Part shown: piece after piece, positions 1 to 64,000 of the stretch
How the letters are laid out: each line of letters begins with the position of its first letter
Position numbering within the stretch: position 1 is the stretch's first letter
Assembly: GCF_025979705.1 (NCBI RefSeq)
Contig: NZ_CP110136.1
Location: 2,852,001-2,916,000, forward strand
Length of the DNA: 64,000 nt
Direction of reading: 5' to 3'
Source of the DNA: Hymenobacter sp. YIM 151858-1
GTDB taxonomy: Bacteria > Bacteroidota > Bacteroidia > Cytophagales > Hymenobacteraceae
Made by a program: the position numbers and the translations under genes
The notes under the pieces: model-generated
The model's database searches: none
Told to the model about the DNA's origin: nothing
Seen by the model: the letters and a program-made list of their open reading frames with translations, nothing else

Positions 1-601
1 GGTAGCGGTGGAGTTCATGGATGTGGCGCGCTAAGCTGTTGGTGGTGAAAGGAGCAAGGCGTGGCTGCGGTACCTAGGGTGGCACACCCCAATACTTGCA
101 GCCCGACAATTGAATCTACCAAAAAAATCTTAGAGCGGTTACATTTTTTACCCGTTAGGCACAGAGCAACCCGCAAACATAGCGCTGCGCCAAACGCTGT
201 AAGCTACGGCCCGAGGGCTAATAATTTGGCAAGGGCACAGTCTGCTGCCGGCAATAGGGCAACCCACCACTTGCTAACTAACTGTCGGCCAACATATACT
301 GGGTACTTGGCACCCAGCTGGCCTCTCCGTAGCTGTGGCCTTGCTAGCGCAGGCGGCCCTTTTCAGTTGCAGTACCTGGCTGAGGCAAGCTGCGCGGCTA
401 CGTCGTTAGGACTTTGTTGTTGCATTGAATGGATAATAAATTTCATCGATACAATTTTTTATTAATTATATACAGTTAAATTAGCTAGGTAAGCTTTCTT
501 CTTAAGCTCTGCTCGTCATCCGACACTCACTTGTGTAGCGGAGCAGGATTCTGTTTGCCCGCCCCAAACCCGATTTTTCAACCCACACACCTATTCAGTT
601 T
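1..601. other. Intergenic region without a supported gene
   Basis: This stretch holds no convincing gene. A GTG-started frame covers 61-465, but its translation has no recognisable domain, signal peptide or protein-like composition. The end of the region (about 420-490) is AT-rich, unlike the GC-rich surroundings, and probably belongs to the promoter region of the large adhesin gene that follows. Confidence 0.6.
531..557 (+). promoter_or_regulatory. Candidate Bacteroidota promoter for the MBG-repeat adhesin
   Basis: TTG at 531-533 and TCTGTTTG at 550-557 fit the Bacteroidota sigma-A pattern (TTG, then TAnnTTTG) with one mismatch and a 16-base spacer. The start codon is 45 bases downstream. 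Assigned by eye only. Confidence 0.35.
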
Positions 602-3600
602 ATGAATACATGTCTACATCCTGCCAAACATAGGACATGGATAATGGCATATGTGCCATTCCTGGTTCTCATTCTGGCCAGTGCTAGTGCATTTGCGCAG
701 ACAATCGAAACTAAAGCCATTCTCCCAACTACCTACTGTACCGGTTCAGCTATAAGCGTACCCTTCAAAATCACGGGAACGGGCTTTACCACTAGTTCGG
801 CGTTTACTGTACAGGTAGCGCCAAATATAAACTTCAACAGTAGCAACACTAAAGACCTGGGTACTGTCCAGTTTTCCAACCTGGGTTCGGGTGACCTTAC
901 AGCTGTGGTTTCTATCCCCACAAACCTGTTGCTCTCGGGCAACTATCGCGTAAGAGTAACAAGCAATATCTCACCGGCACCAAATTACACACCTAGCCCG
1001 ACCACGATAACTATTAATCCCGTTCCACCTGCTCCGGCCCCAATTACTGGTACCCCGTCTGCTTGCGTGGGCGGCAGTACACAACTGAATACCACCACAT
1101 CGGGAGGCACTTGGAGTAGTTCTAATACAAACGTTGCGACTGTCACCACCACTGGCTTGGTTACCGGCGTAGCGGCCGGATCAGCGTCCATCATCTATAC
1201 CGTTTCAAGCAGCGGATGTACCAACAGCACGTCTGTGCCGGTAACGATAACCCAACCCGCTCCTCCTACCACCACTACCGCCTTAACTTATTGCCAAAAC
1301 GCAATTGCCCCGGCGCTTACTGCCAGCGGCAGTAACCTGCGTTGGTACGCTACCGCAACCGCTACCACCAGCTCGACTACGGCCCCAACACCCAGCACCG
1401 CCAGCGTGGGCCTTACGAGCTACTATGTAAGCCAAACGGTAAACGGCTGCGAAAGCCCTAGGTCGAAAATCGACGTTACCATTAATGCAGCGCCCACGGC
1501 TACCATCACGGCCAGCGGGCCCACCAGCTTTTGCACCGGCAGCTCGGTCACGCTTTCGGCTCCGGCGGGCCTAAGCTACCTGTGGAGCAACGGCGCTACC
1601 ACGCAATCGATTACGGCCTCGGCAAGCGGCAGCTACTCCGTTACGGTTACCAACGGCAGCAACTGCTCAGCTACCTCGGCAGCTACGGTTGTGACCGTAA
1701 CGCCCGCCCCCAGCCTCAGCATTACAGCCCCCACGGCTGTTTGCGCACCCGGTACCGTAAACCTGACGGCCGCTGCGGTAACCGCCGGAAGCACGCTCCC
1801 TGATGGCACCGTTCTCAGTTATTGGACCAACGCAGCCGCCACCACGGCGCTGAACAGCCCCGAAGCGGTAGCCGCCAGCGGCACCTACTACATAAAAGCC
1901 ACCAACGGCAGCTGCACCGATGTCAAACCCGTTGCAGTTACCGTAAATCCGGCGCCCACCACGGCCAATGCCGGCCCCGACCAAAGCCTGGACGGTGAAA
2001 CCGCTACGCTGGCTGCCAACGCCCCGCAGGTGGGCAGCGGCACCTGGAGCGTGGTAAGCGGCGAGGGCGGCTCATTTGGCAGCGCGGCCAGCCCAACCAG
2101 TACCTTTTCGGGGGTAGCCGGCAACACGTATAAACTGCGCTGGAGCATCGGCACGGGTTTGTGCCCCGCCTCTACCGATGAGGTCACAATCGAGCTGAAA
2201 AAGGTGAGCACGACCACCACCGTGGCCGATGCCAGCGGCGTGTATGGCGCCGGCTCGGTTACCCTTACGGCCACCGTACAACCCAACCCCGGCGGCGGCT
2301 CCGTCGATTTTTACCTAGGGGGCGCCAAAGTGGGTACCAGCCCGGTGGGCAACGGCGGGGTAGCTACCCTGGCCTACAACGCCAGCCAGCTGAATGCCTC
2401 GGGCACTACGCCTTACGCTATTTCGGCCAGCTTTCTGGGGGCCGGCTACTTCACGGCTAGCAACAGCGGCCCCGGCCAGCTCACGATTACGCCGGCTCCG
2501 GCCACCATCAGCTTAAGCGGGCTGAGCGCCACGTACGACGGTTCGCCCAAAACGGCATCGGCTACTACCAGCCCGGCGGGGCTGGCTTTGAGCATCAGCT
2601 ACGACGGCAATGCCGCGGCCCCTACCGAAGCCGGTACGTACGCCGTGGTAGCGACCCTGAACAACGCCAACTACACGGCCGCCAACGCTACGGGCAGCCT
2701 GGTAATTGCCCCGGCCGGCAACAGCATCAGCTTTGAGGCGCTGGCCAACCAAACCTACGCCCCCAATGCCACGCTCCCGCTGGCCGCTACGGCTAGCTCG
2801 GGCTTGCCCGTAAGCTTCGAGGTGACGGCCGGGCCCGCCAGCATCAGCGGCAACACGCTCACCATTGCGGGTGCGGGCACCATTACGGTAAAGGCCACGC
2901 AAGCCGGCAACAACAACTACGCGGCGGCCACAGCCGTGAGCCGCAGCTTTGCGGTAGCCAAAGCCGACCAAACCATCGAGTTTGCGGCACTCAGCGCCAA
3001 GACGTTCGGCGATGCTGATTTTGAGCTGACGGCCGGCAGCACCGCGCTGCTGCCCATCGGGTTTGCGGTAACGGGCCCCGCCACGCTGCTGCCCGACGGC
3101 AAAACCCTGCGCCTAACCGGTGCCGGCTCGGTTACGGTAACGGCCGAGCAACCCGGCAACGACAACTACAACGCGGCCGCAGCCGTGAGCCGCACATTTG
3201 CCGTTGACAAAGCTACCGCTACCCTGCAGCTGGGCACCCTGGCTTTTGGCTACGATGGCAGCGCCAAACCCGTGGCGGCCACTACCACGCCCGGCGGTTT
3301 GGCCGGAATAAGCATCACGTACGACGGCTCGGCCACGGCCCCCACGGCCGCCGGTAGCTACGCCGTGGTGGCTTCGCTCGACAACCCTAACTACCAAGCC
3401 ATCAGTGCCACTGGCACCTTGGTTATCAGCAAAGCTGTGGCCACGGTTACCCTCGATGGCCTCAGCCAAACCTATAGCGCCACGCCCAAAACGGTAACGG
3501 CCAGCACCTCGGCAGCGGGCAGCAGCTTCAGCTACAGCTTCCGGAAAAACAACGCGGTGGTTGCCGAGCCCACGGCCGCCGGCAGCTACGAGGTTACGGC

Positions 3601-6600
3601 TACGCTCGATAACCCCAATTACACGGGCAGCGCCACCGGCACGCTGGTAATTGCACCGGCAGCACTGGCGGTTACCGTTGCCGATAAAAGCCGGGCGTAC
3701 GCCGCCCCCGACCCTGCCCTGACGGGCACACTTACCGGCGTGCAAGGCGCCGACAACATTACGGCCAGCTACAGCACCACCGCCACGGCTACCAGCAACG
3801 TAGGCAAATACCCCATAACCGCTACCCTGCTCGACCCCCAGGGCAAACTCAGCAACTACACGGTAACCAATACGCCCGGCGAGCTTAGCGTTGTGCCGGC
3901 CGCGGCCACCATCAGCCTGGCCGACCTAGGCGGGCACACCTACGATGGCACCACCAAAGCCGCCACGGTGAGCACCTCGCCGGCCGGCCTGCCCGTAACG
4001 GTTACCTACAACGGCGCGGCCCCGCTGCCCAGCGCGGCCGGCACCTACGCCGTGGTGGCTACCCTCAACAATGCCAACTACTCGGCCGCCGATGCCACCG
4101 GCACTCTTACGATTGCCCCCAAGGCCCTGACGGTAAAAGCCAACGACAAAACCCGCACCTACGGCAACGCCAACCCAACCCTCGACGGCGAGTTTGATGG
4201 TGCCATACCCAACGACGGCATCACGGCCAGCTATGGCACCGCCGCCGATGCCGCCAGCAACGTGGGCGACTACCCCATAGCGGCCACCCTGAACGACCCG
4301 AAAGGCAAGCTCGGCAACTACGCGGTGAGCCAGCAAGACGGCAAGCTTACCGTGGAGGCACGCCCCGTAACGGTAACCGCCGACAGCAAAACCAAAGAGT
4401 ACGGCGACGCCGACCCCGGCCTGACGTACCAGATTACCGCTGGCTCGCTGGCCAACGGCAACAGCTTCAGCGGCAGCATTGCCCGCACCCCCGGCGAAAC
4501 CGTGGGTACCTACGCCATTGGGCGCAGTACGCTTAGCCTAGGTGCCAACTACCAGCTCAGCTTCGTGGAGGGCAGCCTGGCCATTGGCAAGGCCCCGCTT
4601 ACGGTGGCGGCCAACAACGCCAGCCGTGCCTACGGCGAGGCCAACCCCGCTTTCGGCGCTACTTACACGGGCTTCAAGAACAACGAAACGGCAACCGTGC
4701 TGGGTGGCACGCTAAGCCTGCAAACCGATGCCACCAGCACCTCGCCGGTGGGCACGTACGCCATCGAGGCCAGCGGGCTGACCTCGGGCAACTACGCCAT
4801 CGGGTACCAGCCGGGGGTGCTGCAGGTTGGGCGGCGCAGCGTGGCCGTTAAGGCCGATGCGCAAACCAAAGTGTACGGCACCTCCGACCCGGCCCTGACC
4901 TACACCATTACCGCCGGCTCGCTGGTGGGCACCGATGCGTTTGCGGGCGCCCTAGGTAGGGTCGCGGGCGAAGCCGCAGGCAGCTATGCCATTGAGCAAC
5001 GCACCCTGGCGCTAAGCAGCAACTACACGCTTACCTACACCGGCGCCGACCTCGCCATTACCAAGGCCACCCTGACGGTAGCCACCGATGCCCAAACCAA
5101 AACCTACGGCCAGGCGCTGCCGGCCAGCGCCTTTACGGGCAGCCTGAACGGGGTGGTGCCCGGCGACGACATTACGGCCTCGCGCACGAGCACGGGCGCC
5201 GCGGCCGGGGCCAATGCCGGTAGCTACGACATTGTGGCCACGCTCCTCGACCCGGACAGCAAACTCGGCAACTACATCGTCAGCAACCCCGCCGGCACCC
5301 TCACGGTGAGCAAAGCCCCGCTGACCGTAACGGCCAACAACGCCACCAAGGCCTACGGGGCGGCTATGCCCGCCCTGGGCGTAAGCTACGCGGGCCTCGT
5401 GAACGGCGAACTGGCTCCGAAAACGCTGCCCAGCGTGAGCACCACAGCCACGGCCGGCAGCCCGGTAAAAGCTGGCGGCTACCCCATTACCGCCCTAGGT
5501 GCCGCCGACGGCAACTACGACATCAGCTACCAAACCGGCACCCTCACCGTTACGCCGGTTGATCTGATCGTAACGGCCGACAACAAGAGCAAGGTGTATG
5601 GCCAAGCCAATCCGGCCTTCACGGCCAGCTACTCGGGCCTCGTGAACAACGACGCGCCAGCCAGCCTGGGCGGCACGCTAAGCTTTGCCACGCAGGCCAC
5701 GGCCGGCAGCCCGGTGGGCGCTTACGACATAACGCCCGGCGGCCTGATTTCAGGCAATTACACGCTGGAGTTTAAAACCGGTAAGCTCACCATCGGCAAA
5801 GCGCAGCTGAGCGCCACCGCCGACAACAAGAGCCGTTTGTACGGCGAGGCTAATCCGACCTTCGGTGGTACGCTCACAGGGGTGCAAAACTCCGACGCCA
5901 TTACGGCCAGTTACACCACTACGGCTACGCCAGGCACCGACGCCGGCACCTACAGCATTGTAACCAGCCTGAACGACCCCAATCAGAAGCTGGGCAACTA
6001 CGAAGTGAATCTGACCAACGGTGTGCTGACCATCGGTAGGGCTACCCTAACGGTTACGGCTGATAACAAAAGCAAAACCTACGGCGACGCCAACCCGCCC
6101 CTCACGGTGAGCTACAGCGGCTTTGTGCTGAACGAAACCGCCTCGGTGCTGCCTACAGCCCCAAGTGCCAGCACCACGGCTACGCAGAGCAGCGGCGCCG
6201 GGAACTACCCCATCACGGCTGCTGGTGGCGCTTCGACTAACTACGCCTTCAAGTACGTAGCCGGCACCCTCGCCGTAGGCAAAGCCGAGCTTACAGTGAA
6301 GGCCAACGACGCCAGCCGCACCTACGGGCAAGCGAATCCGGCCTTCACGGCGCACTACTCCGGCTACGTGAACGGCGACGACGCGGCGGCCCACACCGGC
6401 GCGCCCCAGCTTACCACCCCCGCCACCAGCACGAGCAACGTAGGCCCGTACGACATTGTAGCGGCGGTTGGCTCCTTGCAGTCGGCCAACTACAGCTTCC
6501 GGTTTGCGCCGGGCACCCTTACCATCGGCAAGGCCACTATTACCGTTGGCAACACCAGCCGCGCCAAAACCTACGGCGCCGCCCTGGCGGCCACCGATTT

Positions 6601-8497
6601 TGCGGGCCCGCTGGATGGCGCGGTAGCCACGGACGGGATTACGGCCACGCGCACCAGCACCGGGGCCGCGGCCGCGGCCAACATCGGCCAGTACCCCATC
6701 AAGGCCACGCTCCTCGACCCCAACGGCAGACTGGGCAACTACACCGTAACCAACACCGACGGTACGCTGACCGTTGAAAAGGCCCCGCTAACGGTTGTGG
6801 CGGCCAACCAGCAGCGCACCTACGGCGACGCCAACCCGTCCCTGACGGGCCAGCTGACGGGCCTCCAGAACGCCGATGCCATTACGGCCAGCTACAGCAC
6901 CATCGCCACCGCGGCTACGGGCGTGGGCAACTACGTAATCGAGCCCGCCCTCAACGACCCCAACGGCAAGCTCGGCAACTACGCCGTTACCAAAACCAAC
7001 GGCACCCTTGCCATAAGCCCACGCCCCGTAACGGTAACGGCCGACAGCAAAACCATGGTGTATGGCGAGGCCGAACCGGCCCTGACGTATAAAATCACGG
7101 CGGGTAATCTGGTGAACAACGATGCCTTTACCGGAGCGCTGTCGCGCGCGGCGGGCACCAATGTGGGCACGTACGCCATCCTGCGCAACACCCTGGCCCT
7201 AGGTGCCAACTACACCCTCACGTACCTAGGGGCCAACCTCACCATTACGCCGCAGTTTGCCAACCCCGTGGCCGACACCTACTACACCGGCTCGAAGTTT
7301 TACTGGAGCACCGGGCCCACCAGCAACACCGTAACGCTGAACCTGGTAACCACCCTGAAGAACAACCCCAACTACGGCGGCGACATGCGCACGGCCCGCG
7401 CCTCGTTCTTCGTGCGCAAGGCCGATGGCTCGCTCACGCCCATCAACGGGGCGCAAAACCTGCCGGTGGGCCTGGTGAACCCCGATGACATGAGCACCGG
7501 CACGGCCGCGGCCAATGTGCAGTACTCCTTTAGCGGCGGGGCCGAGGTTATCAACATTGCCGTGAAAGTAACCGGCAACTACCGCAGCTACGACGACGGC
7601 ACCAAGGACGCCCCCGTAACGCTGGCCGTGCCCACGCCCGGCGGCCTTATTGCCGGCGGCGGCTCGTTTACCGAAACCGGCTCGGCCGGTTTTATCAAGG
7701 GCCGGGCCGATTTCGGTTTCTACGTGCAGTACAACAAGAGCCTGAAAAACCCGCAGGGCAGCGTTTCGGTAACGGTGCACAGCCCCTTCGACCGCACCGG
7801 TAAGGAAGACGGCAAAACGCACACCTACGTGCTGAAGAGCAACGCCATTTCGGTGCTGGCCGTGAACAACCCCAAAGCGCAGTTCAGCGGCAAGGCCAAC
7901 ATCAAGGAGATTGTGGACGGCGTGGAGCAAAGCATCGAAGGCAATTGCAACATGCAACTGGAGCTGATGGACGGTGTTGGCAACCCTGCAGTTCAGCCCG
8001 CTACGCAGGATTTGCTGGCCATTACCGTTTACCGCGCCAACGGCGGCGTGTGGTACTCGAGCCAGTGGGACGGCACCAAACCCGTGATGCGCATGGTGAA
8101 TGTGGCGGCCAAAGACCTGGTAACGGTGCATGGCGCGCCCAGCGGCACCGCTGCCGTAACGGCCACCACCCCAAGCAGCACGGCCAGCCTGGCCGTAACG
8201 GCCCCGGCTGCACCGGCTACCGCCAAACCGGCCGAGGCCACGGTGCTCGAGGTGTACCCCAACCCCATTGCCGACCAGGCCACGGTTCGCTTCCGGGCGG
8301 CTAAGGGCGGCAAAGCACAGGTGTACCTCTACAACCAGCTCGGGGCGCTGGTGGGCACGCTCTACAACGCCGAGGTGCAAGGCGGGCGAGAGTACCGGGT
8401 GCCGCTGCGGGCCACCGAGCTGCCCACGGGCACGTACTTCTGCCGCCTGATCGTCAACGGGCAGGTAGAAAACCGGCGCATCAGCATTGCCAAATAA
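602..8497 (+). CDS. Giant secreted MBG/YDG-repeat adhesin with type IX secretion tail
   Basis: This 2,631-residue protein is predicted to be exported by Sec and then attached to the cell surface or released through the type IX secretion system. Residues about 15-33 form a signal peptide ending in SAFAQ. The N-terminal 500 residues hold Ig-like/Big_2-type segments (for example TWSSSNTNVATV and the SYLWSNGATTQSI type). About residues 630-2200 are tandem beta-rich MBG and YDG repeats; typical units read VTADNKSKTYG and end YTVTN..GTLTV. The last 80 residues are a T9SS sorting domain starting EVYPNP and ending RRISIAK. There are few cysteines and many Thr/Ala/Gly residues. Such proteins usually act in adhesion or gliding; the ligand is unknown. 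The gene stands alone, closed by a terminator. Confidence 0.9.
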   Translation: MNTCLHPAKHRTWIMAYVPFLVLILASASAFAQTIETKAILPTTYCTGSAISVPFKITGTGFTTSSAFTVQVAPNINFNSSNTKDLGTVQFSNLGSGDLTAVVSIPTNLLLSGNYRVRVTSNISPAPNYTPSPTTITINPVPPAPAPITGTPSACVGGSTQLNTTTSGGTWSSSNTNVATVTTTGLVTGVAAGSASIIYTVSSSGCTNSTSVPVTITQPAPPTTTTALTYCQNAIAPALTASGSNLRWYATATATTSSTTAPTPSTASVGLTSYYVSQTVNGCESPRSKIDVTINAAPTATITASGPTSFCTGSSVTLSAPAGLSYLWSNGATTQSITASASGSYSVTVTNGSNCSATSAATVVTVTPAPSLSITAPTAVCAPGTVNLTAAAVTAGSTLPDGTVLSYWTNAAATTALNSPEAVAASGTYYIKATNGSCTDVKPVAVTVNPAPTTANAGPDQSLDGETATLAANAPQVGSGTWSVVSGEGGSFGSAASPTSTFSGVAGNTYKLRWSIGTGLCPASTDEVTIELKKVSTTTTVADASGVYGAGSVTLTATVQPNPGGGSVDFYLGGAKVGTSPVGNGGVATLAYNASQLNASGTTPYAISASFLGAGYFTASNSGPGQLTITPAPATISLSGLSATYDGSPKTASATTSPAGLALSISYDGNAAAPTEAGTYAVVATLNNANYTAANATGSLVIAPAGNSISFEALANQTYAPNATLPLAATASSGLPVSFEVTAGPASISGNTLTIAGAGTITVKATQAGNNNYAAATAVSRSFAVAKADQTIEFAALSAKTFGDADFELTAGSTALLPIGFAVTGPATLLPDGKTLRLTGAGSVTVTAEQPGNDNYNAAAAVSRTFAVDKATATLQLGTLAFGYDGSAKPVAATTTPGGLAGISITYDGSATAPTAAGSYAVVASLDNPNYQAISATGTLVISKAVATVTLDGLSQTYSATPKTVTASTSAAGSSFSYSFRKNNAVVAEPTAAGSYEVTATLDNPNYTGSATGTLVIAPAALAVTVADKSRAYAAPDPALTGTLTGVQGADNITASYSTTATATSNVGKYPITATLLDPQGKLSNYTVTNTPGELSVVPAAATISLADLGGHTYDGTTKAATVSTSPAGLPVTVTYNGAAPLPSAAGTYAVVATLNNANYSAADATGTLTIAPKALTVKANDKTRTYGNANPTLDGEFDGAIPNDGITASYGTAADAASNVGDYPIAATLNDPKGKLGNYAVSQQDGKLTVEARPVTVTADSKTKEYGDADPGLTYQITAGSLANGNSFSGSIARTPGETVGTYAIGRSTLSLGANYQLSFVEGSLAIGKAPLTVAANNASRAYGEANPAFGATYTGFKNNETATVLGGTLSLQTDATSTSPVGTYAIEASGLTSGNYAIGYQPGVLQVGRRSVAVKADAQTKVYGTSDPALTYTITAGSLVGTDAFAGALGRVAGEAAGSYAIEQRTLALSSNYTLTYTGADLAITKATLTVATDAQTKTYGQALPASAFTGSLNGVVPGDDITASRTSTGAAAGANAGSYDIVATLLDPDSKLGNYIVSNPAGTLTVSKAPLTVTANNATKAYGAAMPALGVSYAGLVNGELAPKTLPSVSTTATAGSPVKAGGYPITALGAADGNYDISYQTGTLTVTPVDLIVTADNKSKVYGQANPAFTASYSGLVNNDAPASLGGTLSFATQATAGSPVGAYDITPGGLISGNYTLEFKTGKLTIGKAQLSATADNKSRLYGEANPTFGGTLTGVQNSDAITASYTTTATPGTDAGTYSIVTSLNDPNQKLGNYEVNLTNGVLTIGRATLTVTADNKSKTYGDANPPLTVSYSGFVLNETASVLPTAPSASTTATQSSGAGNYPITAAGGASTNYAFKYVAGTLAVGKAELTVKANDASRTYGQANPAFTAHYSGYVNGDDAAAHTGAPQLTTPATSTSNVGPYDIVAAVGSLQSANYSFRFAPGTLTIGKATITVGNTSRAKTYGAALAATDFAGPLDGAVATDGITATRTSTGAAAAANIGQYPIKATLLDPNGRLGNYTVTNTDGTLTVEKAPLTVVAANQQRTYGDANPSLTGQLTGLQNADAITASYSTIATAATGVGNYVIEPALNDPNGKLGNYAVTKTNGTLAISPRPVTVTADSKTMVYGEAEPALTYKITAGNLVNNDAFTGALSRAAGTNVGTYAILRNTLALGANYTLTYLGANLTITPQFANPVADTYYTGSKFYWSTGPTSNTVTLNLVTTLKNNPNYGGDMRTARASFFVRKADGSLTPINGAQNLPVGLVNPDDMSTGTAAANVQYSFSGGAEVINIAVKVTGNYRSYDDGTKDAPVTLAVPTPGGLIAGGGSFTETGSAGFIKGRADFGFYVQYNKSLKNPQGSVSVTVHSPFDRTGKEDGKTHTYVLKSNAISVLAVNNPKAQFSGKANIKEIVDGVEQSIEGNCNMQLELMDGVGNPAVQPATQDLLAITVYRANGGVWYSSQWDGTKPVMRMVNVAAKDLVTVHGAPSGTAAVTATTPSSTASLAVTAPAAPATAKPAEATVLEVYPNPIADQATVRFRAAKGGKAQVYLYNQLGALVGTLYNAEVQGGREYRVPLRATELPTGTYFCRLIVNGQVENRRISIAK

Positions 8498-8519
8498 CGG
8501 TGCGTGCGCCGTGATAAGT

Positions 8520-8557
8520 AAAGCGGCCGGGCAGTGCCCGGCCGCTTTACATTTTTA
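8520..8557 (+). terminator. Rho-independent terminator of the adhesin gene
   Basis: A perfect 13-bp stem (AAAGCGGCCGGGC at 8520-8532 with its complement at 8536-8548) around a 3-base loop is followed by ACATTTTTAT. It lies 22 bases past the adhesin stop codon. Confidence 0.85.
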
Positions 8558-8667
8558 TATTTCTCCCAAACCGTCATTCGGCGGCAGCACAAGGCATTAG
8601 CGGCACAATTGTTGAGTTTGACCCAGGGCGCGGTTACCCTTCCGCGTGTATGGAAAATCCATTGTTC

Positions 8668-8700
8668 AAAGCCCCGAGGCCTTGCTTCGGGGCTTTTTTA
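8668..8700 (+). terminator. Second terminator hairpin with T-run
   Basis: AAGCCCCGAGG, a short loop CCTTG, then CTTCGGGGCTTTTTTA forms a strong hairpin with a U-tract. It follows about 110 bases (8558-8667) that carry no recognised gene, so it may be a backup terminator or mark the end of a short untranslated RNA. Confidence 0.7.
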
Positions 8701-8760
8701 TGCGGCCCCGGGAACTGCTTTTAGGCCGCTGCTGTTGCGCGCCCAACCTAGTTGCCGCCT

Positions 8761-9009
8761 ATGATATCAACTCAACTCACCTCTATGGGTTTTGTACCAA
8801 CCAAGCACATAAAAGCCGGCGGCGCGCGCCCGGCCGGTGTGCAGTACGAGCGCAAAGGCCCCCTCGAACCCATGTGCGTGTTCGTGGCCCTCGACGAAAC
8901 CTTCGCTGAAATTGTGCTAGGCCATGGCCAACGCCCACGGGTGTACGGCCGCGGGCGCTTTACCAGCGCCGACGAGCTGGGCAACTTTCTGCGCCTGCAC
9001 GCCAATTAA
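8761..9009 (+). CDS. Small hypothetical protein, 82 residues
   Basis: I do not recognise this protein. It is 82 residues from ATG 8761, or 74 from ATG 8785, where the more structured part begins (MGFVPTKHIKAGG). It has no signal peptide or membrane segment. The composition looks like a soluble globular domain, with alternating hydrophobic strands (MCVFVALDETFAEIVLG) and a C-terminal helix (ADELGNFLRLHAN). It lies between two terminators, so it is probably a single-gene transcript. Codon use is like its neighbours (GC-rich third positions). Confidence 0.55.
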   Translation: MISTQLTSMGFVPTKHIKAGGARPAGVQYERKGPLEPMCVFVALDETFAEIVLGHGQRPRVYGRGRFTSADELGNFLRLHAN

Positions 9010-9031
9010 TCTACGGCACTTACCCTTGCGG

Positions 9032-9060
9032 CGGGCCGCACCCTAGGTGGGTGCGGCCCG
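9032..9060 (+). terminator. GC-rich hairpin after the small protein, CCTAGG at its tip
   Basis: CGGGCCGCACCC at 9032-9043 pairs perfectly with GGGTGCGGCCCG at 9049-9060 around a TAGGT loop, so a CCTAGG hexamer sits at the apex. There is no long T-run, so termination strength is uncertain. Confidence 0.55.
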
Positions 9061-9177
9061 CTGGCCGTTTAGGGGGCAGGGCTGCGCAACGGGCGCCGGC
9101 TTTCGGTGTCGGTGGTGTGCTCGTATGGCCCGAAATAGTAGCTTCGGGCTTCCGCACACCTGCTCTCCTCTTTTCTT

Positions 9178-11235
9178 ATGACGCGTTCTTTTGCCTTCGG
9201 CAAGTGGCTGTGGGCTTTGCCGCTGCTGGGCCTGGCCCTGGGTAGCTGCAACCCCTCGGGCAGCGCCGGCACCGCCCAAACCGACATCCTGCAAAGCAGC
9301 CTCGACACCACCGTACACCCCGGCGACGACTTCTTCCGCTACGCCAACGGCGGCTGGCTGAAGCGCCACCCCATTCCGAACTCCGAAAGCTCGTGGGGCA
9401 TTGGCCGCGAGGTGCAAAACGAGGTGTACGCCCGCCTGCGCGCCCTGAGCGAGGAGGCCGCCAAGGCCAACGCCGCGCCGGACAGCAACCAGCAGAAGAT
9501 CGGCGACTTCTACGCCACCGGCATGGATTCGGCCCGCATCGAAAAGCAAGGCATTGCGCCGCTGAAGCCCGAGCTGGACCGCCTTGCCGCCATCCGGACG
9601 CCGCAAGAGGTAATGGCTGCCGTGGCCCACCTGCAGCCCCTAGGTGTTGGGGCGCTGATGAGCCCCTACGTGATGCAGGACGCCAAGAACAGCGAGAAAA
9701 TGGCGCTGTACCTGTACCAGGGCGGCCTGGGCCTGCCCAACCGCGACTACTACTTCAACCAGGACAAGCGCACGGCGGGTATCCGGCAGCAGTACGGCCA
9801 CCACGTGGCGCGCATGTTTCAGCTGCTGGGGCAGGATTCGGCTACGGCCCGCCTCAACAGCAACCGCGTGCTGCGGCTGGAAACGGCCTTGGCCAGGTCG
9901 TCGCGCAAGCTCGAAGACCTGCGCGACCCTTACGCCAACTACCACAAAATGGCCGTGGCCGACCTAGGCAAGCTGGCCGGCAACGTGGCGTGGCGCACGG
10001 TGCTCAACCAAATGGAGCTGCAACGGGCCGACACCGTGATTGTGGGCCAGCCCGAGTTTTACCGCACCGTGGGGCAGCTGCTGAAAACCGCTTCGGTGGA
10101 TGACTGGAAGGCCTACCTGCAGTGGCATTTGGTGCACACCTTCGCGCCCAACCTCAGCAGCAACTTCGATAACGAGAACTTCCGCTTTTACGGCACGGTG
10201 CTGCAGGGCAGCAAGCAGCAGCGCCCCCGCTGGAAACGCGTGCTCGACCGCGAAGAAGACGCCATGGGCGAAATGCTGGGCCAGCTCTTCGTGAAGGAGT
10301 ACTTCCGGCCCGAAACCAAGCAGCGCTACGAGAAGCTGGTGGCGAACGTAACGGCCTCGTTCCGCGAGCATATTCAGCAGCTCGACTGGATGAGCGACTC
10401 GACCAAGCAGAAAGCCTTGGTGAAGCTGAGCAAAATAACGCCGAAGGTGGGCTACCCCGATAAGTGGAAGGACTACTCCGCGCTGAAAGTCGACCGCAGC
10501 TCGTACGTGCAAAACGTGATGCGCGCCAACCAGTGGGCCTACCGCTACCGCGTCAACAAGCTGGGCCGCCCCGTCGACCGCACCGAGTGGGACATGACGC
10601 CCCAGACCTACAACGCCTACTACAACCCCTCGAACAACGAGATTGTGCTGCCCGCGGCCATCTTCGCCATTCCGGGCCTGAAGGATGAAGACGCCGACGA
10701 CGCCACCGTTTACGGCTACGCCGGCGCCAGCACCATTGGCCACGAGCTGACCCACGGCTTCGACGACGAAGGCAGCCAGTACGACGAGAAAGGCAACCTG
10801 CGCAACTGGTGGACGAAGCAAGACCGCGCCGAGTTTAAAAAGCGCGTCAACCAGATTGTGCGGCAGTTCAACGGCTACACCGTGCTCGACTCCTTGCGCA
10901 TCAACGGCAAGGCCACGGCCGGCGAAAACATTGCCGATTTGGGCGGCATCGTCATTGCCTACGACGCGTTCAAGAAAACCGAGCAATACAAGAAAGGCGA
11001 AAAGCTGGGCGGCCTCACGCCCACGCAGCGCTACTTTTTGGGCTACGCCCTAGGTTGGCAAAGCCACCAACGCGAGGAGGAGCTGGCCCAGCGCATCCTC
11101 ACCGATGTGCACTCGCCCGCGCAATACCGCGTGAACGGCCCCATGGCCGACGTGCCCGCCTTTTACGAGGCCTTTAAGGTGCAGCCCACGCACAAGCTGT
11201 TCCGGCCCGATAGCGCCCGCGTGCGCATTTGGTAG
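9178..11235 (+). CDS. M13 family zinc metallopeptidase, lipoprotein (PepO/neprilysin-like)
   Basis: This 685-residue protein is a predicted neprilysin-type (M13) endopeptidase that cleaves oligopeptides in the periplasm or at the outer membrane. The N-terminus is a lipoprotein signal with lipobox LGSC (Cys near residue 24). The M13 N-terminal domain begins around DTTVHPGDDFFRYANGGWL. The zinc site is seen as HELTH at residues 522-526, with the third ligand and support in GENIADLGG from residue 582. The end (FRPDSARVRIW) matches the family's usual C-terminal motif ending in W. Length is normal for the family. The gene is monocistronic, with a terminator 33 bases after the stop. Confidence 0.93.
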   Translation: MTRSFAFGKWLWALPLLGLALGSCNPSGSAGTAQTDILQSSLDTTVHPGDDFFRYANGGWLKRHPIPNSESSWGIGREVQNEVYARLRALSEEAAKANAAPDSNQQKIGDFYATGMDSARIEKQGIAPLKPELDRLAAIRTPQEVMAAVAHLQPLGVGALMSPYVMQDAKNSEKMALYLYQGGLGLPNRDYYFNQDKRTAGIRQQYGHHVARMFQLLGQDSATARLNSNRVLRLETALARSSRKLEDLRDPYANYHKMAVADLGKLAGNVAWRTVLNQMELQRADTVIVGQPEFYRTVGQLLKTASVDDWKAYLQWHLVHTFAPNLSSNFDNENFRFYGTVLQGSKQQRPRWKRVLDREEDAMGEMLGQLFVKEYFRPETKQRYEKLVANVTASFREHIQQLDWMSDSTKQKALVKLSKITPKVGYPDKWKDYSALKVDRSSYVQNVMRANQWAYRYRVNKLGRPVDRTEWDMTPQTYNAYYNPSNNEIVLPAAIFAIPGLKDEDADDATVYGYAGASTIGHELTHGFDDEGSQYDEKGNLRNWWTKQDRAEFKKRVNQIVRQFNGYTVLDSLRINGKATAGENIADLGGIVIAYDAFKKTEQYKKGEKLGGLTPTQRYFLGYALGWQSHQREEELAQRILTDVHSPAQYRVNGPMADVPAFYEAFKVQPTHKLFRPDSARVRIW

Positions 11236-11267
11236 CCGGCCGGCGCCCGGTTGGTTATGCGTTCCGA

Positions 11268-11301
11268 AATGCCCGCTGGCCCCGCGCCGGCGGGCATTTT
11301 T
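11268..11301 (+). terminator. Rho-independent terminator of the M13 peptidase gene
   Basis: AATGCCCGCTGG pairs with CCGGCGGGCATT across a CCCCGCG loop and is followed by a T-run at 11297-11301. Confidence 0.85.
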
Positions 11302-11390
11302 GCTGACCCCTAGGTGCGGCCGCTGCCCAGGAGCCCGGGCAGGCCGGGGCGGCGTTGAGGTTTCGGCCCGCAGCCCGCACCTTTACGGCC

Positions 11391-12128
11391 ATGAACGCCA
11401 CAGCCCCTGCCACCCCCGCCCCGCCCGATTCGGTGAGCATCATCATCCCGGCGTACCAGGAGGCCGGGGCCATTGGTGCGCTGGTGGAGTACCTGCGCCA
11501 GGCGGGCGGCGCCGGGCCCGGGGTAGAAATTATCGTGGCCGATGGGCAAAGCCCCGACGCTACCGCCGCCGTGGCCGCGGCGGCCGGCGCCCGGGTGCTG
11601 CGCTGCCCGCGCAAAGGCCGCGCCGCCCAAATGAACCACGGCGCCCGCGCGGCGCAGGGGCACATTCTGTACTTTTTGCACGCCGACAGCTACCCGCCGC
11701 CCGGCTTTCTGGCCGACATCCGGCGGGCGGTGCAGCAGGGCTACGGCAGCGGCTGCTACCGCCTCGCCTTCGACCACCCGCACTGGTTTTTGCGGGCCAG
11801 CGCGTGGTTTACCCGCTTCGATTGGGACGCGGTGCGTTTCGGCGACCAAAGCCTGTTTGTGCGGCGTGCGGTGTTCGAGCAGGCCGGCGGTTTTCGCGAA
11901 GAAATGGTGGTGCTCGAAGACCAGGAAATCATCGGGCGGCTGCGGCGCTTCGGGCGGTTTGCCATTTTGCCGGGCCGCGTAACCACCTCGGCCCGCAAGT
12001 ACCTCGAAAACGGTGTTTTCCGGCTGCAGAGCATCTTTTTCATCATCTGCGTGCTGTACCGCCTGGGCGTATCGCAACCCAACCTCAAGCGCGTGTACCG
12101 CGCCCTCATCCGGCAAGACAAAATCTGA
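11391..12128 (+). CDS. Family 2 glycosyltransferase (TIGR04283-like)
   Basis: This 245-residue GT-A fold glycosyltransferase opens with VSIIIPAYQEA and carries the nucleotide-sugar-binding IIVADGQSPD, then LHADSYPP as the DxD-equivalent metal site. The conserved FGDQ and VLEDQEI segments follow. A C-terminal hydrophobic helix (LQSIFFIICVLYRLG) may anchor it to the inner membrane. These features resemble the TIGR04283 subfamily, often called arsenosugar-type glycosyltransferases, though substrate cannot be told from sequence. I chose ATG 11391 because upstream codons from TTG 11355 give no conserved residues and the conserved domain starts ten residues later. It stands alone between two single-gene units. 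Confidence 0.85.
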   Translation: MNATAPATPAPPDSVSIIIPAYQEAGAIGALVEYLRQAGGAGPGVEIIVADGQSPDATAAVAAAAGARVLRCPRKGRAAQMNHGARAAQGHILYFLHADSYPPPGFLADIRRAVQQGYGSGCYRLAFDHPHWFLRASAWFTRFDWDAVRFGDQSLFVRRAVFEQAGGFREEMVVLEDQEIIGRLRRFGRFAILPGRVTTSARKYLENGVFRLQSIFFIICVLYRLGVSQPNLKRVYRALIRQDKI

Positions 12129-12133
12129 CCTAG

Positions 12134-12170
12134 GGCGTGTAGCGCGGAAATCCGTTTCGCGCTACACGCC
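12134..12170. repeat. REP-like inverted repeat (tagcgcg family)
   Basis: GGCGTGTAGCGC and GCGCTACACGCC form 12-bp arms around a 13-base loop. The motif GTAGCGCGGA also occurs at about 15040 and repeatedly at 50264-50525, so this is one copy of a dispersed palindromic family. It lies just past the glycosyltransferase stop and may protect the transcript 3' end. Confidence 0.6.
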
Positions 12171-12280
12171 CCAAGAGCGCGTGCTCGGTACTGCGCAGCT
12201 CCACATACGCGTGCTAGGCGCGTCGCGGCACCAAAGGTCGGCGTAGCCAACGGGTTCCCGCGCTGCCTGGCAGCCCTAGG

Positions 12281-12553
12281 TTAGTTGAGCCACATGGAGC
12301 ACACCATGCGGAAGCGGTGCGGGGCAAAGCCGTTGAAGTGCGGCGCCGCGGCACTAAAACCCAAAATGTAAATCATTTGGGCGCCGGTTTTGGCGTCTTG
12401 CACCAGGCGCACGGGGTACACAAAGCCCTCGATGGGCCAGTCGCCCTCGTGCTGCGGCGGCCGCCCGGAGGCATCGGTACAACGGGCGTAATCTAAAACT
12501 GGGCTCCGCTGAATAGCATCGGTCCAGGATAAGTTCGAGTGTGGGAACGACAT
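12281..12553 (-). CDS. Hypothetical protein, 90 residues
   Basis: I do not recognise this protein. It is a soluble 90-residue product beginning MSFPHSNLSWTDAIQ and ending HRFRMVCSMWLN. There is no signal peptide. The middle (WPIEGFVYPVRLVQDAKTG) reads like beta strands of a globular domain. The ATG is the only sensible start. It has no operon partner: the next gene on the same strand upstream is the short-peptide array about 320 bases away, and a divergent or convergent partner is absent. Confidence 0.5.
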   Translation of the reverse strand: MSFPHSNLSWTDAIQRSPVLDYARCTDASGRPPQHEGDWPIEGFVYPVRLVQDAKTGAQMIYILGFSAAAPHFNGFAPHRFRMVCSMWLN

Positions 12554-12872
12554 GCGGCAGGTGCGTTAGGGATGGAACCTTGGACGGTCGCTACAGGAGC
12601 AGCCGGCATTGTTGTCCGGGCTCCTCAGCAAAGCAGTTGGCGCGGTACTAGTTGCTTTGCCGCACTGGGCAGGCATGGAGTAATACGTAGGTAACCGGGA
12701 TTAAGGCGTGCCAAGGGCCATTAATCCGCACATTCGGCTGATGCCCAGAACCTAACAACCCCGCCAGCACGCAACCAGCCGCTAGTGCCAGCGGGTGCGG
12801 CACCCCACCAAACAGCTCGACCGGACTCCTGGGCAGAATCCGGTCGGGTTGTTTGGTGGGCGCGGGCACGGC
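12554..12872. other. Intergenic region with a hairpin and one doubtful frame
   Basis: Downstream of the short-peptide array on the minus strand, an 8-bp perfect stem (CGACCGGA at 12818-12825 with TCCGGTCG at 12839-12846) could end or process that transcript; it has no T-run. A GTG-started minus-strand frame (12648-12869, 73 residues, with a hydrophobic stretch LALAAGCVLAGLLG) begins three bases after the last peptide's stop. It could be a co-translated partner, but it overlaps the hairpin and looks like no known protein, so I do not call it a gene. Confidence 0.4.
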
Positions 12873-12956
12873 TCAGAGCGCGGTGCGCAGGTAGCGGCGG
12901 TTGGTACGGCGCCAGGGCCGAGCGGCCAAACCGGGGGTGCTAAGGATGGTTTTCAT
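12873..12956 (-). CDS. Cationic microprotein, 27 residues (third in array)
   Basis: A 27-residue peptide starts ATG at 12956 and stops TGA at 12873. It begins MKTILSTPGL and continues AARPWRRTNRRYLR, ending TAL. It has six Arg and one Lys, no acidic residue and no cysteine. Its C-terminal half is nearly identical to the neighbouring 26-residue peptide (both carry AARPWRR, then xxRRYLRxAL), which argues that both frames are real and arose by duplication. It is the last of three same-strand short genes downstream of a sigma54-type promoter at 13320-13337. The function is unknown; by composition it could be membrane-active. No close family is known to me. Confidence 0.65.
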   Translation of the reverse strand: MKTILSTPGLAARPWRRTNRRYLRTAL

Positions 12957-13019
12957 GGCTTTGGGTAGGGTTGGGAGTGGGCTGATGAACCGGTGCAGCC
13001 GCAGCGGCACCTAGGCTTT

Positions 13020-13100
13020 TTACAAGGCAGCGCGCAGGTAGCGGCGGGTGGCACGGCGCCAAGGGCGGGCAGCGGTACGGAGGGCTTGGGCAGTTTTCAT
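13020..13100 (-). CDS. Cationic microprotein, 26 residues (second in array)
   Basis: ATG at 13100 to TAA at 13020 gives a 26-residue peptide with seven Arg and one Lys, no acidic residue and no cysteine. It starts MKTAQALR and contains AARPWRR and RRYLRAAL. Without gaps, its first 16 residues match the 44-residue first peptide at M1, T3, A6-L7-R8, P13 and R15-R16. It matches the 27-residue peptide over the C-terminal half. It lies 49 bases after the first peptide and 63 bases before the third, so all three are probably one transcript. It may be exported, may act on membranes, or may be a signal; nothing in the sequence decides this. Confidence 0.68.
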   Translation of the reverse strand: MKTAQALRTAARPWRRATRRYLRAAL

Positions 13101-13149
13101 AGCGGTGTAAGAGTTGAGTTGTGTAGAAAGGAAGGGGCGGCGGCAAAAA

Positions 13150-13284
13150 TCAGCGGCCGCAAAGTGCCGGTGTGCGCAGCACGCCTTGGCTTACCCGAAC
13201 GGGTGCACCGCCCATGGCGCGCAGGGCCGGCAGTGTGCGGCGGCTAGGTTGGCTGGTGCTGCGGAGGGCGGGCTGCGTGTTCAT
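13150..13284 (-). CDS. Basic microprotein, 44 residues (first in array)
   Basis: ATG at 13284 to TGA at 13150 encodes 44 residues with seven Arg, no acidic residue and one Cys (residue 42). It opens MNTQPALRS and shares gapless positions with the 26-residue peptide. Residues 25-26 are a Gly-Gly pair followed by APVRVSQG, but no C39 peptidase is encoded nearby, so a double-glycine leader is only a possibility. The start codon lies 36 bases from the promoter edge (13320), exactly the distance seen for the fusion-protein gene and its matching promoter (25051 to 25015). That spacing supports this short frame as the first gene of the transcript. Confidence 0.55.
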   Translation of the reverse strand: MNTQPALRSTSQPSRRTLPALRAMGGAPVRVSQGVLRTPALCGR

Positions 13285-13319
13285 TTTCGTGCGGGTTTCA
13301 AGCGTTTCTGAATAGTAAT

Positions 13320-13337
13320 AGCCAATGCCCGTGCCAG
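13320..13337 (-). promoter_or_regulatory. Sigma54-type promoter of the microprotein array
   Basis: Read on the minus strand this is CTGGCACGGGCATTGGCT, a -24/-12 element of the form TGGCAC-N5-TTGG. It differs from the textbook TGGCAC-N5-TTGC in the last base. The same TTGGCT ending occurs in the two sister promoters at 20226 and 25051. It should start transcription around 13309 toward the three microproteins. Confidence 0.72.
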
Positions 13338-13401
13338 TTTTATAATCTATTGATTAACAGGTATTTGCATTGATATACACATCTTATCAGGCCTGAAAAG
13401 G

Positions 13402-13425
13402 TGTCCGATATCGAACACGTGTCCG
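13402..13425 (-). promoter_or_regulatory. Activator site (enhancer dyad) for the microprotein promoter
   Basis: TGTCCG-ATAT-CGAACA (13402-13417) is a dyad, followed by a third half-site TGTCCG at 13420-13425. Its first base lies 65 positions from the promoter edge at 13337, and the spacer is AT-rich. The likely binder is the Fis-type helix-turn-helix of the response regulator at 15066-16460. Confidence 0.7.
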
Positions 13426-13555
13426 GTTGTATAGCAGCTCCTTCGGGCTGCCGAAAAAAAATGCAACTGCGCACCGGGGCTATGCAGCGTATTTGCATCA
13501 GCGCTTCAGCTGAGCTTCGGCAAACCCATGAGGTTGGCGCAGCGAGCTTGGCGCC

Positions 13556-13605
13556 AAAAAGCCGGAGCCGCCGATCAACTCTTGATCAGCGGCTCCGGCT
13601 TTTTG
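13556..13605. terminator. Bidirectional terminator after the histidine kinase
   Basis: AAAAAGCCGGAGCCGC... and ...GCGGCTCCGGCTTTTT form a long stem with one mismatch and a CTC loop. It is T-rich on either strand. It closes the leftward exporter/two-component operon and insulates the microprotein promoter beyond it. Confidence 0.85.
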
Positions 13606-13633
13606 GGTGGCGCCCTAGGTGCCTGGGCTTGTA

Positions 13634-15004
13634 TCAGGCCGGGGTAGCAGGCACCGGGCTCTTGGCTGTACCCGTAACAGCCTGCGCAGGTGCGGAGGTT
13701 GTGCCGGCCAGGCTAATGGCAAACGCCGTGCGGCCGTTGGGCTGGGTAGCCAGGCTGAACGCAAAGCCGTGGTGCAGCAGAATGTCGCGAATCATCGTCA
13801 GGCCGATGCCTTGGCCGTCGCGCTTGGTGCTGAAGAACGGCGTGAACAAGTGCGGCTGTACTTCGGCCGGAATGCCCGGCCCGTCGTTCTCGATAACCAC
13901 GGCGGGCGGCTGGGCGGTGGTGCGCACCCACAGGTTGCCGTCGTGGTCGATGGCTTCGAGGGCGTTTTTGCAGATGTTCAGCAGCGCCTGCTCCATTTGC
14001 TGCGCATCCAGCGCCACAAACAGCGGGCCGGGCGCCAGCTCCCAGTGCCATTTGATGCTGCGCTTCTCGCTTTGCACCTGCAGCAGCCGGCAAGTAGCCT
14101 TCAGCAGCTCGTGCACATCGGTGGGGCGCGGTGTGGGCGCCGGCAGCCGCACCAGGTTGGCAAAGCTGGCAATGAAGTTGGCCAGGTGCGTGTTGCGGTT
14201 CACGGACACATCCAGGGCTTCTTCGAAATCGGGGCGGTCGTCTTCGGCCAGCTGCGGGGCGTAGTAGCGGAACGACTGCAAAATGGAGTTGACGGCGCCG
14301 ATGGAGTTGTTAATCTCGTGCGACATCATCCGGATCAGCTTCTCGTAGGCCTGCTTTTCCTGCCTGATGAGCTCCTGCGTCAGCTCTTCCAGCAAAATAA
14401 AATAGCGCGTAAAGCCCCGGTCGAGGAAGCGCGAGGTGCTGGCCCGGTACGTTTGCATGCCCGATAGCTGCACCACCTGCGGCTGCCCGGCCTCCAGCGC
14501 ACCTAGGGCCCGGCCCCACTCGCCGGGCAGCTCGGCGGGGCGCTTGCCCAGCAGCTCGGCCGCGGGCTGCTGCAGGCAGCGCTCGGCCGCCGGGTTCAGC
14601 GACTCAATATTCCCATCGAAGCTCAGCAGTAAAATCCCTGCCGGCGAGGCCGTAATCAGGCGCTCCAGCAGGTAGCTTTTCTCGTGCTGGGTGATGCGCT
14701 CCTGCCGCAGCTCGTCAATCATGGTGTTGTAGGTATCAATCAGCTGGTCCATTTCGGTCTGGCCCACGGGCAGAAACTTCATGGTGAAGTCGCGCGAGCG
14801 AATGGCCTGGGTGCCGGCGGCAATCAAATTCAGGGGCCGCACAAAGCCGCGGTACAGCTGAATGCTGAGCATGGCCGTAACGAGCAGCAGCGCTTCCGTC
14901 GTCAGAAACAGCCACATGTTGGTACCGCGAAACTGAAACGCCAGCACCGCAATGGCCACATGAATCAGGCCAACGAACAGAATGTACTTGGTGCGTAAGG
15001 TCAT
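13634..15004 (-). CDS. Membrane sensor histidine kinase (NtrY/NtrB-like)
   Basis: This 456-residue sensor kinase has two N-terminal membrane helices (about residues 8-24 and 30-50) with almost no periplasmic loop between them. A HAMP-like linker follows (FVRPLNLIAAG), then a PAS domain (about 110-215, PAGILLLSFDGNIESLNPAA). The HisKA motif MMSHEINNS places the phosphoacceptor at His229. The ATPase domain carries the N-box NICKNALEAI and the G-boxes ENDGPGIP and GQGIGLTMI. The tiny outer loop suggests it senses a membrane or cytoplasmic cue. It lies 61 bases downstream of its regulator gene and should phosphorylate it. Confidence 0.92.
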   Translation of the reverse strand: MTLRTKYILFVGLIHVAIAVLAFQFRGTNMWLFLTTEALLLVTAMLSIQLYRGFVRPLNLIAAGTQAIRSRDFTMKFLPVGQTEMDQLIDTYNTMIDELRQERITQHEKSYLLERLITASPAGILLLSFDGNIESLNPAAERCLQQPAAELLGKRPAELPGEWGRALGALEAGQPQVVQLSGMQTYRASTSRFLDRGFTRYFILLEELTQELIRQEKQAYEKLIRMMSHEINNSIGAVNSILQSFRYYAPQLAEDDRPDFEEALDVSVNRNTHLANFIASFANLVRLPAPTPRPTDVHELLKATCRLLQVQSEKRSIKWHWELAPGPLFVALDAQQMEQALLNICKNALEAIDHDGNLWVRTTAQPPAVVIENDGPGIPAEVQPHLFTPFFSTKRDGQGIGLTMIRDILLHHGFAFSLATQPNGRTAFAISLAGTTSAPAQAVTGTAKSPVPATPA

Positions 15005-15065
15005 GCGCGGTGGTGGGGAGAAGCGGAAAGCGGAACGATGTAGCGCGAAGTAGCGCGGACTTTGG

Positions 15066-16460
15066 CTACGGCTGCGCGGCGTCGTACGGGATGTTGAACT
15101 TCTCGAGGCGGCGGTACAGCGCGCCCCGGCTGAGCCCCAGGGCCTTGGCCACGCGCGAGAGGTTGCCGGCGTAAAAATCCACGGTTTTGCGAATCATCTG
15201 GGCCTCCATCTCGTCGAGCGTCATCAGGCCCACTTCGGGCAGGGCGCCGGGCTCCACGGCTTTGGTGCTCACGCGCTGCGCCTGGGCCTGAAACTCCTCG
15301 GGGCCGAGCTCATCCTTGCCGCTTACCAGCACGGCGCGCTCCACCAGGTTTTTCAGCTCCCTGATGTTGCCCGGCAGCTGCTGCTCGCGCAGCCAGTGCA
15401 GGGCGCGGGTGTTCACCTTCAGGGCCGGGCGGTTGTAGGCCGTGCGCAGGTTGCTTACGAAGTGCTGCGCCAGCAGCGGAATGTCGTCGGGCCGCTCGCG
15501 CAGGGCGGGCAGGCGTACCGTAATCAGGTTGATGCGGTAAAACAAATCTTCGCGGAAGCGGCCCTCGCGCACTTCCTGGGCCAGGTCGCGGTTGGTGGCG
15601 CAAATTACCCGAATGTCCAGGGAGCGGCTGCGCGAGTCGCCGAGTACCTCGTAGGTGCGGTCTTGCAGCACGCGCAGCAGCTTCACCTGCGAGCCCATGT
15701 CCAGCTCGCCTATCTCGTCGAGGAAAATGGTGCCGCCGTTGGCCATTTCGAAGCGGCCCTGGCGGTCGGCTTTGGCATCGGTGAAGGCGCCGCGGCGGTG
15801 GCCGAACATCTCGCTCTCGAACAACGACGCCGAAATGCCGCCTAGGTTCACTTTCACAAAAGGCTTGTTGCGGCGCTGCGAGTTCAGGTGAATGGCCTCG
15901 GCAATCAGCTCCTTGCCCGTGCCCGACTCGCCCTCGATCAGCACCGAGGCATCGGTGGCGGCTACCTGCCCCACGCTGCGCAACACCTGCAGCAGCTGCG
16001 CATCCTGCCCCACAATGTTCCGGAAGTTGTACTGCCGATCGAGCTGCCGGCGCGTGGGGCTCACCTCGTCGTCGGGGTGGGCGGCGTGGCTTTCGGCCAG
16101 GCTGATGACGGTGCGGATGGTTTGCAGCAGCGAGTCGTTGTTCCAGGGCTTGGTTACGAACTCGGCCGCACCGGCCTTCATGCCTTCCACGGCCAGCGAA
16201 ATAGAGCCCCACCCCGTGATGAGGATAACCGGCACCTGCGGGGCAATTTCCTTTACCTGACCCAGGAGGCGCAGGCCGTCCTGGCCGGTGGTGGCCATGG
16301 AGTAGTTCATATCCATAAGCACCAGCTGCGGCGGGGTTTCGCGCACCACGCGCATCGCTTCTTCGGGGGTGCCCACGGCCTTGGTGGCGTAGCCGGCCTG
16401 CTTAAGCAGCAGCCCCAGGGAGGTGCGCACGGCTATGTCGTCGTCGACGATGAGTATCAT
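15066..16460 (-). CDS. Sigma54-dependent response regulator (NtrC family)
   Basis: This 464-residue activator starts MILIVDDD with receiver phosphoacceptor Asp50 (VLMDMNYS). The AAA+ sigma54-interaction domain carries Walker A GESGTGKE (177-184), the sigma54-contact loop GAFTDA (224-229) in place of the usual GAFTGA, and Walker B TIFLDEI (244-250). The arginine-rich sensor segment is RFREDLFYRIN. The C-terminal Fis-type helix-turn-helix is NLSRVAKALGLSRGALYRRL. ATG 16460 fits the receiver start; codons upstream are not conserved. It is probably the protein that binds the three TGTCCG dyads near 13.4, 20.3 and 25.1 kb. Being encoded in the operon controlled by the 20.3 kb site, it is likely autoregulated. 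Confidence 0.94.
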   Translation of the reverse strand: MILIVDDDIAVRTSLGLLLKQAGYATKAVGTPEEAMRVVRETPPQLVLMDMNYSMATTGQDGLRLLGQVKEIAPQVPVILITGWGSISLAVEGMKAGAAEFVTKPWNNDSLLQTIRTVISLAESHAAHPDDEVSPTRRQLDRQYNFRNIVGQDAQLLQVLRSVGQVAATDASVLIEGESGTGKELIAEAIHLNSQRRNKPFVKVNLGGISASLFESEMFGHRRGAFTDAKADRQGRFEMANGGTIFLDEIGELDMGSQVKLLRVLQDRTYEVLGDSRSRSLDIRVICATNRDLAQEVREGRFREDLFYRINLITVRLPALRERPDDIPLLAQHFVSNLRTAYNRPALKVNTRALHWLREQQLPGNIRELKNLVERAVLVSGKDELGPEEFQAQAQRVSTKAVEPGALPEVGLMTLDEMEAQMIRKTVDFYAGNLSRVAKALGLSRGALYRRLEKFNIPYDAAQP

Positions 16461-16522
16461 GGGAATGGCTGTTGAGAGAGAAGCGAAGGACGGTATTTCG
16501 GGCCGGAATGCGAAGCCGCGTT

Positions 16523-16576
16523 GCAAGAACAGCCAGCTTCTCCCTTCAGCTGAGGCAAGAAGCTGGCTGTTCTTGC
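16523..16576. repeat. Perfect 19-bp inverted repeat between permease and regulator genes
   Basis: GCAAGAACAGCCAGCTTCT at 16523-16541 is exactly complementary to 16558-16576, with a 16-base loop. It sits between the second permease stop and the regulator start in a leftward operon. There is no T-run, so it may act as an attenuator or an mRNA-stabilising hairpin that separates exporter from regulator expression. Confidence 0.7.
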
Positions 16577-16578
16577 GG

Positions 16579-17781
16579 CTACTCTTCGCGCAGGGCTACT
16601 GCGGGCTGAATGCCTGCGGCCAGGCGGCTGGGTTGCCAGGCGCAGATAGCCGTGAGCAGGTAGATGATGCCCGTGGCAATTAGCATGGCCAGCAGGTACA
16701 CGCGTGCTGGCACATCAAAAGCGCCTAGCAGCGGAAACTGAACCGCCAGCACAAGCCCCAGCACCACCCCCAGCGAGGTAAGCGCCAGCATTTCGGCCAG
16801 AAACTGCGAGCTGATAGCCGGGCCCGTGGCCCCCAGCGCACGGCGCAGGCCTACCTCGGCGCGGCGCTGGCTGATGTTGTACCACAGCACCCCAAACAGA
16901 CCTAGGGCCACGTTGATGATCAGAAACAGGCCCACCACCGACAAGGCCGCAATGGGCGCCACGGTTACCTTCATTTTATCAATGCGGTCGGCCTCCAGGG
17001 TGTATACCTCGGTGCTCCATTTGCGCGTAACGCCGGCCACGGTTTTCACAATTTTCTGCTGCAGCTCGGCGCGCTGGCCCGGGGCCACGCGCACCAGCAC
17101 GGCGGCGCCCTCCCACTGCGTGGTATCGTGGGGCACCAGGCGCATCCACATGCTGGGGCTCACGTCGCTAAACTCGCTGTGCACGCGCACGTCTTCTACC
17201 ACGCCCACCACCTGAAAGCGCTCATTGGCCGAATCGCCGAACCGGACATCGTGGCGCAGCACCTGGCCCAGCGCACCTTGGGCGGTGCCAAACAGCTTCT
17301 CGCTCATGTTGCGCGTAATCACAACCGGGCGGTGCGTGGCGGCATCGTCGGCGCTCCGGAACCAGCGGCCCGCGAGCAGCTGCAGGCCCATGGTGGCCGC
17401 GTACCGGTCGTCGGCGTCGTAGCGGTCCACGTCTTTGGCTTTGGCGTTGTTGGCGGCCAGTATGTCGCTGTTCATCGTGATAAACCGGAAGGGCGTGTTG
17501 GGGCTGGTCAGGGTCAGCTCCTGCACGCCGGGTAGCGCCCGCACCTGGCGCAGCACGTCGTCGAGCACGGGGCGGGGCATTTTTTCGCCCTGGCCGGCCG
17601 CAATGTTGAGGCGCCACACCTGCTCGTGGCGGAAGCCCGGCGGCAGCAGGTAGTTGCGCCCTACCGTGACGAGCACCACGCCCACGGCGAAGAGCACAAT
17701 AAACGAAAGCAGAATTTCGCTGAGCAGCAGCACGTTGGTGCGCTTGCGGTTCCAGATCAGGCGAAGCAGATGACGAAACAT
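16579..17781 (-). CDS. ABC exporter permease, FtsX/MacB type (second)
   Basis: This 400-residue permease has the MacB layout: an N-terminal membrane helix (about residues 20-38), a large periplasmic domain (about 40-270), then three C-terminal helices. The third-quarter motif YNISQRRAEVGLRRALGA is the FtsX-family signature. It should pair with the other permease (17913-19172) and use the ATPase at 19377. ATG 17781 (MFRHLLRLIWNRKR) fits the family; codons upstream are not conserved. MacB-type pumps move substrates from the periplasm outward through a fusion protein and a TolC channel, which fits the second operon at 22205-25015. Confidence 0.9.
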   Translation of the reverse strand: MFRHLLRLIWNRKRTNVLLLSEILLSFIVLFAVGVVLVTVGRNYLLPPGFRHEQVWRLNIAAGQGEKMPRPVLDDVLRQVRALPGVQELTLTSPNTPFRFITMNSDILAANNAKAKDVDRYDADDRYAATMGLQLLAGRWFRSADDAATHRPVVITRNMSEKLFGTAQGALGQVLRHDVRFGDSANERFQVVGVVEDVRVHSEFSDVSPSMWMRLVPHDTTQWEGAAVLVRVAPGQRAELQQKIVKTVAGVTRKWSTEVYTLEADRIDKMKVTVAPIAALSVVGLFLIINVALGLFGVLWYNISQRRAEVGLRRALGATGPAISSQFLAEMLALTSLGVVLGLVLAVQFPLLGAFDVPARVYLLAMLIATGIIYLLTAICAWQPSRLAAGIQPAVALREE

Positions 17782-17912
17782 GGCAGGGGTGATGGGGTAA
17801 CAGGTAACACGTGACAGGTTACAGGCAACAGGTGGGCAGCAGGCACTGGGCAAGCACCGGAAACCGGCTTGGCTTCTTCCTCAGGCCTCATTCTTTATTA
17901 TTCCTTCTTCCA

Positions 17913-19172
17913 TCACCTAGGGCCGCCGGCGCTGCCGCGCAGGGCATCTACCGGGTTCAGGCGCGACATTTTCCAGGCCGGGTACACGCCGCTCATCAGC
18001 CCGAATATCACCGTCAGACCTAGGCCCGTGCCGAAGGCCCGCCAGCTCAGCCCAAAGTGCGAGTGGGCAATAAACTGCGACTCGTTGAGCAAGTGCAGCC
18101 CCCCCGCCGCGAGGCCCAGCCCAATCAGGCCGCCCAGGGCCGTCAGCACCAGGTTTTCCGTCAGAAACTGGCCCACCAGCACCGAGCGCGAAGCCCCGAA
18201 GGCCTTGCGCACCCCGATTTCGCCGGCGCGCTCCATAATGCGCGTCACGTTCAGGTTCACGAGGTTGAGGGCGGGCAGCAGCATAAAGAGCAGGGCCAGC
18301 ACGCCGCACACCGTCAGAAACAGGCCCATGCCGTCGTTGTCAGAGTCCTGGTTGCTGGTGAGCTGCCGCACTATGCCGGCCAGGGCCGGATCGGCGTGCG
18401 CAAACATTTTGTTGAAGCGGGCGGGGTCGGGCAGCGGCACGCGCCGCATCACCTGCTGAAACTCGGCGCGCATGGCCGGCACGGCCTTGCGCGTGGGCGC
18501 CAGCAAAATGGCGAAGTACGAGCCGTCGTAGCGGTTGTCTTCGATGCTGCTGGCGTTGAGGGTGTAGGGCACCCACACATCGGCGCTGGAGTACAGCCGG
18601 ATGGCCGGCACATCGGGCACCACCCCCGTTACGCGGTAGCGGTGCGGCCCGATTTCGAGCGTGCGCCCGGCGGCGCCTTGCTCCGTACCGAAAAACGAGC
18701 GGGCCGTGCTCCGGCTGATGACGCACACGCGGGCTTTCTGGTCGATTTCGGCGGCCGTGTAGGTGCGCCCGTCAACGAAGTCGAAATCCATCACGCGCCA
18801 GAAATTGTAGTCGGTGTGGCGCACATCCAGCGTGAGGGTTTGGTTGCCGGCAAAGGCCGTGGCGCTGGTGCCCACCGAGGTAAAGCCCACCAGCTCGGGC
18901 GTTTTCATGGGCCGCACGTAGGTGTTGATGAAGTGGGCGCTGACGGGCGTGTTGTTCGAGCCGCCGTCCTTGAAACGCAGGCTCAGCAGGTTCACGAACA
19001 ACATGCGGTCCATGCGCTTTTCGGGCTTGTGCGAACCGTTGAAGTGGTCGACGGCGGCCACCAGCACCAGCATCACCATCAGCGTAAAGCTGATGCCGAA
19101 CAAGCTGATGAAGGTGAAGAACTTGCGGCGCAAGAGCACCTTCCAGGCAATTTTCAGGTAGCTAAGCAGCAT
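17913..19172 (-). CDS. ABC exporter permease, FtsX/MacB type (first)
   Basis: This 419-residue MacB-like permease starts MLLSYLKIAWKVLLRRK, has a first membrane helix around residues 20-42, a large periplasmic domain, and three C-terminal helices. The FtsX signature is MERAGEIGVRKAFGA. Its start overlaps the end of the preceding 64-residue gene by 11 bases, which suggests translational coupling. About 130 bases separate it from the next permease; that gap holds short CAGGT-rich direct repeats (17800-17860). It probably forms a heterodimer with the second permease. Confidence 0.9.
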   Translation of the reverse strand: MLLSYLKIAWKVLLRRKFFTFISLFGISFTLMVMLVLVAAVDHFNGSHKPEKRMDRMLFVNLLSLRFKDGGSNNTPVSAHFINTYVRPMKTPELVGFTSVGTSATAFAGNQTLTLDVRHTDYNFWRVMDFDFVDGRTYTAAEIDQKARVCVISRSTARSFFGTEQGAAGRTLEIGPHRYRVTGVVPDVPAIRLYSSADVWVPYTLNASSIEDNRYDGSYFAILLAPTRKAVPAMRAEFQQVMRRVPLPDPARFNKMFAHADPALAGIVRQLTSNQDSDNDGMGLFLTVCGVLALLFMLLPALNLVNLNVTRIMERAGEIGVRKAFGASRSVLVGQFLTENLVLTALGGLIGLGLAAGGLHLLNESQFIAHSHFGLSWRAFGTGLGLTVIFGLMSGVYPAWKMSRLNPVDALRGSAGGPR

Positions 19173-19356
19173 AAATCGTGGGGGCAGATGTGGGTTGGGG
19201 GGTAACCTGAAGCGTGGGCATGGCTGCCGGGCGCGCCGCCGGCAGCACCGACCTAGGCGCCGCCTGCGGAGCCGTGAGGTCGTAGAGCCCGGCTCCGGCC
19301 ATCAGCAGCAGCAAGGCGGCCAGTACCAGGGCGGCGGCTTGTAATACCCGTTTCAT
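19162..19356 (-). CDS. Small membrane peptide inside the exporter operon, 64 residues
   Basis: I do not recognise this protein. It has one N-terminal hydrophobic helix (VLQAAALVLAALLLLMAGAG) after MKR and then a Pro/Ala/Thr-rich tail of about 35 residues without charges typical of a folded domain. It lies 20 bases after the ATPase gene and overlaps the permease start by 11 bases, so it is well placed as a translated operon member. It could be an accessory subunit of the pump, or a frame used mainly for coupling translation. The composition also fits a signal peptide followed by a short periplasmic tail. Confidence 0.6.
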   Translation of the reverse strand: MKRVLQAAALVLAALLLLMAGAGLYDLTAPQAAPRSVLPAARPAAMPTLQVTPQPTSAPTIYAA

Positions 19357-19376
19357 AGCTGGGAGGCGTTGGGCGC

Positions 19377-20117
<741 letters not shown>

Positions 20118-20225
20118 AGGGGCAGTCGGGGTTTGTTTTCGGAGGGTTGAGCCGGTGTTGAGAGGAAGAAAGCCTCCCCGCGCTGTCCGGTTTTGTGCAA
20201 GGGCGGAGCGGGTGCCACCAACATA

Positions 20226-20243
20226 AGCCAAGGCGCGTGCCAA
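20226..20243 (-). promoter_or_regulatory. Sigma54-type promoter of the ABC exporter/two-component operon
   Basis: On the minus strand: TTGGCACGCGCCTTGGCT, matching the sister elements at 13320 and 25051 in the TGGCA and TTGGCT blocks and in overall length. It leaves a leader of roughly 95 bases before ATG 20117. Confidence 0.75.
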
Positions 20244-20307
20244 TTGCTCAATTGATTATTTTTCAGCTATTTACATGCATATACCACAAATACCACAAGC
20301 AAAATAT

Positions 20308-20332
20308 TGTCCGGAACCGGACAAGGTGTTCG
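20308..20332 (-). promoter_or_regulatory. Activator dyad for the ABC exporter operon
   Basis: TGTCCG-GAAC-CGGACA (20308-20323) is a perfect dyad; a third half-site TGTTCG lies at 20327-20332. Its first base is 65 positions from the promoter edge at 20243, with an AT-rich spacer. It also lies about 95 bases upstream of the divergent gene at 20427, where I see no matching rightward -24/-12 element. Confidence 0.78.
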
Positions 20333-20426
20333 GAAATGAAGGCGCCCTTGTGCGGTTTCGACTGCCCCCGGGCTTGCCCAACCGCCGCCTCTTATTCGCG
20401 TATTGTAGCAGATTGCCCCTTGCTGT

Positions 20427-22100
20427 ATGCCCACTACTACCATGAGCCCCGATAAAGCCTTAGTGGAAGAGGTTCATACTTTTCTGCAGGCCGAACACCT
20501 GAACGCCCTGGCCACCGCCCTCGACGAGGACGCCGGCACCATTGAGCGCACGTTTGCCGAGGTGCTGCCCCTGGTGGTAAGCGCCCTGGCCGGGCGCGCC
20601 CGCCAGCCCAACGGCCCCGAGGCCGTTTGCACCCTAACCCGCCAAGCCCACCAAAACCAGGTGCTGCACCAGCTGAGCACCGCCGGCCGGCAGCCTTGGC
20701 ACGGCCGCGGCGTAGCCCTGATGCAGGGCCTGCTGGGCGACGCCTACGCCAGCACCACGGCGGCCATGGCGGCGCGCCGCGGCCTCTCGGCCGCCGAGCT
20801 GCAGCACCTGCTCGATGTAGCCGTGGCCGCCGTGCTGGGCACCCTGGGCAAGCACGCCGCCGAGCACAGCCTCGATGCCGCCGCCCTGTGCGCGTGGCTG
20901 CAGCACCAACCCGCCAGCCCCCGCCTGGCCACACCTAGGGCCATGGCCGCGGCCGAGCCCATCGACCGGCCGGTGGCGGGCCCTACGCCGCTTAAATCCG
21001 GGGCCGCCCAACCGTTGGGGCCGGCAACACCCCCCGCCCCGCCCGAACCCCCAATGCCCCCTGCCGCCCCAGCTGCCGACGGCACCTGGGGCAGCGTGGG
21101 CGGCGGCATCACCTTTACGCCGGCCCTCACCAGCGTGCGGCGGCGCAAAGCGCCCCGGTGGCAATGGGCCTTGTTGCTGGTGCCGGCGCTGGGCCTGGGC
21201 TTTGGCTTTGGGTACCGCTCCCGGCTGGTGCCCGCCCCTGCCCAGGCTGTGGCTCCTGCCCCTGCCCTCGCCGAGGCCCCGGCTGCCCCGCGCCCCGTGC
21301 CCACCGCCAGCACCTACCCGGCCTCGTACCCGGCTGGCTACTACGATGTGCTTACCGATACCTACATCCGCGAAACGGGGCCGCAACTGCTGGTTACCCT
21401 GGCCGACGGCAACACGCTGAACGTTGGCACCAACTCCACCGAGTACCAGCTCTACCGCTTTCTTTCCGACCCCAACAAAGGCCCCAATACCATCAGCCCG
21501 GCCGTGGGCTGGATCAACCTCGACCGCGTGTACTTCGAGCCCGGCCGCGCTACCCTCACCGATGGCTCGCGCGAGCAGCTGCGCAACGTGGCCAAAATCC
21601 TGAAGGCTTTTCCGGAGGTGCACCTGCAGCTCGGCGGCTACACCGATGGTACCGGCGACCCGGCGGCAAACCTGCGGCTTAGCCAGCAGCGCGCCAACGA
21701 AGCCCGCCGCGCTTTGGTGCGCCTGGGCGTAGAGCCGCGCCGCCTGCGGGCCGAAGGCTTCGGGGCCAATTATTTTATTGCCTCCAATGCCGGCGCGGTG
21801 GGCCGGGCGCTCAACCGCCGCCTGAGCGTGCGCGTCATCAGCAAGGCAGGCGAGGCCGGCTTGCCGCGCAACATGCAGTTGCCGGCGGAGGTTTCGGCTG
21901 CATCGGCCGCGGTACCGGCCGCCCCAGCGCGCAACCCAGGCGCCGCCACCGATGCGGAGCCAAGCAGCAACGCCGCCGAAAGTCGCCGGAAGCGCAAACG
22001 CACCAAGGCCCAGCCGCGCACCAAAGCCGGCGTTTGGTTTCAGAACCTGGGGCAGCGCCTGCAAGGCAAGCGCGTGGCCGAGTGGGAGAAAAAACGCTAA
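20427..22100 (+). CDS. DUF937-like / OmpA-like peptidoglycan-binding membrane protein
   Basis: This 557-residue protein joins an N-terminal alpha-helical DUF937-like region (about 1-165), a Pro/Ala-rich linker (about 170-235) and one membrane helix (WQWALLLVPALGLGFGFGY, about 250-268). A second Ala/Pro linker leads to an OmpA/MotB peptidoglycan-binding domain (about 365-480, with VYFEPGRATLTDGSREQL and the NRRLSVRVI end). The tail is rich in Lys/Arg. The topology implies a cytoplasmic N-terminus and a periplasmic cell-wall-binding end. It is divergent from the exporter operon, sharing its upstream region. ATG 20442 is an alternative start. Function is unknown beyond wall anchoring. Confidence 0.85.
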   Translation: MPTTTMSPDKALVEEVHTFLQAEHLNALATALDEDAGTIERTFAEVLPLVVSALAGRARQPNGPEAVCTLTRQAHQNQVLHQLSTAGRQPWHGRGVALMQGLLGDAYASTTAAMAARRGLSAAELQHLLDVAVAAVLGTLGKHAAEHSLDAAALCAWLQHQPASPRLATPRAMAAAEPIDRPVAGPTPLKSGAAQPLGPATPPAPPEPPMPPAAPAADGTWGSVGGGITFTPALTSVRRRKAPRWQWALLLVPALGLGFGFGYRSRLVPAPAQAVAPAPALAEAPAAPRPVPTASTYPASYPAGYYDVLTDTYIRETGPQLLVTLADGNTLNVGTNSTEYQLYRFLSDPNKGPNTISPAVGWINLDRVYFEPGRATLTDGSREQLRNVAKILKAFPEVHLQLGGYTDGTGDPAANLRLSQQRANEARRALVRLGVEPRRLRAEGFGANYFIASNAGAVGRALNRRLSVRVISKAGEAGLPRNMQLPAEVSAASAAVPAAPARNPGAATDAEPSSNAAESRRKRKRTKAQPRTKAGVWFQNLGQRLQGKRVAEWEKKR

Positions 22101-22119
22101 GGCCCTGGGCAGCCCCATA

Positions 22120-22167
22120 GCAGCCGGCCCGCCGCTCACGCTGGAGCGGCGGGCCGGCTGCTTTTTT
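22120..22167. terminator. Strong terminator between convergent genes
   Basis: GCAGCCGGCCCGCCGCTC pairs perfectly with GAGCGGCGGGCCGGCTGC around ACGCTG, followed by TTTTTT on the plus strand. It ends the OmpA-like gene and probably also the leftward TolC gene. Confidence 0.85.
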
Positions 22168-22204
22168 GCTGCTCGTGCGCTGCGGCGCCCCAGGTACCTA
22201 GGGC

Positions 22205-23725
22205 CTAATTGCTGGCGGCCAGCAAGGGCTGCTGCCGCTCAAAGTCGTACAACGTAAGGGTACGCAGCTGATAATACGCTACCCAGGAGGCGCGCAGCGC
22301 GGCAATGTAGGCGCGCTTGGCGCGGTCTTTTTCGCTTTGGGCAATGTTGAGGTCGGTAAGCGAAATGCGGCCTACCTGGTAGGTGGCGCGGGCAATGTGG
22401 TAGCGGCGCTGGGCCAGCGAATCGGCGCGGGCGGCCAGGGCCAGCTGCTGCTCCAGGGCCCCCAGCTGCGCCGCCTGCGACAGCACCGATTGCTCGAAGG
22501 TCATTTGCTCCTGCTCCACGGTTACTTTGGCCTGCTGGCGGGCCAGCTCGGCGGTTTTCACGGTGGCGCGCGTCTTGCCCCAATCCACAATGGGCATCGA
22601 GAAACCCAGGCGTACCTGCTGCTGGTCGTTGGGGTTGAGGTAGCTGCTGCGAAACTGCTCGCCGCTGCTCGCCAGGCCAAACGAGGCCGTAAGGCTGGCC
22701 TGAAAACCGGTGGTACCCTTGGCCTGCGCCACGTTGCGGTCGGCCTCGAGCAGGCGGCGCTGAAACATCAGCGCCTCGCGCCGGTACTGCCGCGCCTGGG
22801 TTAAGGCGGCTTCGGGCGCTACGTCGAGCTTGGGGGCGGCCGCGGGCACGTCGAGCGTACCGGCGGCGTCTACCGTCAGGCCGGTGTAGCCTTTCAGCTG
22901 CACGGCGGCATTTTGGGCATCCACGTTGGCCTGCACTTCGGCTTGCTGGGCGTTCAGCAGGTTCAGCTCGAGCAGCAGCAAATCGTTTTCCGACAACCGA
23001 CCCAGGCGGTGCCGCTCGCGCCCCATGCGCAGCATGTCTTCGCTTACCTGGCGGTTTTGGCGCGCAATGCCGGCGTTTACCTGCTGCAGCAGCACATCGA
23101 AGTACAGCTCGGTGGCGCGGCGCGCAATGGTTTCGCGCTCCTCCACGTACTGCCGCTCGGCCTCCTGGTAGCGCAGCGGCTCGATGCGCTTGTTCCAGCC
23201 CAGGGCATTGAAACCACCTAGGGGCTGCACCAGACCCACGGCCACGGGGTTGCTGTTGTAGAGGCGCTGGTTGCCCTCGAAGTTATCGAAGCGCTGCAGC
23301 GTGGAGCCCACCGTAATGCGCCCGCCCGTAAGGCCGATGCCCTGGCTGAGCGTGGTGGCCAGGTACGAGTTGTTGATGCGCACGTAGCGAAAATCGGTGG
23401 TGCCATCGGGCTGCGTTACGGGCGTAATGGTGCGGCTGTAGTTGGGCAGCACGCCCTCCAGGGCCAACTGCGGCTTGTAGTCGGCCCGAAACGAGCGGTA
23501 CTGCCACAGGCTGGTTTCGCGGTTGGTTACGGCCTGCTTCGCCACCGCCGCCCGACCTAGGGTAAGCTCGATTACCTGCGGCAGCGTGAGGGCCGGCTGG
23601 GCCGGCGCCGTAGGTTGCGCCCAGGCAATCGACATAGTAAGCAGCACCAGCACCACGGTGGCGCCCAGCATCAGCAACCACAGCCGCAACACCTCCAGCA
23701 GAAAGGGTAGATTCAGTCGGTTCAT
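22205..23725 (-). CDS. TolC-like outer-membrane efflux channel
   Basis: This 506-residue outer-membrane factor has an N-terminal signal (hydrophobic stretch LWLLMLGATVVLVLLTMSIA, then AWAQP). Two OEP repeats of long coiled-coil helices follow, for example LTLPQVIELTLGRAA at the start of the first and ATYQVGRISLTDLNIAQSEKDRA in the second. It should form the trimeric exit duct for the fusion protein encoded 39 bases upstream. The two genes make one leftward transcript from the promoter at 25051, so it is probably co-induced with the ABC pump at 16.6-20.1 kb, which lacks its own channel gene. Confidence 0.92.
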   Translation of the reverse strand: MNRLNLPFLLEVLRLWLLMLGATVVLVLLTMSIAWAQPTAPAQPALTLPQVIELTLGRAAVAKQAVTNRETSLWQYRSFRADYKPQLALEGVLPNYSRTITPVTQPDGTTDFRYVRINNSYLATTLSQGIGLTGGRITVGSTLQRFDNFEGNQRLYNSNPVAVGLVQPLGGFNALGWNKRIEPLRYQEAERQYVEERETIARRATELYFDVLLQQVNAGIARQNRQVSEDMLRMGRERHRLGRLSENDLLLLELNLLNAQQAEVQANVDAQNAAVQLKGYTGLTVDAAGTLDVPAAAPKLDVAPEAALTQARQYRREALMFQRRLLEADRNVAQAKGTTGFQASLTASFGLASSGEQFRSSYLNPNDQQQVRLGFSMPIVDWGKTRATVKTAELARQQAKVTVEQEQMTFEQSVLSQAAQLGALEQQLALAARADSLAQRRYHIARATYQVGRISLTDLNIAQSEKDRAKRAYIAALRASWVAYYQLRTLTLYDFERQQPLLAASN

Positions 23726-23764
23726 AGCTCAGAAGGGCAGTGTCGGGAGAAAAGAAGGGTGGGC

Positions 23765-25015
23765 TTAGCGTTTGATGCTGAGCTCGGGCGCCTGTTCGTA
23801 GTCTTTGGTTTCGCTGATGATCAGCTCCTCGCCGGAGCGCACGCCGCTGATGATCTGCACGTAGTCGAAGTTGGCGTCGCCGAAGCGCGCGGTGCGGCGC
23901 ACGGCCTTGCCATCTTCCAGCACAAACACCGGCTGCTCGCGCCCGCCCTGGTAAAAGGGGCCGTTTTTCACGCGCAGCACGCCGCGGTGGGCCCGCGTTA
24001 CCACGTACACATCGGCCCGCAGATTGGCGCGCAGCGCGGGGTGGTTGTTCTGCTCGAGTTGGGCATAGAACGTTACCACGCCTTTGTCGGCAGCGGGGCT
24101 GATGGAGCTGATGGTGCCGCGCAAATTGGTGCCGCCGCCCAGGCGCACAATCACGGGGTCGCCCACGTGCAGCGAGTCGGCGTAGCTATCGGCCACGGAG
24201 CCCCGCACCCGAAACGAGCTCAGGTCGGCCACGCGGGCCAGCACCTGGCCCTGGTTTACCGTCGAGCCAATGTCTTCGCTTACCCAGGTAAGCACGCCGG
24301 CTTGGTCGGAGCTGATGTTGGCCTGGCGCAGCTTATGCGCCAACTCGGTAATGTTGCGGTCCTGGATCTGCATGGTGTAGCCCAGGCCGCGCTCGTCGGC
24401 ATCGTTGGAGCGGCGCTGGTTGCTGATCTGGCGGCGCACTTTCTGCAGCTCCAGCTCGGCAATCTTCAGGTTCAGCTCGGCCTGCCGCACGCTCTCCTGA
24501 GTGCCCGAGCCAATGCCGAGCAGGTGTTGCTCGTCGCGCAGGGCCGATTGCAGGCTGCGCACTTTCTCTTGTTGCACTTTCTCCTGCGCCTCCAGGTCGT
24601 TGAGGCTGCGCTCGAGGGAGAGCTGCAGCAGGGTGCTTTTGTTGCGGTTTTGCAGCTGCTCGTCCTGCAGTTTAGCCAGCGCGCTGCTGGTTAGCTCCTT
24701 GTCGAGCTCCAGAATGGGCTGCCCGGGCTGCACCTTGGCGCCGGCCGTAAGCAGCACCCGCCGAATGCTCGACTGGATGGGGCTGGTGATGACGGCCTCA
24801 TGCGCCGGAATGATGAGGCCAGTGGCCGTGATGGAAGCCTCTACGTCGCCGGTTTCTACGGCCGCCGTCAGGATTTCCTCCTGCCTGATGCTGGGCTTCA
24901 GCACACCGCGGAAGGCCCACAGGCCCACGGCCGCCACCGCCAAGGCGGCAACTACCAGCAACAGGCGCCGGGTGCGGCGTTTGGCATACGTGGCGGGCGA
25001 AATAGCTCTGTCCAT
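23765..25015 (-). CDS. Membrane-fusion protein (HlyD/MacA-like)
   Basis: This 416-residue periplasmic adaptor has one N-terminal membrane helix (LLLVVAALAVAAVGLWAF). The lipoyl half-motif is ASITATGLIIPAHEA, then a long coiled-coil hairpin (about residues 115-225). The second lipoyl half holds GVLTWVSEDIGSTVNQGQVLARV, and a beta-barrel and membrane-proximal domain follow. It should join the MacB-type permeases to TolC. The start ATG 25015 lies 36 bases from the promoter edge. It is first in the operon with the TolC-like gene. Confidence 0.92.
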   Translation of the reverse strand: MDRAISPATYAKRRTRRLLLVVAALAVAAVGLWAFRGVLKPSIRQEEILTAAVETGDVEASITATGLIIPAHEAVITSPIQSSIRRVLLTAGAKVQPGQPILELDKELTSSALAKLQDEQLQNRNKSTLLQLSLERSLNDLEAQEKVQQEKVRSLQSALRDEQHLLGIGSGTQESVRQAELNLKIAELELQKVRRQISNQRRSNDADERGLGYTMQIQDRNITELAHKLRQANISSDQAGVLTWVSEDIGSTVNQGQVLARVADLSSFRVRGSVADSYADSLHVGDPVIVRLGGGTNLRGTISSISPAADKGVVTFYAQLEQNNHPALRANLRADVYVVTRAHRGVLRVKNGPFYQGGREQPVFVLEDGKAVRRTARFGDANFDYVQIISGVRSGEELIISETKDYEQAPELSIKR

Positions 25016-25050
25016 TTTCGTTCGGATTGGGGTCGGATTCGGGTAGTAGT

Positions 25051-25068
25051 AGCCAAGCCCAATGCCAA
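25051..25068 (-). promoter_or_regulatory. Sigma54-type promoter of the fusion-protein/TolC operon
   Basis: On the minus strand: TTGGCATTGGGCTTGGCT. It keeps the TGGCA and TTGGCT blocks and the 18-base length of the elements at 13320 and 20226. Its distance to the start codon (36 bases) equals that of the microprotein array. Confidence 0.75.
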
Positions 25069-25132
25069 ACTTTCAACTAATTGATAATTAATAATTTATA
25101 ATTTATAATTGATCGGCAGCGCTTCGAAAATA

Positions 25133-25157
25133 TGTCCGATTGTGGACAGTGTGTTCG
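25133..25157 (-). promoter_or_regulatory. Activator dyad for the fusion-protein/TolC operon
   Basis: TGTCCG-ATTG-TGGACA (25133-25148), plus half-site TGTTCG at 25152-25157, begins 65 positions from the promoter edge at 25068. The spacer (25069-25115) is extremely AT-rich for this genome (TAATTTATAATTTATAATT), as expected for a bendable DNA loop. Confidence 0.78.
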
Positions 25158-25218
25158 GTATTGCTTTGATCTATTCTACCTTAACTCCTGCTCTCGCCGC
25201 TGCTTATCGTATTCGCAT

Positions 25219-25431
25219 ATGCCCGATACCTGGACCCCTCCTGCCGGATGGCAAGCATGCTGCCAGGAGGTAAGCAACAATGTCTACTGCCTTGAGCTTA
25301 CGCGTGCTTCGGGCCACACAGTAACAACCACCGGGCCCAACTTGGATGCCATGCAACAGTGGTGCACACAAGCCGCTGCTGACATAGATCAGCAGTTACT
25401 GTGCAGTGCTGAACAACAGAAGGGCCGGTAG
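25219..25431 (+). CDS. Small cysteine-containing hypothetical protein, 70 residues
   Basis: I do not recognise this protein. From ATG 25219 it has 70 residues with five cysteines (ACCQE, VYCLE, QWCTQ, LLCSA). It has no signal peptide, and its helical C-terminal half (NLDAMQQWCTQAAADIDQQL) suggests a small soluble domain. An upstream in-frame ATG at 25132 lies inside the sigma54 activator dyad, so I take the internal ATG. It is divergent from the fusion-protein operon and shares its upstream region. A terminator overlaps its stop codon. Confidence 0.5.
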   Translation: MPDTWTPPAGWQACCQEVSNNVYCLELTRASGHTVTTTGPNLDAMQQWCTQAAADIDQQLLCSAEQQKGR

Positions 25432-25453
25432 CTCATTTTAGCTACCGGCCCTT
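25418..25453. terminator. Bidirectional terminator between convergent genes
   Basis: AGAAGGGCCGGTAGC pairs with GCTACCGGCCCTTCT around TCATTTTA; it overlaps the stop codon of the 70-residue gene and sits just past the M28 peptidase stop. Confidence 0.8.
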
Positions 25454-25474
25454 CTGCAAGGTTTTGTCAGTTGC

Positions 25475-26872
25475 TTACTTCCGCGTGCCCGCGTCGGCAA
25501 TGCGCGTGGGCGTATCCTGCCCGCTCACAATGCTGGTGGCGCTTTGGGCAATAGCCTTAATTACTTCGGTCATGTTTTTCAGGTCGAGGCTTTCTACCTC
25601 GTCGTCAACCGAGTGGTAGAGCTTGTCCGTCGGAATCTGGTCAGTACTGATGCTATGGGCCGGCACACCTAGGCGCGCAAGGGTGGCGTTGTCGGAGCGG
25701 TAGAACAGCTGCTGCTCGGGGTACGGGTCGGGCTCGAACTTAAACGCGGAGCCCTGCAGGTTGCGCTGCAAAATCTGGCCGAAGTCCGATTTATCGAAGC
25801 CCGTGATAAAGGCCGTGCCGGGGCCAAACTTCGACACCTTGCCAATCATCTCGATGTTGAACATGGCCGTAACCTTCGCGGGATCGAGCTGCTTCGAGAA
25901 GTACTGCGAGCCGAAGCCGCCAACTTCCTCGGCCGTGAAGGCCACGAACACCAGCGAGCGGGCGTTGTTTTTGGCTTTCTTGAAGTGCTCGGCCAGAGCC
26001 ACCACGGCGGTAGTGCCCGAGGCATCGTCGTCGGCGCCGTTGGCAATGGAGTCGCCGGCCACGGCGGGCAAGTAGCCGATGTGGTCGTAATGCGCCGAGA
26101 AGACTACCTGCTCGGCCGCCTTGCTCTTGTCGCGGCCGGGCAGCACGCCCACCACGTTACGGATTTCAAGTGGCTTGATGCTGGTAGCACCCGTCAGCTG
26201 GTAGCTGGCACCGTTGGCCACCGTGGCCGGGGCCAGGATAAAGGCTGCCGTGTAGGGCTGCGGCTTTTCGCTGCGGAACGTGCTGTGCTGCGTTTGCCCG
26301 GCCAGACGCTTAAACATGGCCGCGTGGGCGGGGTCGATGAGCACCAGCACGTTGGCCTTCTGGCGCAGCAGCGGGCCTATTTCCTTCCGAAAATCAGCCT
26401 GCGGCCCAATTACGCACACCTTCGGGGCGTTGTCGCCGGTGCCGGCTGCCCAGTTTACCTGGCTTTCGGCCGATACCATGGCCGCCGGGGCACCGTTCTG
26501 GCCGCTAATCCAGCTTACCTGCTCCTGGCCCGACATCAGCACCACGTTTTCGCGCGGTACGGCTGTGCCGTTCAGCGAGGCCTGCACGCTGGTGGTGTTG
26601 ATTTCAAACACCTGAAACTTCTGCTCGAACGAGGCGAGGCCCTGCAGCGGCTTGAGGCCAATGCGCTTGAACTCGCCGGCCAGAAACTGCGCCGCGTCGT
26701 TGGCGCCGGTGTTCAGGGCCCGGCCGCGCATCTTGTCGTCGGCCAGGGTACGCTCCACGCGCTCCACCGTAGCGGCCGAAATATTTGTCTTGACAGGCTT
26801 GGCTGCTTTTTGCTGCGCCACGGTGGCTTGCACCGAGCCAACCAGTGCCAAGCCCAGGAGTAGATGTTTCAT
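25475..26872 (-). CDS. M28 family zinc aminopeptidase/peptidase, secreted
   Basis: This 465-residue exported metallopeptidase has a signal peptide (MKHLLLGLALVGSVQATVAQ). A PA-like domain (about 100-240) is followed by the M28 catalytic domain. Its two-zinc ligands can be placed in FSAHYDHIG, GADDDASGT, AFTAEEVG, NIEMIGK and the final YHSVDDEVE. It should remove N-terminal residues from peptides in the periplasm or outside. I start it at ATG 26872 because the 12 codons before it break the signal-peptide pattern. It is followed by a terminator and preceded, 54 bases away, by the same-strand methyltransferase gene. Confidence 0.92.
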   Translation of the reverse strand: MKHLLLGLALVGSVQATVAQQKAAKPVKTNISAATVERVERTLADDKMRGRALNTGANDAAQFLAGEFKRIGLKPLQGLASFEQKFQVFEINTTSVQASLNGTAVPRENVVLMSGQEQVSWISGQNGAPAAMVSAESQVNWAAGTGDNAPKVCVIGPQADFRKEIGPLLRQKANVLVLIDPAHAAMFKRLAGQTQHSTFRSEKPQPYTAAFILAPATVANGASYQLTGATSIKPLEIRNVVGVLPGRDKSKAAEQVVFSAHYDHIGYLPAVAGDSIANGADDDASGTTAVVALAEHFKKAKNNARSLVFVAFTAEEVGGFGSQYFSKQLDPAKVTAMFNIEMIGKVSKFGPGTAFITGFDKSDFGQILQRNLQGSAFKFEPDPYPEQQLFYRSDNATLARLGVPAHSISTDQIPTDKLYHSVDDEVESLDLKNMTEVIKAIAQSATSIVSGQDTPTRIADAGTRK

Positions 26873-26926
26873 AGCGCAAAGTAGCACGCGCCGGCAAAGC
26901 AGTTGCACCCCACGCCCGGCAACAAC

Positions 26927-27637
26927 TTATTGCTTTTGCACCACGCAGTACACCAGCTTCAGGGGGCGGTGGTACTTGTTGCTGCCGCTGCGGAAGTCGG
27001 GTATGCCCATTTTCTCCTCGTAGCGCAGCATTTTAAAGCGGGCATCGTTGGCAAACAACGCCTGCACGGCCCCGCTCAGGCAGCCGAAATCGGGCCGATT
27101 CATTTCCACGCCTGCTTCGCGGTGGAAAAACTCAAACACCAGCACGCCACCGGGTTTCAGGGCTTGCTTGATGCTGGCCAGCACCTCGGGGTGCGTCTCA
27201 AAACAGCCTTCGTACACAAAAGCCACGAGGTCGTAGCGGTTGGTGCCGTAGTCGAAGGTTTCCATGGGCGACACCACGGCATTGATGCGCAGGTTTTCGC
27301 GCCTGGCCTGGGCCCGGGCTTCGGCTACGGCCTCATCGGCAATGTCGACGCCGGTTACGTCCCAGCCTTGCCGGGCCAAAAACAGGGTATTGCGCCCTTG
27401 GCCCATGCCCACATCCAAGGCTTTGCCGGGCTGGCGGCCTTTCGCCACCTCCATCAGTAAGGCGTTGGGTTGGCGGTTGAACTTGTAGGCCGTGTCGCGG
27501 GTGAGGCTGCGGTTCCAGCGCTGCCGCTCCTGCTCCAACCTAGGCGAAGCAGTGGCCGGGCGTTGTTGGGCCAAAAGGCTTGCCGCGCTGAGCAGCATCA
27601 GCAAAGCACCTAGCGACAGAAGGCGGATGGCGAACAT
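26927..27637 (-). CDS. SAM-dependent methyltransferase with a signal peptide
   Basis: This 236-residue class I methyltransferase carries motif I ALDVGMGQGRNTLFLA, the acidic loop VTGVDIADEA and post-motif YDLVAFVYEG. ATG 27637 gives an N-terminus of MFAIRLLSLGALLMLLSAAS then LLAQQ, a clear Sec signal or membrane anchor. That is unusual because SAM is made in the cytoplasm. Similar Bacteroidota proteins with leader sequences exist to my knowledge, but their substrate is unclear. It is probably membrane-anchored. It may be cotranscribed with the M28 peptidase gene downstream. Confidence 0.82.
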   Translation of the reverse strand: MFAIRLLSLGALLMLLSAASLLAQQRPATASPRLEQERQRWNRSLTRDTAYKFNRQPNALLMEVAKGRQPGKALDVGMGQGRNTLFLARQGWDVTGVDIADEAVAEARAQARRENLRINAVVSPMETFDYGTNRYDLVAFVYEGCFETHPEVLASIKQALKPGGVLVFEFFHREAGVEMNRPDFGCLSGAVQALFANDARFKMLRYEEKMGIPDFRSGSNKYHRPLKLVYCVVQKQ

Positions 27638-27839
27638 AAGCGAACTGTTTAAGCGTGGGAGGTACACTCGTTACAAGTCCGTTTTGGCCACCTAGGGCCT
27701 GCGCGTTGCGCTTGCATAAGATACAAAAAGCCAGCGCCCTGCCGGGCAGGTAAAGCCGAAACAGCATCTAGGCAGGCTTCCAAAGCTCAGCCGATATCGG
27801 CGCAGCCACGTACCTTGGCGCAACGCACCGCCACTTGCC

Positions 27840-29330
27840 ATGCCTACCAACGCTCCCCTCTCGGGCCTGTACCGCCCCTCGCTCAGCCTGCTCACCGACC
27901 TCTACCAGCTTACCATGGCCTACGGCTACTGGCGCAAGGGTATGCAAGACCGCGAAGCCGTGTTTCACCTGTACTTCCGCAAGCCGCCGTTTGCCGGTGG
28001 CTACGCCATTTGCGCCGGCCTGGCCTATGTAGTCGACTGGCTGGAGCAGCTGCGCTTCAGCGAAGAGGACCTCGCCTACCTAGGCGCGCTGCGCGGCCGC
28101 AAGGGCACGGCCCTGTTCGACGCGGCGTTCCTCGACTACCTGCGCGATTTGCGCTTTACCTGCGACGTGGATGCCATTGCCGAGGGCACCGTGGTGTTTG
28201 CCAACGAGCCCCTGATTCGGGTGCGCGGTCCGCTGCTGCAGGCGCAGCTGATTGAAACGGCGCTGCTTACGCTCGTCAACTTCCAAACGCTGATTGCCAC
28301 CAAAGCCGCCCGCATCCGCGAGGCCGTGGGCCACCACGACCAGATTCTGGAGTTCGGCCTGCGCCGCGCCCAGGGTTTCGACGGTGGCCTGTCGGCTACG
28401 CGCGCGGCATACCTAGGCGGCGCCGATGGCACCAGCAACGTGCTGGCCGGGCACCAGTTTGGCATTCCGGTGCGCGGCACCCACGCCCACAGCTGGGTTA
28501 TGGCGTTTGAGGGCGAAGAAGAAGCCTTTGATGCCTACGCCGACGCTTTCCCCGACGATTCGGTGTTTTTGGTTGATACCTACGACACGCTCGAAGGCGT
28601 GCGCAACGCCATTCGGGTGGCGCAGCGCCTGCGCGCCACCGGCCACGAGCTGGGCGGCATCCGCCTCGATTCGGGCGACCTTACCTACCTCAGCCGCGAA
28701 GCCCGCCGCCTGCTCGACGAAGCCGGTTTCCCCGGAGTACGCATCGTGGCCAGCAACGACCTCGACGAGCAGCTCGTAACCGCCCTCAAGCTCGAAGGCG
28801 CCCGCATCGACACCTGGGGCATCGGCACCAAGCTCGTTACGGCCTACGACCAGCCCGCCCTAGGTGGCGTGTACAAGCTGGCGGCCCTGCAGCGCGCCGA
28901 TGGCTCGGGCTGGGATTACACCGTCAAGATTTCGGAGCAGCTGGCCAAAACCAGCATCCCCGGCATTTTGCAGGTGCGCCGCTACCTAGGCACCAATGGC
29001 AAACCCGTGGCCGATATGCTCTACAACACCGCCGAGGAGCTGCCCGCCGACCTCACCATCGTCGACCCCATGGACCCCACGCGCCGCCGCCCTGTGAAAT
29101 CGGAGCAGTACCGCGAGTTGCTGGAGCCGGTGTTCCGCCAGGGCAAGCTAGTGGCCGATTTGCCCACCCTGCCGGAAAGCCGCGAACGGGTGCACCAGGA
29201 GCTGGCTTCCTTCGACCCGAGCATCCGGCGCTTCCTGAACCCGCACGTGTACCCAGTGGGCCTAGAGGCGGGTCTGAACAGCTTCCGTACGCAGCTCATT
29301 CTGGAGAAGCGGGCGGTGCGGCCGGCGTAA
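27840..29330 (+). CDS. pncB: Nicotinate phosphoribosyltransferase
   Basis: This 496-residue enzyme makes nicotinate mononucleotide from nicotinate and PRPP in the NAD salvage (Preiss-Handler) pathway. Family features are the N-terminal LLTDLYQLTMAYGYW, the active-site region EFGLRRAQGFDGGLSATRAA, GTHAHSWVMAF, and the phosphate-binding IRLDSGDLTYLS and VASNDLDEQ. Length matches the family's long bacterial form. The start ATG 27840 has a TACCTTGG element (27808-27815) close upstream, fitting the Bacteroidota -7 pattern with one mismatch. It is a single gene, with a terminator after it. Confidence 0.94.
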   Translation: MPTNAPLSGLYRPSLSLLTDLYQLTMAYGYWRKGMQDREAVFHLYFRKPPFAGGYAICAGLAYVVDWLEQLRFSEEDLAYLGALRGRKGTALFDAAFLDYLRDLRFTCDVDAIAEGTVVFANEPLIRVRGPLLQAQLIETALLTLVNFQTLIATKAARIREAVGHHDQILEFGLRRAQGFDGGLSATRAAYLGGADGTSNVLAGHQFGIPVRGTHAHSWVMAFEGEEEAFDAYADAFPDDSVFLVDTYDTLEGVRNAIRVAQRLRATGHELGGIRLDSGDLTYLSREARRLLDEAGFPGVRIVASNDLDEQLVTALKLEGARIDTWGIGTKLVTAYDQPALGGVYKLAALQRADGSGWDYTVKISEQLAKTSIPGILQVRRYLGTNGKPVADMLYNTAEELPADLTIVDPMDPTRRRPVKSEQYRELLEPVFRQGKLVADLPTLPESRERVHQELASFDPSIRRFLNPHVYPVGLEAGLNSFRTQLILEKRAVRPA

Positions 29331-29345
29331 GCGCATCAGCATACC

Positions 29346-29379
29346 AAAAACGCCCGGCCGCACGAGCAGCCGGGCGTTG
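29346..29379. terminator. Bidirectional terminator, stronger leftward
   Basis: AACGCCCGGC at 29349 pairs with GCCGGGCGTT ending at 29378. On the minus strand it is followed by TTTTTGG, so it best terminates the DUF4240 gene; it also follows pncB. Confidence 0.75.
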
Positions 29380-29386
29380 TGCTTTG

Positions 29387-29917
29387 CTAAGCGCCAAACT
29401 TATTCCAGAGTTTCGGCAGCATCTTGGGCAGCTGGTTTTCGGTCCAGTCTTCGCCTTTGGTTTCGCTCCCTAGGTCGTAGTGGAGGCCGCGCGCGGCGGC
29501 CACGGCCCTTGGGAAAGTAGCATCCTCCTCGGCTCGGCCAGTGCGCTTCCCGAAGGCCTGGGTAGCCACGTACAGCAAGGCTTCAAAGTCCTGATAAGGG
29601 TCGATTACTACACTGGCCAGGGTATCGGCGTTTTGCAGCGCATTGGTGAATACCGCTTCGCCTTGCCCGATCAGCCAGCACCGGAAATACAGGTAGGTGT
29701 CATCCGACACGTAGCCGTCGATAATCCTTTGCGCCGCCATGATGTTGAAATGGTCGGCCTCTAGCAAGTACTCCCGCAGAATGCACTCAAACTCAGTTAT
29801 CTGCTCGGGCTCTAGCTTTTCTAAGCTGTTGATGATGGCCTGCTCCTGAAGTTCCTGGTCGCCCCGGGCGGCGGCCTTTGCGGCCTCCATTATCTGCCAA
29901 AACTCAGTTTTGTTCAT
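29387..29917 (-). CDS. DUF4240 domain protein
   Basis: This 176-residue cytoplasmic protein begins MNKTEFWQIMEAAK, typical of DUF4240. It continues with the family's helical pattern (ITEFECILREYL, AAQRIIDGYVSDDTYLYFRCWLIGQG, DFEALLYVATQAF). The biochemical role of DUF4240 is not known; members are common next to toxin/immunity or stress genes, but no such partner is visible here. It has no operon partner. The 136 bases upstream toward purM hold no gene. Confidence 0.85.
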   Translation of the reverse strand: MNKTEFWQIMEAAKAAARGDQELQEQAIINSLEKLEPEQITEFECILREYLLEADHFNIMAAQRIIDGYVSDDTYLYFRCWLIGQGEAVFTNALQNADTLASVVIDPYQDFEALLYVATQAFGKRTGRAEEDATFPRAVAAARGLHYDLGSETKGEDWTENQLPKMLPKLWNKFGA

Positions 29918-30053
29918 TCGTGCTGTGATGATCGTAGCCTCGAATTAAGGCAAAAGCTCCAGACCGGCGGCTGTCGACAGTATTACCCAGGCCTGTTTCA
30001 CCAGTTCATGCCCTGCGCGTCAAGCCGAGCTTTTTGACTTGCCAGGTGAAAAC

Positions 30054-31169
30054 TTACACCTCGTAGCGCAGCTCACCTGAGTCTACCTTCAGCGTAATAG
30101 TCGGCTCTGCCGTGATGCGGCCAGCTACCTGCGCCTCGTAGCCTTTACTGGTTAGCTCGGCGGCCACCGCATCAGCCCGGTCGGCGTCGGTTACGAGCAG
30201 CATGCCGTTGCCCATGTTCCAGTACAGGTAGGCATCGGCGGGGCTGATGCCGCCTAGGTCGGCGAGCTGCTGCATGGCAGGCAGCGGCTCGAACAGGTTG
30301 TGCAGTTCGGCCCCTACCCCGCTTTTCAGCACGCGCTTAAAGTTATCGGCAATGCCGCCGCCGGTGATGTGCGCGGCGGCGTGCAGCTGCAGGCCAGCAT
30401 CGAGCACGGCTGCTACGCCGGGCGCGAAGATGAGCGAAGGCGCAAGCATTACCTCGCCCCAGGTCTGGCCCATTACGTCGGCATCGGTGCCGGTGTAGGG
30501 CGCGGTGTGCCAGTTTTCGCCGAAGGCTTTGGTGAGCACGCGGCGGGCCAGCGAGTAGCCGTTCGAGCGGAACGAAGGCGAGCGGAGCGCTACCACGGCT
30601 TGGCCGGCGCGCACGTTGGCACCACTCAGAGGCCGTTCTAGGCTGGGGTGCAGCACGCCCACGGCAGTGGAGCACCAGTTGAAGTTCATGCGTGCGCCGG
30701 GGAAGCCACCGATGCGGTTGCCTAGCTCGGCAATTTCGCCGCCCGTTACGGCAATGGAGCTGAACTGCGCCGCGTCGTGCAGGCCGCGCATCAGCTCGTC
30801 TACCACGTCGTAGTTGAGCGTGTTGACGTCGATGATGTTGGAGAGGTTCGTGGGGATGAAGCCGGCTACTACCAGGTCGTCGGCTACCATGGCAATAAGG
30901 TCGTAGCCTAAGGTGTCGTAGCGGTCAACGCGCTCGGCTACTTCGATCTTGGTGCCAATGCCGTCGGAGCCGATACCTAGGCGCTCAGCGCCGAAACGGA
31001 TTTCGTTCGAGAAGCCGCCCTCCAGGTCTTGCGCCGGCTCGCCGGGCTTGCCAGCGCGGGTAGCGAAGGTTCTCTTGGCCCAGTTGTAGGCGCAGCGCGA
31101 AGCGGCGTTGCCTTCTTCGATGGAATAGCCGGCGGTTTCTTTGAGGTTGGCGGCGGTAGTCTGGCTCAT
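30054..31169 (-). CDS. purM: Phosphoribosylformylglycinamidine cyclo-ligase (AIR synthetase)
   Basis: This 371-residue enzyme closes the imidazole ring of AIR in step 5 of purine synthesis. It shows GSDGIGTKIEVA, the MVADDLVVAGF metal/ATP loop and the C-terminal HITGGGIADNFKRVL. The protein is slightly longer than the usual 340-350 residues because of an N-terminal stretch before YNWAKRTF. It is the last gene of the leftward pur operon and is separated from purF by a 286-bp intergenic repeat element, which could reduce its expression relative to the upstream genes. Confidence 0.93.
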   Translation of the reverse strand: MSQTTAANLKETAGYSIEEGNAASRCAYNWAKRTFATRAGKPGEPAQDLEGGFSNEIRFGAERLGIGSDGIGTKIEVAERVDRYDTLGYDLIAMVADDLVVAGFIPTNLSNIIDVNTLNYDVVDELMRGLHDAAQFSSIAVTGGEIAELGNRIGGFPGARMNFNWCSTAVGVLHPSLERPLSGANVRAGQAVVALRSPSFRSNGYSLARRVLTKAFGENWHTAPYTGTDADVMGQTWGEVMLAPSLIFAPGVAAVLDAGLQLHAAAHITGGGIADNFKRVLKSGVGAELHNLFEPLPAMQQLADLGGISPADAYLYWNMGNGMLLVTDADRADAVAAELTSKGYEAQVAGRITAEPTITLKVDSGELRYEV

Positions 31170-31189
31170 GCGAGAGAAGTTGAACGAAA

Positions 31190-31475
31190 CTCCCCTCCTC
31201 AGATGAGGAGGGGTGCCCGAAGGGCGGGGTGGTTGATAATCGTTGGGCTGACGCTTGAACGATTATCTAAGGTCGATAACCCTAGGTCGTCATGCTGAGC
31301 GAAGTCGAAGCATCTCTACCGCTTTTACTGATAGTATTCTCAACGAAGCGGTAGAGATGCTTCGGCAAGCTCAGCATGACGTTCTTTTCTGGTTGAGGTT
31401 AGTATCTGACGCGAGGTCAACCACCCCAGCGTCAGCTTGCAGCTGCCGCATCCCCTCCTCATCTGAGGAGGGGAG
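31190..31475. repeat. Composite intergenic repeat between purF and purM
   Basis: The ends are CTCCCCTCCTCAGATGAGG and CCTCATCTGAGGAGGGGAG, themselves inverted. Inside, GTCATGCTGAGCGAAGTCG...AGCATCTCTACCGC is mirrored by GCGGTAGAGATGCTTCGG...CTCAGCATGAC. Related copies lie at 34988-35180 and 55361-55695. It encodes no protein and would fold strongly in the pur transcript. Non-autonomous MITE-like or BOX-like mobility is an inference. Confidence 0.8.
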
Positions 31476-31487
31476 CTTGCCGTGCTG

Positions 31488-32990
31488 CTAGTGCTCCGTA
31501 GGTGCGGGTGCCTTGGCGCTAACCGACGTTTCGGTGGGGCGCTCCTGCTTCTGGCGGTGGCTTTCGCGCTCCTCCTGAATGTGGCGCAGGTACTTGGTGA
31601 CGTCGCCGGTGGGGTACTGGCCCGAGAAGCAGGCGAAGCAGTTGCCGCCGTGGCCGCGCTCTTCGTGAAAGAGCTGCTTGAGGTCCTCCAGGTCCTGGTA
31701 CACCACGCGGTCGGCCTCGATGTAGCGGCAGATTTCCTCCTCGGTGTAGTTGGCGGCAATCAGCTCGGTGCTCATGGCCATGTCGATGCCGTAGATGCAG
31801 GGCGAGATGATGGGCGGCGCCGACGAAATGAAGTACACCTCCTTGGCCCCGGCTTCGCGCAGGATGCGCACGATGCGCCGCGAGGTGGTGCCGCGCACGA
31901 TGCTGTCGTCGACTACGGCCACTTTCTTGCCCTCCACAAACTCGCGGATGGGGTTCAGCTTCTTCTTCACCACGTCTTCGCGCCCGGCCTGGCTACTCAC
32001 GATAAAGGAACGACCCATGTGGTTGTTCTTCACCAAGCCGCGGCGGTACGGCACGCCGATGGCCTCGGCGAGGCCCGATGCCGCAAAGTAGCCCGACGAG
32101 GGCACGTCGATAACCATATCGGGCTCGATGCCGGCCGCCATGACTTTGCGGGCGAGCATTTTACCTAGGCGCACCCGCTCGCGGGCCACCAGGCGGCCGT
32201 GAATCGTGGAGTCTTCGCGGGCAAAGTAAATCTGCTCGAACACACAGAACGCCTTGGGCAGCTCGTACGGGTTCTTGAAGTGCAGGTTGAAGTCCTTGTC
32301 GATGAACACCGCCTGGCCCGGGCCTACGTTCTGGATGAATTCGAACCCCAGGTAGTCGAAGCAGGTGCTTTCGGAGGCGAAGGCGTAAACGGGGCCCTCG
32401 GGCGTGTCGCGGCGGCCGAGCACCAGCGGGCGGATGCCGTGAGGGTCGTTGAAGGCCAGCAGGCCGTGGCCGGCAATAACGGTAATGGTGGCGAAGGCGC
32501 CCTTCACCAGCTCCTGCGTCGTCTCCACGGCGTCGAAGATGTCGACTACCGAGAGGTTGTCGAGGTTCTTCAGGCGCAGCTCCGAGGCGAAGGTGTACAT
32601 GATCAGCTCCAGGTCGTTGCTGGTTTTGGGCAACACGTGGTACTTCTCGTGCAGGCGCTTGGCCACCTCCCGGAAGTTGATGACGTTGCCGTTGTGCACC
32701 ATGGCCAGCCCGAAGGGGTAGCTGGTGGTGAAGGGCTGCGCCAGGGCTGAATCGTTGGAGCCCTGCGTGGTGTAGCGCACGTGCCCGATGCCGATGTTGC
32801 CGGTCAGCTTCTTGAGCTGCTTGGGCCGGAACACGTCGGCCACGAGGCCGTTGCCTTTGCAGAGGTGGAAGTTGTCGTCGAAGGTGCACATGCCGGCCGC
32901 GTCCTGCCCGCGGTGCTGCAGGGCGGTGAGACCAAACACCATGTCGTGGGCGACGTCATCCGGACCGAAAAAACCAACAATTCCGCACAT
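31488..32990 (-). CDS. purF: Amidophosphoribosyltransferase
   Basis: This 500-residue enzyme converts PRPP and glutamine to phosphoribosylamine, the committed step of purine synthesis. ATG 32990 gives MCGIVGFFG, so the nucleophile Cys2 is exposed by simple Met removal, without the propeptide known from Bacillus subtilis PurF. The glutaminase domain is N-terminal. The PRPP motif is VAVVDDSIVRGTTSRR. Near the C-terminus CFACFSGQYP resembles the Fe-S cluster ligands of the B. subtilis-type enzyme. One base separates it from the purN stop, and the frame upstream of the ATG reads into repeat sequence. Confidence 0.95.
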   Translation of the reverse strand: MCGIVGFFGPDDVAHDMVFGLTALQHRGQDAAGMCTFDDNFHLCKGNGLVADVFRPKQLKKLTGNIGIGHVRYTTQGSNDSALAQPFTTSYPFGLAMVHNGNVINFREVAKRLHEKYHVLPKTSNDLELIMYTFASELRLKNLDNLSVVDIFDAVETTQELVKGAFATITVIAGHGLLAFNDPHGIRPLVLGRRDTPEGPVYAFASESTCFDYLGFEFIQNVGPGQAVFIDKDFNLHFKNPYELPKAFCVFEQIYFAREDSTIHGRLVARERVRLGKMLARKVMAAGIEPDMVIDVPSSGYFAASGLAEAIGVPYRRGLVKNNHMGRSFIVSSQAGREDVVKKKLNPIREFVEGKKVAVVDDSIVRGTTSRRIVRILREAGAKEVYFISSAPPIISPCIYGIDMAMSTELIAANYTEEEICRYIEADRVVYQDLEDLKQLFHEERGHGGNCFACFSGQYPTGDVTKYLRHIQEERESHRQKQERPTETSVSAKAPAPTEH

Positions 32991-32991
32991 A

Positions 32992-33732
32992 TCAGTGGTA
33001 AGAAAGGGCCTCACCCCCCGGCCCCCTCTCCGAAAGAGAGGGGGAGCCAGATGACGGCAAGGAATGGGTGGGGGAAAGTTCAGGAGTGAGTTGGCCGCTG
33101 ATGAAGCGGGCCAGGGTATCGGCGTAAAAACGGTGTTCCACGGCAAGGCCGCGGCGCTCCACTTCGCCCAACGAATCGGCGCCGCGCAAGTCTACGGGTG
33201 CTTGGGCCAGCACGGGGCCGGTATCCAGGCCCTCGTCAACAAGGTGCACGGTAATTTTCGTTTCGGGCAGGCGGTTTTCCCAGGCCCACTCGTAGGCGTG
33301 CAGGCCCTGGTGCTGGTGCGTATCGGCCGGGTGAATGTTCACGATGCGTCCAGCAAACGCTCGGATAAACGTGGGCGACAAGATGCGCATGTAGCCGGCC
33401 AGCACCACGTAATCGGGCTGGAACTGCTCCAGCGCGGCTACCACCTCAGCGTCGAACTCGGCACGCTTGCGCCCGCGCGAGTCGATGCTGGCCGTGGCCA
33501 GGCCGAGCTCCTGGGCGGCTTGCAGACCTAGGGCCTCGGGAATGTTGCTGAACACCACCGCCACCTCGGCTACGCCCTGCAGCACGCCCTCGCGCACCTC
33601 GCGCGCCAGCGCCAGCATGTTGGAGCCGCGCCCCGACAGCAGGATGGCCAGCCGCGCCGGCCGCTGGGTGTGCTTCAACTCAGACAAGCTGCGGGGTTGG
33701 CCGTTGGCCAATGTCGGTTCGGTAATAAGCAT
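32992..33732 (-). CDS. purN: Phosphoribosylglycinamide formyltransferase
   Basis: This enzyme transfers a formyl group to GAR (step 3 of purine synthesis). The phosphate loop is LAILLSGRGSNM, and the catalytic Asn/His lie in VNIHPA, with Asp in VDEGLDTGP. The frame from ATG 33732 has 246 residues and overlaps the end of purD by 53 bases. TTG codons at 33687 or 33678 would give a more usual N-terminus and less overlap. The last 20 or so residues read through a CCCTCTCCGAAAGAGAGGG palindrome, so the C-terminal tail seems to have been added by a repeat. Only one base separates it from purF. Confidence 0.9.
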   Translation of the reverse strand: MLITEPTLANGQPRSLSELKHTQRPARLAILLSGRGSNMLALAREVREGVLQGVAEVAVVFSNIPEALGLQAAQELGLATASIDSRGRKRAEFDAEVVAALEQFQPDYVVLAGYMRILSPTFIRAFAGRIVNIHPADTHQHQGLHAYEWAWENRLPETKITVHLVDEGLDTGPVLAQAPVDLRGADSLGEVERRGLAVEHRFYADTLARFISGQLTPELSPTHSLPSSGSPSLSERGPGGEALSYH

Positions 33733-34966
33733 CCTGAAACGTAATCTTCTTCACCTCAGCGTAGGCGTGCTCCACGGCCAAGTCTAGGTCGTGGCCGTGC
33801 GCTACCACCGTCAGCACGCGGCCGCCGCTGGTTACCAGCTGGCCAGCTTCGTTGCGCTTGGTACCGCCCTGGAACACCAGCGTGCCGGGGCTTACCGCCT
33901 CAACGCCTTCGATGGCAAACCCGGTGGGGAATTGCGCTGCCGGGTAACCGCCCGAAGCCAGCACCACGCCCACAAACGCACCCTGTTTTTGGCGCACACC
34001 TACTTCGGCCAAGCGGCCATTAAGCGTGGCCTGAATCACCTCGAGCAAGCTGCTGCCCATTGAGGCCAGGAGCACTTGCGCTTCGGGGTCACCTAGGCGC
34101 ACGTTGTACTCGAGCAGCTTGGGTCCGGCGGGCGTCAGCATAATGCCGAAGTACAGAAAACCGATAAAGGGCAACCCTTCGGTGCGCAAACCGCTGAGCG
34201 TAGGCTCAACAATTGCCTCGCGGATAGATGCCAGCACGTTGTCATCCGCAAACGGTACGGGGCAGTACGCTCCCATGCCGCCGGTGTTGGGCCCTAGGTC
34301 GCCGGCGTGCAATTGCTTGTGGTCCTGCGAGGGGGCCAGCAGCCGCATGGTTTTGCCATCGGTGATGCCGATGATGCTGATTTCGGGGCCGGTGAGTTTT
34401 TCTTCTACTAGGAAAGAATACCAGTCGTGGCCGGCCGGGTTTAAGGCCTGCATTTCCTGTAGGGCTTGGTCGAACTCCGCTACTGACGAGCACACCCACA
34501 CGCCCTTGCCAGCGGCTAGGCCGTCGTACTTCAGCACCACGTGGCCACCTTGCTCGGCAGCCGTAGCGCGGGCTTGGTCCAGCTGATCGGAGCGGAACGT
34601 CCACGAACGGCCAGTAGCCACGCCATGGCGGCGCATAAAGCCTTTCGACCACACCTTCGAGCTTTCCAGCACGGCCGCCGCCTTGCGCGGACCAAACACG
34701 CGGATATCCGTTTCGGCGAAGTAGTCAGCTACCCCGGCGGCCAGCGGCGCCTCGGGACCTACCACGATGAGCTTCACCTCGTGCTCCTGGCAGAACTGCT
34801 GGATGACAGGGAAGTCGGTGGCGCTGATGCCGGGCACCGAACCGGGAATGCCGGCGTTGCCGGGCAGCACGTGCACGCGGGCGCCGTCCTGGGTGAGTTT
34901 CCAGGCGAGGGCATGTTCGCGGGCGCCGCTACCTAGGAGGACTATGTTGGTTGGTTGCTGGGGCAA
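33680..34966 (-). CDS. purD: Phosphoribosylamine-glycine ligase (GAR synthetase)
   Basis: This 428-residue ATP-grasp enzyme joins glycine to phosphoribosylamine (step 2). It begins IVLLGSGAREHALAWKL, has the GPEAPLAAG motif, the ATP-grasp VVLKYDGLAAGKGVWV, and the metal site YNVRLGDPEAQ. Length is normal. A repeat element of about 190 bp (34988-35180) separates it from purC upstream. The 3' end overlaps the start region of purN, consistent with translational coupling. Confidence 0.95.
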   Translation of the reverse strand: MPQQPTNIVLLGSGAREHALAWKLTQDGARVHVLPGNAGIPGSVPGISATDFPVIQQFCQEHEVKLIVVGPEAPLAAGVADYFAETDIRVFGPRKAAAVLESSKVWSKGFMRRHGVATGRSWTFRSDQLDQARATAAEQGGHVVLKYDGLAAGKGVWVCSSVAEFDQALQEMQALNPAGHDWYSFLVEEKLTGPEISIIGITDGKTMRLLAPSQDHKQLHAGDLGPNTGGMGAYCPVPFADDNVLASIREAIVEPTLSGLRTEGLPFIGFLYFGIMLTPAGPKLLEYNVRLGDPEAQVLLASMGSSLLEVIQATLNGRLAEVGVRQKQGAFVGVVLASGGYPAAQFPTGFAIEGVEAVSPGTLVFQGGTKRNEAGQLVTSGGRVLTVVAHGHDLDLAVEHAYAEVKKITFQDAYYRTDIGQRPTPQLV

Positions 34967-34987
34967 GGCGGGTTCGTTGGTCGTAAA

Positions 34988-35180
34988 CTCCCCTCCTCAG
35001 ATGAGGAGGGGTGCCCGAAGGGCGGGGTGGTTGATGGTCGTTGGGCTGACTCTCCAACGGTTATTCTAGGTTGATTACCCTAGGTCGTCATGCTGAGCTT
35101 GTCGAAGCATCTCTACTGATAGTATTCTCAACGAAGCGGGAGAGATGCTTCGGCTGCGCGGACGTCAGATGAAGCATGAC
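34988..35180. repeat. Composite intergenic repeat between purC and purD
   Basis: It has the same left end as the copy at 31190 (CTCCCCTCCTCAGATGAGG, then GTGCCCGAAGGGCGGGGTGG). The core GTCATGCTGAGC...GAAGCATCTCTAC is followed by AGAGATGCTTCGGC and GAAGCATGACG. The right-hand GAGGAGGGG end is missing, so this copy is shorter or decayed. Confidence 0.78.
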
Positions 35181-35186
35181 GTGCTG

Positions 35187-36134
35187 CTATTCATTCAGCT
35201 GCTCCACACGAGCGTCTTGCATAAAGCCTTCCTTCACCAGGTTCCGCACCAAGCGGGCGGGCACATCCACATCGTCCACATCAGCACCGGCCAAGGGCTT
35301 CCCGGTGATGCGCTGGTATATGTCGAGGTAGCGGCGGCTGGCTTCGGCGGTTACTTCCGGCGTGAGGGCCGTGGGGTACTTGCCGTCGACTTTGTTCGCA
35401 ATCAGCCACTGGCGGATGTACTCCTTGTCCATCTGGGCGGCGCCTTCGGGGTTGCGGGCGTAGTCGGCGGCATCCCAGAAGCGCGAGGAGTCCGGCGTGT
35501 GGATTTCGTCGATGAGAATCAGCTCGCCGTTGAGTAGGCCGAATTCGTACTTGGTGTCCACTAGAATGATGCCGCGCTCGGCCATCCACGCCGAGGCGAA
35601 GTTGAACAGCTTTAGCGAGATGACGCGCATCTGCTCATACAGCTCGGCCGATACCCAGCCCTCCGAAACGAGGTTTTCCGGGGTGATTTCGCGGTCCGAT
35701 TCTTCCTTGGTAGTCGGCGTCACGATGGGCTCGGGGAAGCGCTGGTGCTTGCTCAGCCCGTCGGGCACCGAAACACCCGAGAAAGTGCGCTGGCCCTGCA
35801 GGTAGCCGCGCAGCATGGAGCCGGTCAGGTAGCCGCGCACCACCATTTCCACGCGAATCGGCTCGGCTTCCTTCACTAGCATGACGTTCGGATCGACCAC
35901 GCGGATGACGTGGTTGGGCACGATGTCCTTGGTTTTTTCAAACCAGAAGTCGGCTAAGCCGTTGAGCACAGCGCCCTTGTAGGGAATGGCGGTTTCCAGC
36001 ACCGAGTCAAAAGCCGACAGGCGGTCCGTCACGACGATAAGCCGCTCGCCCGAGGGGACGCGGTACGAGTCGCGGACTTTGCCGCGGTGCAGCAGCTGGA
36101 GCTGGGGCGTATTGAAATACGGAAGCGTATTCAT
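35187..36134 (-). CDS. purC: SAICAR synthase
   Basis: This 315-residue enzyme joins aspartate to CAIR (step 8 in the usual numbering). It shows LLHRGKVRDSY, VVTDRLSAFDSVL, EMVVRGYLTGS and LVDTKYEFGLL. It is of the longer (about 300-residue) type seen in Bacteroidota and eukaryote-like forms. ATG 36134 fits; the upstream in-frame ATG at 36152 adds only six residues. It lies 24 bases after purQ in the leftward operon. Its C-terminal end is close to the 34988-35180 repeat. Confidence 0.95.
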   Translation of the reverse strand: MNTLPYFNTPQLQLLHRGKVRDSYRVPSGERLIVVTDRLSAFDSVLETAIPYKGAVLNGLADFWFEKTKDIVPNHVIRVVDPNVMLVKEAEPIRVEMVVRGYLTGSMLRGYLQGQRTFSGVSVPDGLSKHQRFPEPIVTPTTKEESDREITPENLVSEGWVSAELYEQMRVISLKLFNFASAWMAERGIILVDTKYEFGLLNGELILIDEIHTPDSSRFWDAADYARNPEGAAQMDKEYIRQWLIANKVDGKYPTALTPEVTAEASRRYLDIYQRITGKPLAGADVDDVDVPARLVRNLVKEGFMQDARVEQLNE

Positions 36135-36158
36135 GGCGCGGATTAGCGACAAAAGCGG

Positions 36159-37037
36159 CTAAAGAGAAACTTCGTTCGAGGCAGCCTCGGCAGGCTGCGC
36201 GGCACGGCTCTGACTGATGTGCTCCACGATGTTGCGGAACAGCTTCAGCCCGTCGCCTTCTTCCGATAAGGTAGGGTCGAGGCGCTTGCGCCGGGCCCAG
36301 TCGGGGTGGTTGTAGAGCGAGAGGAAAGCCTCGGGGTGCGGCATCAGGCCGAACACCTGGCCGGTGGTATCGGTGAGGCCGGCGCAGTTCAGCTCGGCGC
36401 CGTTGGGGTTGTGCGGGTACAACTCGGTTTCGCAGCCCGTGGCGTCGCAGTAGGTCAGGCAGTTCAGCCCCTCGGCCAGGATGCGGCTTCGGATTTCCTG
36501 GTCGCGGATAACCAAGCGGCCTTCGCCGTGGCGCACGGGCACTTCCAGCGAGGTCAGGCCCTTGAGGAAGGGCGAGCGGTTGTTGGGGTTCACCGCCAGG
36601 CGTACCCACCGGTCTTCGTAGCGGCCCGAGGCGTTGTGCGTCAGCGTCACTTCGCGCTCTTGCTGGCCGGCGAAATCGGGCAAGAGGCCCATTTTCACCA
36701 GCATCTGGAAGCCGTTGCAGATGCCCACCACGTAGTTGCCGGACTCGATAAAGGCGCGGAGCTCTTCCAGCAGCGTGCGGCCCGAGGGCAGCTTGCGGAA
36801 GCGCACCTTGTTGGCCATCACCACGCCCGAACCCAGGTCGTCGCCGAAGGAGAAGCCCCCGGGGAAGTTGAGCACGTCGTAGTCGTGGATGCTGACGTGG
36901 CCGTGGAGCACGTCGTTGAAGTGCACGATAGTGGCCTCGCCGCCCGCCAGCCGGTAAGCAGCGGCCAGTTCTTCTTCGCAGTTGATGCCGAAGCCGGTCA
37001 GGACCAAGGCATGAACGCGTTTTTCGTTGTTCGTCAT
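36159..37037 (-). CDS. purQ: FGAM synthase, glutaminase subunit
   Basis: This is the glutamine amidotransferase partner of PurL. The nucleophile Cys lies in VVGICNGFQML, the Gly-rich loop is NFPGGFSFGDDLGSG, and the His-Glu end is MPHPEAF. ATG 37037 (MTNNEKRVHALVLTGFGIN) best fits the family start; ATG at 37115, 37145 and 37163 are in frame upstream, the last two lying inside the purL coding end. Many Bacteroidota have PurL and PurQ fused; here they are separate genes. It is probably translated together with purL. Confidence 0.9.
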   Translation of the reverse strand: MTNNEKRVHALVLTGFGINCEEELAAAYRLAGGEATIVHFNDVLHGHVSIHDYDVLNFPGGFSFGDDLGSGVVMANKVRFRKLPSGRTLLEELRAFIESGNYVVGICNGFQMLVKMGLLPDFAGQQEREVTLTHNASGRYEDRWVRLAVNPNNRSPFLKGLTSLEVPVRHGEGRLVIRDQEIRSRILAEGLNCLTYCDATGCETELYPHNPNGAELNCAGLTDTTGQVFGLMPHPEAFLSLYNHPDWARRKRLDPTLSEEGDGLKLFRNIVEHISQSRAAQPAEAASNEVSL

Positions 37038-37134
37038 TCGTTGTTCGGCGTAGGGGCGCGTCGCACGCGGCCGCTCGTTGAACGATTCACCCGCACTGTT
37101 TTCAGTCGTCTGCATCGTAGTCACCCCTTCGATA

Positions 37135-40100
37135 TTACAGTGCATTTGCGGTAAGTTCTTCACCCGCCATTACGCGGTTCACCGGGCCATTGCTCCAGGC
37201 CTCGCGCAGGTCGGCGGTAGCGGCGTACACCACCGTCTTGTTCTGATGACGGATGACCAAGCGGCCATTATTCGTCACCACGCCGAGGCGGGTGGCGCGG
37301 CCTTCCATCAGGGCTTCGAAGGCTACCACGTCCTCCGGGGCCACGGTGGCCACGAAGCGCGAGTGGCTTTCTGAGAACAGCTCCGTCAGGGCTGGCAGCT
37401 CGCCTTCCAGGTTCAGCTCGGCGCCTAGGTTGTCGTCGCCGAACAGGCTTTCGGCCACGGCTACGGCCAGGCCGCCGTCGGAAAGGTCGTGGCAGGAGAC
37501 GATGAGGTTCGCATCATGGGCGCGGCCGACTTTCTCGTACAGGTCCTTGGCTTCGGCGGGGCGCACGCGGGGCACGTTCTGGCCCAGCTCGCCGAAGAGG
37601 TGGTACAGCTCCGAGCCACCCAGCTCGTCGTAGGTGTCGCCGAGCAGGTACACCAAGTCGCCGGGGGCTTTGAAGTCCGACGTCACGGCGCGGCGCACGT
37701 CGGGCATCAGGGCGGTCATGGAGTACAGCACCGTGGGCGGCACCGAAATCTTCTGCCCGTCGGCCTTGAAGTCGTTTTTCATCGAGTCCTTGCCCGAGGT
37801 CAGCGGGATATGGTAGGCCACGCACATGTCGCGCAAGGCCTCGCAGAGCTGCACCAGGGCGGCCAGCTTCTGCTTGCCGTCGGGGTTGGTGACGGGGTCG
37901 TACACCGAGTCAGGCACGCAGAAGTTGTCGTTGACCGACCAGAATATTCCATCGCTGGGCGTTAGATTGGGCAGCTTGCCGCCTACCGACACGATCTGGC
38001 GCACAGCCTCATCGAAGGCGCCGGCCGACATCTGGTAGGGGTCGATGTCGCCGTAGCGTGGCAGAATGCCGTTGCTCACCGCCACGCCTTCCCAGGAATC
38101 GAAATTGAACTGCACCACGGCCGCATCCTGCGGCGCTTGGCCGGTGCGGCCCATCAAGGGCTTCACGACGGTGCGGCCTTTCACCTCGTGGTCGTACTGC
38201 CGAATCACGGCCTCGCGCGAGCAGATGTTCAGCGCGCCGAGCAGCTTGATAAGGAGTTCCGTCGCGTCGAGCGAAGCCGGCAGTTTGGGTTCGTGCAAGG
38301 TCGGCAGCGTCCACTCGGCGTCGAGCACCTTGCGCGGCACGCCTTCGTGCAGAAACTCCAGCGAGAGCGAGGCCACCGGCTGCCCGTCGAAGGTCACGTC
38401 GAGGCGGCCGTTGTCGGTGAACTGCCCGATGTCCGACAGCTCCACTTCCATTTCGGCGGCCAGCGCGTTCAGCTCGGCCAGCTTAGCGGGCTCCACCACC
38501 AGCGTAAACCGCTCCTGCGACTCCGACAGGAAAATTTCCCAGGGGCGCAGCCCGGGGTACTTCAGCGGCACTTTTTCCAGCTCTACCGTGGCACCGCCGC
38601 TGATGCCGGCCAGCTCACCTACCGACGAGGACAGGCCGCCCGCACCGTTGTCGGTGCTGCACTTGATCAGGCCGCGGCGGGTAGCCAGCAGCAGGAAGTC
38701 CATGGCCAGCTTCTGGGTAATCGGGGAGCCGATTTGCACGGCCGTGGCCGGCGCGGCTTCGTCCAGCTCGATGCTGCTGAACGTGGCGCCGTGGATGCCG
38801 TCCTTGCCCACCCGGCCGCCGGCCATGATGATCCGGTCGCCGGCGTCAATCTTTTTCTCCCAGGCATCCTGGCCCGCCAGCTGCATGGGCAGCACAGCGC
38901 CAGTACCGCAGTACACCAGCGGCTTGCCGCGGTAGCGCTCATCGAACACGATGGCCCCGTTCACCGTCGGCACACCCGACTTGTTGCCGCCGTCCTCGAT
39001 GCCCTTGCGCACGCCCTCAAACACCCGGCGCGGGTGCAGCTGCCCGGTCAGCAGCGGCCCCGCCCAGTTCGGCGGGCCGAAACAGAGCACGTTGGTGTTG
39101 AACAGCAGCCGCGCGCCGCCGATGCCGGTAGCCAGCGGGTCGCGGTTGTTGCCCAAGATGCCGGTAATGGCCCCGCCGTAGGGGTCGATGGCCGAGGGCG
39201 AGTTGTGGGTTTCGACCTTCCAGACGAACAACGAATCCTTATTAATGCGCACCGCGCCGGCGTTGTCAGAAAACACCTTGATGAGCCAGTCGTTGCCGTT
39301 CTGGCGCAGCAGCCGGTCAACCTCCGACGTCGCTCCTTTTATATAGGTCTTGAACAGCCCGTCGATTTCCTTTTCCTCGCCGGTTACGGCGTTGCGGTAG
39401 CGGATGATGGCCGCAAATTCCTTGTGCTTACAATGCTCCGACCAAGTCTGGGCCAGGATTTCCAGCTCGCAGTCCGTGGGGTCGGGCGTCAGGCCGGCTT
39501 CGGCGCGGCTGATTTGCGTTTCGGCCGAGTAGTAATAGTCACGGATGGCGCGCATTTCTGCCAAGTTCAGCGCGTACACGTTCTCCTTCGATAGCTGCAG
39601 CAGCTCTTCGTCGGTCAGGTGCTCCAGTCGGATGGTGTGGGTAGTAGAATCAGCGCCGCCGCCGGGCTGCGGGGTGAAGTCGCGGATGCCTTCGGCGGTG
39701 TGGCCAACCAGAAAGCGGTTGATGAGCTTGTTGCCCAGCAGCTCCTCCGCGATGCGGCGCAGGTCTACCTCGGGCAGCTCCTTTTCCAGCAGGTACAGGC
39801 GCTTGCTGAAGATGTGCTGGGTGCGGATGTCCAGCTCCAGGCCGAGGAAGTCCTGCAGGGCGTTCTGGGCCGAGGTGCCTTCGTCGTCCGTCACGCCCGG
39901 TCCCTTGGCCACCAGGATGTAGCTCTTGAACTCGGGCGCCACGGCCCATTTGTCCAAAGCCGCATCATTCAGCAGCGGGTCCTGGAGGCACTGGGCGGTG
40001 AAGCTTTCGAGCTGCTCGGCCGACAGCGGGTAGCGCACGGTGTACACGGCGCTGGTTTGCACGCGGCCGGTGCGCAGGTGCAGGTGACGCCGGGCGGCTT

Positions 40101-40179
40101 CGGCTACGCGGGCACCTTCGCCGTCGTGCTGGCCAGGGCGCGGAATCAGTTGGATGGTATGCGAAGCGGTGTTTTCCAA
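37135..40179 (-). CDS. purL: FGAM synthase, large subunit
   Basis: This 1,014-residue ATP-dependent enzyme converts FGAR to FGAM (step 4). It contains the PurS-like N-terminal segment, the linker with QTWSEHCKHKEF, the active-site KVETHNSPSAIDPYGGA and GGRVGKDGIHGATFSS, and the second AIR-synthase repeat with HDLSDGGLAVA. It ends without a glutaminase domain, which is supplied by the next gene, purQ. It is the first gene of the leftward pur operon; upstream lies a 600-bp region with inverted repeats. Confidence 0.95.
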   Translation of the reverse strand: MENTASHTIQLIPRPGQHDGEGARVAEAARRHLHLRTGRVQTSAVYTVRYPLSAEQLESFTAQCLQDPLLNDAALDKWAVAPEFKSYILVAKGPGVTDDEGTSAQNALQDFLGLELDIRTQHIFSKRLYLLEKELPEVDLRRIAEELLGNKLINRFLVGHTAEGIRDFTPQPGGGADSTTHTIRLEHLTDEELLQLSKENVYALNLAEMRAIRDYYYSAETQISRAEAGLTPDPTDCELEILAQTWSEHCKHKEFAAIIRYRNAVTGEEKEIDGLFKTYIKGATSEVDRLLRQNGNDWLIKVFSDNAGAVRINKDSLFVWKVETHNSPSAIDPYGGAITGILGNNRDPLATGIGGARLLFNTNVLCFGPPNWAGPLLTGQLHPRRVFEGVRKGIEDGGNKSGVPTVNGAIVFDERYRGKPLVYCGTGAVLPMQLAGQDAWEKKIDAGDRIIMAGGRVGKDGIHGATFSSIELDEAAPATAVQIGSPITQKLAMDFLLLATRRGLIKCSTDNGAGGLSSSVGELAGISGGATVELEKVPLKYPGLRPWEIFLSESQERFTLVVEPAKLAELNALAAEMEVELSDIGQFTDNGRLDVTFDGQPVASLSLEFLHEGVPRKVLDAEWTLPTLHEPKLPASLDATELLIKLLGALNICSREAVIRQYDHEVKGRTVVKPLMGRTGQAPQDAAVVQFNFDSWEGVAVSNGILPRYGDIDPYQMSAGAFDEAVRQIVSVGGKLPNLTPSDGIFWSVNDNFCVPDSVYDPVTNPDGKQKLAALVQLCEALRDMCVAYHIPLTSGKDSMKNDFKADGQKISVPPTVLYSMTALMPDVRRAVTSDFKAPGDLVYLLGDTYDELGGSELYHLFGELGQNVPRVRPAEAKDLYEKVGRAHDANLIVSCHDLSDGGLAVAVAESLFGDDNLGAELNLEGELPALTELFSESHSRFVATVAPEDVVAFEALMEGRATRLGVVTNNGRLVIRHQNKTVVYAATADLREAWSNGPVNRVMAGEELTANAL

Positions 40180-40204
40180 AGCTCAGAAGGGTAGCGAGTG
40201 TTGT

Positions 40205-40326
40205 GGCGCGGAGTGGTACTCCGCGACGAGCCGCAGGCGAGTAGCTTGCGTGAAGAGTGCGTGGTCGGCGGCTTCGGCAGACGCGAGGAACGCGCTGGCG
40301 CGCGTCGCGGAGTACCACTCCGCGCC
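40205..40326. repeat. Inverted repeat with 24-bp perfect arms upstream of purL
   Basis: The 24 bases at 40205-40228 are the exact reverse complement of 40303-40326. Each arm is itself nearly palindromic (GCGGAGTGGTACTCCGC). The 74 bases between arms carry no gene. It resembles paired REP (BIME-like) elements. It lies 25 bases upstream of the purL start and could be in its leader or promoter. Confidence 0.8.
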
Positions 40327-40781
40327 ACTGGCAAACCCCAAGAATGCGGTAAGCCGCCCCGGGCCCGATGTACGGGCCACAAGGCGGCTTACAGTATGGT
40401 GCGGAGCGTTGCTCCAGGAGGCCGCATGCGCGGCATGAGTGTTCGAAGAAGCATCTTCGCCGAAGTACCCTAGGTGCTTTGCTACCTCGGCGGCTACGGG
40501 TTTTCGCAGCTGCTTTCGGAGGTCGGCTATGCACGTTTGACTGTGCTGCGGCTGCGACTCGGCATGTTGCTGCTGGCGTCGCTCGGCTATCTGCTCTTCC
40601 ACTTCCCGGCGCTCGGCGTCGAGGCGCAGGCCCGCGGCTCGGCTCAGCAGTGCGCTACGGCGCCACATGCTGTCGAACGAGGCCTTGCTGGGCCGGGTTC
40701 GCGTGAGCGAGGTGGGAGTATGGGAGAAGCTTCGTTGCACAGGGTAGCGAAGGAGTTACAAAAGAACGACAACCGCCGCCC
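40327..40781. other. Long spacer between purL and pyrE, possible decayed gene
   Basis: A minus-strand frame crosses this interval (about 40183-40740). Its middle has a charged, helix-like stretch (RLDAERREVEEQIAERRQQ) that looks protein-like. Its C-terminal part is only the translation of the 40205-40326 inverted repeat, so it is either a small gene extended by the repeat or a remnant. Another hairpin, AAGCCGCC..GGCGGCTT, lies near 40360-40395. I cannot assign a function. Confidence 0.35.
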
Positions 40782-41399
40782 TTACGCAAGCGTCGGCACC
40801 GCGTCGGGCCGACTTCCCGGCTTTACCGCCGGAATGCCCTTGGCACACAGCGGACAATTTTCGGGCTGATAGGTGGCTGCTTGAACCGGTAGCAACGCAA
40901 ACAGGGGGAAGTCTAGTTCATGCTGACCGCCGGTGCGGTCGATGAGGCAGGCTACGCCCAGCACGTCCACGCCCATCCGGCGCAGCACTTCGGCTACCTC
41001 CAGGGTCGATTTTCCCGTGGTTACCACGTCCTCGGCGATGATGACTTTCTCGCCCGGCTGCAGCGTGAAGCCGCGGCGCAAGGTCATCTTGGTGTCGGCG
41101 TCGCGCTCGGTGAAGATGCCGGGCACTTGCAGCTGGCGGGCCAACTCGTAGCTCACCACCACGCCGCCCATGGCGGGGCCTACCACCACGTCGGGCTGTA
41201 GGCCGGCTTCCCGGATCAGCTTAGCCAGCACACCCAGGGCCGGGGCGGCCAGGTCGGGGCGGCGCAGAAAGCGGGCGCACTGCACGTAGGTATCGGAGTG
41301 CAGGCCGGAAGAAAGGCGGAAGTGGCCGCTCAGCAGGGCATCTTCGCCGCGCAGCTGCAACTCAAATTGCTGCTGAAAATCGCTCGGAGCGTAGGGCAT
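40782..41399 (-). CDS. pyrE: Orotate phosphoribosyltransferase
   Basis: This 205-residue type I phosphoribosyltransferase makes OMP from orotate and PRPP. It shows the SGLHSDTYVQC substrate region, VVVGPAMGGVVVSYELA, and the PRPP motif VIIAEDVVTTGKST. Its start (ATG 41399) overlaps the end of pyrF by 38 bases, suggesting coupled translation. The C-terminus adds about 25 residues beyond the core fold (NCPLCAKGIPAVKPGSR), a feature seen in some Bacteroidota and thermophile PyrE proteins. Confidence 0.95.
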   Translation of the reverse strand: MPYAPSDFQQQFELQLRGEDALLSGHFRLSSGLHSDTYVQCARFLRRPDLAAPALGVLAKLIREAGLQPDVVVGPAMGGVVVSYELARQLQVPGIFTERDADTKMTLRRGFTLQPGEKVIIAEDVVTTGKSTLEVAEVLRRMGVDVLGVACLIDRTGGQHELDFPLFALLPVQAATYQPENCPLCAKGIPAVKPGSRPDAVPTLA

Positions 41400-42132
41400 G
41401 AATTTGTTGGGTAAGGTCGCGGGCCGCGGCGCCAGCGTCGGCGGCCTGCCAGATGCTACGGGAAGTATTAATCAGAAGACCCAGGCCGTCGGATGGGCGG
41501 CAGCCGGCCTGCACGGTAGCTGCCAGGTCGCCGCCTTGGGCCCCCACGCCGGGCACCAGAAACCACAGCTCGGGGCAGCGCTGGCGCAGGCGGGCCAGGG
41601 CCTCGGCGTTGGTGGCGCCTACTACCAGGCCTAGGTCGGGGTGCTGGGGGTAGAGGTCCTGCACCACATCGGCGGCCAGGTCGCTGAGCGTACCGCCACG
41701 CACCAGCTGTTCATCCTGCAGCGAGTGGGCGGGCTTGTTGGAGGTTTTGGCCAGCACGAACACGGCCTTGCCGGGGCGGGCAAACGGCACGATAGCGTCG
41801 TCGCCCATGTAGGGGTTCACCGTCACGCCATCGGCCCCGATGATGTCGTAGGCAAAGGCGGCGTAGCGCTCGGCGGTGTTGGCAATGTCGCCGAACTTAC
41901 CGTCGAGGATCATCGGCACTTCGCTGGGTATCCACTCGCGCAGGCGCTGCAGCAGGGCTACCCCATCGGGGCGGGCCAGGAAGAAAGCCAGGTTGGGCTT
42001 GAAGCCGGCGGCGTACTCGGCCGTTTGCTCCACCACTTGGCGCAGGCGGGTTTCTACGTTTTCCCCTACGGGGTCGAGGCCCACGCAGAGCAGCGAGCCG
42101 GTGGTGTGGGCGCGGCGAGTTAGCTGATCCAT
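41362..42132 (-). CDS. pyrF: Orotidine 5'-phosphate decarboxylase, type 2
   Basis: This 256-residue enzyme decarboxylates OMP to UMP, the last step of UMP synthesis. It opens with LLCVGLDPVGENV, has the catalytic Asp-Lys-x-x-Asp set in LDGKFGDIANTAERYA, and LVPGVGAQGGDL near the phosphate site. It belongs to the longer type 2 subfamily. ATG 42132 (MDQLTRR) fits; the frame upstream lies inside pyrD. It overlaps pyrD by 13 bases and pyrE by 38, a tightly packed three-gene unit. Confidence 0.93.
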   Translation of the reverse strand: MDQLTRRAHTTGSLLCVGLDPVGENVETRLRQVVEQTAEYAAGFKPNLAFFLARPDGVALLQRLREWIPSEVPMILDGKFGDIANTAERYAAFAYDIIGADGVTVNPYMGDDAIVPFARPGKAVFVLAKTSNKPAHSLQDEQLVRGGTLSDLAADVVQDLYPQHPDLGLVVGATNAEALARLRQRCPELWFLVPGVGAQGGDLAATVQAGCRPSDGLGLLINTSRSIWQAADAGAAARDLTQQIHALRSERFSAAI

Positions 42133-42986
42133 GCGGCGGGTTTGGTTTCGGTGAGGGTATTCGCGGTTTCCCATTCGGTGGCGAGACGGGCCGTAAGGCC
42201 GGGTTCCAGCCACTCGCCGGTGGCCACCTGCACGGCCGCGGCGCCGCAGCGCAGGTAGTCGCGCACGTGCTGGGCGGTGAAGATGCCGCCGGTGCCGATA
42301 ACCGGCAGTTGCAGGTTTTCGTCGTGGGCCAGCTCGTACACGCAGCGCAGGGCCATGGGCCGCAGCGCCTCGCCCGAGAGGCCACCGAGGATTGGCTCGC
42401 CGCCATCGGGCAGGTGCAACGCTTTTAAGGTGTTACAGGCAGCCAGGGCCGTGGCACCTCCCTCCTGGGCACCCAGGGCCAGGGCGCGCACGTGGTCGGG
42501 CCACGGCGGCAGCTTTACGATGAGGGCCGCATCGGCACCCAGCTCGTTGCGCACGGCTTCGGTGGCTTCGCGCACGAAGCGCGGCGTCAGGTCGAAGCCT
42601 TTTTGGGTAGTGGCGCTGCTAATGTATACTTCAACGCCGGCAATCTGGCCAGCGGCTTCGCGGGCCAGAAAGCGAGCGATTTTTCGGAATCCGGGGATGC
42701 CGGGCGCGGTGATGCTCACCAGCACGGGCACGCCGTGGCGGCGCAGGTGCGGCAGGTGGTCTTGCACCAGCTGCTCGGCGCCGTCGGTGCGGCGGTCGGT
42801 GGTGTTCAGCAGCGACGAATCGGCTACGCGGATGAGGCCTTCGCGCCCGCCGGGCCGCGGCTCCATGATGACCGTTTTGGTGAAAATAGCACCCAGGCGC
42901 TCGTAGCCTAGGTTGTCGGGCAGCTGCCAAGGAGCGGCAGCCAGGCACACGGGATTCTGCAGCGTTAAAGAAGGTCCGAGTTGCAT
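42120..42986 (-). CDS. pyrD: Dihydroorotate dehydrogenase-like protein
   Basis: This 288-residue FMN barrel is the first gene of the pyrD-pyrF-pyrE operon. Family features are PVCLAAAP, GAIFTKTVIMEPRPG, LIVKLPPW, the ACNTLKAL segment, GGLSGEALRPMALRCVYEL and the FMN phosphate site IGTGGI. It lacks an N-terminal membrane helix, so it is class 1-like. Where class 1 enzymes carry an NxSCPN-type motif with the catalytic Cys, this protein reads VEVYISSATTQKG. It may be a diverged or Ser-based enzyme; the operon context still argues for dihydroorotate oxidation. Confidence 0.82.
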   Translation of the reverse strand: MQLGPSLTLQNPVCLAAAPWQLPDNLGYERLGAIFTKTVIMEPRPGGREGLIRVADSSLLNTTDRRTDGAEQLVQDHLPHLRRHGVPVLVSITAPGIPGFRKIARFLAREAAGQIAGVEVYISSATTQKGFDLTPRFVREATEAVRNELGADAALIVKLPPWPDHVRALALGAQEGGATALAACNTLKALHLPDGGEPILGGLSGEALRPMALRCVYELAHDENLQLPVIGTGGIFTAQHVRDYLRCGAAAVQVATGEWLEPGLTARLATEWETANTLTETKPAAWIS

Positions 42987-43276
42987 AGTGGATGGGGCTA
43001 TTTGGTTCGGGTGGTCGGGTGGCGCAAGGCGATAAAACAGCTGCCACTCAGCACACTTGCCGTGCCGCGCCGGCCGAAGCACCTCTACCGCTTGGTTAGC
43101 GGCTTAATGCTCACCGTTGCTCAGCCGCCAGCCGTAAAGATGCTTCGGCCGACGCGACAGGGCTGTGTTGCTGGTTGCTGCAGTTTTTCGCTGCGCCGGC
43201 GCTGCGGTTCAGGCCGACCTAGGGGAAATGGAAAACAAGAGGCCCGGCAGGCACCGGGCTTTTGCGGACGATGAGC
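42987..43276. other. Spacer with partial repeat and terminator-like hairpin
   Basis: Around 43068-43160, GCCGAAGCACCTCTACCGC and AAGATGCTTCGGCCGACGC form a decayed version of the GAAGCATCTCTACCGC core found in the composite repeats. AAGAGGCCCGGCAGGCACCGGGCTTTT (about 43230-43263, key arms GCCCGG and CCGGGC) could end transcripts. No gene seen. Confidence 0.5.
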
Positions 43277-43495
43277 TTACCGGGCCTTCGGCAAGAACAA
43301 GTTCCGGCCGTCGTGCCCATTGGGGGTGAATGGTGTATTGGTGTTTGCGCAGGCACTGGCTACCAGGTTGTAGGCACCCGCGCACTGCCTGGCAGCGCGC
43401 AATTCGGCCTCGCAGGCTTTGTTTAGGGCCGCGGGCCGTGGCGTCGCGCTCGGGTTGTGGTTCCGCGCCTGGGCCGGTGCAAAGGGTTGTTTCAT
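43277..43495 (-). CDS. Hypothetical protein, 72 residues
   Basis: I do not recognise this protein. From ATG 43495 it begins MKQPFAPAQARNHNPSA and has three cysteines in a helix-like middle (ALNKACEAELRAARQC, then SACANT), ending GRNLFLPKAR. There is no signal peptide. The amphipathic, cysteine-containing middle suggests a small helical domain. Codons upstream of 43495 in the same frame read low-complexity sequence, so I start at the ATG. It is followed by the hairpin at about 43230. Confidence 0.5.
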   Translation of the reverse strand: MKQPFAPAQARNHNPSATPRPAALNKACEAELRAARQCAGAYNLVASACANTNTPFTPNGHDGRNLFLPKAR

Positions 43496-44153
43496 GGTCT
43501 GGCTCAAGCTTGGAACACGGCGGCTAAAGGGCCGATGCAGGCGGTGGGTTGACCGCGCAGCCGAACCGCACGGACACAAAAAAACCGCTCCGGCAACAAC
43601 CGGGCGGCAAACGAAGGCAAGGCCAGAAAAGAAACGAAATCAATCAACGAAAACGGGCTCCGACCCCGTTGCAGAACCTGCGAAAAAGCCGTTCTGCGCT
43701 TCGTTTTATGTTGATGATTCAGAAGCACGTCGCAAAAGTATCCAACTTCATCAGACGCGCAACCTCCCGGCTGCAGAAAACCAGTGTTAAGAAAATGTTA
43801 AGCAGGCAGCTCGCTTATATTACTAAGGTATTGCGTTACCGCTTTTGCAACAGCAATTAAACTATTGACTTCCAACCGACTGCAATACCCTTGCCGCGTT
43901 ATCAGCTGGAGCAAGCACAAAGTTTTGTTTGTACTATTTCACTTTTTAAGGATTGAACATGACGCGATATATATAATCCACATATGCAGAAAAAGTCCAA
44001 AATCATTTTTACATTTACTGAAAATACAAAGCATCAGGCCGAGTTGAGCACCCACAGGTTCATGTTTTGATAACGCTGGCTTAACCCCTGGCTGCTGCAC
44101 TCAGCGGAGCTTTGCACATCACATTTCCAAGTCTCCATCACCGCCCCCGTGCT
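43496..44153. other. Long intergenic region, AT-rich in its second half
   Basis: No convincing gene. At about 43575-43605, the minus strand reads GCCGCCCGG-TTGTTG-CCGGAGCGG then TTTTTTTGTG, a terminator-like hairpin upstream of the 72-residue gene; it could end a short RNA or act as an attenuator. From about 43790 to 44060 the sequence is AT-rich, unlike the rest of the window, with GATATATATAATCC near 43963. Short plus-strand frames here have no protein-like pattern. Confidence 0.5.
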
Positions 44154-44729
44154 ATGAAATCACCGTTACTATTACTCGGCTTGCTGCTTTGCCTATTTGC
44201 CGGCACGCCTGCCCTGGCGCAATCGGATGCTCCCGTTGAATACAGCGAACGGGTTCCGGCAGGCGCATACGGCCGCTCAACGCTGCACGCCCGTGCCCAG
44301 GAGTGGGTAGAGCGCCGCTTTGCCTTCGGGCCCAAAACCGATTTTGCCACCAACGCCGCCGCCGGCACCGTGCGCGTACTGGGCACCGTGAAGCTTAAGC
44401 CGCTCGACAACAAAGGGCAGGAAATGGAGCGCACGGCCCGCTTCGAGTTCAACTTTCAGGCTACCGACGAAGGCTACACCTACAGCGTAGGCGCGTTTCG
44501 GGTAATTCCCAACCCGCAAAACCTCGATGCCACGGCACCGCTGGATGACTACCTGACCCAGCTGCGCGCCGACAAAAACAACGAACGCACCAAGAACGAC
44601 CGTCGTGTGCGGGCCCAGGCCAACTCGCTGGCCAGCGAAATTGCCATGAGCTTCCGCTCGTACATGAACCAGATTCCGGCGGCCGAAGATGGAAGTGTAG
44701 GCCTGCCCTCCAGCAACGAAACCCACTAA
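44154..44729 (+). CDS. Secreted DUF4468-like protein
   Basis: This 191-residue protein has a signal peptide (LLLLGLLLCLFAGTPALAQS) and a body matching DUF4468: an ARAQEWVERRFAF helix, a VRVLGTVKLKPL strand and RFEFNFQATDEGYTYSVGAFRV. Such proteins are exported, with a TBP-like fold and unknown function. ATG 44154 starts the signal peptide; upstream in-frame codons do not belong. It is a single gene closed by a strong terminator. Confidence 0.8.
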   Translation: MKSPLLLLGLLLCLFAGTPALAQSDAPVEYSERVPAGAYGRSTLHARAQEWVERRFAFGPKTDFATNAAAGTVRVLGTVKLKPLDNKGQEMERTARFEFNFQATDEGYTYSVGAFRVIPNPQNLDATAPLDDYLTQLRADKNNERTKNDRRVRAQANSLASEIAMSFRSYMNQIPAAEDGSVGLPSSNETH

Positions 44730-44752
44730 GCTGCTTCGCGCAGCAACATCAA

Positions 44753-44787
44753 CGCGGCTGCCCCTCCCGGGCAGCCGCGTTTTTTTG
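44753..44787 (+). terminator. Terminator of the DUF4468 gene
   Basis: CGCGGCTGCCC and GGGCAGCCGCG form an 11-bp stem around CTCCC, followed by TTTTTTTG. The remaining 258 bases to the next gene show only a CCTAGG copy near 44793 and no gene. Confidence 0.9.
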
Positions 44788-45045
44788 TGCACCTAGGGCT
44801 CGTAGGCCACGGGCCCCCGACCGGAAGCTTGTTGTTGTGGGCAGGCAAACCTGCCTCCGCGCAGCCGAGCCGCGTGCTGCATTACTCCTGCTTGGGGTAT
44901 CGATCAGCGGCAACCGGAGCCCGCGTTCGGTACGCTGCGCCGGAATTGGCACGGTTTTATAGCGATGACCAAACAGCAATGCGCAGCAGCCTCGAGACGC
45001 AGCATTGCCCTTCCTTTTTCCGTCCGATTTTTTCCTCCCGTGGTC

Positions 45046-45783
45046 ATGAATACTAACCGCGCAGCTACCCTATTTGCTTTTGCTACCGCCTTGTTGCTGG
45101 GCTCGGCCGCTACGGCCCAGGCACAGGTTCGCTCCTACTCCAATGCCCCCGCGGCCTCGGCAGCCAACAAAACCGATGGCGTACGCTTCGGCATCCGGGC
45201 GGGCCTGAACGTGGCCGACTGGTCGGGCGACGCGGTGCAGAGCGTGCAAAGCCTGACCGATTTGGCCAACGGCGCCATTACCAAGCAGCAGCGCCCGGGC
45301 TTTCATGCGGGTGCTTACGTGAGCCTGCCCCTAGGTCCGCGCTTCACGATTGAGCCCGGGGTGCAATACTCCGAAAAGGGCGTAATCGTGAGCGGCCGGG
45401 TGCCCATGGAGCAATTCGATTTCCTGAACGCCAAAGCCACCGCCACCGCGCGCATGGGCTACATCGACGTGCCGGTGCTGGCCAAAGCCTACCTCACGCG
45501 GGGGTTGTACCTGTACGCCGGCCCGCAGGCTTCTTACTTGGTGTCGGGCAAAGCCCGCGTTGAAGCAGGCGCCCTGGGGTTTGATGTGTACCGGCAGGAC
45601 TTTGAGGTGCGCGACTACTTCCGCGAGCTGGATTTTGGCGTGAGCGGCGGCGCGGGCTACCAGTTCGGGAACGGATTGGGCCTGAGCGCCGGTTACGACT
45701 ACGGTTTGTCGTCGCTGGATAAAAACAACCGCTTCGACGCCCAAAACCGCGTGATTAAAGCCTCCGTGAACTTCGCCTTTTAA
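45046..45783 (+). CDS. Outer-membrane beta-barrel protein (PorT-like)
   Basis: This 245-residue protein has a signal peptide (LFAFATALLLGSAATAQAQ). An eight-strand-type barrel follows: VRFGIRAGLNVADWSG, FHAGAYVSLPLGPRFTIEPGVQYSEKG, IDVPVLAKAYLTRGLYLYAGPQASYL, ending ASVNFAF with the terminal aromatic typical of outer-membrane barrels. It belongs to the PorT/outer_membrane_beta-barrel family; the substrate, if any, is unknown. ATG 45046 is right before the signal peptide. The terminator follows 65 bases after the stop. Confidence 0.88.
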   Translation: MNTNRAATLFAFATALLLGSAATAQAQVRSYSNAPAASAANKTDGVRFGIRAGLNVADWSGDAVQSVQSLTDLANGAITKQQRPGFHAGAYVSLPLGPRFTIEPGVQYSEKGVIVSGRVPMEQFDFLNAKATATARMGYIDVPVLAKAYLTRGLYLYAGPQASYLVSGKARVEAGALGFDVYRQDFEVRDYFRELDFGVSGGAGYQFGNGLGLSAGYDYGLSSLDKNNRFDAQNRVIKASVNFAF

Positions 45784-45847
45784 CGGGCAGGCTCCGGGTT
45801 CTCTCCACCGTTGTTCTTTCTTACTGGCTGTTCGCTCACATAAACGC

Positions 45848-45882
45848 AAAAAGGCCGCCCACGCTGTGGGCGGCCTTTTTTA
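45848..45882. terminator. Bidirectional terminator
   Basis: AAAAAGGCCGCCCAC and GTGGGCGGCCTTTTTT form a 15-bp stem with a GCT-type loop. It serves the barrel gene and the convergent nuclease gene. Confidence 0.9.
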
Positions 45883-45904
45883 TGCTGAATAACTACGGGC
45901 AGTA

Positions 45905-46786
45905 TTAGCTGGTGGGGCCGTTATCCACGCGGGCTTCGACTACGCTTTGCACCGAGGCCGACACGTTCGAGAGGATGTCGTAGCCGGTGGCGCTTTCGAT
46001 GGCATCAACCGTGGTGCGGTACGAGCCCCAGGTCGAGAGCAGCGAGTTGTCGTTGGGGGTATCGATGGCAATTACGCGGGTGCTGCTGCTTACGCGGCTG
46101 GCATCCGAAGAGCCTTCGGGCAGTACCACCACTACCTTCCAGACGCGGTTGGGCACCGTAATGCGGCCCGCGTCGATGGTCGTCATGTAACCGTTGGAAC
46201 CCGTGCCGCCGCGGCCGTAGCTACCCATAATAACGTACAGCTCGTAGCCCTGGCCTACCAGGGTGCGGCAGTAGTTTTCGAGGTTGGCCCAGGTGCGCTG
46301 GTTGTTCATGGGCGCCTGCGGAATCATGTTCGTCATCAGGAACGTGGCCGAATTGTCGGTGGTCGAGCCCGTGCGGTCGGCCGAGGGGCAGTTGTGGCCG
46401 CGGTCGAAGCCCGAACCCGAGTAGCTGCTACCGCCTACCTGGTACCAGCCCGAGGGCAGGGCGGTATCGTTGCGGAAGTCGTCCTGGCGCGCGGCCGAGC
46501 CCAGCCACGCCGAGCTCAGGTGCCACGATACCCAGTTGGGCGTACCCCGGTCGCGGTGGTACGACATGGCGTACTGCGGCTTTTGCATGAGGTAGTTCCA
46601 GTAGTACGAGGTGCTGGCCACCGCGCCGCTGGGGTTGCCCATGGCCAGGTGGTTGTCGCGGGTGGCGTCGGCGCTTTGGCTAACGGCCGAAGGTTGCTGG
46701 GGAGCTACTTCGCTGTGCTTCGAACACGAAGCAGCCAGCAAACCTACCAATAGGAAGCTGCTCAGACGGGTGAAGGTACCCTTCAT
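45905..46786 (-). CDS. DNA/RNA non-specific endonuclease, lipoprotein
   Basis: This 293-residue NUC (beta-beta-alpha metal) nuclease has a lipoprotein signal with lipobox LAASC (Cys21). The catalytic motif is FDRGHNCPSADR (general base His131). The downstream metal-binding Asn lies in the NMIPQAPMNNQRTWANLE region, a strong family match. It should cut nucleic acids in the periplasm or at the cell surface. The gene is leftward and monocistronic, and two AT-rich dyads lie just upstream of the start. Confidence 0.93.
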   Translation of the reverse strand: MKGTFTRLSSFLLVGLLAASCSKHSEVAPQQPSAVSQSADATRDNHLAMGNPSGAVASTSYYWNYLMQKPQYAMSYHRDRGTPNWVSWHLSSAWLGSAARQDDFRNDTALPSGWYQVGGSSYSGSGFDRGHNCPSADRTGSTTDNSATFLMTNMIPQAPMNNQRTWANLENYCRTLVGQGYELYVIMGSYGRGGTGSNGYMTTIDAGRITVPNRVWKVVVVLPEGSSDASRVSSSTRVIAIDTPNDNSLLSTWGSYRTTVDAIESATGYDILSNVSASVQSVVEARVDNGPTS

Positions 46787-46810
46787 TTGAAAAGGTGTTT
46801 GGTGGAGAGG

Positions 46811-46888
46811 GATATGGTTGCAAAGTTGGCAACTCCATATTGTTGCCTGATTACGTTAATGTTATGGTGTTGTTACCATAATGTTAAC
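46811..46888 (-). promoter_or_regulatory. Two AT-rich dyads upstream of the nuclease gene
   Basis: ATATGGTTGC and GCAACTCCATAT (46813-46841) form one imperfect dyad; GTTAATGTTATGGT and ACCATAATGTTAAC (46855-46888) form a second with 12 of 14 positions paired. They sit in the first 105 bases upstream of the start codon, where an operator would be expected. The rest of 46889-47147 holds only a CCTAGG-flanked hairpin at 47038-47067. Confidence 0.4.
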
Positions 46889-47147
46889 AAAACGTTTCCC
46901 CGCACCCGCAATCCTGGCCGATACCTCGCCTGGCTTTGCAAATATCGCAAATTTGCGCGGCTGCGGCCCGTTGCGCCCTCCCCAAGCTTGTGGCCTTGCC
47001 GAGGGGGGCGCCGGCCACGGCGTTGGCCCCTTTGCCCTAGGTGCTGGCGGCCGCGGCGGCACCTAGGAGCCAGCCGGCAGGGCAGGCGCGCCACACAACT
47101 TGCGCTTTTCACGTATGTTGGCGCACATCCCCCTTTTCACCACTCCT

Positions 47148-47573
47148 ATGACCCTCCGATTTTGGCTATGTGCGTTGCTCCTCGTGGCTACGCTAGGCAC
47201 CGGCTGCGCCCGCCGCAACCGCGCCAAAAAAGAAACGGCCACCAGCACCCCCGTCGAAGCGCCGCGCACGGCCGAAGAAGTTCGGCGGGAAAACGCCCGC
47301 GACCTGGCCTCGGTAATGACGGAAGAGCTGCAACTGCGCGAAGACCAAACGCTGCGCATCCGGCAGGTGCTGGCCAGCACGGTGGAGCAGGTAAACGCCG
47401 CCCAAACCAAGTTCGGCACCGATAAAGCCGGCCTTACCACGGCGCTGCGCCGCATCAATGCCAGCTCGGAGGCCCAGCTGAAGCAGATCATGACGCCCGA
47501 GCAGTACAAGCAGTACCAGGTGCGCAAGCCCCAGATTCAGCAGAAGCTGCGCGAGCAAAAAGCCGGCAACTAA
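47148..47573 (+). CDS. Small lipoprotein with Spy/CpxP-like helical region
   Basis: This 141-residue protein has a lipoprotein signal (LLLVATLGTGC, lipid Cys near 20). A helical body follows: LASVMTEELQLREDQTLRIRQVLASTVEQVNAAQTKF, then IMTPEQYKQYQVRKPQIQQKL. The LxLxxDQ ... ILTPEQ pattern resembles Spy/CpxP/LTXXQ-type periplasmic proteins, but it is not a firm match. ATG 47148 starts the signal. It is a single gene. A gene for metal or envelope stress is not visible next to it. Confidence 0.72.
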   Translation: MTLRFWLCALLLVATLGTGCARRNRAKKETATSTPVEAPRTAEEVRRENARDLASVMTEELQLREDQTLRIRQVLASTVEQVNAAQTKFGTDKAGLTTALRRINASSEAQLKQIMTPEQYKQYQVRKPQIQQKLREQKAGN

Positions 47574-47799
47574 TATTTTTCGGCAGCCCGGGCAACGCCC
47601 GGCCCGGTCCCGGCATCTGACGCCGGTGTAAGCCCACCCCGCAACCTAGGGGTGGCTTGCGCCGGCGTTATTTTTTATCTTGATACAAACGCAGCCGAGC
47701 CTCCGAAGCAGCTGCGCAGTACCCCGAAAGCGCTGCCCTATAAGCACCCGCACGGCGCAACCACTGCTCCCTCAACCCCTACTGCCAGCTTCTTCTCTC

Positions 47800-48318
47800 A
47801 TGAAAAAACTACTGATTGCCGCCGCTGCTTGCCTGCTCCTAGGTGCCACCAGCGCCCAGGCGCAAAACACCGCAGCCGCCTCCGCCGAAAGCAAGGCCCT
47901 GCAGCAGCGCATCAACCAGCTGATGCGCAACCCGGCCAAGCCCCACCAGGAGCTTCGGCTCGAGCTGAAAGGCTGCCACGCCACCCAAACCATCCGCGAC
48001 AACCAAGCCGATGTGCAGTCCTCCGTGGGGCCCATCTCGGTGAGCTTCAACAAAGGCGGCGAGGCCGGCTGGGCCGCGAAAGTGGCCGATGGCAAGTTTG
48101 AGCTGGCGCTGGATTTTGAATGGCGCGAGGTGGAGCCCATTACCTACCTGCGGCACAAGCCCGACAACGACAAAGACCAGCCGCCCTACGAAATCAAGCT
48201 CCGGCGCGTGCGCAAGGGCAACACCAGCAACTTCGAGCTGCCCCTCTACACCACCGACGAAAAAGCCGTGCTGGATGTGGTGCGCCGCCTCGAGAAATTG
48301 CGCCAAGGCTGCCGCTAA
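47800..48318 (+). CDS. Secreted hypothetical protein, 172 residues
   Basis: I do not recognise the family. It has a signal peptide (MKKLLIAAAACLLLGATSA, then QAQ) and a mature region rich in charged residues, with two cysteines (LKGCHATQ and the final RQGCR) that could form a disulfide. Strand-like segments (PISVSFNKGGEAGWAAKVA, FELALDFEWREVEPITYL) suggest a periplasmic beta-rich domain. ATG 47800 is right at the signal peptide. A CCTAGG-bearing hairpin follows the stop. Confidence 0.65.
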   Translation: MKKLLIAAAACLLLGATSAQAQNTAAASAESKALQQRINQLMRNPAKPHQELRLELKGCHATQTIRDNQADVQSSVGPISVSFNKGGEAGWAAKVADGKFELALDFEWREVEPITYLRHKPDNDKDQPPYEIKLRRVRKGNTSNFELPLYTTDEKAVLDVVRRLEKLRQGCR

Positions 48319-48324
48319 CGCGCT

Positions 48325-48359
48325 GCCCTAGGTGCCGGCCAGGTGCAGGCACCTAGGGC
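48325..48359. repeat. Hairpin with CCTAGG in both arms
   Basis: GCCCTAGGTGCC at 48325-48336 is the exact complement of GGCACCTAGGGC at 48348-48359. Another CCTAGGTGC/GCACCTAGG hairpin lies at 47038-47067. There is no T-run; it may mark a transcript end. Confidence 0.65.
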
Positions 48360-48424
48360 CAAGCACAACCCGCAGGCGGGGTGATTACGTTCGAACAACC
48401 TCTACGCTCTACCCTGCTGCACCC

Positions 48425-49660
48425 ATGGCCAACTCGCCCGCCGCTTTTACCCTGCGCTTCGACCCCAAGCTGAGCATCAACCCCTCGGGCAAGCACGTGC
48501 GCGACGGGCTTTCCTCGACGCTGCGCACCGGCGACAACCTCTGGATGGCCTGCGACGAGCGGGCCAGCGTGGAGCGCCTGCGCCTTACCGACGCCACCAC
48601 CTTCGGGCAGCACTGCCGCTTTCAGCTGGCCGATTTTATTGACTTGCCCGACCCCGATGCCGAGGCCGAAATCGACATTGAGGGGCTGGCCGAAGGCGAC
48701 GGGTATTTGTGGATTGTGGGCTCGCACAGCCTGCGCCGCAAAGACCCCAAGCCCGAGAAAGACGACACCGAAAAAGGCCTGGCCAAGCTGGCCAAAGTGC
48801 GCGCCGACCCCAACCGCTACCTGCTGGCCCGGGTGCCGCTGGTGCTGAACCCGGAAACCCAGGATTACGAGCTGCAGAAAACCGCCCCCGACCCGCACCA
48901 GAAGCGCCGCAAGCTGAAGGCCGCGCGCCTCGGGCATCATACCCTGGTGCGCCTGCTGCGCCGCGACCCGCACGTGGGCCCGTTTGTGCACCTGCCCGGC
49001 AAAGACAACGGCTTCGACATCGAGGGCATGGCCTACGCCGGCGACGGGCGCCTGTTTGTGGGCCTGCGCGGGCCGGTGCTGCGCGGCTGGGCCATTGTGC
49101 TGGAGCTGCACGTAACCGAGGGCAGCAAACCCGGCCGCCTGCGCCTGGGCAAGCTCTCCGATGCGCAGGGGGTGTACTACCGCAAGCACTTTCTCGACCT
49201 AGGCGGCATGGGCCTGCGCGAGCTGCGCCTCGTGGGCAACGACCTGTACCTGCTGGCCGGCCCCACCATGGACCTCGACGGCACCATTGCCGTGTTTTGC
49301 TGGCCCGATGCCCTGCACCACGACGCCGACAGCCTGGTGGCGCCCTCGCAGCTGCGCCGCTTGTTTGATGTGCCGCACGGCTTTGGGCCCACCGCCTGCC
49401 AGGACAAAGCCGAGGGCATGGCCCTGCTCAACGAGCACCACGTGCTGGTGGTGTTCGACAGCCCCACCGATGCCCGCAAGCCCGAGGACGACGCAGTACT
49501 TGCCGACGCCTTCCGCATTGTGCAGGAGCCCGAGCAACCCGACGCCGCAAACGCCGCCCCGCCGGCGCCCAGCGCCGCCGCCGAACCCAGCGCCCAGGTA
49601 GCCACCGCCGACGAGCACGTAACGGCCCCCGATGCCCAAAGCAACGTGCCCGCTCAATAG
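48425..49660 (+). CDS. DUF3616 protein
   Basis: This 411-residue cytoplasmic protein matches DUF3616, a beta-propeller-like family of unknown function. Characteristic segments are LWMACDERASVERL, AEIDIEGLAEGDGYLWIVGSH, FDIEGMAYAGDGRLFVGLRGPV, and the C-terminal DKAEGMALLNEHHVLVVFD. About 45 residues at the C-terminus are Ala/Pro-rich and probably disordered. ATG 48425 fits the domain start. Its 3' end is followed within 62 bases by the thioesterase gene, which has its own promoter. Confidence 0.82.
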   Translation: MANSPAAFTLRFDPKLSINPSGKHVRDGLSSTLRTGDNLWMACDERASVERLRLTDATTFGQHCRFQLADFIDLPDPDAEAEIDIEGLAEGDGYLWIVGSHSLRRKDPKPEKDDTEKGLAKLAKVRADPNRYLLARVPLVLNPETQDYELQKTAPDPHQKRRKLKAARLGHHTLVRLLRRDPHVGPFVHLPGKDNGFDIEGMAYAGDGRLFVGLRGPVLRGWAIVLELHVTEGSKPGRLRLGKLSDAQGVYYRKHFLDLGGMGLRELRLVGNDLYLLAGPTMDLDGTIAVFCWPDALHHDADSLVAPSQLRRLFDVPHGFGPTACQDKAEGMALLNEHHVLVVFDSPTDARKPEDDAVLADAFRIVQEPEQPDAANAAPPAPSAAAEPSAQVATADEHVTAPDAQSNVPAQ

Positions 49661-49664
49661 CCGC

Positions 49665-49698
49665 TTGCCAACCAACGGCCGCCAAAGGTGTTACTTTG
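49665..49698 (+). promoter_or_regulatory. Candidate promoter of the thioesterase gene
   Basis: TTG at 49665-49667 and TTACTTTG at 49691-49698 fit TTG / TAnnTTTG with one mismatch and a 23-base spacer, 23 bases before the start codon. Confidence 0.4.
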
Positions 49699-49721
49699 CT
49701 CGGCATACCTACCACTTCTCT

Positions 49722-50258
49722 ATGGCTGATAACGCCACGCTCATCCAGACGCCCGAAACCCGGCACCGCATCTATTTTCAGGACTGCGACCAGCTGGGCC
49801 ACCTCAACAACGCCCGCTACCTCGACTACTTCCTGAACGCGCGCGAGGAGCACACCATGCGCCACTACGCCCTCAACCTAGGGCAGCTAACCCGCGAACA
49901 GCGCGCCGCCTGGGTTATTACCAAGCACCACATCAGCTACCTGAAACCAGCCAACCACGGCGAGGAAGTGCTCATCCGGACGCAGCTCATTCACTTCGAC
50001 AACTCCTCGCTGGTGGTTGAGATGCAGATGCTCGATGCGGCCGGCCTGCGCCTGAAGTCGCTGCTGTGGTCGGAAATGGCCTTTATCAGCCTGGTAAACG
50101 GCAAGCGCGCCGACCACTCCGACGCCCTCATGGACATGCTCGAGCAGGTAGACGTGGACGATGTGCAGTACCACCCCGACGGCTTCGACGAACGCATTCG
50201 GGAGCTGCGCCACCAGTTCAAGAAACACCGCAAAGCCGCGGGCCACGACGACGAGTAG
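49722..50258 (+). CDS. Hotdog-fold acyl-CoA thioesterase
   Basis: This 178-residue protein has the 4HBT/hotdog pattern: RIYFQDCDQLGHLNNARYLDYF with the Asp/Gly-His substrate loop, then ISYLKPANHGEEVLIRTQL and LLWSEMAFISL. It should hydrolyse an acyl-CoA thioester in the cytoplasm; the chain is unknown. The C-terminal 40 residues are charged and helical. ATG 49722 fits, and earlier codons belong to the overlapping DUF3616 end. A dispersed repeat block follows. Confidence 0.86.
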   Translation: MADNATLIQTPETRHRIYFQDCDQLGHLNNARYLDYFLNAREEHTMRHYALNLGQLTREQRAAWVITKHHISYLKPANHGEEVLIRTQLIHFDNSSLVVEMQMLDAAGLRLKSLLWSEMAFISLVNGKRADHSDALMDMLEQVDVDDVQYHPDGFDERIRELRHQFKKHRKAAGHDDE

Positions 50259-50263
50259 CACCG

Positions 50264-50525
50264 TGTAGCGCGGACTTTGGCTACGCCGACCTTCGGTTGT
50301 AGTCCGCGTCCACAGATAGTAAAATCAATCGTTGCAGGTAGCGCGGGCTTCAGTCCGCGTTGGCCTGAACGAAATCGTTGGAGCAAAACCGCGCAGAGTC
50401 AATCGTTGTGGCATACGCGGACTGAAGTCCACGCTACACGCACTGCATCCCTAGGTCCGAAAACAAAAATTACTATTCGAAGAACGCGGGCTGAACCGTA
50501 GGAAGGCGTAGCCAAGCCCGCGCTG
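50264..50525. repeat. Cluster of tagcgcgga/tccgcg palindromic repeats
   Basis: Four or more related units occur: GTAGCGCGGACTTTGGCTACG, GTAGCGCGGGCTTCAGTCCG, GCGGACTGAAGTCCACGC and GAACGCGGGCTGAACCG. Each is part of a palindrome on TAGCGCGGACT/AGTCCGCGCTA. AATCGTTG spacers recur between units. Related single units lie at 12134-12170 and about 15040-15065. The whole 375-bp gap between genes is made of them. Confidence 0.8.
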
Positions 50526-50633
50526 CAGCCACAACCTCCCCTTCCGCCTTTGCGTTAGCCAGAAACCGGAACCACCCACCTAGGGCGGTTCCGGTTTTTC
50601 ATTGCCGATTGTTTCACCACACCTGAAAACACC

Positions 50634-51194
50634 ATGAGCATTTTTGGTAACGACCCGCTGAAGGGCAAAAAAGTAGCCGTGCTGGCCACCGATGGCTTCG
50701 AGCAATCGGAGCTGGAGCAACCCGTGAAAGCGCTGAAGAACGCCGGCGCCGACGTGGAGGTAGTGTCGCTGAAAAGCGGCTCGATTAAGGGCTGGGACGA
50801 AAAAGACTGGGGCAGCAAAGTTTCCGTGGATAAAACCCTCGACGAAGCCCGCCCCGCCGACTACGACGCGCTGGTGCTGCCCGGCGGCCAGATGAACCCC
50901 GATGTGCTGCGCACGGAGCCCAAAGCCGTGAGCTTCGCGGCCGACTTCATGAAGTCGGGCAAGGTGGTGGCGGCCATTTGCCACGGCCCCTGGACGCTGG
51001 TAGAAACCGGCCTGGTGCGCGGCAAAAACATGACCAGCTGGCCCAGCCTCAAAACCGACCTCACCAACGCCGGCGCCCAGTGGCAAGACGCCACGGTGGT
51101 AGTGGATGGCAACCTCATTACCAGCCGCAACCCCCAGGACCTGCCTGCTTTCAACGAAAAGCTGATCGAGAAAATCGGCGGCACCCAAGCCTAG
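50634..51194 (+). CDS. DJ-1/PfpI family protein
   Basis: This 186-residue flavodoxin-like protein carries the nucleophile elbow AICHGPW (Cys116, His117) and the acidic partner in GFEQSELEQP. It matches the PfpI/YhbO subgroup, described as intracellular protease, glyoxalase or deglycase; the actual activity cannot be told here. The start MSIFGNDPLKGKKVAVLATDG is normal for the group. It is a single gene closed by a strong terminator. Confidence 0.92.
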   Translation: MSIFGNDPLKGKKVAVLATDGFEQSELEQPVKALKNAGADVEVVSLKSGSIKGWDEKDWGSKVSVDKTLDEARPADYDALVLPGGQMNPDVLRTEPKAVSFAADFMKSGKVVAAICHGPWTLVETGLVRGKNMTSWPSLKTDLTNAGAQWQDATVVVDGNLITSRNPQDLPAFNEKLIEKIGGTQA

Positions 51195-51207
51195 GTACCT
51201 GCCCCAC

Positions 51208-51246
51208 CAAAGAGCCCCGGCCGCGCGTAGCGGCCGGGGCTCTTTG
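51208..51246. terminator. Bidirectional terminator after the PfpI gene
   Basis: CAAAGAGCCCCGGCCG and CGGCCGGGGCTCTTTG form a perfect 16-bp stem around a 7-base loop; the convergent membrane protein gene ends 22 bases beyond. Confidence 0.85.
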
Positions 51247-51268
51247 GCGTTTATTGCCCGGCAGCAAC

Positions 51269-51781
51269 CTAGGGCACCAGCGCCAGCAACGCGGCCGCCC
51301 AGCGGTGGTACACGAGGTAAAAGCCCACATCGAACAGAAGCAAAAAGCCGCCCTGCACCCACAGCGAGCGGGCGTAGCCCAGGTACCGCTCGGGCAGGTG
51401 CTCCGCGGAGGCTGCCCGCGCGTGCAGCCAGGCCCCCACGGCCACGTACGCCACATCGAGGCCGGCATTGAAGAGCAGGATGTTCTCGAACCGGAACTGC
51501 GCCTGCAGGCTATCGGCCAGCGTGAGGCCCTCTACGTGCAAGGGCCGCGCCTGCAAAATGCCCCACACGGCCAAACAAGCGTTTACCGCGCCCCAGCCGA
51601 TGTTCATCTGATGAAAGTAGTGCGGCGCCTGCCTAGCCGGCGTGCGCGTAACCAGCCAGCCGCTGCCCAATAGGTTCAGCAGGGCCCAGGCGCCCAGCAC
51701 GCCCATGCCTTGCTGGGCCAGCATTTCGCGCTGAAAGTTGATGGCCGGCAGCGCGGCCGCCACATCGGGTAAATCGGGCAT
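51269..51781 (-). CDS. Membrane protein, DUF6992-like
   Basis: This 170-residue protein has four predicted membrane helices, roughly GVLGAWALLNLLGSGWLV, FHQMNIGWGAVNACLAVWGI, NILLFNAGLDVAYVAVGAWL and WVQGGFLLLFDVGFYLVYH. The arrangement resembles DUF6992, a Bacteroidota family of unknown function; I hold that name loosely. ATG 51781 (MPDLPDVAAALPAINF) is preferred over GTG 51802, which adds only seven mostly hydrophobic residues. It is a single leftward gene. Confidence 0.75.
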   Translation of the reverse strand: MPDLPDVAAALPAINFQREMLAQQGMGVLGAWALLNLLGSGWLVTRTPARQAPHYFHQMNIGWGAVNACLAVWGILQARPLHVEGLTLADSLQAQFRFENILLFNAGLDVAYVAVGAWLHARAASAEHLPERYLGYARSLWVQGGFLLLFDVGFYLVYHRWAAALLALVP

Positions 51782-51817
51782 AAGCAGCAGTATCAGCAAC
51801 ACAGCAACCTAAACAAA

Positions 51818-51844
51818 AAAGCGCGCCCCCAGGGGGCGCGCTTT
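51818..51844. terminator. Hairpin between two leftward genes
   Basis: AAAGCGCGCCCCC and GGGGGCGCGCTTT form a 13-bp stem with a one-base loop. On the minus strand it lies after the beta-barrel gene stop at 51872. A-runs next to it give T-rich flanks leftward (TTTTTTG). Confidence 0.8.
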
Positions 51845-51871
51845 CCGGAAAGCACCTAGGCAGGCAGCAGG

Positions 51872-52561
51872 TTACTGGGCAAAGCCAAAGCCTACGTACA
51901 CCTGAATCAGGCTGTTCTTGATGTCGTTGAGGTTCTCGTTGGGCGTCATCAGGCCGTTTTCCATCTTGGGGTCGTTGTAGATGTTGGCCAGGCTGAGCAC
52001 GTAGCGGCCGCCCACGCGGGCCGGGCCCACGCGGGCCTCCAGGCCGGCCACCCCGCCGTAGTCGAGCGAGTTGTAGTTGCGGCTGCTGATGTTCACGGCG
52101 TTCTTGTCTTCCTTCACGTTCACGAGCAGCGACACCTGCGGGCCCACGTGCAAGCTTACGTTATCCACGAAGTTGTACACGAACATCACCGGCACCTGAA
52201 TGTAGTCGAGCTGGGTTTCGTAGGTGTTTTGCATGCCCGCCGGCCGGAACGCCGACGACGCCTTGAAGCCCTGGCGGCTGTAAAGCGCCTCTACCTGCAT
52301 GGAGGCCTGGGGCGAAAAGCCGAACTGGGCGTAGGCCCCGGCGTGGAAGTTCTGGCGGTTGGCCTCGTTGGCGTAGTTCTTCTTGTCGTCGCCGCGGAAG
52401 TTGGAGGAGTTCCAGCCGCCTTTAATGCCGAAGCCGTTGTTGCGCGAATCGGGCGTGGTTTGGTAATCCGACGATTTACGGATACCCTCTACGCCGCGCT
52501 GGGCCAGGGCATCCCAGCTGCACAACGCGCACAGCGAGAGTAAGAGTGCAAATTTTTTCAT
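51872..52561 (-). CDS. Outer-membrane beta-barrel protein (PorT-like)
   Basis: This 229-residue protein has a signal peptide (MKKFALLLSLCALCSWDALA) and a barrel of alternating strands: GFGIKGGWNSSNFRG, FHAGAYAQFGFSPQASMQVEALYSRQGF, LDYIQVPVMFVYNFVDNVSLHVGPQVSLLV, ending LIQVYVGFGFAQ. It is a second member of the same family as the gene at 45046 but clearly different in sequence. Function is unknown; ATG 52561 is the natural start. Confidence 0.88.
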   Translation of the reverse strand: MKKFALLLSLCALCSWDALAQRGVEGIRKSSDYQTTPDSRNNGFGIKGGWNSSNFRGDDKKNYANEANRQNFHAGAYAQFGFSPQASMQVEALYSRQGFKASSAFRPAGMQNTYETQLDYIQVPVMFVYNFVDNVSLHVGPQVSLLVNVKEDKNAVNISSRNYNSLDYGGVAGLEARVGPARVGGRYVLSLANIYNDPKMENGLMTPNENLNDIKNSLIQVYVGFGFAQ

Positions 52562-52757
52562 GTGATAGAGGATCTGGGGTTGAGCCGCGCCCGGCAGTTG
52601 TTTGCGGCAACGCATCGGGCCATAGGCGATTTGCTATACTTTAGGCAGCGCCCACGGGTTGCACGGAAACCCTACCAAACAGAAAATTTTCCTATTGAGC
52701 TGCTTGCCCCCGTTGCCCGGCCGTGCGTATGTTTGCGGCTTCCGGCCCAGCCCTTCC

Positions 52758-52832
52758 GGAGCGTTAGCTCAGTTGGTTCAGAGCACCACCTTGACACGGT
52801 GGAGGTCACTGGTTCGAGTCCAGTACGCTTCA
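52758..52832 (+). tRNA. tRNA-Val (GAC anticodon)
   Basis: The 75-nt cloverleaf starts GGAGCGT, pairing with ACGCTTC at 52825-52831 (one G-U pair). The D arm holds AGCTCAGTTGG, the anticodon arm is CCACC-TTGACAC-GGTGG with anticodon GAC, and the T arm holds CTGGTTCGAGTCCAG. The discriminator is A, and CCA is not encoded. GAC reads the valine codons GUC and GUU. Confidence 0.95.
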
Positions 52833-52839
52833 CACGCAC

Positions 52840-52881
52840 CCCGCCCCAGGCTACGTTGCCAGCCTGGGGCGGGGCTTTTTT
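52840..52881 (+). terminator. Terminator of the tRNA transcript
   Basis: CCGCCCCAGGCT and AGCCTGGGGCGG form a perfect stem, followed by GGCTTTTTT, 8 bases after the tRNA. Confidence 0.88.
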
Positions 52882-52974
52882 GAGCTGGCAAGAGCTGGCA
52901 AGAGCCGCCTGGAGGTCCGCAGCAGGCCCGTATGTTGTTTTTTGGCTGAGCGCCCGCAAGCCACCCGGTTTGCC

Positions 52975-53853
52975 CTAGGTGCCCGGCATTGCCTGCACCG
53001 CCACCGCGCTGATTACCGGCGTGGCCCCCGGCTGGGTGGCCACCAAAGCCCCGGCCGCACAGGCAAAGCGCAGCAGCTCGTCGGGCGCCTGGCCGGCCAG
53101 CCACCCGCGCAGCAAAGCCGCCAGAAATGCATCGCCGCTGCCGATGGTATCGTGCACCGGCACGGGCACGCCGGCGGCCTGGTACAGTTTGCCGTTGGCC
53201 CACAGCACGGCGCCGGCAGCACCCAGCGTAACGCACACGGCTTGCAGGTGGTAGCGCTCGGCCAGCCAGGGCAAGGCCGTGGCGGGTTCGGCGGCTTGCC
53301 CGAGCCAGTGCATCAGCTCGGCCAGCTCGTGGTGGTTTAGCTTCAGCAGGTCGGTGCGGGCGAGCAGGTGCAGCACCACCTCGGGGCTGTAGTGCGGCGG
53401 GCGCAGGTTGGCATCGAACACGCGCAAGCGGGCGTGGCCGAGCAGGCCGTACAGCGTGGCGCGCGTGGTGGCATGGCGCGCCGCCAGGCTCCCGAACACC
53501 AACACAGCAGCCTGCGCCACCAGCGCATCGGCGGCGGGGTCGGGCCCGATGGCATCCCAGGCAGCGGGCTCCGCAATGGTGTAGCGCACGTTTTGGGCAT
53601 CGGTTACATTGGCGTGCACCACGCCCGTGGGCAGGTGGCTGCGCTGTACGCAATCGGTGCTGAGGCCCTTGCCGGCCACCACTGCCAGCAGCTCCTGTCC
53701 TAGGTCGTCGGGGCCGATGCTGCTGATGAGCCGCGCCGGCACGCCCAGTTGCTGCAGGTGCACGGCCACGTTGAAGGGCGCGCCGCCGGCCTGCCGGCCC
53801 GCAGGCAGCATATCCCAGAGTATTTCGCCGAAGCACACAACCTCCTGTTTCAT
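52975..53853 (-). CDS. PfkB family carbohydrate kinase (fructokinase-like)
   Basis: This 292-residue ribokinase-fold enzyme phosphorylates a sugar, probably fructose. It starts VVCFGEILWDMLPAG, has the GGAPFNVAVHLQQLG signature 1 and the C-terminal signature DTIGSGDAFLAALLRG with catalytic Asp. ATG 53853 (MKQEVV) fits the family. It is a single leftward gene divergent from the SpoIIAA-like gene at 53934. No sugar transporter or hydrolase is near, so the substrate is uncertain. Confidence 0.9.
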   Translation of the reverse strand: MKQEVVCFGEILWDMLPAGRQAGGAPFNVAVHLQQLGVPARLISSIGPDDLGQELLAVVAGKGLSTDCVQRSHLPTGVVHANVTDAQNVRYTIAEPAAWDAIGPDPAADALVAQAAVLVFGSLAARHATTRATLYGLLGHARLRVFDANLRPPHYSPEVVLHLLARTDLLKLNHHELAELMHWLGQAAEPATALPWLAERYHLQAVCVTLGAAGAVLWANGKLYQAAGVPVPVHDTIGSGDAFLAALLRGWLAGQAPDELLRFACAAGALVATQPGATPVISAVAVQAMPGT

Positions 53854-53933
53854 GAACGCTTGTGTTGCAAGCCGCCGCGCGGCCCCGTACCTACCCCGAA
53901 CCCCACTGGGCCCGAATGTGTAATTTACGCCCA

Positions 53934-54344
53934 ATGCCAACCAGTTCTTCTACCATTTACTTTCGTAACGCGGCCGGCCTGGTGCGCGAGCATCCCGGCT
54001 ACGTGCGCGTGGAGTACGCAGCGGGCCGGCGCCACCTTGCCGATTTACAAGCCCTGTTGGGCCACCTTGGCCGTGCGCTGGCCAAGCACGGCGGCGGCAA
54101 ATTGCTGATCGACCAACGCGTAATGGTGCCGTTTTCGGCCGAGGAACAGGCATACATGCTTACGGAGTGGCTACCGCGCGCCAACGCCGAGGGTGGCTAC
54201 CGCTGGGGCGCCGTAGTGCAGGCCCAGGATGTGTTTGCCCGCCTGGCCACGGCCACGGTGGCCACGCAGGTGCACGGCCTTTCGATGACGTACCAGTACT
54301 TCGCCGACGAAGCGGCCGCGGTGGCCTGGCTGGTGGCGCAGTAG
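53934..54344 (+). CDS. Hypothetical protein, STAS/SpoIIAA-like
   Basis: This 136-residue cytoplasmic protein has an alternating strand/helix pattern: YVRVEYAAGRRHLADLQALLGHLGRALAKHGGGKLLIDQRVMVPFSAEEQ and VHGLSMTYQYFADEAAAVAWL. That layout resembles SpoIIAA/STAS-type domains, where residues such as LLIDQR occupy the strand before the loop. It is a fold guess, not a firm match. ATG 53934 is close to a divergent promoter region shared with the kinase gene. The next gene starts 78 bases later and may be cotranscribed. Confidence 0.62.
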   Translation: MPTSSSTIYFRNAAGLVREHPGYVRVEYAAGRRHLADLQALLGHLGRALAKHGGGKLLIDQRVMVPFSAEEQAYMLTEWLPRANAEGGYRWGAVVQAQDVFARLATATVATQVHGLSMTYQYFADEAAAVAWLVAQ

Positions 54345-54422
54345 CGCGCTGCCGGCCGCTCCGGCAGAAACCCTGCCCGTTATTCCGCAAACCCCAACCG
54401 CCTTCGCGGCGTTGTTTCGCGC

Positions 54423-55340
54423 GTGACCCATCCGCATTATTTGCCCGTTGCCTGGGCGCCGCTCTACGCCCACCCGCTGCCCGCCGGCCACCGCTTTCCG
54501 ATGCTGAAATACGAGCTGCTGCCCGAGCAACTTATTCGCGAAGGCACCATTGCCGAGGAAAGCATCTTCGCGCCCATTCCGCTGCCCGAAAAGTATGTCC
54601 TGGAAACCCACTGCCCCGCCTACTACCAACGGCTGGTGCAGGGGCAGCTTACGCGGCACGAGGAGCGCGCCACGGGCTTTCCGTGGTCGGAGCAACTGGT
54701 GCAGCGCGAGGTTGCCATTTTGGGCGGCACGGTGCAGTGCGCCAAGCTGGCCCGCCACACCGGCGTGGCTCTGAATGTAGCCGGCGGCACCCACCACGCC
54801 TTTGCCGACCGCGGCGAGGGTTTTTGCCTGCTCAACGACCAGGCCGTGGCGGCCAACTACCTGCTGCAGCACGAAGGCATCGGCAAGGTGCTGATCGTTG
54901 ATCTGGATGTGCACCAGGGCAACGGCACGGCGGCCCTGTTCCGGCACGAGCCGCGGGTATTCACCTTTTCGATGCACGGCGCCCGCAACTACCCCGCCCG
55001 CAAAGAGCAATCGGACCTCGACCTGCCCCTGCCCGACGGCACCGACGACGCCGCCTACCTAGGGCTGCTGCGCGAAACCCTGCCCCGCCTGCTCGACGAG
55101 GTACAGCCCGAGTTCGTGTTTTACCTCGCGGGCGTGGATGTGCTCAGCACCGATAAGCTCGGGCACCTCGGCCTCACCCGCGAGGGTTGCCGCCAGCGCG
55201 ACCGGCTGGTGCTCGAACTCTGCCACCGCCACCACTTGCCCGTGGTGGTGTGCATGGGCGGCGGCTACTCCGAGCGCATCAGCGACATCGTGGAAGCCCA
55301 CGCCAATACCTTCCGGCTGGCGCGTGAGCTGTGGTTTTGA
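54423..55340 (+). CDS. Histone-deacetylase-like amidohydrolase
   Basis: This 305-residue arginase/deacetylase-fold zinc hydrolase matches the bacterial HDAC/AcuC class. Zinc and active-site segments are AGGTHHAFADRGEGFCLLND, VLIVDLDVHQGNGTAALF, FSMHGARNYP, FYLAGVDVLSTD and CMGGGYSE. It should remove acetyl groups from small molecules or proteins. It begins with GTG 54423, the first start giving the conserved N-terminal VAWAPLYAHPLPAGHRFPM. A composite repeat follows the stop by 20 bases. Confidence 0.92.
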   Translation: MTHPHYLPVAWAPLYAHPLPAGHRFPMLKYELLPEQLIREGTIAEESIFAPIPLPEKYVLETHCPAYYQRLVQGQLTRHEERATGFPWSEQLVQREVAILGGTVQCAKLARHTGVALNVAGGTHHAFADRGEGFCLLNDQAVAANYLLQHEGIGKVLIVDLDVHQGNGTAALFRHEPRVFTFSMHGARNYPARKEQSDLDLPLPDGTDDAAYLGLLRETLPRLLDEVQPEFVFYLAGVDVLSTDKLGHLGLTREGCRQRDRLVLELCHRHHLPVVVCMGGGYSERISDIVEAHANTFRLARELWF

Positions 55341-55360
55341 GCGGCAGCAGCACGAAAAAA

Positions 55361-55695
55361 CTCCCCTCCTCAGCTGAGGAGGGGACGCGGCCACGCAGTG
55401 GACGCTGGGGTGGTTGACCTCGCGTCAGATAGTAACCTTAACCAACCAGCACGTCATGCGGAGCGCAGTCGAACCGCAGGTCGGCGTAGCCAAGCATCTC
55501 TACTGATAGCATTTTACTATTCGACGAAGCGGTAGAGATGCTTCGCCAGGCTCAGCATGACATGACCTAGGTCGTCGGGCTCCCCTTTCCATCGGAGGGG
55601 GCCCAGGGGGGGTGAGGCCCAACGTCAGCAACGATTGTCAACGACCTCAGCAGCAACTGAAGCTGCCGCGTCCCCTCCTCAGCTGAGGAGGGGAG
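55361..55695. repeat. Composite intergenic repeat (third copy)
   Basis: Outer ends are CTCCCCTCCTCAGCTGAGG and CCTCAGCTGAGGAGGGGAG. Inside, GTCATGCGGAGC...AAGCATCTCTACTG is mirrored by GCGGTAGAGATGCTTCGC...CTCAGCATGAC, as in the copies at 31190 and 34988. An extra block CTCCCCTTTCC...GGGGGGTGAGGCCC resembles the palindrome at 33003-33050 in purN. It fills nearly the entire gap between convergent genes. Confidence 0.8.
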
Positions 55696-55707
55696 TTTTT
55701 TGTGCTG

Positions 55708-56424
55708 CTACTCCCCTGCCCCCTCAATTATCAGCTGCCACCGAAAGGCCCATTGCCAGCGCAGCTGGTAGCGCGTAATGGCGGCGGTGGTCAGCAGTTC
55801 TTCCCAATCGTGGCGGCGGAAGGCGCGGGCCACCGACAAGGGCGCGTCGTTTTGCACCAGGTACGAGCCGCCCAGCAGGCGCGTGAGCCACCTGATGCTG
55901 TGGTAGGCCAGCGGGTGGCGGTGCAAATCGTTGATGACGACGGCCGTGCGGGCCTGCTCGCGCCACTGGCGCAGCATGGGCACCAGCTCGTGCTCGGCAA
56001 AGTGGTGGCAAAACAGGCTGCACATCACCACATCGTAGCGTTGCCGCGCGAATTCGGGCGCGAAGATGTCCTGCTGCTCGAACCGGATTTCGGGGTAGCC
56101 CTGGCTGCGGGCGCGGGCGTAATCCACCATAAAGGCGTTGGCATCGAGGCCGGTTAGCTCTACGGCCAGGCCTTGCCGGCGCGCCCACTGCGCCACGCGC
56201 CGCAGGGTGTCGCCGCCGCCGCTGCCTAGGTCGGCAATGCGCACGGGGCGGTTGGCAGGCAGCCGGGGGCGCAGGCGCTGCAAAGCGCTGAGCACCACGC
56301 GGTAGCCACCTAGGCGCGCGTTAATAACCTCGAGCTCGTAGAGGTTTTGGCGCAGGTCGTCGGAGGCCAGCGTCAGGTCGTCCATCAGCTCGGGCTCCAG
56401 GGAGCGGCGGGCGAAATCGGGCAT
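55708..56424 (-). CDS. Class I methyltransferase of the polyketide cluster
   Basis: This 238-residue SAM-dependent methyltransferase carries motif I IADLGSGGGDTLRRVAQWA, then LTGLDANAFMVDYAR, and motif post-I VVMCSLFCHHFAEHEL. It lies 87 bases downstream of the type III polyketide synthase gene on the same strand. Methyltransferases are paired with type III synthases in alkylresorcinol operons (SrsB in Streptomyces, BpsB in Bacillus), so O-methylation of a phenolic lipid is the likely role by analogy. A GGAGGAATGA...TCATTCCTCC inverted repeat lies in the gap before it (about 56445-56512). Confidence 0.85.
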   Translation of the reverse strand: MPDFARRSLEPELMDDLTLASDDLRQNLYELEVINARLGGYRVVLSALQRLRPRLPANRPVRIADLGSGGGDTLRRVAQWARRQGLAVELTGLDANAFMVDYARARSQGYPEIRFEQQDIFAPEFARQRYDVVMCSLFCHHFAEHELVPMLRQWREQARTAVVINDLHRHPLAYHSIRWLTRLLGGSYLVQNDAPLSVARAFRRHDWEELLTTAAITRYQLRWQWAFRWQLIIEGAGE

Positions 56425-56511
56425 AAGGGGTGAAGGAGGAATGATGAAGGAAGAAGGAGGAATGAAAAAAGGAAGCAGCGGCCTTCCTCCCTCGTCATTC
56501 CTCCTTCTTCC

Positions 56512-57627
56512 TTACTGATAAGCTACGCGCAGCAGCATGGCCTCCAGCGTCAGGCCCGGCCCGAAGGCGAAGCTGAGCACGGGGGCGCCGTCTTCTTCGG
56601 GCTGCAGGTGGCGCTGCAGCTCGCGCAGCACAAACAGCACCGTGGCCGACGACAAGTTGCCCACCTCGTGCAGCACGCGGTAGGCGTGGCGGTTGTCGGC
56701 CGGCGAGAGGCCCAGCTCCTGCTCAATGGCCTCCAGAATGCGCCGCCCGCCCGGGTGAATGGCGAAGTGCCGCACATCGGGCAGGCGCACGGGCAGGCGC
56801 TGTAGCAGCCCGTCGGTGAGCTTGCGGATGCCCTGCTTTACCAGCCGCGGCACGTAGCTCGAGAGCGTCATCTCGAAGCCAAAATCATTTACGTGCCAGG
56901 CCATGTCGGCTTGCCCATCGGGCTCGAGGCCGCAGTGGAAAGCGGCCAGCTCGAGGTTGGGCCGGCCGGGGGCGGGTTGGCCCAGCACCAAAGCGGCCGA
57001 GGCCCCGTCGCCGAACAAGGCATTGGCCACCATGTGGTCTTCCTCGTTGCGCTTCTGAAAGTGCAGCGTGCACAGTTCGGTGCACACGATGAGCACGCGG
57101 GCCCTGGGGTCGGCGCGGCAAAACGCATCGGCCAGCTTCAGGGCGTTGAAGGCCGCGTAGCAGCCCATAAAGTTGACGCAGGTGCGCTGCACATCGGGCC
57201 GCAGCCCTAGGTGCTGCACCAGCTCGATATCGAGGCCGGGGGCATACATGCCGGTGCAGCTCACCGAAATCAGGTGGGTAATGCTTTGCACCGATACCTC
57301 GGGGGCCTGGCGCAGGCAGTCGAGGGCGGCCTCGGCGGCCAGCGGCAGGGCCTCGCGGCGGTACACGCGCATGCGGGCGCCCACCGTCGGGAAGGGCTCC
57401 AGGTCGGGCGTGTTCGGGAAAAAGGTGTAGGCCCCGGGCGTGCGGCCGTAGTCGGGCAGCACCGAGTGCCGGTAGCCAATGCCCGACATGCGGTAGATGG
57501 CGCGGAGCTTACGTGTGCCAGCCTCGTCCATGCCGTGGGCACGGGCCATAAACTCGGCAATCTGCGGCTGCGGCAGCCGGTGCGCCGGCGTAGCCGTGCC
57601 GATGGCGCTGAGGTAGCTGGTGGTCAT
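56512..57627 (-). CDS. Type III polyketide synthase (chalcone/stilbene synthase-like)
   Basis: This 371-residue thiolase-fold synthase has the catalytic triad Cys156 (NFMGCYAAF), His291 (AIHPGGRR) and Asn324 (GNLSSATV). It should extend a fatty acyl or other starter CoA with malonyl-CoA and cyclise it, giving alkylresorcinols or pyrones. ATG 57627 (MTTSYLSAIGTATP) fits bacterial homologues; the codons upstream are rejected. It lies between the flavoprotein gene (upstream) and the methyltransferase gene (downstream) on the same strand. Starter and product cannot be read from sequence. Confidence 0.92.
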   Translation of the reverse strand: MTTSYLSAIGTATPAHRLPQPQIAEFMARAHGMDEAGTRKLRAIYRMSGIGYRHSVLPDYGRTPGAYTFFPNTPDLEPFPTVGARMRVYRREALPLAAEAALDCLRQAPEVSVQSITHLISVSCTGMYAPGLDIELVQHLGLRPDVQRTCVNFMGCYAAFNALKLADAFCRADPRARVLIVCTELCTLHFQKRNEEDHMVANALFGDGASAALVLGQPAPGRPNLELAAFHCGLEPDGQADMAWHVNDFGFEMTLSSYVPRLVKQGIRKLTDGLLQRLPVRLPDVRHFAIHPGGRRILEAIEQELGLSPADNRHAYRVLHEVGNLSSATVLFVLRELQRHLQPEEDGAPVLSFAFGPGLTLEAMLLRVAYQ

Positions 57628-57840
57628 GAAGAGCAGTATACGGCGGGTCGGTGAGCAATGATCGGCGGGCAATGATCAATGAACAATTATCAATGAACAA
57701 TGGCCACGAGCATCGGACAGTGTGGTACCGTTTCTGTTGAGCTAGGGTTGCTCTAAAGTTCGCGGCGCGTGGTTGGCTGCGGGCCGTGGGGCATGCAGCG
57801 GCATCGGCCAGTTGCTCCTTTTGCACTCCTCATTCTTCCG

Positions 57841-58983
57841 TCAGAAAGGCGCGCCGTGGGTTTGCCGCATCAGGCCTTGCACCACGGCCGGGGCGTAGCG
57901 CAGCGTGGCCACCACGGCATCGGTAAGGCGCGGGCCGCCAAACAAGCCTTGCACCATGCGCCCGATGCGCAACCGGCCGGCAAACTGCCGCTGCCAGGCG
58001 CGGGTGTAGCTGGCCTCCAGCGCGGGGCGCGTAAACTGGCCCCCTAGGTAGGCGTGGGCGTGCTCGGCGGCCAGGGCCGCGCCGTGCATGGCCATGGCCA
58101 TGCCGTTGCCGCACAGCGGGGTAATGAGCCCGGCCGCATCGCCGCACATCAGCACGTGCTGCTCCACGCTGGTTTTCGGGGCGAAGGAAATTTCGTTGAT
58201 GACCTCGGGCTGCGCGTACAGGCGCTCGGCGCCGGTTAGCACCTCGCGCAGGTGCGGGTTTTTGGCCAGCACCTCGGCCTCCAGGGCGGGTATGCTGCCG
58301 TGGCGGCGCAGCTGCGCGCGGGTGGTGAGGTAGCAGAAGCAGTACCGGTCGGCTTCGATGGCCGAGAGGCCGGCGTAGCCATCGGCGAAGTTGTGCAGGG
58401 CAATGAGGTTGCGCGGGAAATCGAGGCGCAGGTGGTACTTCACGCCCACGTACGGCGAGCGTTGCCGAAAGAAGGCGCGGTCGAGCTGCCGGTCGAGGGT
58501 GGCGCGTTTGCCGTAGGCACCCAGCACTACGCGGGCTCGGAGCTGCTGGCCATCGGCCAGCGTGGCAGTAAAGCAATCGGCGGCGGGCTCGAAACGGACG
58601 TTGCTGACAGTGGCGCCGAGCCAGAATTGCACCCCGCGGGCAGCGGCCAGCTGGTACAGGTACTCGTCGAGGGCGAAGCGGCTTACGCCGAAGCCGCCTA
58701 GGTCGAGACGCGCCGTGAGGGTGCGGCCACCCGGCGCCGATACCAGGAATTGTTCTATTCGGGCGGGTTGCAGCGGCGCGGGGTCGGCGCCCAGGCGGCG
58801 CAGGTACGGCAGCACCTCGTTGGAAACGTACTCGCCGCACACCCGATGAAACGGGTAGTGGCGCCGCTCTACCAGCGCTACGCGGCGCCCGCGGCTGGCC
58901 AGGTCGAGGGCGGCGGTAAGGCCGGCCAGCCCGCCGCCGATAATCAGCACTTCAACATCAGAAACGGGCTGGGCAGTGGGCAA
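57841..58983 (-). CDS. FAD-dependent oxidoreductase of the polyketide cluster
   Basis: This flavoprotein of about 380 residues belongs to the geranylgeranyl-reductase/PHBH-like group. It has the dinucleotide-binding VLIIGGGLAGLTAALDLASRG, the VALVERRHYP ribose loop and the FAD motif VLMCGDAAGLITPLCGNGMAMA. In Srs-type operons the third enzyme is a flavin hydroxylase acting on the alkylresorcinol, which this could be. No ATG is available: TTG 58983 (MPTAQPVSDVEVL) is my choice because TTG 59043 lies inside a promoter-like TACCTTTTG (59041-59049, minus strand). The synthase gene begins 213 bases downstream; GATCAATGAACAA-type short repeats fill the gap. Confidence 0.85.
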   Translation of the reverse strand: MPTAQPVSDVEVLIIGGGLAGLTAALDLASRGRRVALVERRHYPFHRVCGEYVSNEVLPYLRRLGADPAPLQPARIEQFLVSAPGGRTLTARLDLGGFGVSRFALDEYLYQLAAARGVQFWLGATVSNVRFEPAADCFTATLADGQQLRARVVLGAYGKRATLDRQLDRAFFRQRSPYVGVKYHLRLDFPRNLIALHNFADGYAGLSAIEADRYCFCYLTTRAQLRRHGSIPALEAEVLAKNPHLREVLTGAERLYAQPEVINEISFAPKTSVEQHVLMCGDAAGLITPLCGNGMAMAMHGAALAAEHAHAYLGGQFTRPALEASYTRAWQRQFAGRLRIGRMVQGLFGGPRLTDAVVATLRYAPAVVQGLMRQTHGAPF

Positions 58984-59095
58984 AACGACAGGGGGAATTA
59001 GATCTAACGAAGACGAACGCTGTATTCGTATACGAAGCTTCAAAAGGTACCTTATATTCCATATATTTTTTATAACCTATTTCAGAATAAGCCGT

Positions 59096-59103
59096 TACTT
59101 TTG
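59096..59103 (+). promoter_or_regulatory. Promoter -7 element (TACTTTTG)
   Basis: TACTTTTG is a perfect match to TAnnTTTG. It lies 72 bases upstream of the T9SS-tail gene in an AT-rich patch also serving the divergent flavoprotein gene. Confidence 0.5.
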
Positions 59104-59175
59104 TGGATGTTCCGTGCGCTGCGCCGCATCCGGCCCCGATGTAGCGCAGGCACCCCGCCAGCATTACTTTTTTCT

Positions 59176-59559
59176 ATGCCCCAACGTTTACTCTACGCTA
59201 TACTGGTAACTGCTTTTAGCGTGTGCTGTTTGCAAAGCAGTTTACCAGCCGCCGCTGCCAAGCAGCAAGCGCCGGCGCGAGCGGTTGCGCCCGCCGCCGC
59301 CTCCGACGACCGCAACATTCTGGTGTACCCCAACCCCAGCTCCGATGTGGTGTACGTGTCGTTTACCGGCTTCGAAGGCCGCAAAACCGAGCTGCGCCTG
59401 CTCAACGTGATTGGCACCGTGGTGTACCGCGAAACCATTACGGAGCTCAACAACCGCTTTACGCGCCGCCTCGATCTGAGCCGTTTTGCCAGCGGCCTGT
59501 ACTACGTCAAAATCGATTCCGACAATACCAGCGTAATGCGCAAGTTGGTGATTCGCTAA
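59176..59559 (+). CDS. Minimal T9SS sorting-domain protein, 127 residues
   Basis: This protein is little more than a signal peptide (about 1-28), an Ala/Pro/Gln-rich linker and a type IX secretion sorting domain. The tail reads ILVYPNPSSDVVYVSFTGFEG, then TELRLLNVIGTVVYRETI and LYYVKIDSDN, ending MRKLVIR. Normally this tail follows a large passenger; here there is none. It could be a remnant of a larger gene, a surface-anchored small protein, or a competitor for the sorting machine. ATG 59176 fits the signal peptide. A strong terminator follows. Confidence 0.85.
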   Translation: MPQRLLYAILVTAFSVCCLQSSLPAAAAKQQAPARAVAPAAASDDRNILVYPNPSSDVVYVSFTGFEGRKTELRLLNVIGTVVYRETITELNNRFTRRLDLSRFASGLYYVKIDSDNTSVMRKLVIR

Positions 59560-59575
59560 CGATTGGCTTAACGCA

Positions 59576-59621
59576 CGCGGCGGCCGTTGCTCCTTGCTGG
59601 GGCAACGGCCGCCGCGTTTTT
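59576..59621 (+). terminator. Terminator of the T9SS-tail gene
   Basis: CGCGGCGGCCGTTGC at 59576-59590 pairs with GCAACGGCCGCCGCG at 59602-59616, followed by TTTTT. Confidence 0.9.
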
Positions 59622-59649
59622 GGCACCCAGGGATTGGGGCGGCGGGCCA

Positions 59650-59683
59650 TAAAAAAAGCCCTTCGGGGCAAACCGAAGGGCTG
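59650..59683 (-). terminator. Terminator of the 34-residue microprotein gene (leftward)
   Basis: On the minus strand AGCCCTTCGG-TTTG-CCCCGAAGGGCT is followed by TTTTTTT. It lies 24 bases after the microprotein stop codon. Confidence 0.85.
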
Positions 59684-59706
59684 ATGAGACAACGTGGAAG
59701 ACAATG

Positions 59707-59811
59707 TTAGCGGCGGGCGCGAACTGGCACTGGCTGGAGCTGAGGGGTACGGCCACCCAGAACACGGTCCAGAAGCGCAGCCAATTTATCAGCAAGCGAA
59801 TTCAGCGTCAT
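59707..59811 (-). CDS. Microprotein, 34 residues
   Basis: ATG 59811 to TAA 59707 encodes 34 residues. The first half is an amphipathic helix (MTLNSLADKLAALLDRVLGG) and the second a Pro/Arg-rich tail ending in RARR. Upstream on the minus strand GTAATTTG (near 59850) resembles the TAnnTTTG promoter element with one mismatch, and a strong terminator follows, so this is a self-contained transcription unit of about 200 bases. It could also act as an RNA. I know no family for it. Confidence 0.55.
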   Translation of the reverse strand: MTLNSLADKLAALLDRVLGGRTPQLQPVPVRARR

Positions 59812-59872
59812 GGAAGAGTACAAGAATGTGGAAAGCCTACATACCAAATTACGCAGCTTTAACTAATTCGGA

Positions 59873-60979
59873 CTACGCCGGGGTTCCTTTTTTTTGCCGA
59901 ACTACCTTTTGGCTGGCCAGAAGCGCCTTTACCACCCGTTGGGCATCGGCCCCTACGCCGCCCATCAAAGCCGAGCCGCGGCTGTCGAGCCAGGGCAACC
60001 CCAGAAACGCCAGCCCCGGCACAGTACTAATACCGCGGTGGTGCAGCGGAAAACCCTGGCTATCAAGCACCGGCAGCTCGAGCCAGCGGTAATCGGGCCG
60101 AAATCCGGTGGCCCATACCACGGCTTGCAGCGGCGGCGTGCGGCCGGCATCGGCCAGCAACGCAGCGCTTTCGGCTTGGCGGGCGCGGCCAATCCAGTGC
60201 ACGTTGGCAAAGCGGCGGAGGCGGCGCAAGTCGCCGGCCACCACGGGCTCGGCGCGGCGGTGCAGCCAGCGGCCCAACAAGCCATGCCGCGAAAGTCCTA
60301 AGATGCCGAAGGTTTTCAGCAGCACCCACATGAGCGTATTGTTGGGCATGGCAGGCGTGCCGGGGTCGAAGGCCGCGTACACGGGCCGGCCGGTAGCGGC
60401 TACATCGGCAGCAATTTGCAAGGCCGAGTTGCCGCTGCCCACCACCGCCACCGCTCCGGAGCCCAGCAGCTGCTCGGGCGCCTGGTACTGGCTGCTGTGC
60501 AGCTGCTGCACCCCGGCACCTAGGGCGCTGGCCCAGGCCGGCACGTGCGGCGCCCCAAACCCGCCCGTGCACACAATTACGCGCCTGGCCAGGTAATGCG
60601 CCCCTGCCTCGGTAAGTGCCCCAAAGCCTCCGCCATCGGCCAAGCTTACCCGCACCACGCGCTGCCCTAGGTGCACCTCGAAGTTGAAGTAGTTGGCATA
60701 GAGCCGCAGGTACTGCGCGGCTTCGTCTTTGGTGGGGTAGCGCAGCCCGGGGCCGGGCCATTTCAGCCCGGGCAAGGCACTGGCCCAGGCCGGCGAAAAC
60801 AACCGCAGCGAGGCGTAGCGCGAGGCCCACACCCGCCCTACTTCGGCGGCCTGCTCAAGCAGCAGGCACGGCACGCCGGCCTGTTGCAGGTAATAGGCCG
60901 CGGCCAGGCCGGCCTGGCCGGCGCCAATAATCAGGGTATCGGTACGGTACTCGCCGGCGGCAGCAACTACGGATGGCAT
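59873..60979 (-). CDS. FAD/NAD(P)-dependent monooxygenase-like oxidoreductase
   Basis: This 368-residue protein has the FAD-binding IIGAGQAGLAAAYYL, the conserved EVGRVWASRYASLRLF segment and a second dinucleotide fold AVVGSGNSALQIA. The C-terminal VVWATGFRPDYRWLEL is typical of the flavin-containing monooxygenase/CzcO-like group. It probably oxidises a small lipophilic or amine substrate with NADPH. ATG 60979 (MPSVVAAAGEY) fits; the 15 codons upstream look like noise. It lies 62 bases from the GMC oxidoreductase gene on the same strand, probably one operon. Confidence 0.87.
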   Translation of the reverse strand: MPSVVAAAGEYRTDTLIIGAGQAGLAAAYYLQQAGVPCLLLEQAAEVGRVWASRYASLRLFSPAWASALPGLKWPGPGLRYPTKDEAAQYLRLYANYFNFEVHLGQRVVRVSLADGGGFGALTEAGAHYLARRVIVCTGGFGAPHVPAWASALGAGVQQLHSSQYQAPEQLLGSGAVAVVGSGNSALQIAADVAATGRPVYAAFDPGTPAMPNNTLMWVLLKTFGILGLSRHGLLGRWLHRRAEPVVAGDLRRLRRFANVHWIGRARQAESAALLADAGRTPPLQAVVWATGFRPDYRWLELPVLDSQGFPLHHRGISTVPGLAFLGLPWLDSRGSALMGGVGADAQRVVKALLASQKVVRQKKGTPA

Positions 60980-61041
60980 AGCAATTGGCGTGGCCCCACC
61001 CAGGGCCACGCCACAAAGAAACAACTGCCGGCCCTAGGTGC

Positions 61042-63093
61042 TTAGCCGGCGGCCGCCGTTGCGGCCGCCGGGTGCGCGGCCGTGGCCAAATCGGCCTTCA
61101 GGTGCTGCGCGGTGTGGTGCGCCAACGCCATAATGGTGAGCATGGGATTGACGCCGCTGCACGCCGGAAAAGCCGAGCCATCGGCTACGTACAAGCCCCG
61201 GGCCTCGAACAGCTCGCCCGTGGGGCTGGTGGGGTGCGTGGCGCGATTGCCGCCCATGCGGCAGGTACTCATTTGGTGGGCGCTGTAGAGGTTAAAGCGG
61301 TTGGGGCTCCAATCGAGGTGGGGCAGCGCATCAAGTACCTCCGGGTTCCGGATTACGCCTTCGTGCGCGTGCAGCGTGGGCAGCGTGCCGTGCGGCAAAT
61401 ACACCGTGTGGGCCCCGGCAGCGACATGGATTTCGGCGGCCGTGCGCACCCCGGTCAGCAGGCTGCCGCGGTCGAAGGCGCTCAGGCGGTAGCTGATGAG
61501 CGGCTGGCCGCGCTTATCGATGCGCACCTGGCCGCTGTCCCGGTCGCGGGTGAGCACGATGAACGAGCCCAGGTGCGCGGCCTGCTCCATAATGCGCTTG
61601 TGCTGCTCGCCCGAAAGCCACGGCAGCGTCATGGCCATCAGCCCCAGGTGGGCGGGCGGCGTTTCGATTTTGGCGCCGAAGTTGGTGCCGCCGAGCCGGG
61701 CGCAGCTGTCGTTTACTACCGACATGCTCGGCCCGTACCACGCCTCAATCAGCTGCGGATACACGCCCGACACCGCCACCGTGGGGTGCAGGTGCAAGTG
61801 CTGCCCTAGGTGCGGGTGGCGCAGGCCGCTGCGCAGCAGCAAGGCCGGCGTTTGGATAGCGCCGCCCGCTACCACCACCCGCTTGGCCCGGATGCGCACT
61901 GGCACCACGCGGCCATCGGGGGCGCGGTACTCGGCCTCGGCGCCGGTGGCACGACCGGCCTCCAGGGTAATGCGCTGCACGCGCGTATCGGGCAGCAGGC
62001 GGGCGCCGTGCGCGGCGGCGGTTTTGAGGTAGGTGTTGAGCGTGCCTTGCTTGATGCCGTACCGGTCGCCGAAGGTGCTGAAGCCAAGGCCGCGGAAGTG
62101 CAGCTCGGAGTCGTCGAGGCCTTTTTCGTTGCGCGGAATGGGGCGCACCTCGTGCCCCAGGCGCCGCGAGCCTTCGAGCAGGGCCTGGTTCTGGCCGTTG
62201 TGGCGCACGTAGTCGGTGTTCACGCTCAGGGCCGCGGCCACGGCATCGAGGCTGTGGCGGAACGAGGCCTGCAGAAAATGCGGGGCCTGATGCTCGCGCG
62301 CCCACTCCTCCAGAATGTAGTCGGGCGTGCGGAACGAGCCCGCCCAGTTGACGGTGGTACCGCCGCCCAGGCACGAGCCGGCCAGCAAGGTTACGCCCCC
62401 ATCGGTGGTGCTGAGGGTGCCGCGCGCGTCGTAGAGGTGGCCGATCATGTCGGCTTCGCGCTGCGTGAAGTCGCAGCCGTGGCAGTACGGGCCTTTGTCG
62501 AGCACCAGCACATCGTGGCCGGCCGCGGCCAGCTCGCCGGCTACCACGCCGCCGCCCGCGCCGCTGCCAATCACCAGCACCTCGCAGGTGTAGGTAGCCT
62601 CGGGGCCCGCGGGGTGCAGGGTTTGCAGCGGCCGGGGGGTGTCTACCAGTCCGTCGGAAAAAGCCAGCGGGCCGGGGTAGCCCAGCTCCTGCCAGTTGAA
62701 GTTGGGTGCCTCGGGCGCCGAGCCGCCGTAGTACAGAAACATCACCAGCTTGCGCAGGGCCTGAAACCCTTGGCGCAGCGGCGGCAGCGGGCTTTGGCTC
62801 CAGCACTGCAGCAGCTTTTCGCGCTGGGCGGCATCGAGCGCCAGAAAGGGCTTGAGCGGGCCGCCCCAGCTCAGGCCCAGCAGGCGGCTATCGAGCAGGC
62901 CGAGCAATTGCCCGAACTGCTGCTGCGCGGCTTGCGGCTGCGCCTCGATGGCGGCCTGCAGCAGCTCCAGGCGCACGCCTTCGGCGCCGTGGTGCTGCCA
63001 AAATGCGGCGTGCTGGGTGTGGCCCGGCAGGCTCGGAATAAACGCATCGGCCAGCGCGGCCAGGGTGCGGCGTTGCTCAGCTGAGAAATCCAT
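61042..63093 (-). CDS. GMC family oxidoreductase (long-chain alcohol oxidase-like)
   Basis: This 683-residue flavoprotein has an N-terminal helical domain of about 165 residues. The FAD fold follows with VLVIGSGAGGGVVAGELAAA, the signature CLGGGTTVNWAGSFR and the C-terminal SAHQMSTCRMGGN and SGVNPMLTIMALAHH, which supply the active-site His pair. The extra N-terminal domain and size match long-chain fatty-alcohol oxidase-like GMC proteins. A lipid alcohol is the likely substrate. There is no signal peptide. It is first in a leftward pair with the monooxygenase-like gene. Confidence 0.88.
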   Translation of the reverse strand: MDFSAEQRRTLAALADAFIPSLPGHTQHAAFWQHHGAEGVRLELLQAAIEAQPQAAQQQFGQLLGLLDSRLLGLSWGGPLKPFLALDAAQREKLLQCWSQSPLPPLRQGFQALRKLVMFLYYGGSAPEAPNFNWQELGYPGPLAFSDGLVDTPRPLQTLHPAGPEATYTCEVLVIGSGAGGGVVAGELAAAGHDVLVLDKGPYCHGCDFTQREADMIGHLYDARGTLSTTDGGVTLLAGSCLGGGTTVNWAGSFRTPDYILEEWAREHQAPHFLQASFRHSLDAVAAALSVNTDYVRHNGQNQALLEGSRRLGHEVRPIPRNEKGLDDSELHFRGLGFSTFGDRYGIKQGTLNTYLKTAAAHGARLLPDTRVQRITLEAGRATGAEAEYRAPDGRVVPVRIRAKRVVVAGGAIQTPALLLRSGLRHPHLGQHLHLHPTVAVSGVYPQLIEAWYGPSMSVVNDSCARLGGTNFGAKIETPPAHLGLMAMTLPWLSGEQHKRIMEQAAHLGSFIVLTRDRDSGQVRIDKRGQPLISYRLSAFDRGSLLTGVRTAAEIHVAAGAHTVYLPHGTLPTLHAHEGVIRNPEVLDALPHLDWSPNRFNLYSAHQMSTCRMGGNRATHPTSPTGELFEARGLYVADGSAFPACSGVNPMLTIMALAHHTAQHLKADLATAAHPAAATAAAG

Positions 63094-63447
63094 GCAATGG
63101 GTGGGTTAGGCAGGCAAAACAGGCGCGCGCTGGGTTTCGGCCACAAGCGGCAGCACCGGGCGCGGGGCTTACTGCTAAATACAACTTTTTCGGCGGATAC
63201 TCGGCATGCCGAGCTTCCAAAATCGGCCACAGCTACCGGCCCTGGCCTCCGCCGGAATTGTTGGCGCGGGTTTGCAGCCAACCCAAGCCCAACCATACCT
63301 TTGGCGCGCCCTGGGCGGTGCGGGCAAAACCACGGTTGTACGCAGCTTTTCCCAAGTGGGTTGTACGGCCGCCGCTTGCCCGCTGGCAGCCAGCCACTTG
63401 CCTTCGCTTTTTCCTTGGCCTATCGGCTACACCTTTTACTGCAACCC
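63094..63447. other. Intergenic region between divergent genes
   Basis: No gene is supported. GTTTGCAGCC and the TACACCTTTTAC stretch (about 63428-63440) could contain promoter elements for the rightward gene that begins at 63448, but the match to TAnnTTTG is weak. Plus-strand frames here have no protein-like pattern. Confidence 0.5.
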
Positions 63448-64000
63448 GTGACCCTACCTGCCCCTCGCCTGCTCGGCGGTGCGCTGCTGCTATTGCTCCC
63501 CGAGCTGGCAGCGGCGCAGTCGTCGTTCAACACCTCGCGCTCCAACTACAGCGGCCTGGGCGGCGCTGCCTGGAACCCCGCCACCCTGGCCGATAACCGC
63601 TACAAGTTTCAGCTGCGGCTGATTGGGGTGGATGTGCACGCCACCAACACAGCCTACCGCTACAGCGGCGGCTGGAATTTGCTGGTGCGCGACGTGCCCC
63701 TGGAGTTCAACAAGAGCACCCTGGAGGCGCGCCCCACCGATAAGCCCCAGCGGTTGAGCGTGGGCCTGAACATGCGCGGCCCGGGCCTGCTGCTGCGCCT
63801 GAACGAACGCAACTCGCTGGCCATCGGCAGCCGCGTGCGGGTGGCGTTGCAGGGCAACCATGTGTCGCCGGCGCTGCTGCAAAACGCCGTCGACGAATTC
63901 AAAACCAAAGCCCGCTTCGCCGACAACACCTTCAACCTGAATCTGAACGCCTTTGCCGAGTGGAACGCCTCGTACGCGCGGGTGGTGCTCGACGCGGGGC
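63448..64000 (+). CDS. DUF5723-like outer-membrane protein, 5' part only
   Basis: This frame starts GTG 63448 and stays open to the window edge (184 codons), so the C-terminal part is missing. A signal peptide (LLGGALLLLLPELAAAQS) is followed by SNYSGLGGAAWNPATLADNRYKFQLRLIGVDVH, the hallmark N-terminus of DUF5723 beta-barrel proteins. The rest continues with strand-like segments (RLSVGLNMRGPGLLLRL). Family members are predicted outer-membrane barrels of unknown role. Confidence 0.85.
   Translation, partial: MTLPAPRLLGGALLLLLPELAAAQSSFNTSRSNYSGLGGAAWNPATLADNRYKFQLRLIGVDVHATNTAYRYSGGWNLLVRDVPLEFNKSTLEARPTDKPQRLSVGLNMRGPGLLLRLNERNSLAIGSRVRVALQGNHVSPALLQNAVDEFKTKARFADNTFNLNLNAFAEWNASYARVVLDAG

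Follow-up and report, generated by a model that had tools for sequence, protein, structure and literature searches.

Proteins as small as those considered here usually escape annotation. Among the closest described systems, AcrZ is a small protein co-regulated with the pump AcrAB-TolC, and Bce-type modules combine an intramembrane-sensing kinase with an ABC transporter, the layout of such kinases being two transmembrane helices joined by few residues; we know of no counterpart in these modules of the peptide operon described below.

The present locus lies in a window of 64,000 nucleotides (the whole stretch of DNA that was analyzed) from Hymenobacter sp. YIM 151858-1. Like the Bce-type modules, it has a minimal-loop kinase beside FtsX-type permeases; unlike them, it features an NtrC-type regulator with RpoN, and MacB-like permeases with HlyD and TolC partners. 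The darobactin exporter offers another comparison, DarD being the best NCBIfam model for the ATPase of this locus; however, the ATPase reaches 245.8 bits against the DarD cut-off of 375, and no modifying enzyme is found among the scanned proteins. As in the case of AcrZ, proteins of about 50 residues or fewer are tied to a TolC-dependent pump, but AcrZ is a transmembrane protein (PMC7267776, in the sections consulted), whereas the peptides here, a set of three, are strongly basic and show no hydrophobic stretch. Predicted sigma54 control is enriched for COG0577 FtsX-type permeases in Bacteroidia and other classes, a link termed previously unrecognised (PMC12316311, in the sections consulted); those sections mention neither a peptide operon nor a fixed upstream geometry, and HlyD occurs 0 times in the text. 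No description of the peptides was found in the literature searched, which takes in few subscription journals. What we describe is an operon of small proteins that is linked to the regulon of an exporter, and whose sequences found no counterpart in Pfam or NCBIfam under the cut-offs applied (0 Pfam families at E up to 10 and 0 NCBIfam families at E up to 1 for the three peptides, the HMMER filters dropping most weak matches in both scans).

Organization of the locus and composition of the peptides

The following features of the window are referred to below, together with the genome of the window (G000), two close relatives (G004 and G005, the latter being Solirubrum puertoriconensis, locus L071) and a fourth species (G007, Hymenobacter sp. 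15J16-1T3B, locus L118).

12795..12869, minus strand: strong hairpin after peptide 3 (-50.2 kcal/mol, z -6.7; no T tract)
12873..12956, minus strand: peptide 3, 27 aa, MKTILSTPGLAARPWRRTNRRYLRTAL, paralogue of peptide 2 (frame and relatives)
13020..13100, minus strand: peptide 2, 26 aa, MKTAQALRTAARPWRRATRRYLRAAL (frame and relatives)
13150..13284, minus strand: peptide 1, 44 aa, MNTQPALRSTSQPSRRTLPALRAMGGAPVRVSQGVLRTPALCGR (whole in both G004 and G005; G007 has a relative of 39 aa)
13285..13319, minus strand: 35-nt 5' leader ahead of the peptide 1 start, resembling that of HlyD (position-by-position comparison, three genomes)
13320..13336, minus strand: RpoN-type promoter box of the peptide operon, TGGCACGGGCATTGGCT (similar box in G004, G005 and G007)
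13402..13425, minus strand: composite site CGGACACG-TGTTCGATATCGGACA upstream of the box, where the NtrC-type regulator presumably binds (65 bp lie between the end of its palindrome, 13402-13417, and the box)
13634..15004, minus strand: histidine kinase with two hydrophobic helices, a very short loop, HAMP, PAS and HATPase_c (domain scan, relatives)
15066..16460, minus strand: NtrC-type response regulator with receiver, sigma54 activation and Fis-type HTH domains (start taken at MILIVDDD)
16579..17781, minus strand: MacB_PCD/FtsX permease (start taken at MFRHLL; scanned as 16579-17790)
17913..19172, minus strand: another MacB_PCD/FtsX permease (domain scan)
19377..20117, minus strand: ABC ATPase (start taken at MEPTLT, as in relatives; own promoter box at 20242(-))
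22205..23725, minus strand: TolC-type outer membrane efflux protein (domain scan)
23765..25015, minus strand: HlyD-type membrane fusion protein (own promoter box at 25067(-))

On the minus strand the kinase is followed by peptides 1, 2 and 3 in this order, and preceded by the NtrC-type regulator, the two FtsX permeases and the ABC ATPase; the TolC-type and HlyD-type genes lie farther upstream, beyond a divergent OmpA/DUF937 gene. All the parts of a MacAB-TolC-like tripartite exporter are present (HlyD-type adaptor, efflux protein, ABC ATPase and MacB_PCD/FtsX permease), though the permeases are encoded by two genes and the ATPase by a gene of its own, in contrast to the one-piece MacB. The kinase has the Bce-like layout of two transmembrane helices with a very short extracytoplasmic linker, only a few residues separating the two hydrophobic stretches in the N-termini of 10 relatives (helices judged by eye). 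Past the peptide hairpin, the plus strand encodes a glycosyltransferase and an M13-family peptidase (9178-11235). Two other frames of the window may be mentioned: a 2631-aa protein (602-8497, plus strand) with apparently many similar repeats, as judged by eye, and a 64-aa frame between the ATPase and the first permease (19162-19356, minus strand) with one hydrophobic helix and a Pro/Thr-rich tail, for which the only match is a sub-threshold one to a disordered repeat.

The three short frames, of 44, 26 and 27 residues on one strand, are present as the first-pass annotation had described them, with 7, 7 and 6 arginines in peptides 1, 2 and 3 and neither Asp nor Glu in this genome. As peptide 1 of G004 has one acidic residue, the absence of acids is not strictly conserved. 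Moreover, among 203 ATG frames of the window with lengths of 24-50 aa, 27 combine at least six arginines with a lack of acidic residues, 24 of them being frames other than these peptides. Arginine richness without acidic residues is therefore common in this window, and composition alone does not prove the frames to be genes.

Conservation of the three frames

All three peptides keep their start, stop, length and order in G004 and G005, and no stop or frameshift, the outcome named beforehand as telling against the frames, was encountered on inspection of these relatives. In a three-way alignment the frames are ungapped and 70-89% identical, as against 43-65% in the two spacers, the second of which has gap columns. 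Six ATG frames of at least 18 aa occur in the region, but only for the three peptides do both start and stop align in G004 as well as in G005; an antisense frame of 33 aa is preserved in G005 and not in G004. The substitutions follow codons, as the test proposed at the outset was meant to reveal: pooled pN/pS is 0.42, 0.44 and 0.48 for the three genome pairs, which share branches and hence are not independent, with 1, 0 and 2 of 1000 column shuffles as low. For peptide 1, which aligns three ways without gaps, the ratio is 0.49-0.60 per pair. The kinase gives about 0.14-0.17 for the same pairs, pointing to a weaker constraint on the peptides. In G007, a shorter relative of peptide 1 (39 aa) and a single copy of the peptide 2/3 type, which at 27 aa has the length of peptide 3, lie directly behind the kinase.

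These observations bear on the notion that the peptides are ordinary GC-rich frames without meaning, an artefact of a high-GC intergenic region. The abundance of comparable arginine-rich, acid-free frames in the window is what speaks for it; however, intact orthologues in other species and codon-aware substitution make it very improbable. We likewise regard it as improbable, though less so, that the transcript is a regulatory RNA in which the frames are incidental or secondary. The short unit, the strong 3' hairpin and the inducible-looking promoter would suit such an RNA, but the conservation tracks the frames and not the spacers, substitutions are codon-aware, and a comparison with Rfam gave nothing above the gathering scores, its nine weak hits lying on or overlapping the two hairpins. 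The first of these, after peptide 3, is the probable end of the transcript, although a simple terminator scan did not flag it. By eye in the alignment, G004 has a similar inverted repeat after peptide 3 and G005 one of different sequence nearby; this apparent replacement hints at selection for structure. The second, also recognized by eye, lies between the kinase and the peptide promoter.

The proposal that the three peptides form one duplicated family holds for two of them. Peptides 2 and 3 have in common the AARPWRR and RRYLRxAL motifs pointed out earlier, and they are identical at 13-14 of 25 positions (14 in this genome), a count that none of 20000 shuffles attained in any of three genomes. 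Peptides 1 and 2 share 7 of 25 positions beyond M1 in this genome, a weak likeness reached by 258, 1546 and 372 of 20000 shuffles in G000, G004 and G005, respectively, and the profile comparison gave no match. Hence, only peptides 2 and 3 are clear paralogues, and the presumed three-member family is reduced to a pair plus one.

A promoter element shared with the exporter

The three minus-strand promoters upstream of the peptides, HlyD and the ATPase share a box, TGGCA-N6-TTGGCT, and an upstream palindrome, TGTYC-N6-GGACA. In its strict form this pattern has exactly three sites in the genome, all inside the window and belonging to these three units, and none for a reversed-pattern control; with one mismatch allowed there are still three, but the control yields five. 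Across eight genomes of the genus, a search that left the gap free from 50 to 78 bp recovered 22 sites, as against four for the reversed pattern; each of the 22 spans 87 bp, which fixes the gap at 65 bp throughout. The other 19 precede HlyD (7), the ATPase (6), the G004 peptides (1), MarR-like genes (4, the identity of one being confirmed by Pfam) and a 463-aa protein (1) that looks like a piece of a TonB-dependent receptor. The peptide site of G005 has one mismatch (TGGT), and the palindrome of L118 ends in GAACA, placing it outside the search pattern. Among 67 named loci with kinase relatives, the gap measures 65 bp at 44 of 49 sites, 66 at two and 51-53 at three. At least one site is found in 34 of the 51 Hymenobacter-type loci, the other 17 having none that fits the pattern, with some of them ending at contig edges. 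Between palindrome and box, the three peptide loci agree at no more than 46-48% of the 65 bp and yet align without a gap, so that it is the spacing rather than the sequence that is kept there; the palindrome itself is identical at 15-16 of 16 positions in the three pairs. In the Hymenobacter loci examined, this near-constant spacing and the 35-nt HlyD leader offer a handle for defining the regulon in other genomes.

The same arrangement of palindrome, 65 bp and box at three strict sites strongly supports the suggested co-regulation of the peptide operon with a tripartite exporter, and also that with its two-component pair. Combining it with the conservation described above, we consider it highly probable that the three frames are maintained as genes and that their promoter carries the control element of the exporter.

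Several features bear on the designation of this promoter as a sigma54 promoter. The -24 part of the box, TGGCAC, fits the RpoN consensus TGGCAC-N5-7-TTGCT (PMC12316311, in the sections consulted), the genome encodes RpoN (PF04552, 195.2 bits against a cut-off of 22.8), and there are an activator gene and a conserved palindrome. The -12 part, however, is TTGGCT instead of TTGCT, which leaves RpoN use likely but unproven. In a scan that allowed TTGC or TTGG, all sites with a correctly placed GGACA had TTGG; the other scans required TTGG. A scan for sigma70-type promoters gave no match on the peptide strand and one on the plus strand (13319-13346).

Two side observations concern sites elsewhere. 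Those with gaps of 51-53 bp belong to L115 (Rufibacter), L124 (Chitinophaga) and L128 (a Chitinophagales MAG), where the palindrome is about one helical turn closer to the box. A remote MarR-like regulator gene carries the palindrome-65 bp-box element in five of the eight genus genomes (L050, L051, L052, L067 and L169, the last with one mismatch); none was found for such a gene in the genome of the window.

As had been noticed at the outset, the first start codon of the peptide operon is as far from the promoter edge as that of HlyD: 35 nt separate the end of the box, which starts at 13336(-), from the ATG. This distance recurs in 16 of 17 HlyD cases and for peptide 1 in G000, G004 and G005, and is 34 in G007. 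The peptide 1 and HlyD leaders are identical at 21, 19 and 23 of 35 positions in G000, G004 and G005 (2, 27 and 0 of 10000 shuffles as high), and in the same register the ATPase leader matches that of peptide 1 at 16, 13 and 13 of 35 (49, 522 and 370 of 10000). As the latter is also above chance, some of the resemblance, for instance the CGAAA/CAAAA end, may reflect a constraint shared across the regulon. Beyond the ATG the coding parts of the peptide and HlyD do not match (21, 21 and 22 of 57; 1313-1828 of 10000 shuffles as high). A copied HlyD promoter would fit these figures, though they do not show it. Some 35 nt past the box, each of the three leaders closes with a stretch of the type GCACRAAA/GAACGAAA (20191-20225, 24981-25050 and 13285-13319, all minus strand), the ATPase leader having this type of end although no start codon occurs there, and it is possible that they have a downstream element in common. 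In H. psychrotolerans (L080, about 4425 (+), and L152) a frame of 39 aa that starts with MNT and overlaps the ATPase start lies at +35 from the ATPase promoter; its GAAAATGAACAC context is the same as that of peptide 1, but it is not the peptide.

The leader comparison is the basis of a further alternative, by which three young frames, whose products are tolerated or weakly useful, came under a promoter that was either copied from HlyD, leader included, or shaped by the same constraint. The likeness of the leaders in three genomes, the dissimilarity past the ATG and the narrow distribution documented below are what such an origin would leave. On the other hand, the frames are under purifying selection with conserved start, stop and length, residues are kept in G007, and the above-chance likeness of the ATPase leader could mean a shared constraint instead of a copy. 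We regard this alternative as quite unlikely.

Distribution and possible functions of the microproteins

With either the peptide 1 or the peptide 2/3 profile, full-length matches occur in 4 of 204 family genomes, namely G000, G004, G005 and G007. The 2/3 profile matches 101 of the 204 at E up to 0.05, the four full-length matches having best E values of at most 9.7e-14. The next matches, in G088 (4.4e-5), G108 (5.1e-5) and G065 (7.4e-5), are partial. At 18 family loci that were translated, the matches are short pieces of other or longer frames (the frame at L016, whose locus is cut, has 259 aa) and were rejected as homologues. At E up to 0.002 the peptide 1 profile matches 5 of 204; the fifth, in G108 (7e-4, 25 of 44 positions), is taken as chance. 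A sample of 390 genomes from the order contains 3 with matches at E up to 2e-4 (G000, G004 and a partial match in G065), 2 of the 390 at full length, G005 and G007 being absent among the matches listed. Peptide 1 has no match in 72,556 plasmid records.

The kinase, for its part, is present in all eight genus genomes and in 51 named Hymenobacter-type loci, and the profiles find the peptides in two of 67 named loci, L071 and L118 (a search of the loci only and not of whole genomes). With kinase and exporter widespread in the absence of the peptides, the operon is an accessory and cannot be the general cargo or signal of the system. It is rare, patchy and dispensable, having been either lost repeatedly or moved. 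A single gain is not favored by a kinase tree of 17 chosen rows, on which the peptide label needs two changes that are forced by well supported branches. From the kinase to the DUF1345 gene there are 39-142 nt in eight peptide-less loci, as against 670 nt, holding the peptides, in L118; taken with the two label changes, this would suit both a gain with clean losses and an older transfer. A recent transfer of the cassette into G007 is not supported, because G000 and G007 differ at the synonymous sites of peptide 3 (pS 0.50, about 23 sites) by no less than at those of the kinase (0.37).

By the reading that we favor, the three microproteins, as members of a small regulon of the MacAB-TolC-like exporter, would, with a probability of roughly 0.35, tune the exporter or the kinase from the inner membrane face. 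The kinase, being almost without a periplasmic domain, would sense envelope stress within the membrane, perhaps via the exporter; that it could do so through either is suggested by its helices being joined by only a few residues. It would phosphorylate the NtrC-type regulator, which would bind the CGAACA-N3-TGTCC-N6-GGACA site 65 bp upstream and start RpoN polymerase at the three promoters, such that HlyD-TolC, the ATPase-permeases-regulator-kinase unit (a positive loop) and the microproteins would be made together. The peptides have neither a visible signal sequence nor a hydrophobic or membrane-spanning run, as judged by eye, and would therefore most likely stay inside, where the conserved basic half, RPWRRxxRR[YW]LRxAL, may lie on the inner membrane face. 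Five sequences of the 2/3 type have a net charge of +7 to +8, and the helical moment of their C-terminal 14 residues is 0.65-0.78 against shuffle means of 0.35-0.39 (160-405 of 5000 shuffles as high), a modest amphipathic signal in that 3-8% of shuffles are as high; for peptide 1 over its whole length it is 0.40 against 0.16 (20 of 5000 as high). This modest signal counts against the modulator reading, as do the deviating -12 element and the single-sequence AlphaFold2 model of peptide 1, which has a mean pLDDT of 57 and no confident fold; the patchy presence and the weaker constraint than on the kinase would equally suit a dispensable exported peptide or young genes.

Close behind, and not decisively separated from it, stands the tentative possibility that leaderless, cationic, Arg/Trp-containing peptides are released via the co-induced exporter and act on competitors or signal to the kinase; they would form a dispensable cassette that joined a detoxification exporter already in place. 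Co-regulation with the HlyD-TolC-FtsX exporter, patchiness on the kinase tree, the weaker constraint and the PWRR-type composition would all agree with this, and the best NCBIfam models of the ATPase are DarD, of darobactin export, and LolD, both of them below cut-off and the former by the bits given above. The M13-family peptidase gene nearby would also fit, but a gene with a similar start and equal length occurs in the peptide-less locus L093 as well. Kinase and exporter are, moreover, widespread without peptides, there is no visible signal sequence, and neither a conserved double-glycine leader nor, in Pfam scans of the transporter genes, a C39 peptidase domain was found. The double glycine at residues 25-26 of peptide 1 is present in G000 and G005 and absent in G004 and G007, and with two of four sequences it was rejected as a leader.

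A more speculative history, which we hold to be rather doubtful, would have a copied HlyD promoter and leader capture new frames, with orphan microproteins thereby wired into an envelope-stress circuit and sent out by, or acting on, the co-switched pump, and with later losses of the cassette, or its movement from lineage to lineage, at a single fixed place behind the kinase. The locus may also show how new small genes join a regulon. The rigid shared control element ties the microproteins to one exporter and one sensor, which makes their role testable with few mutants.

Beyond the peptide hairpin lies a further frame of 90 aa, MSFPHSNLSW... (12281-12553, minus strand), which has no match in Pfam or NCBIfam; G005 retains it at the full 90 aa, and to judge from the alignment it is conserved in G004, too.
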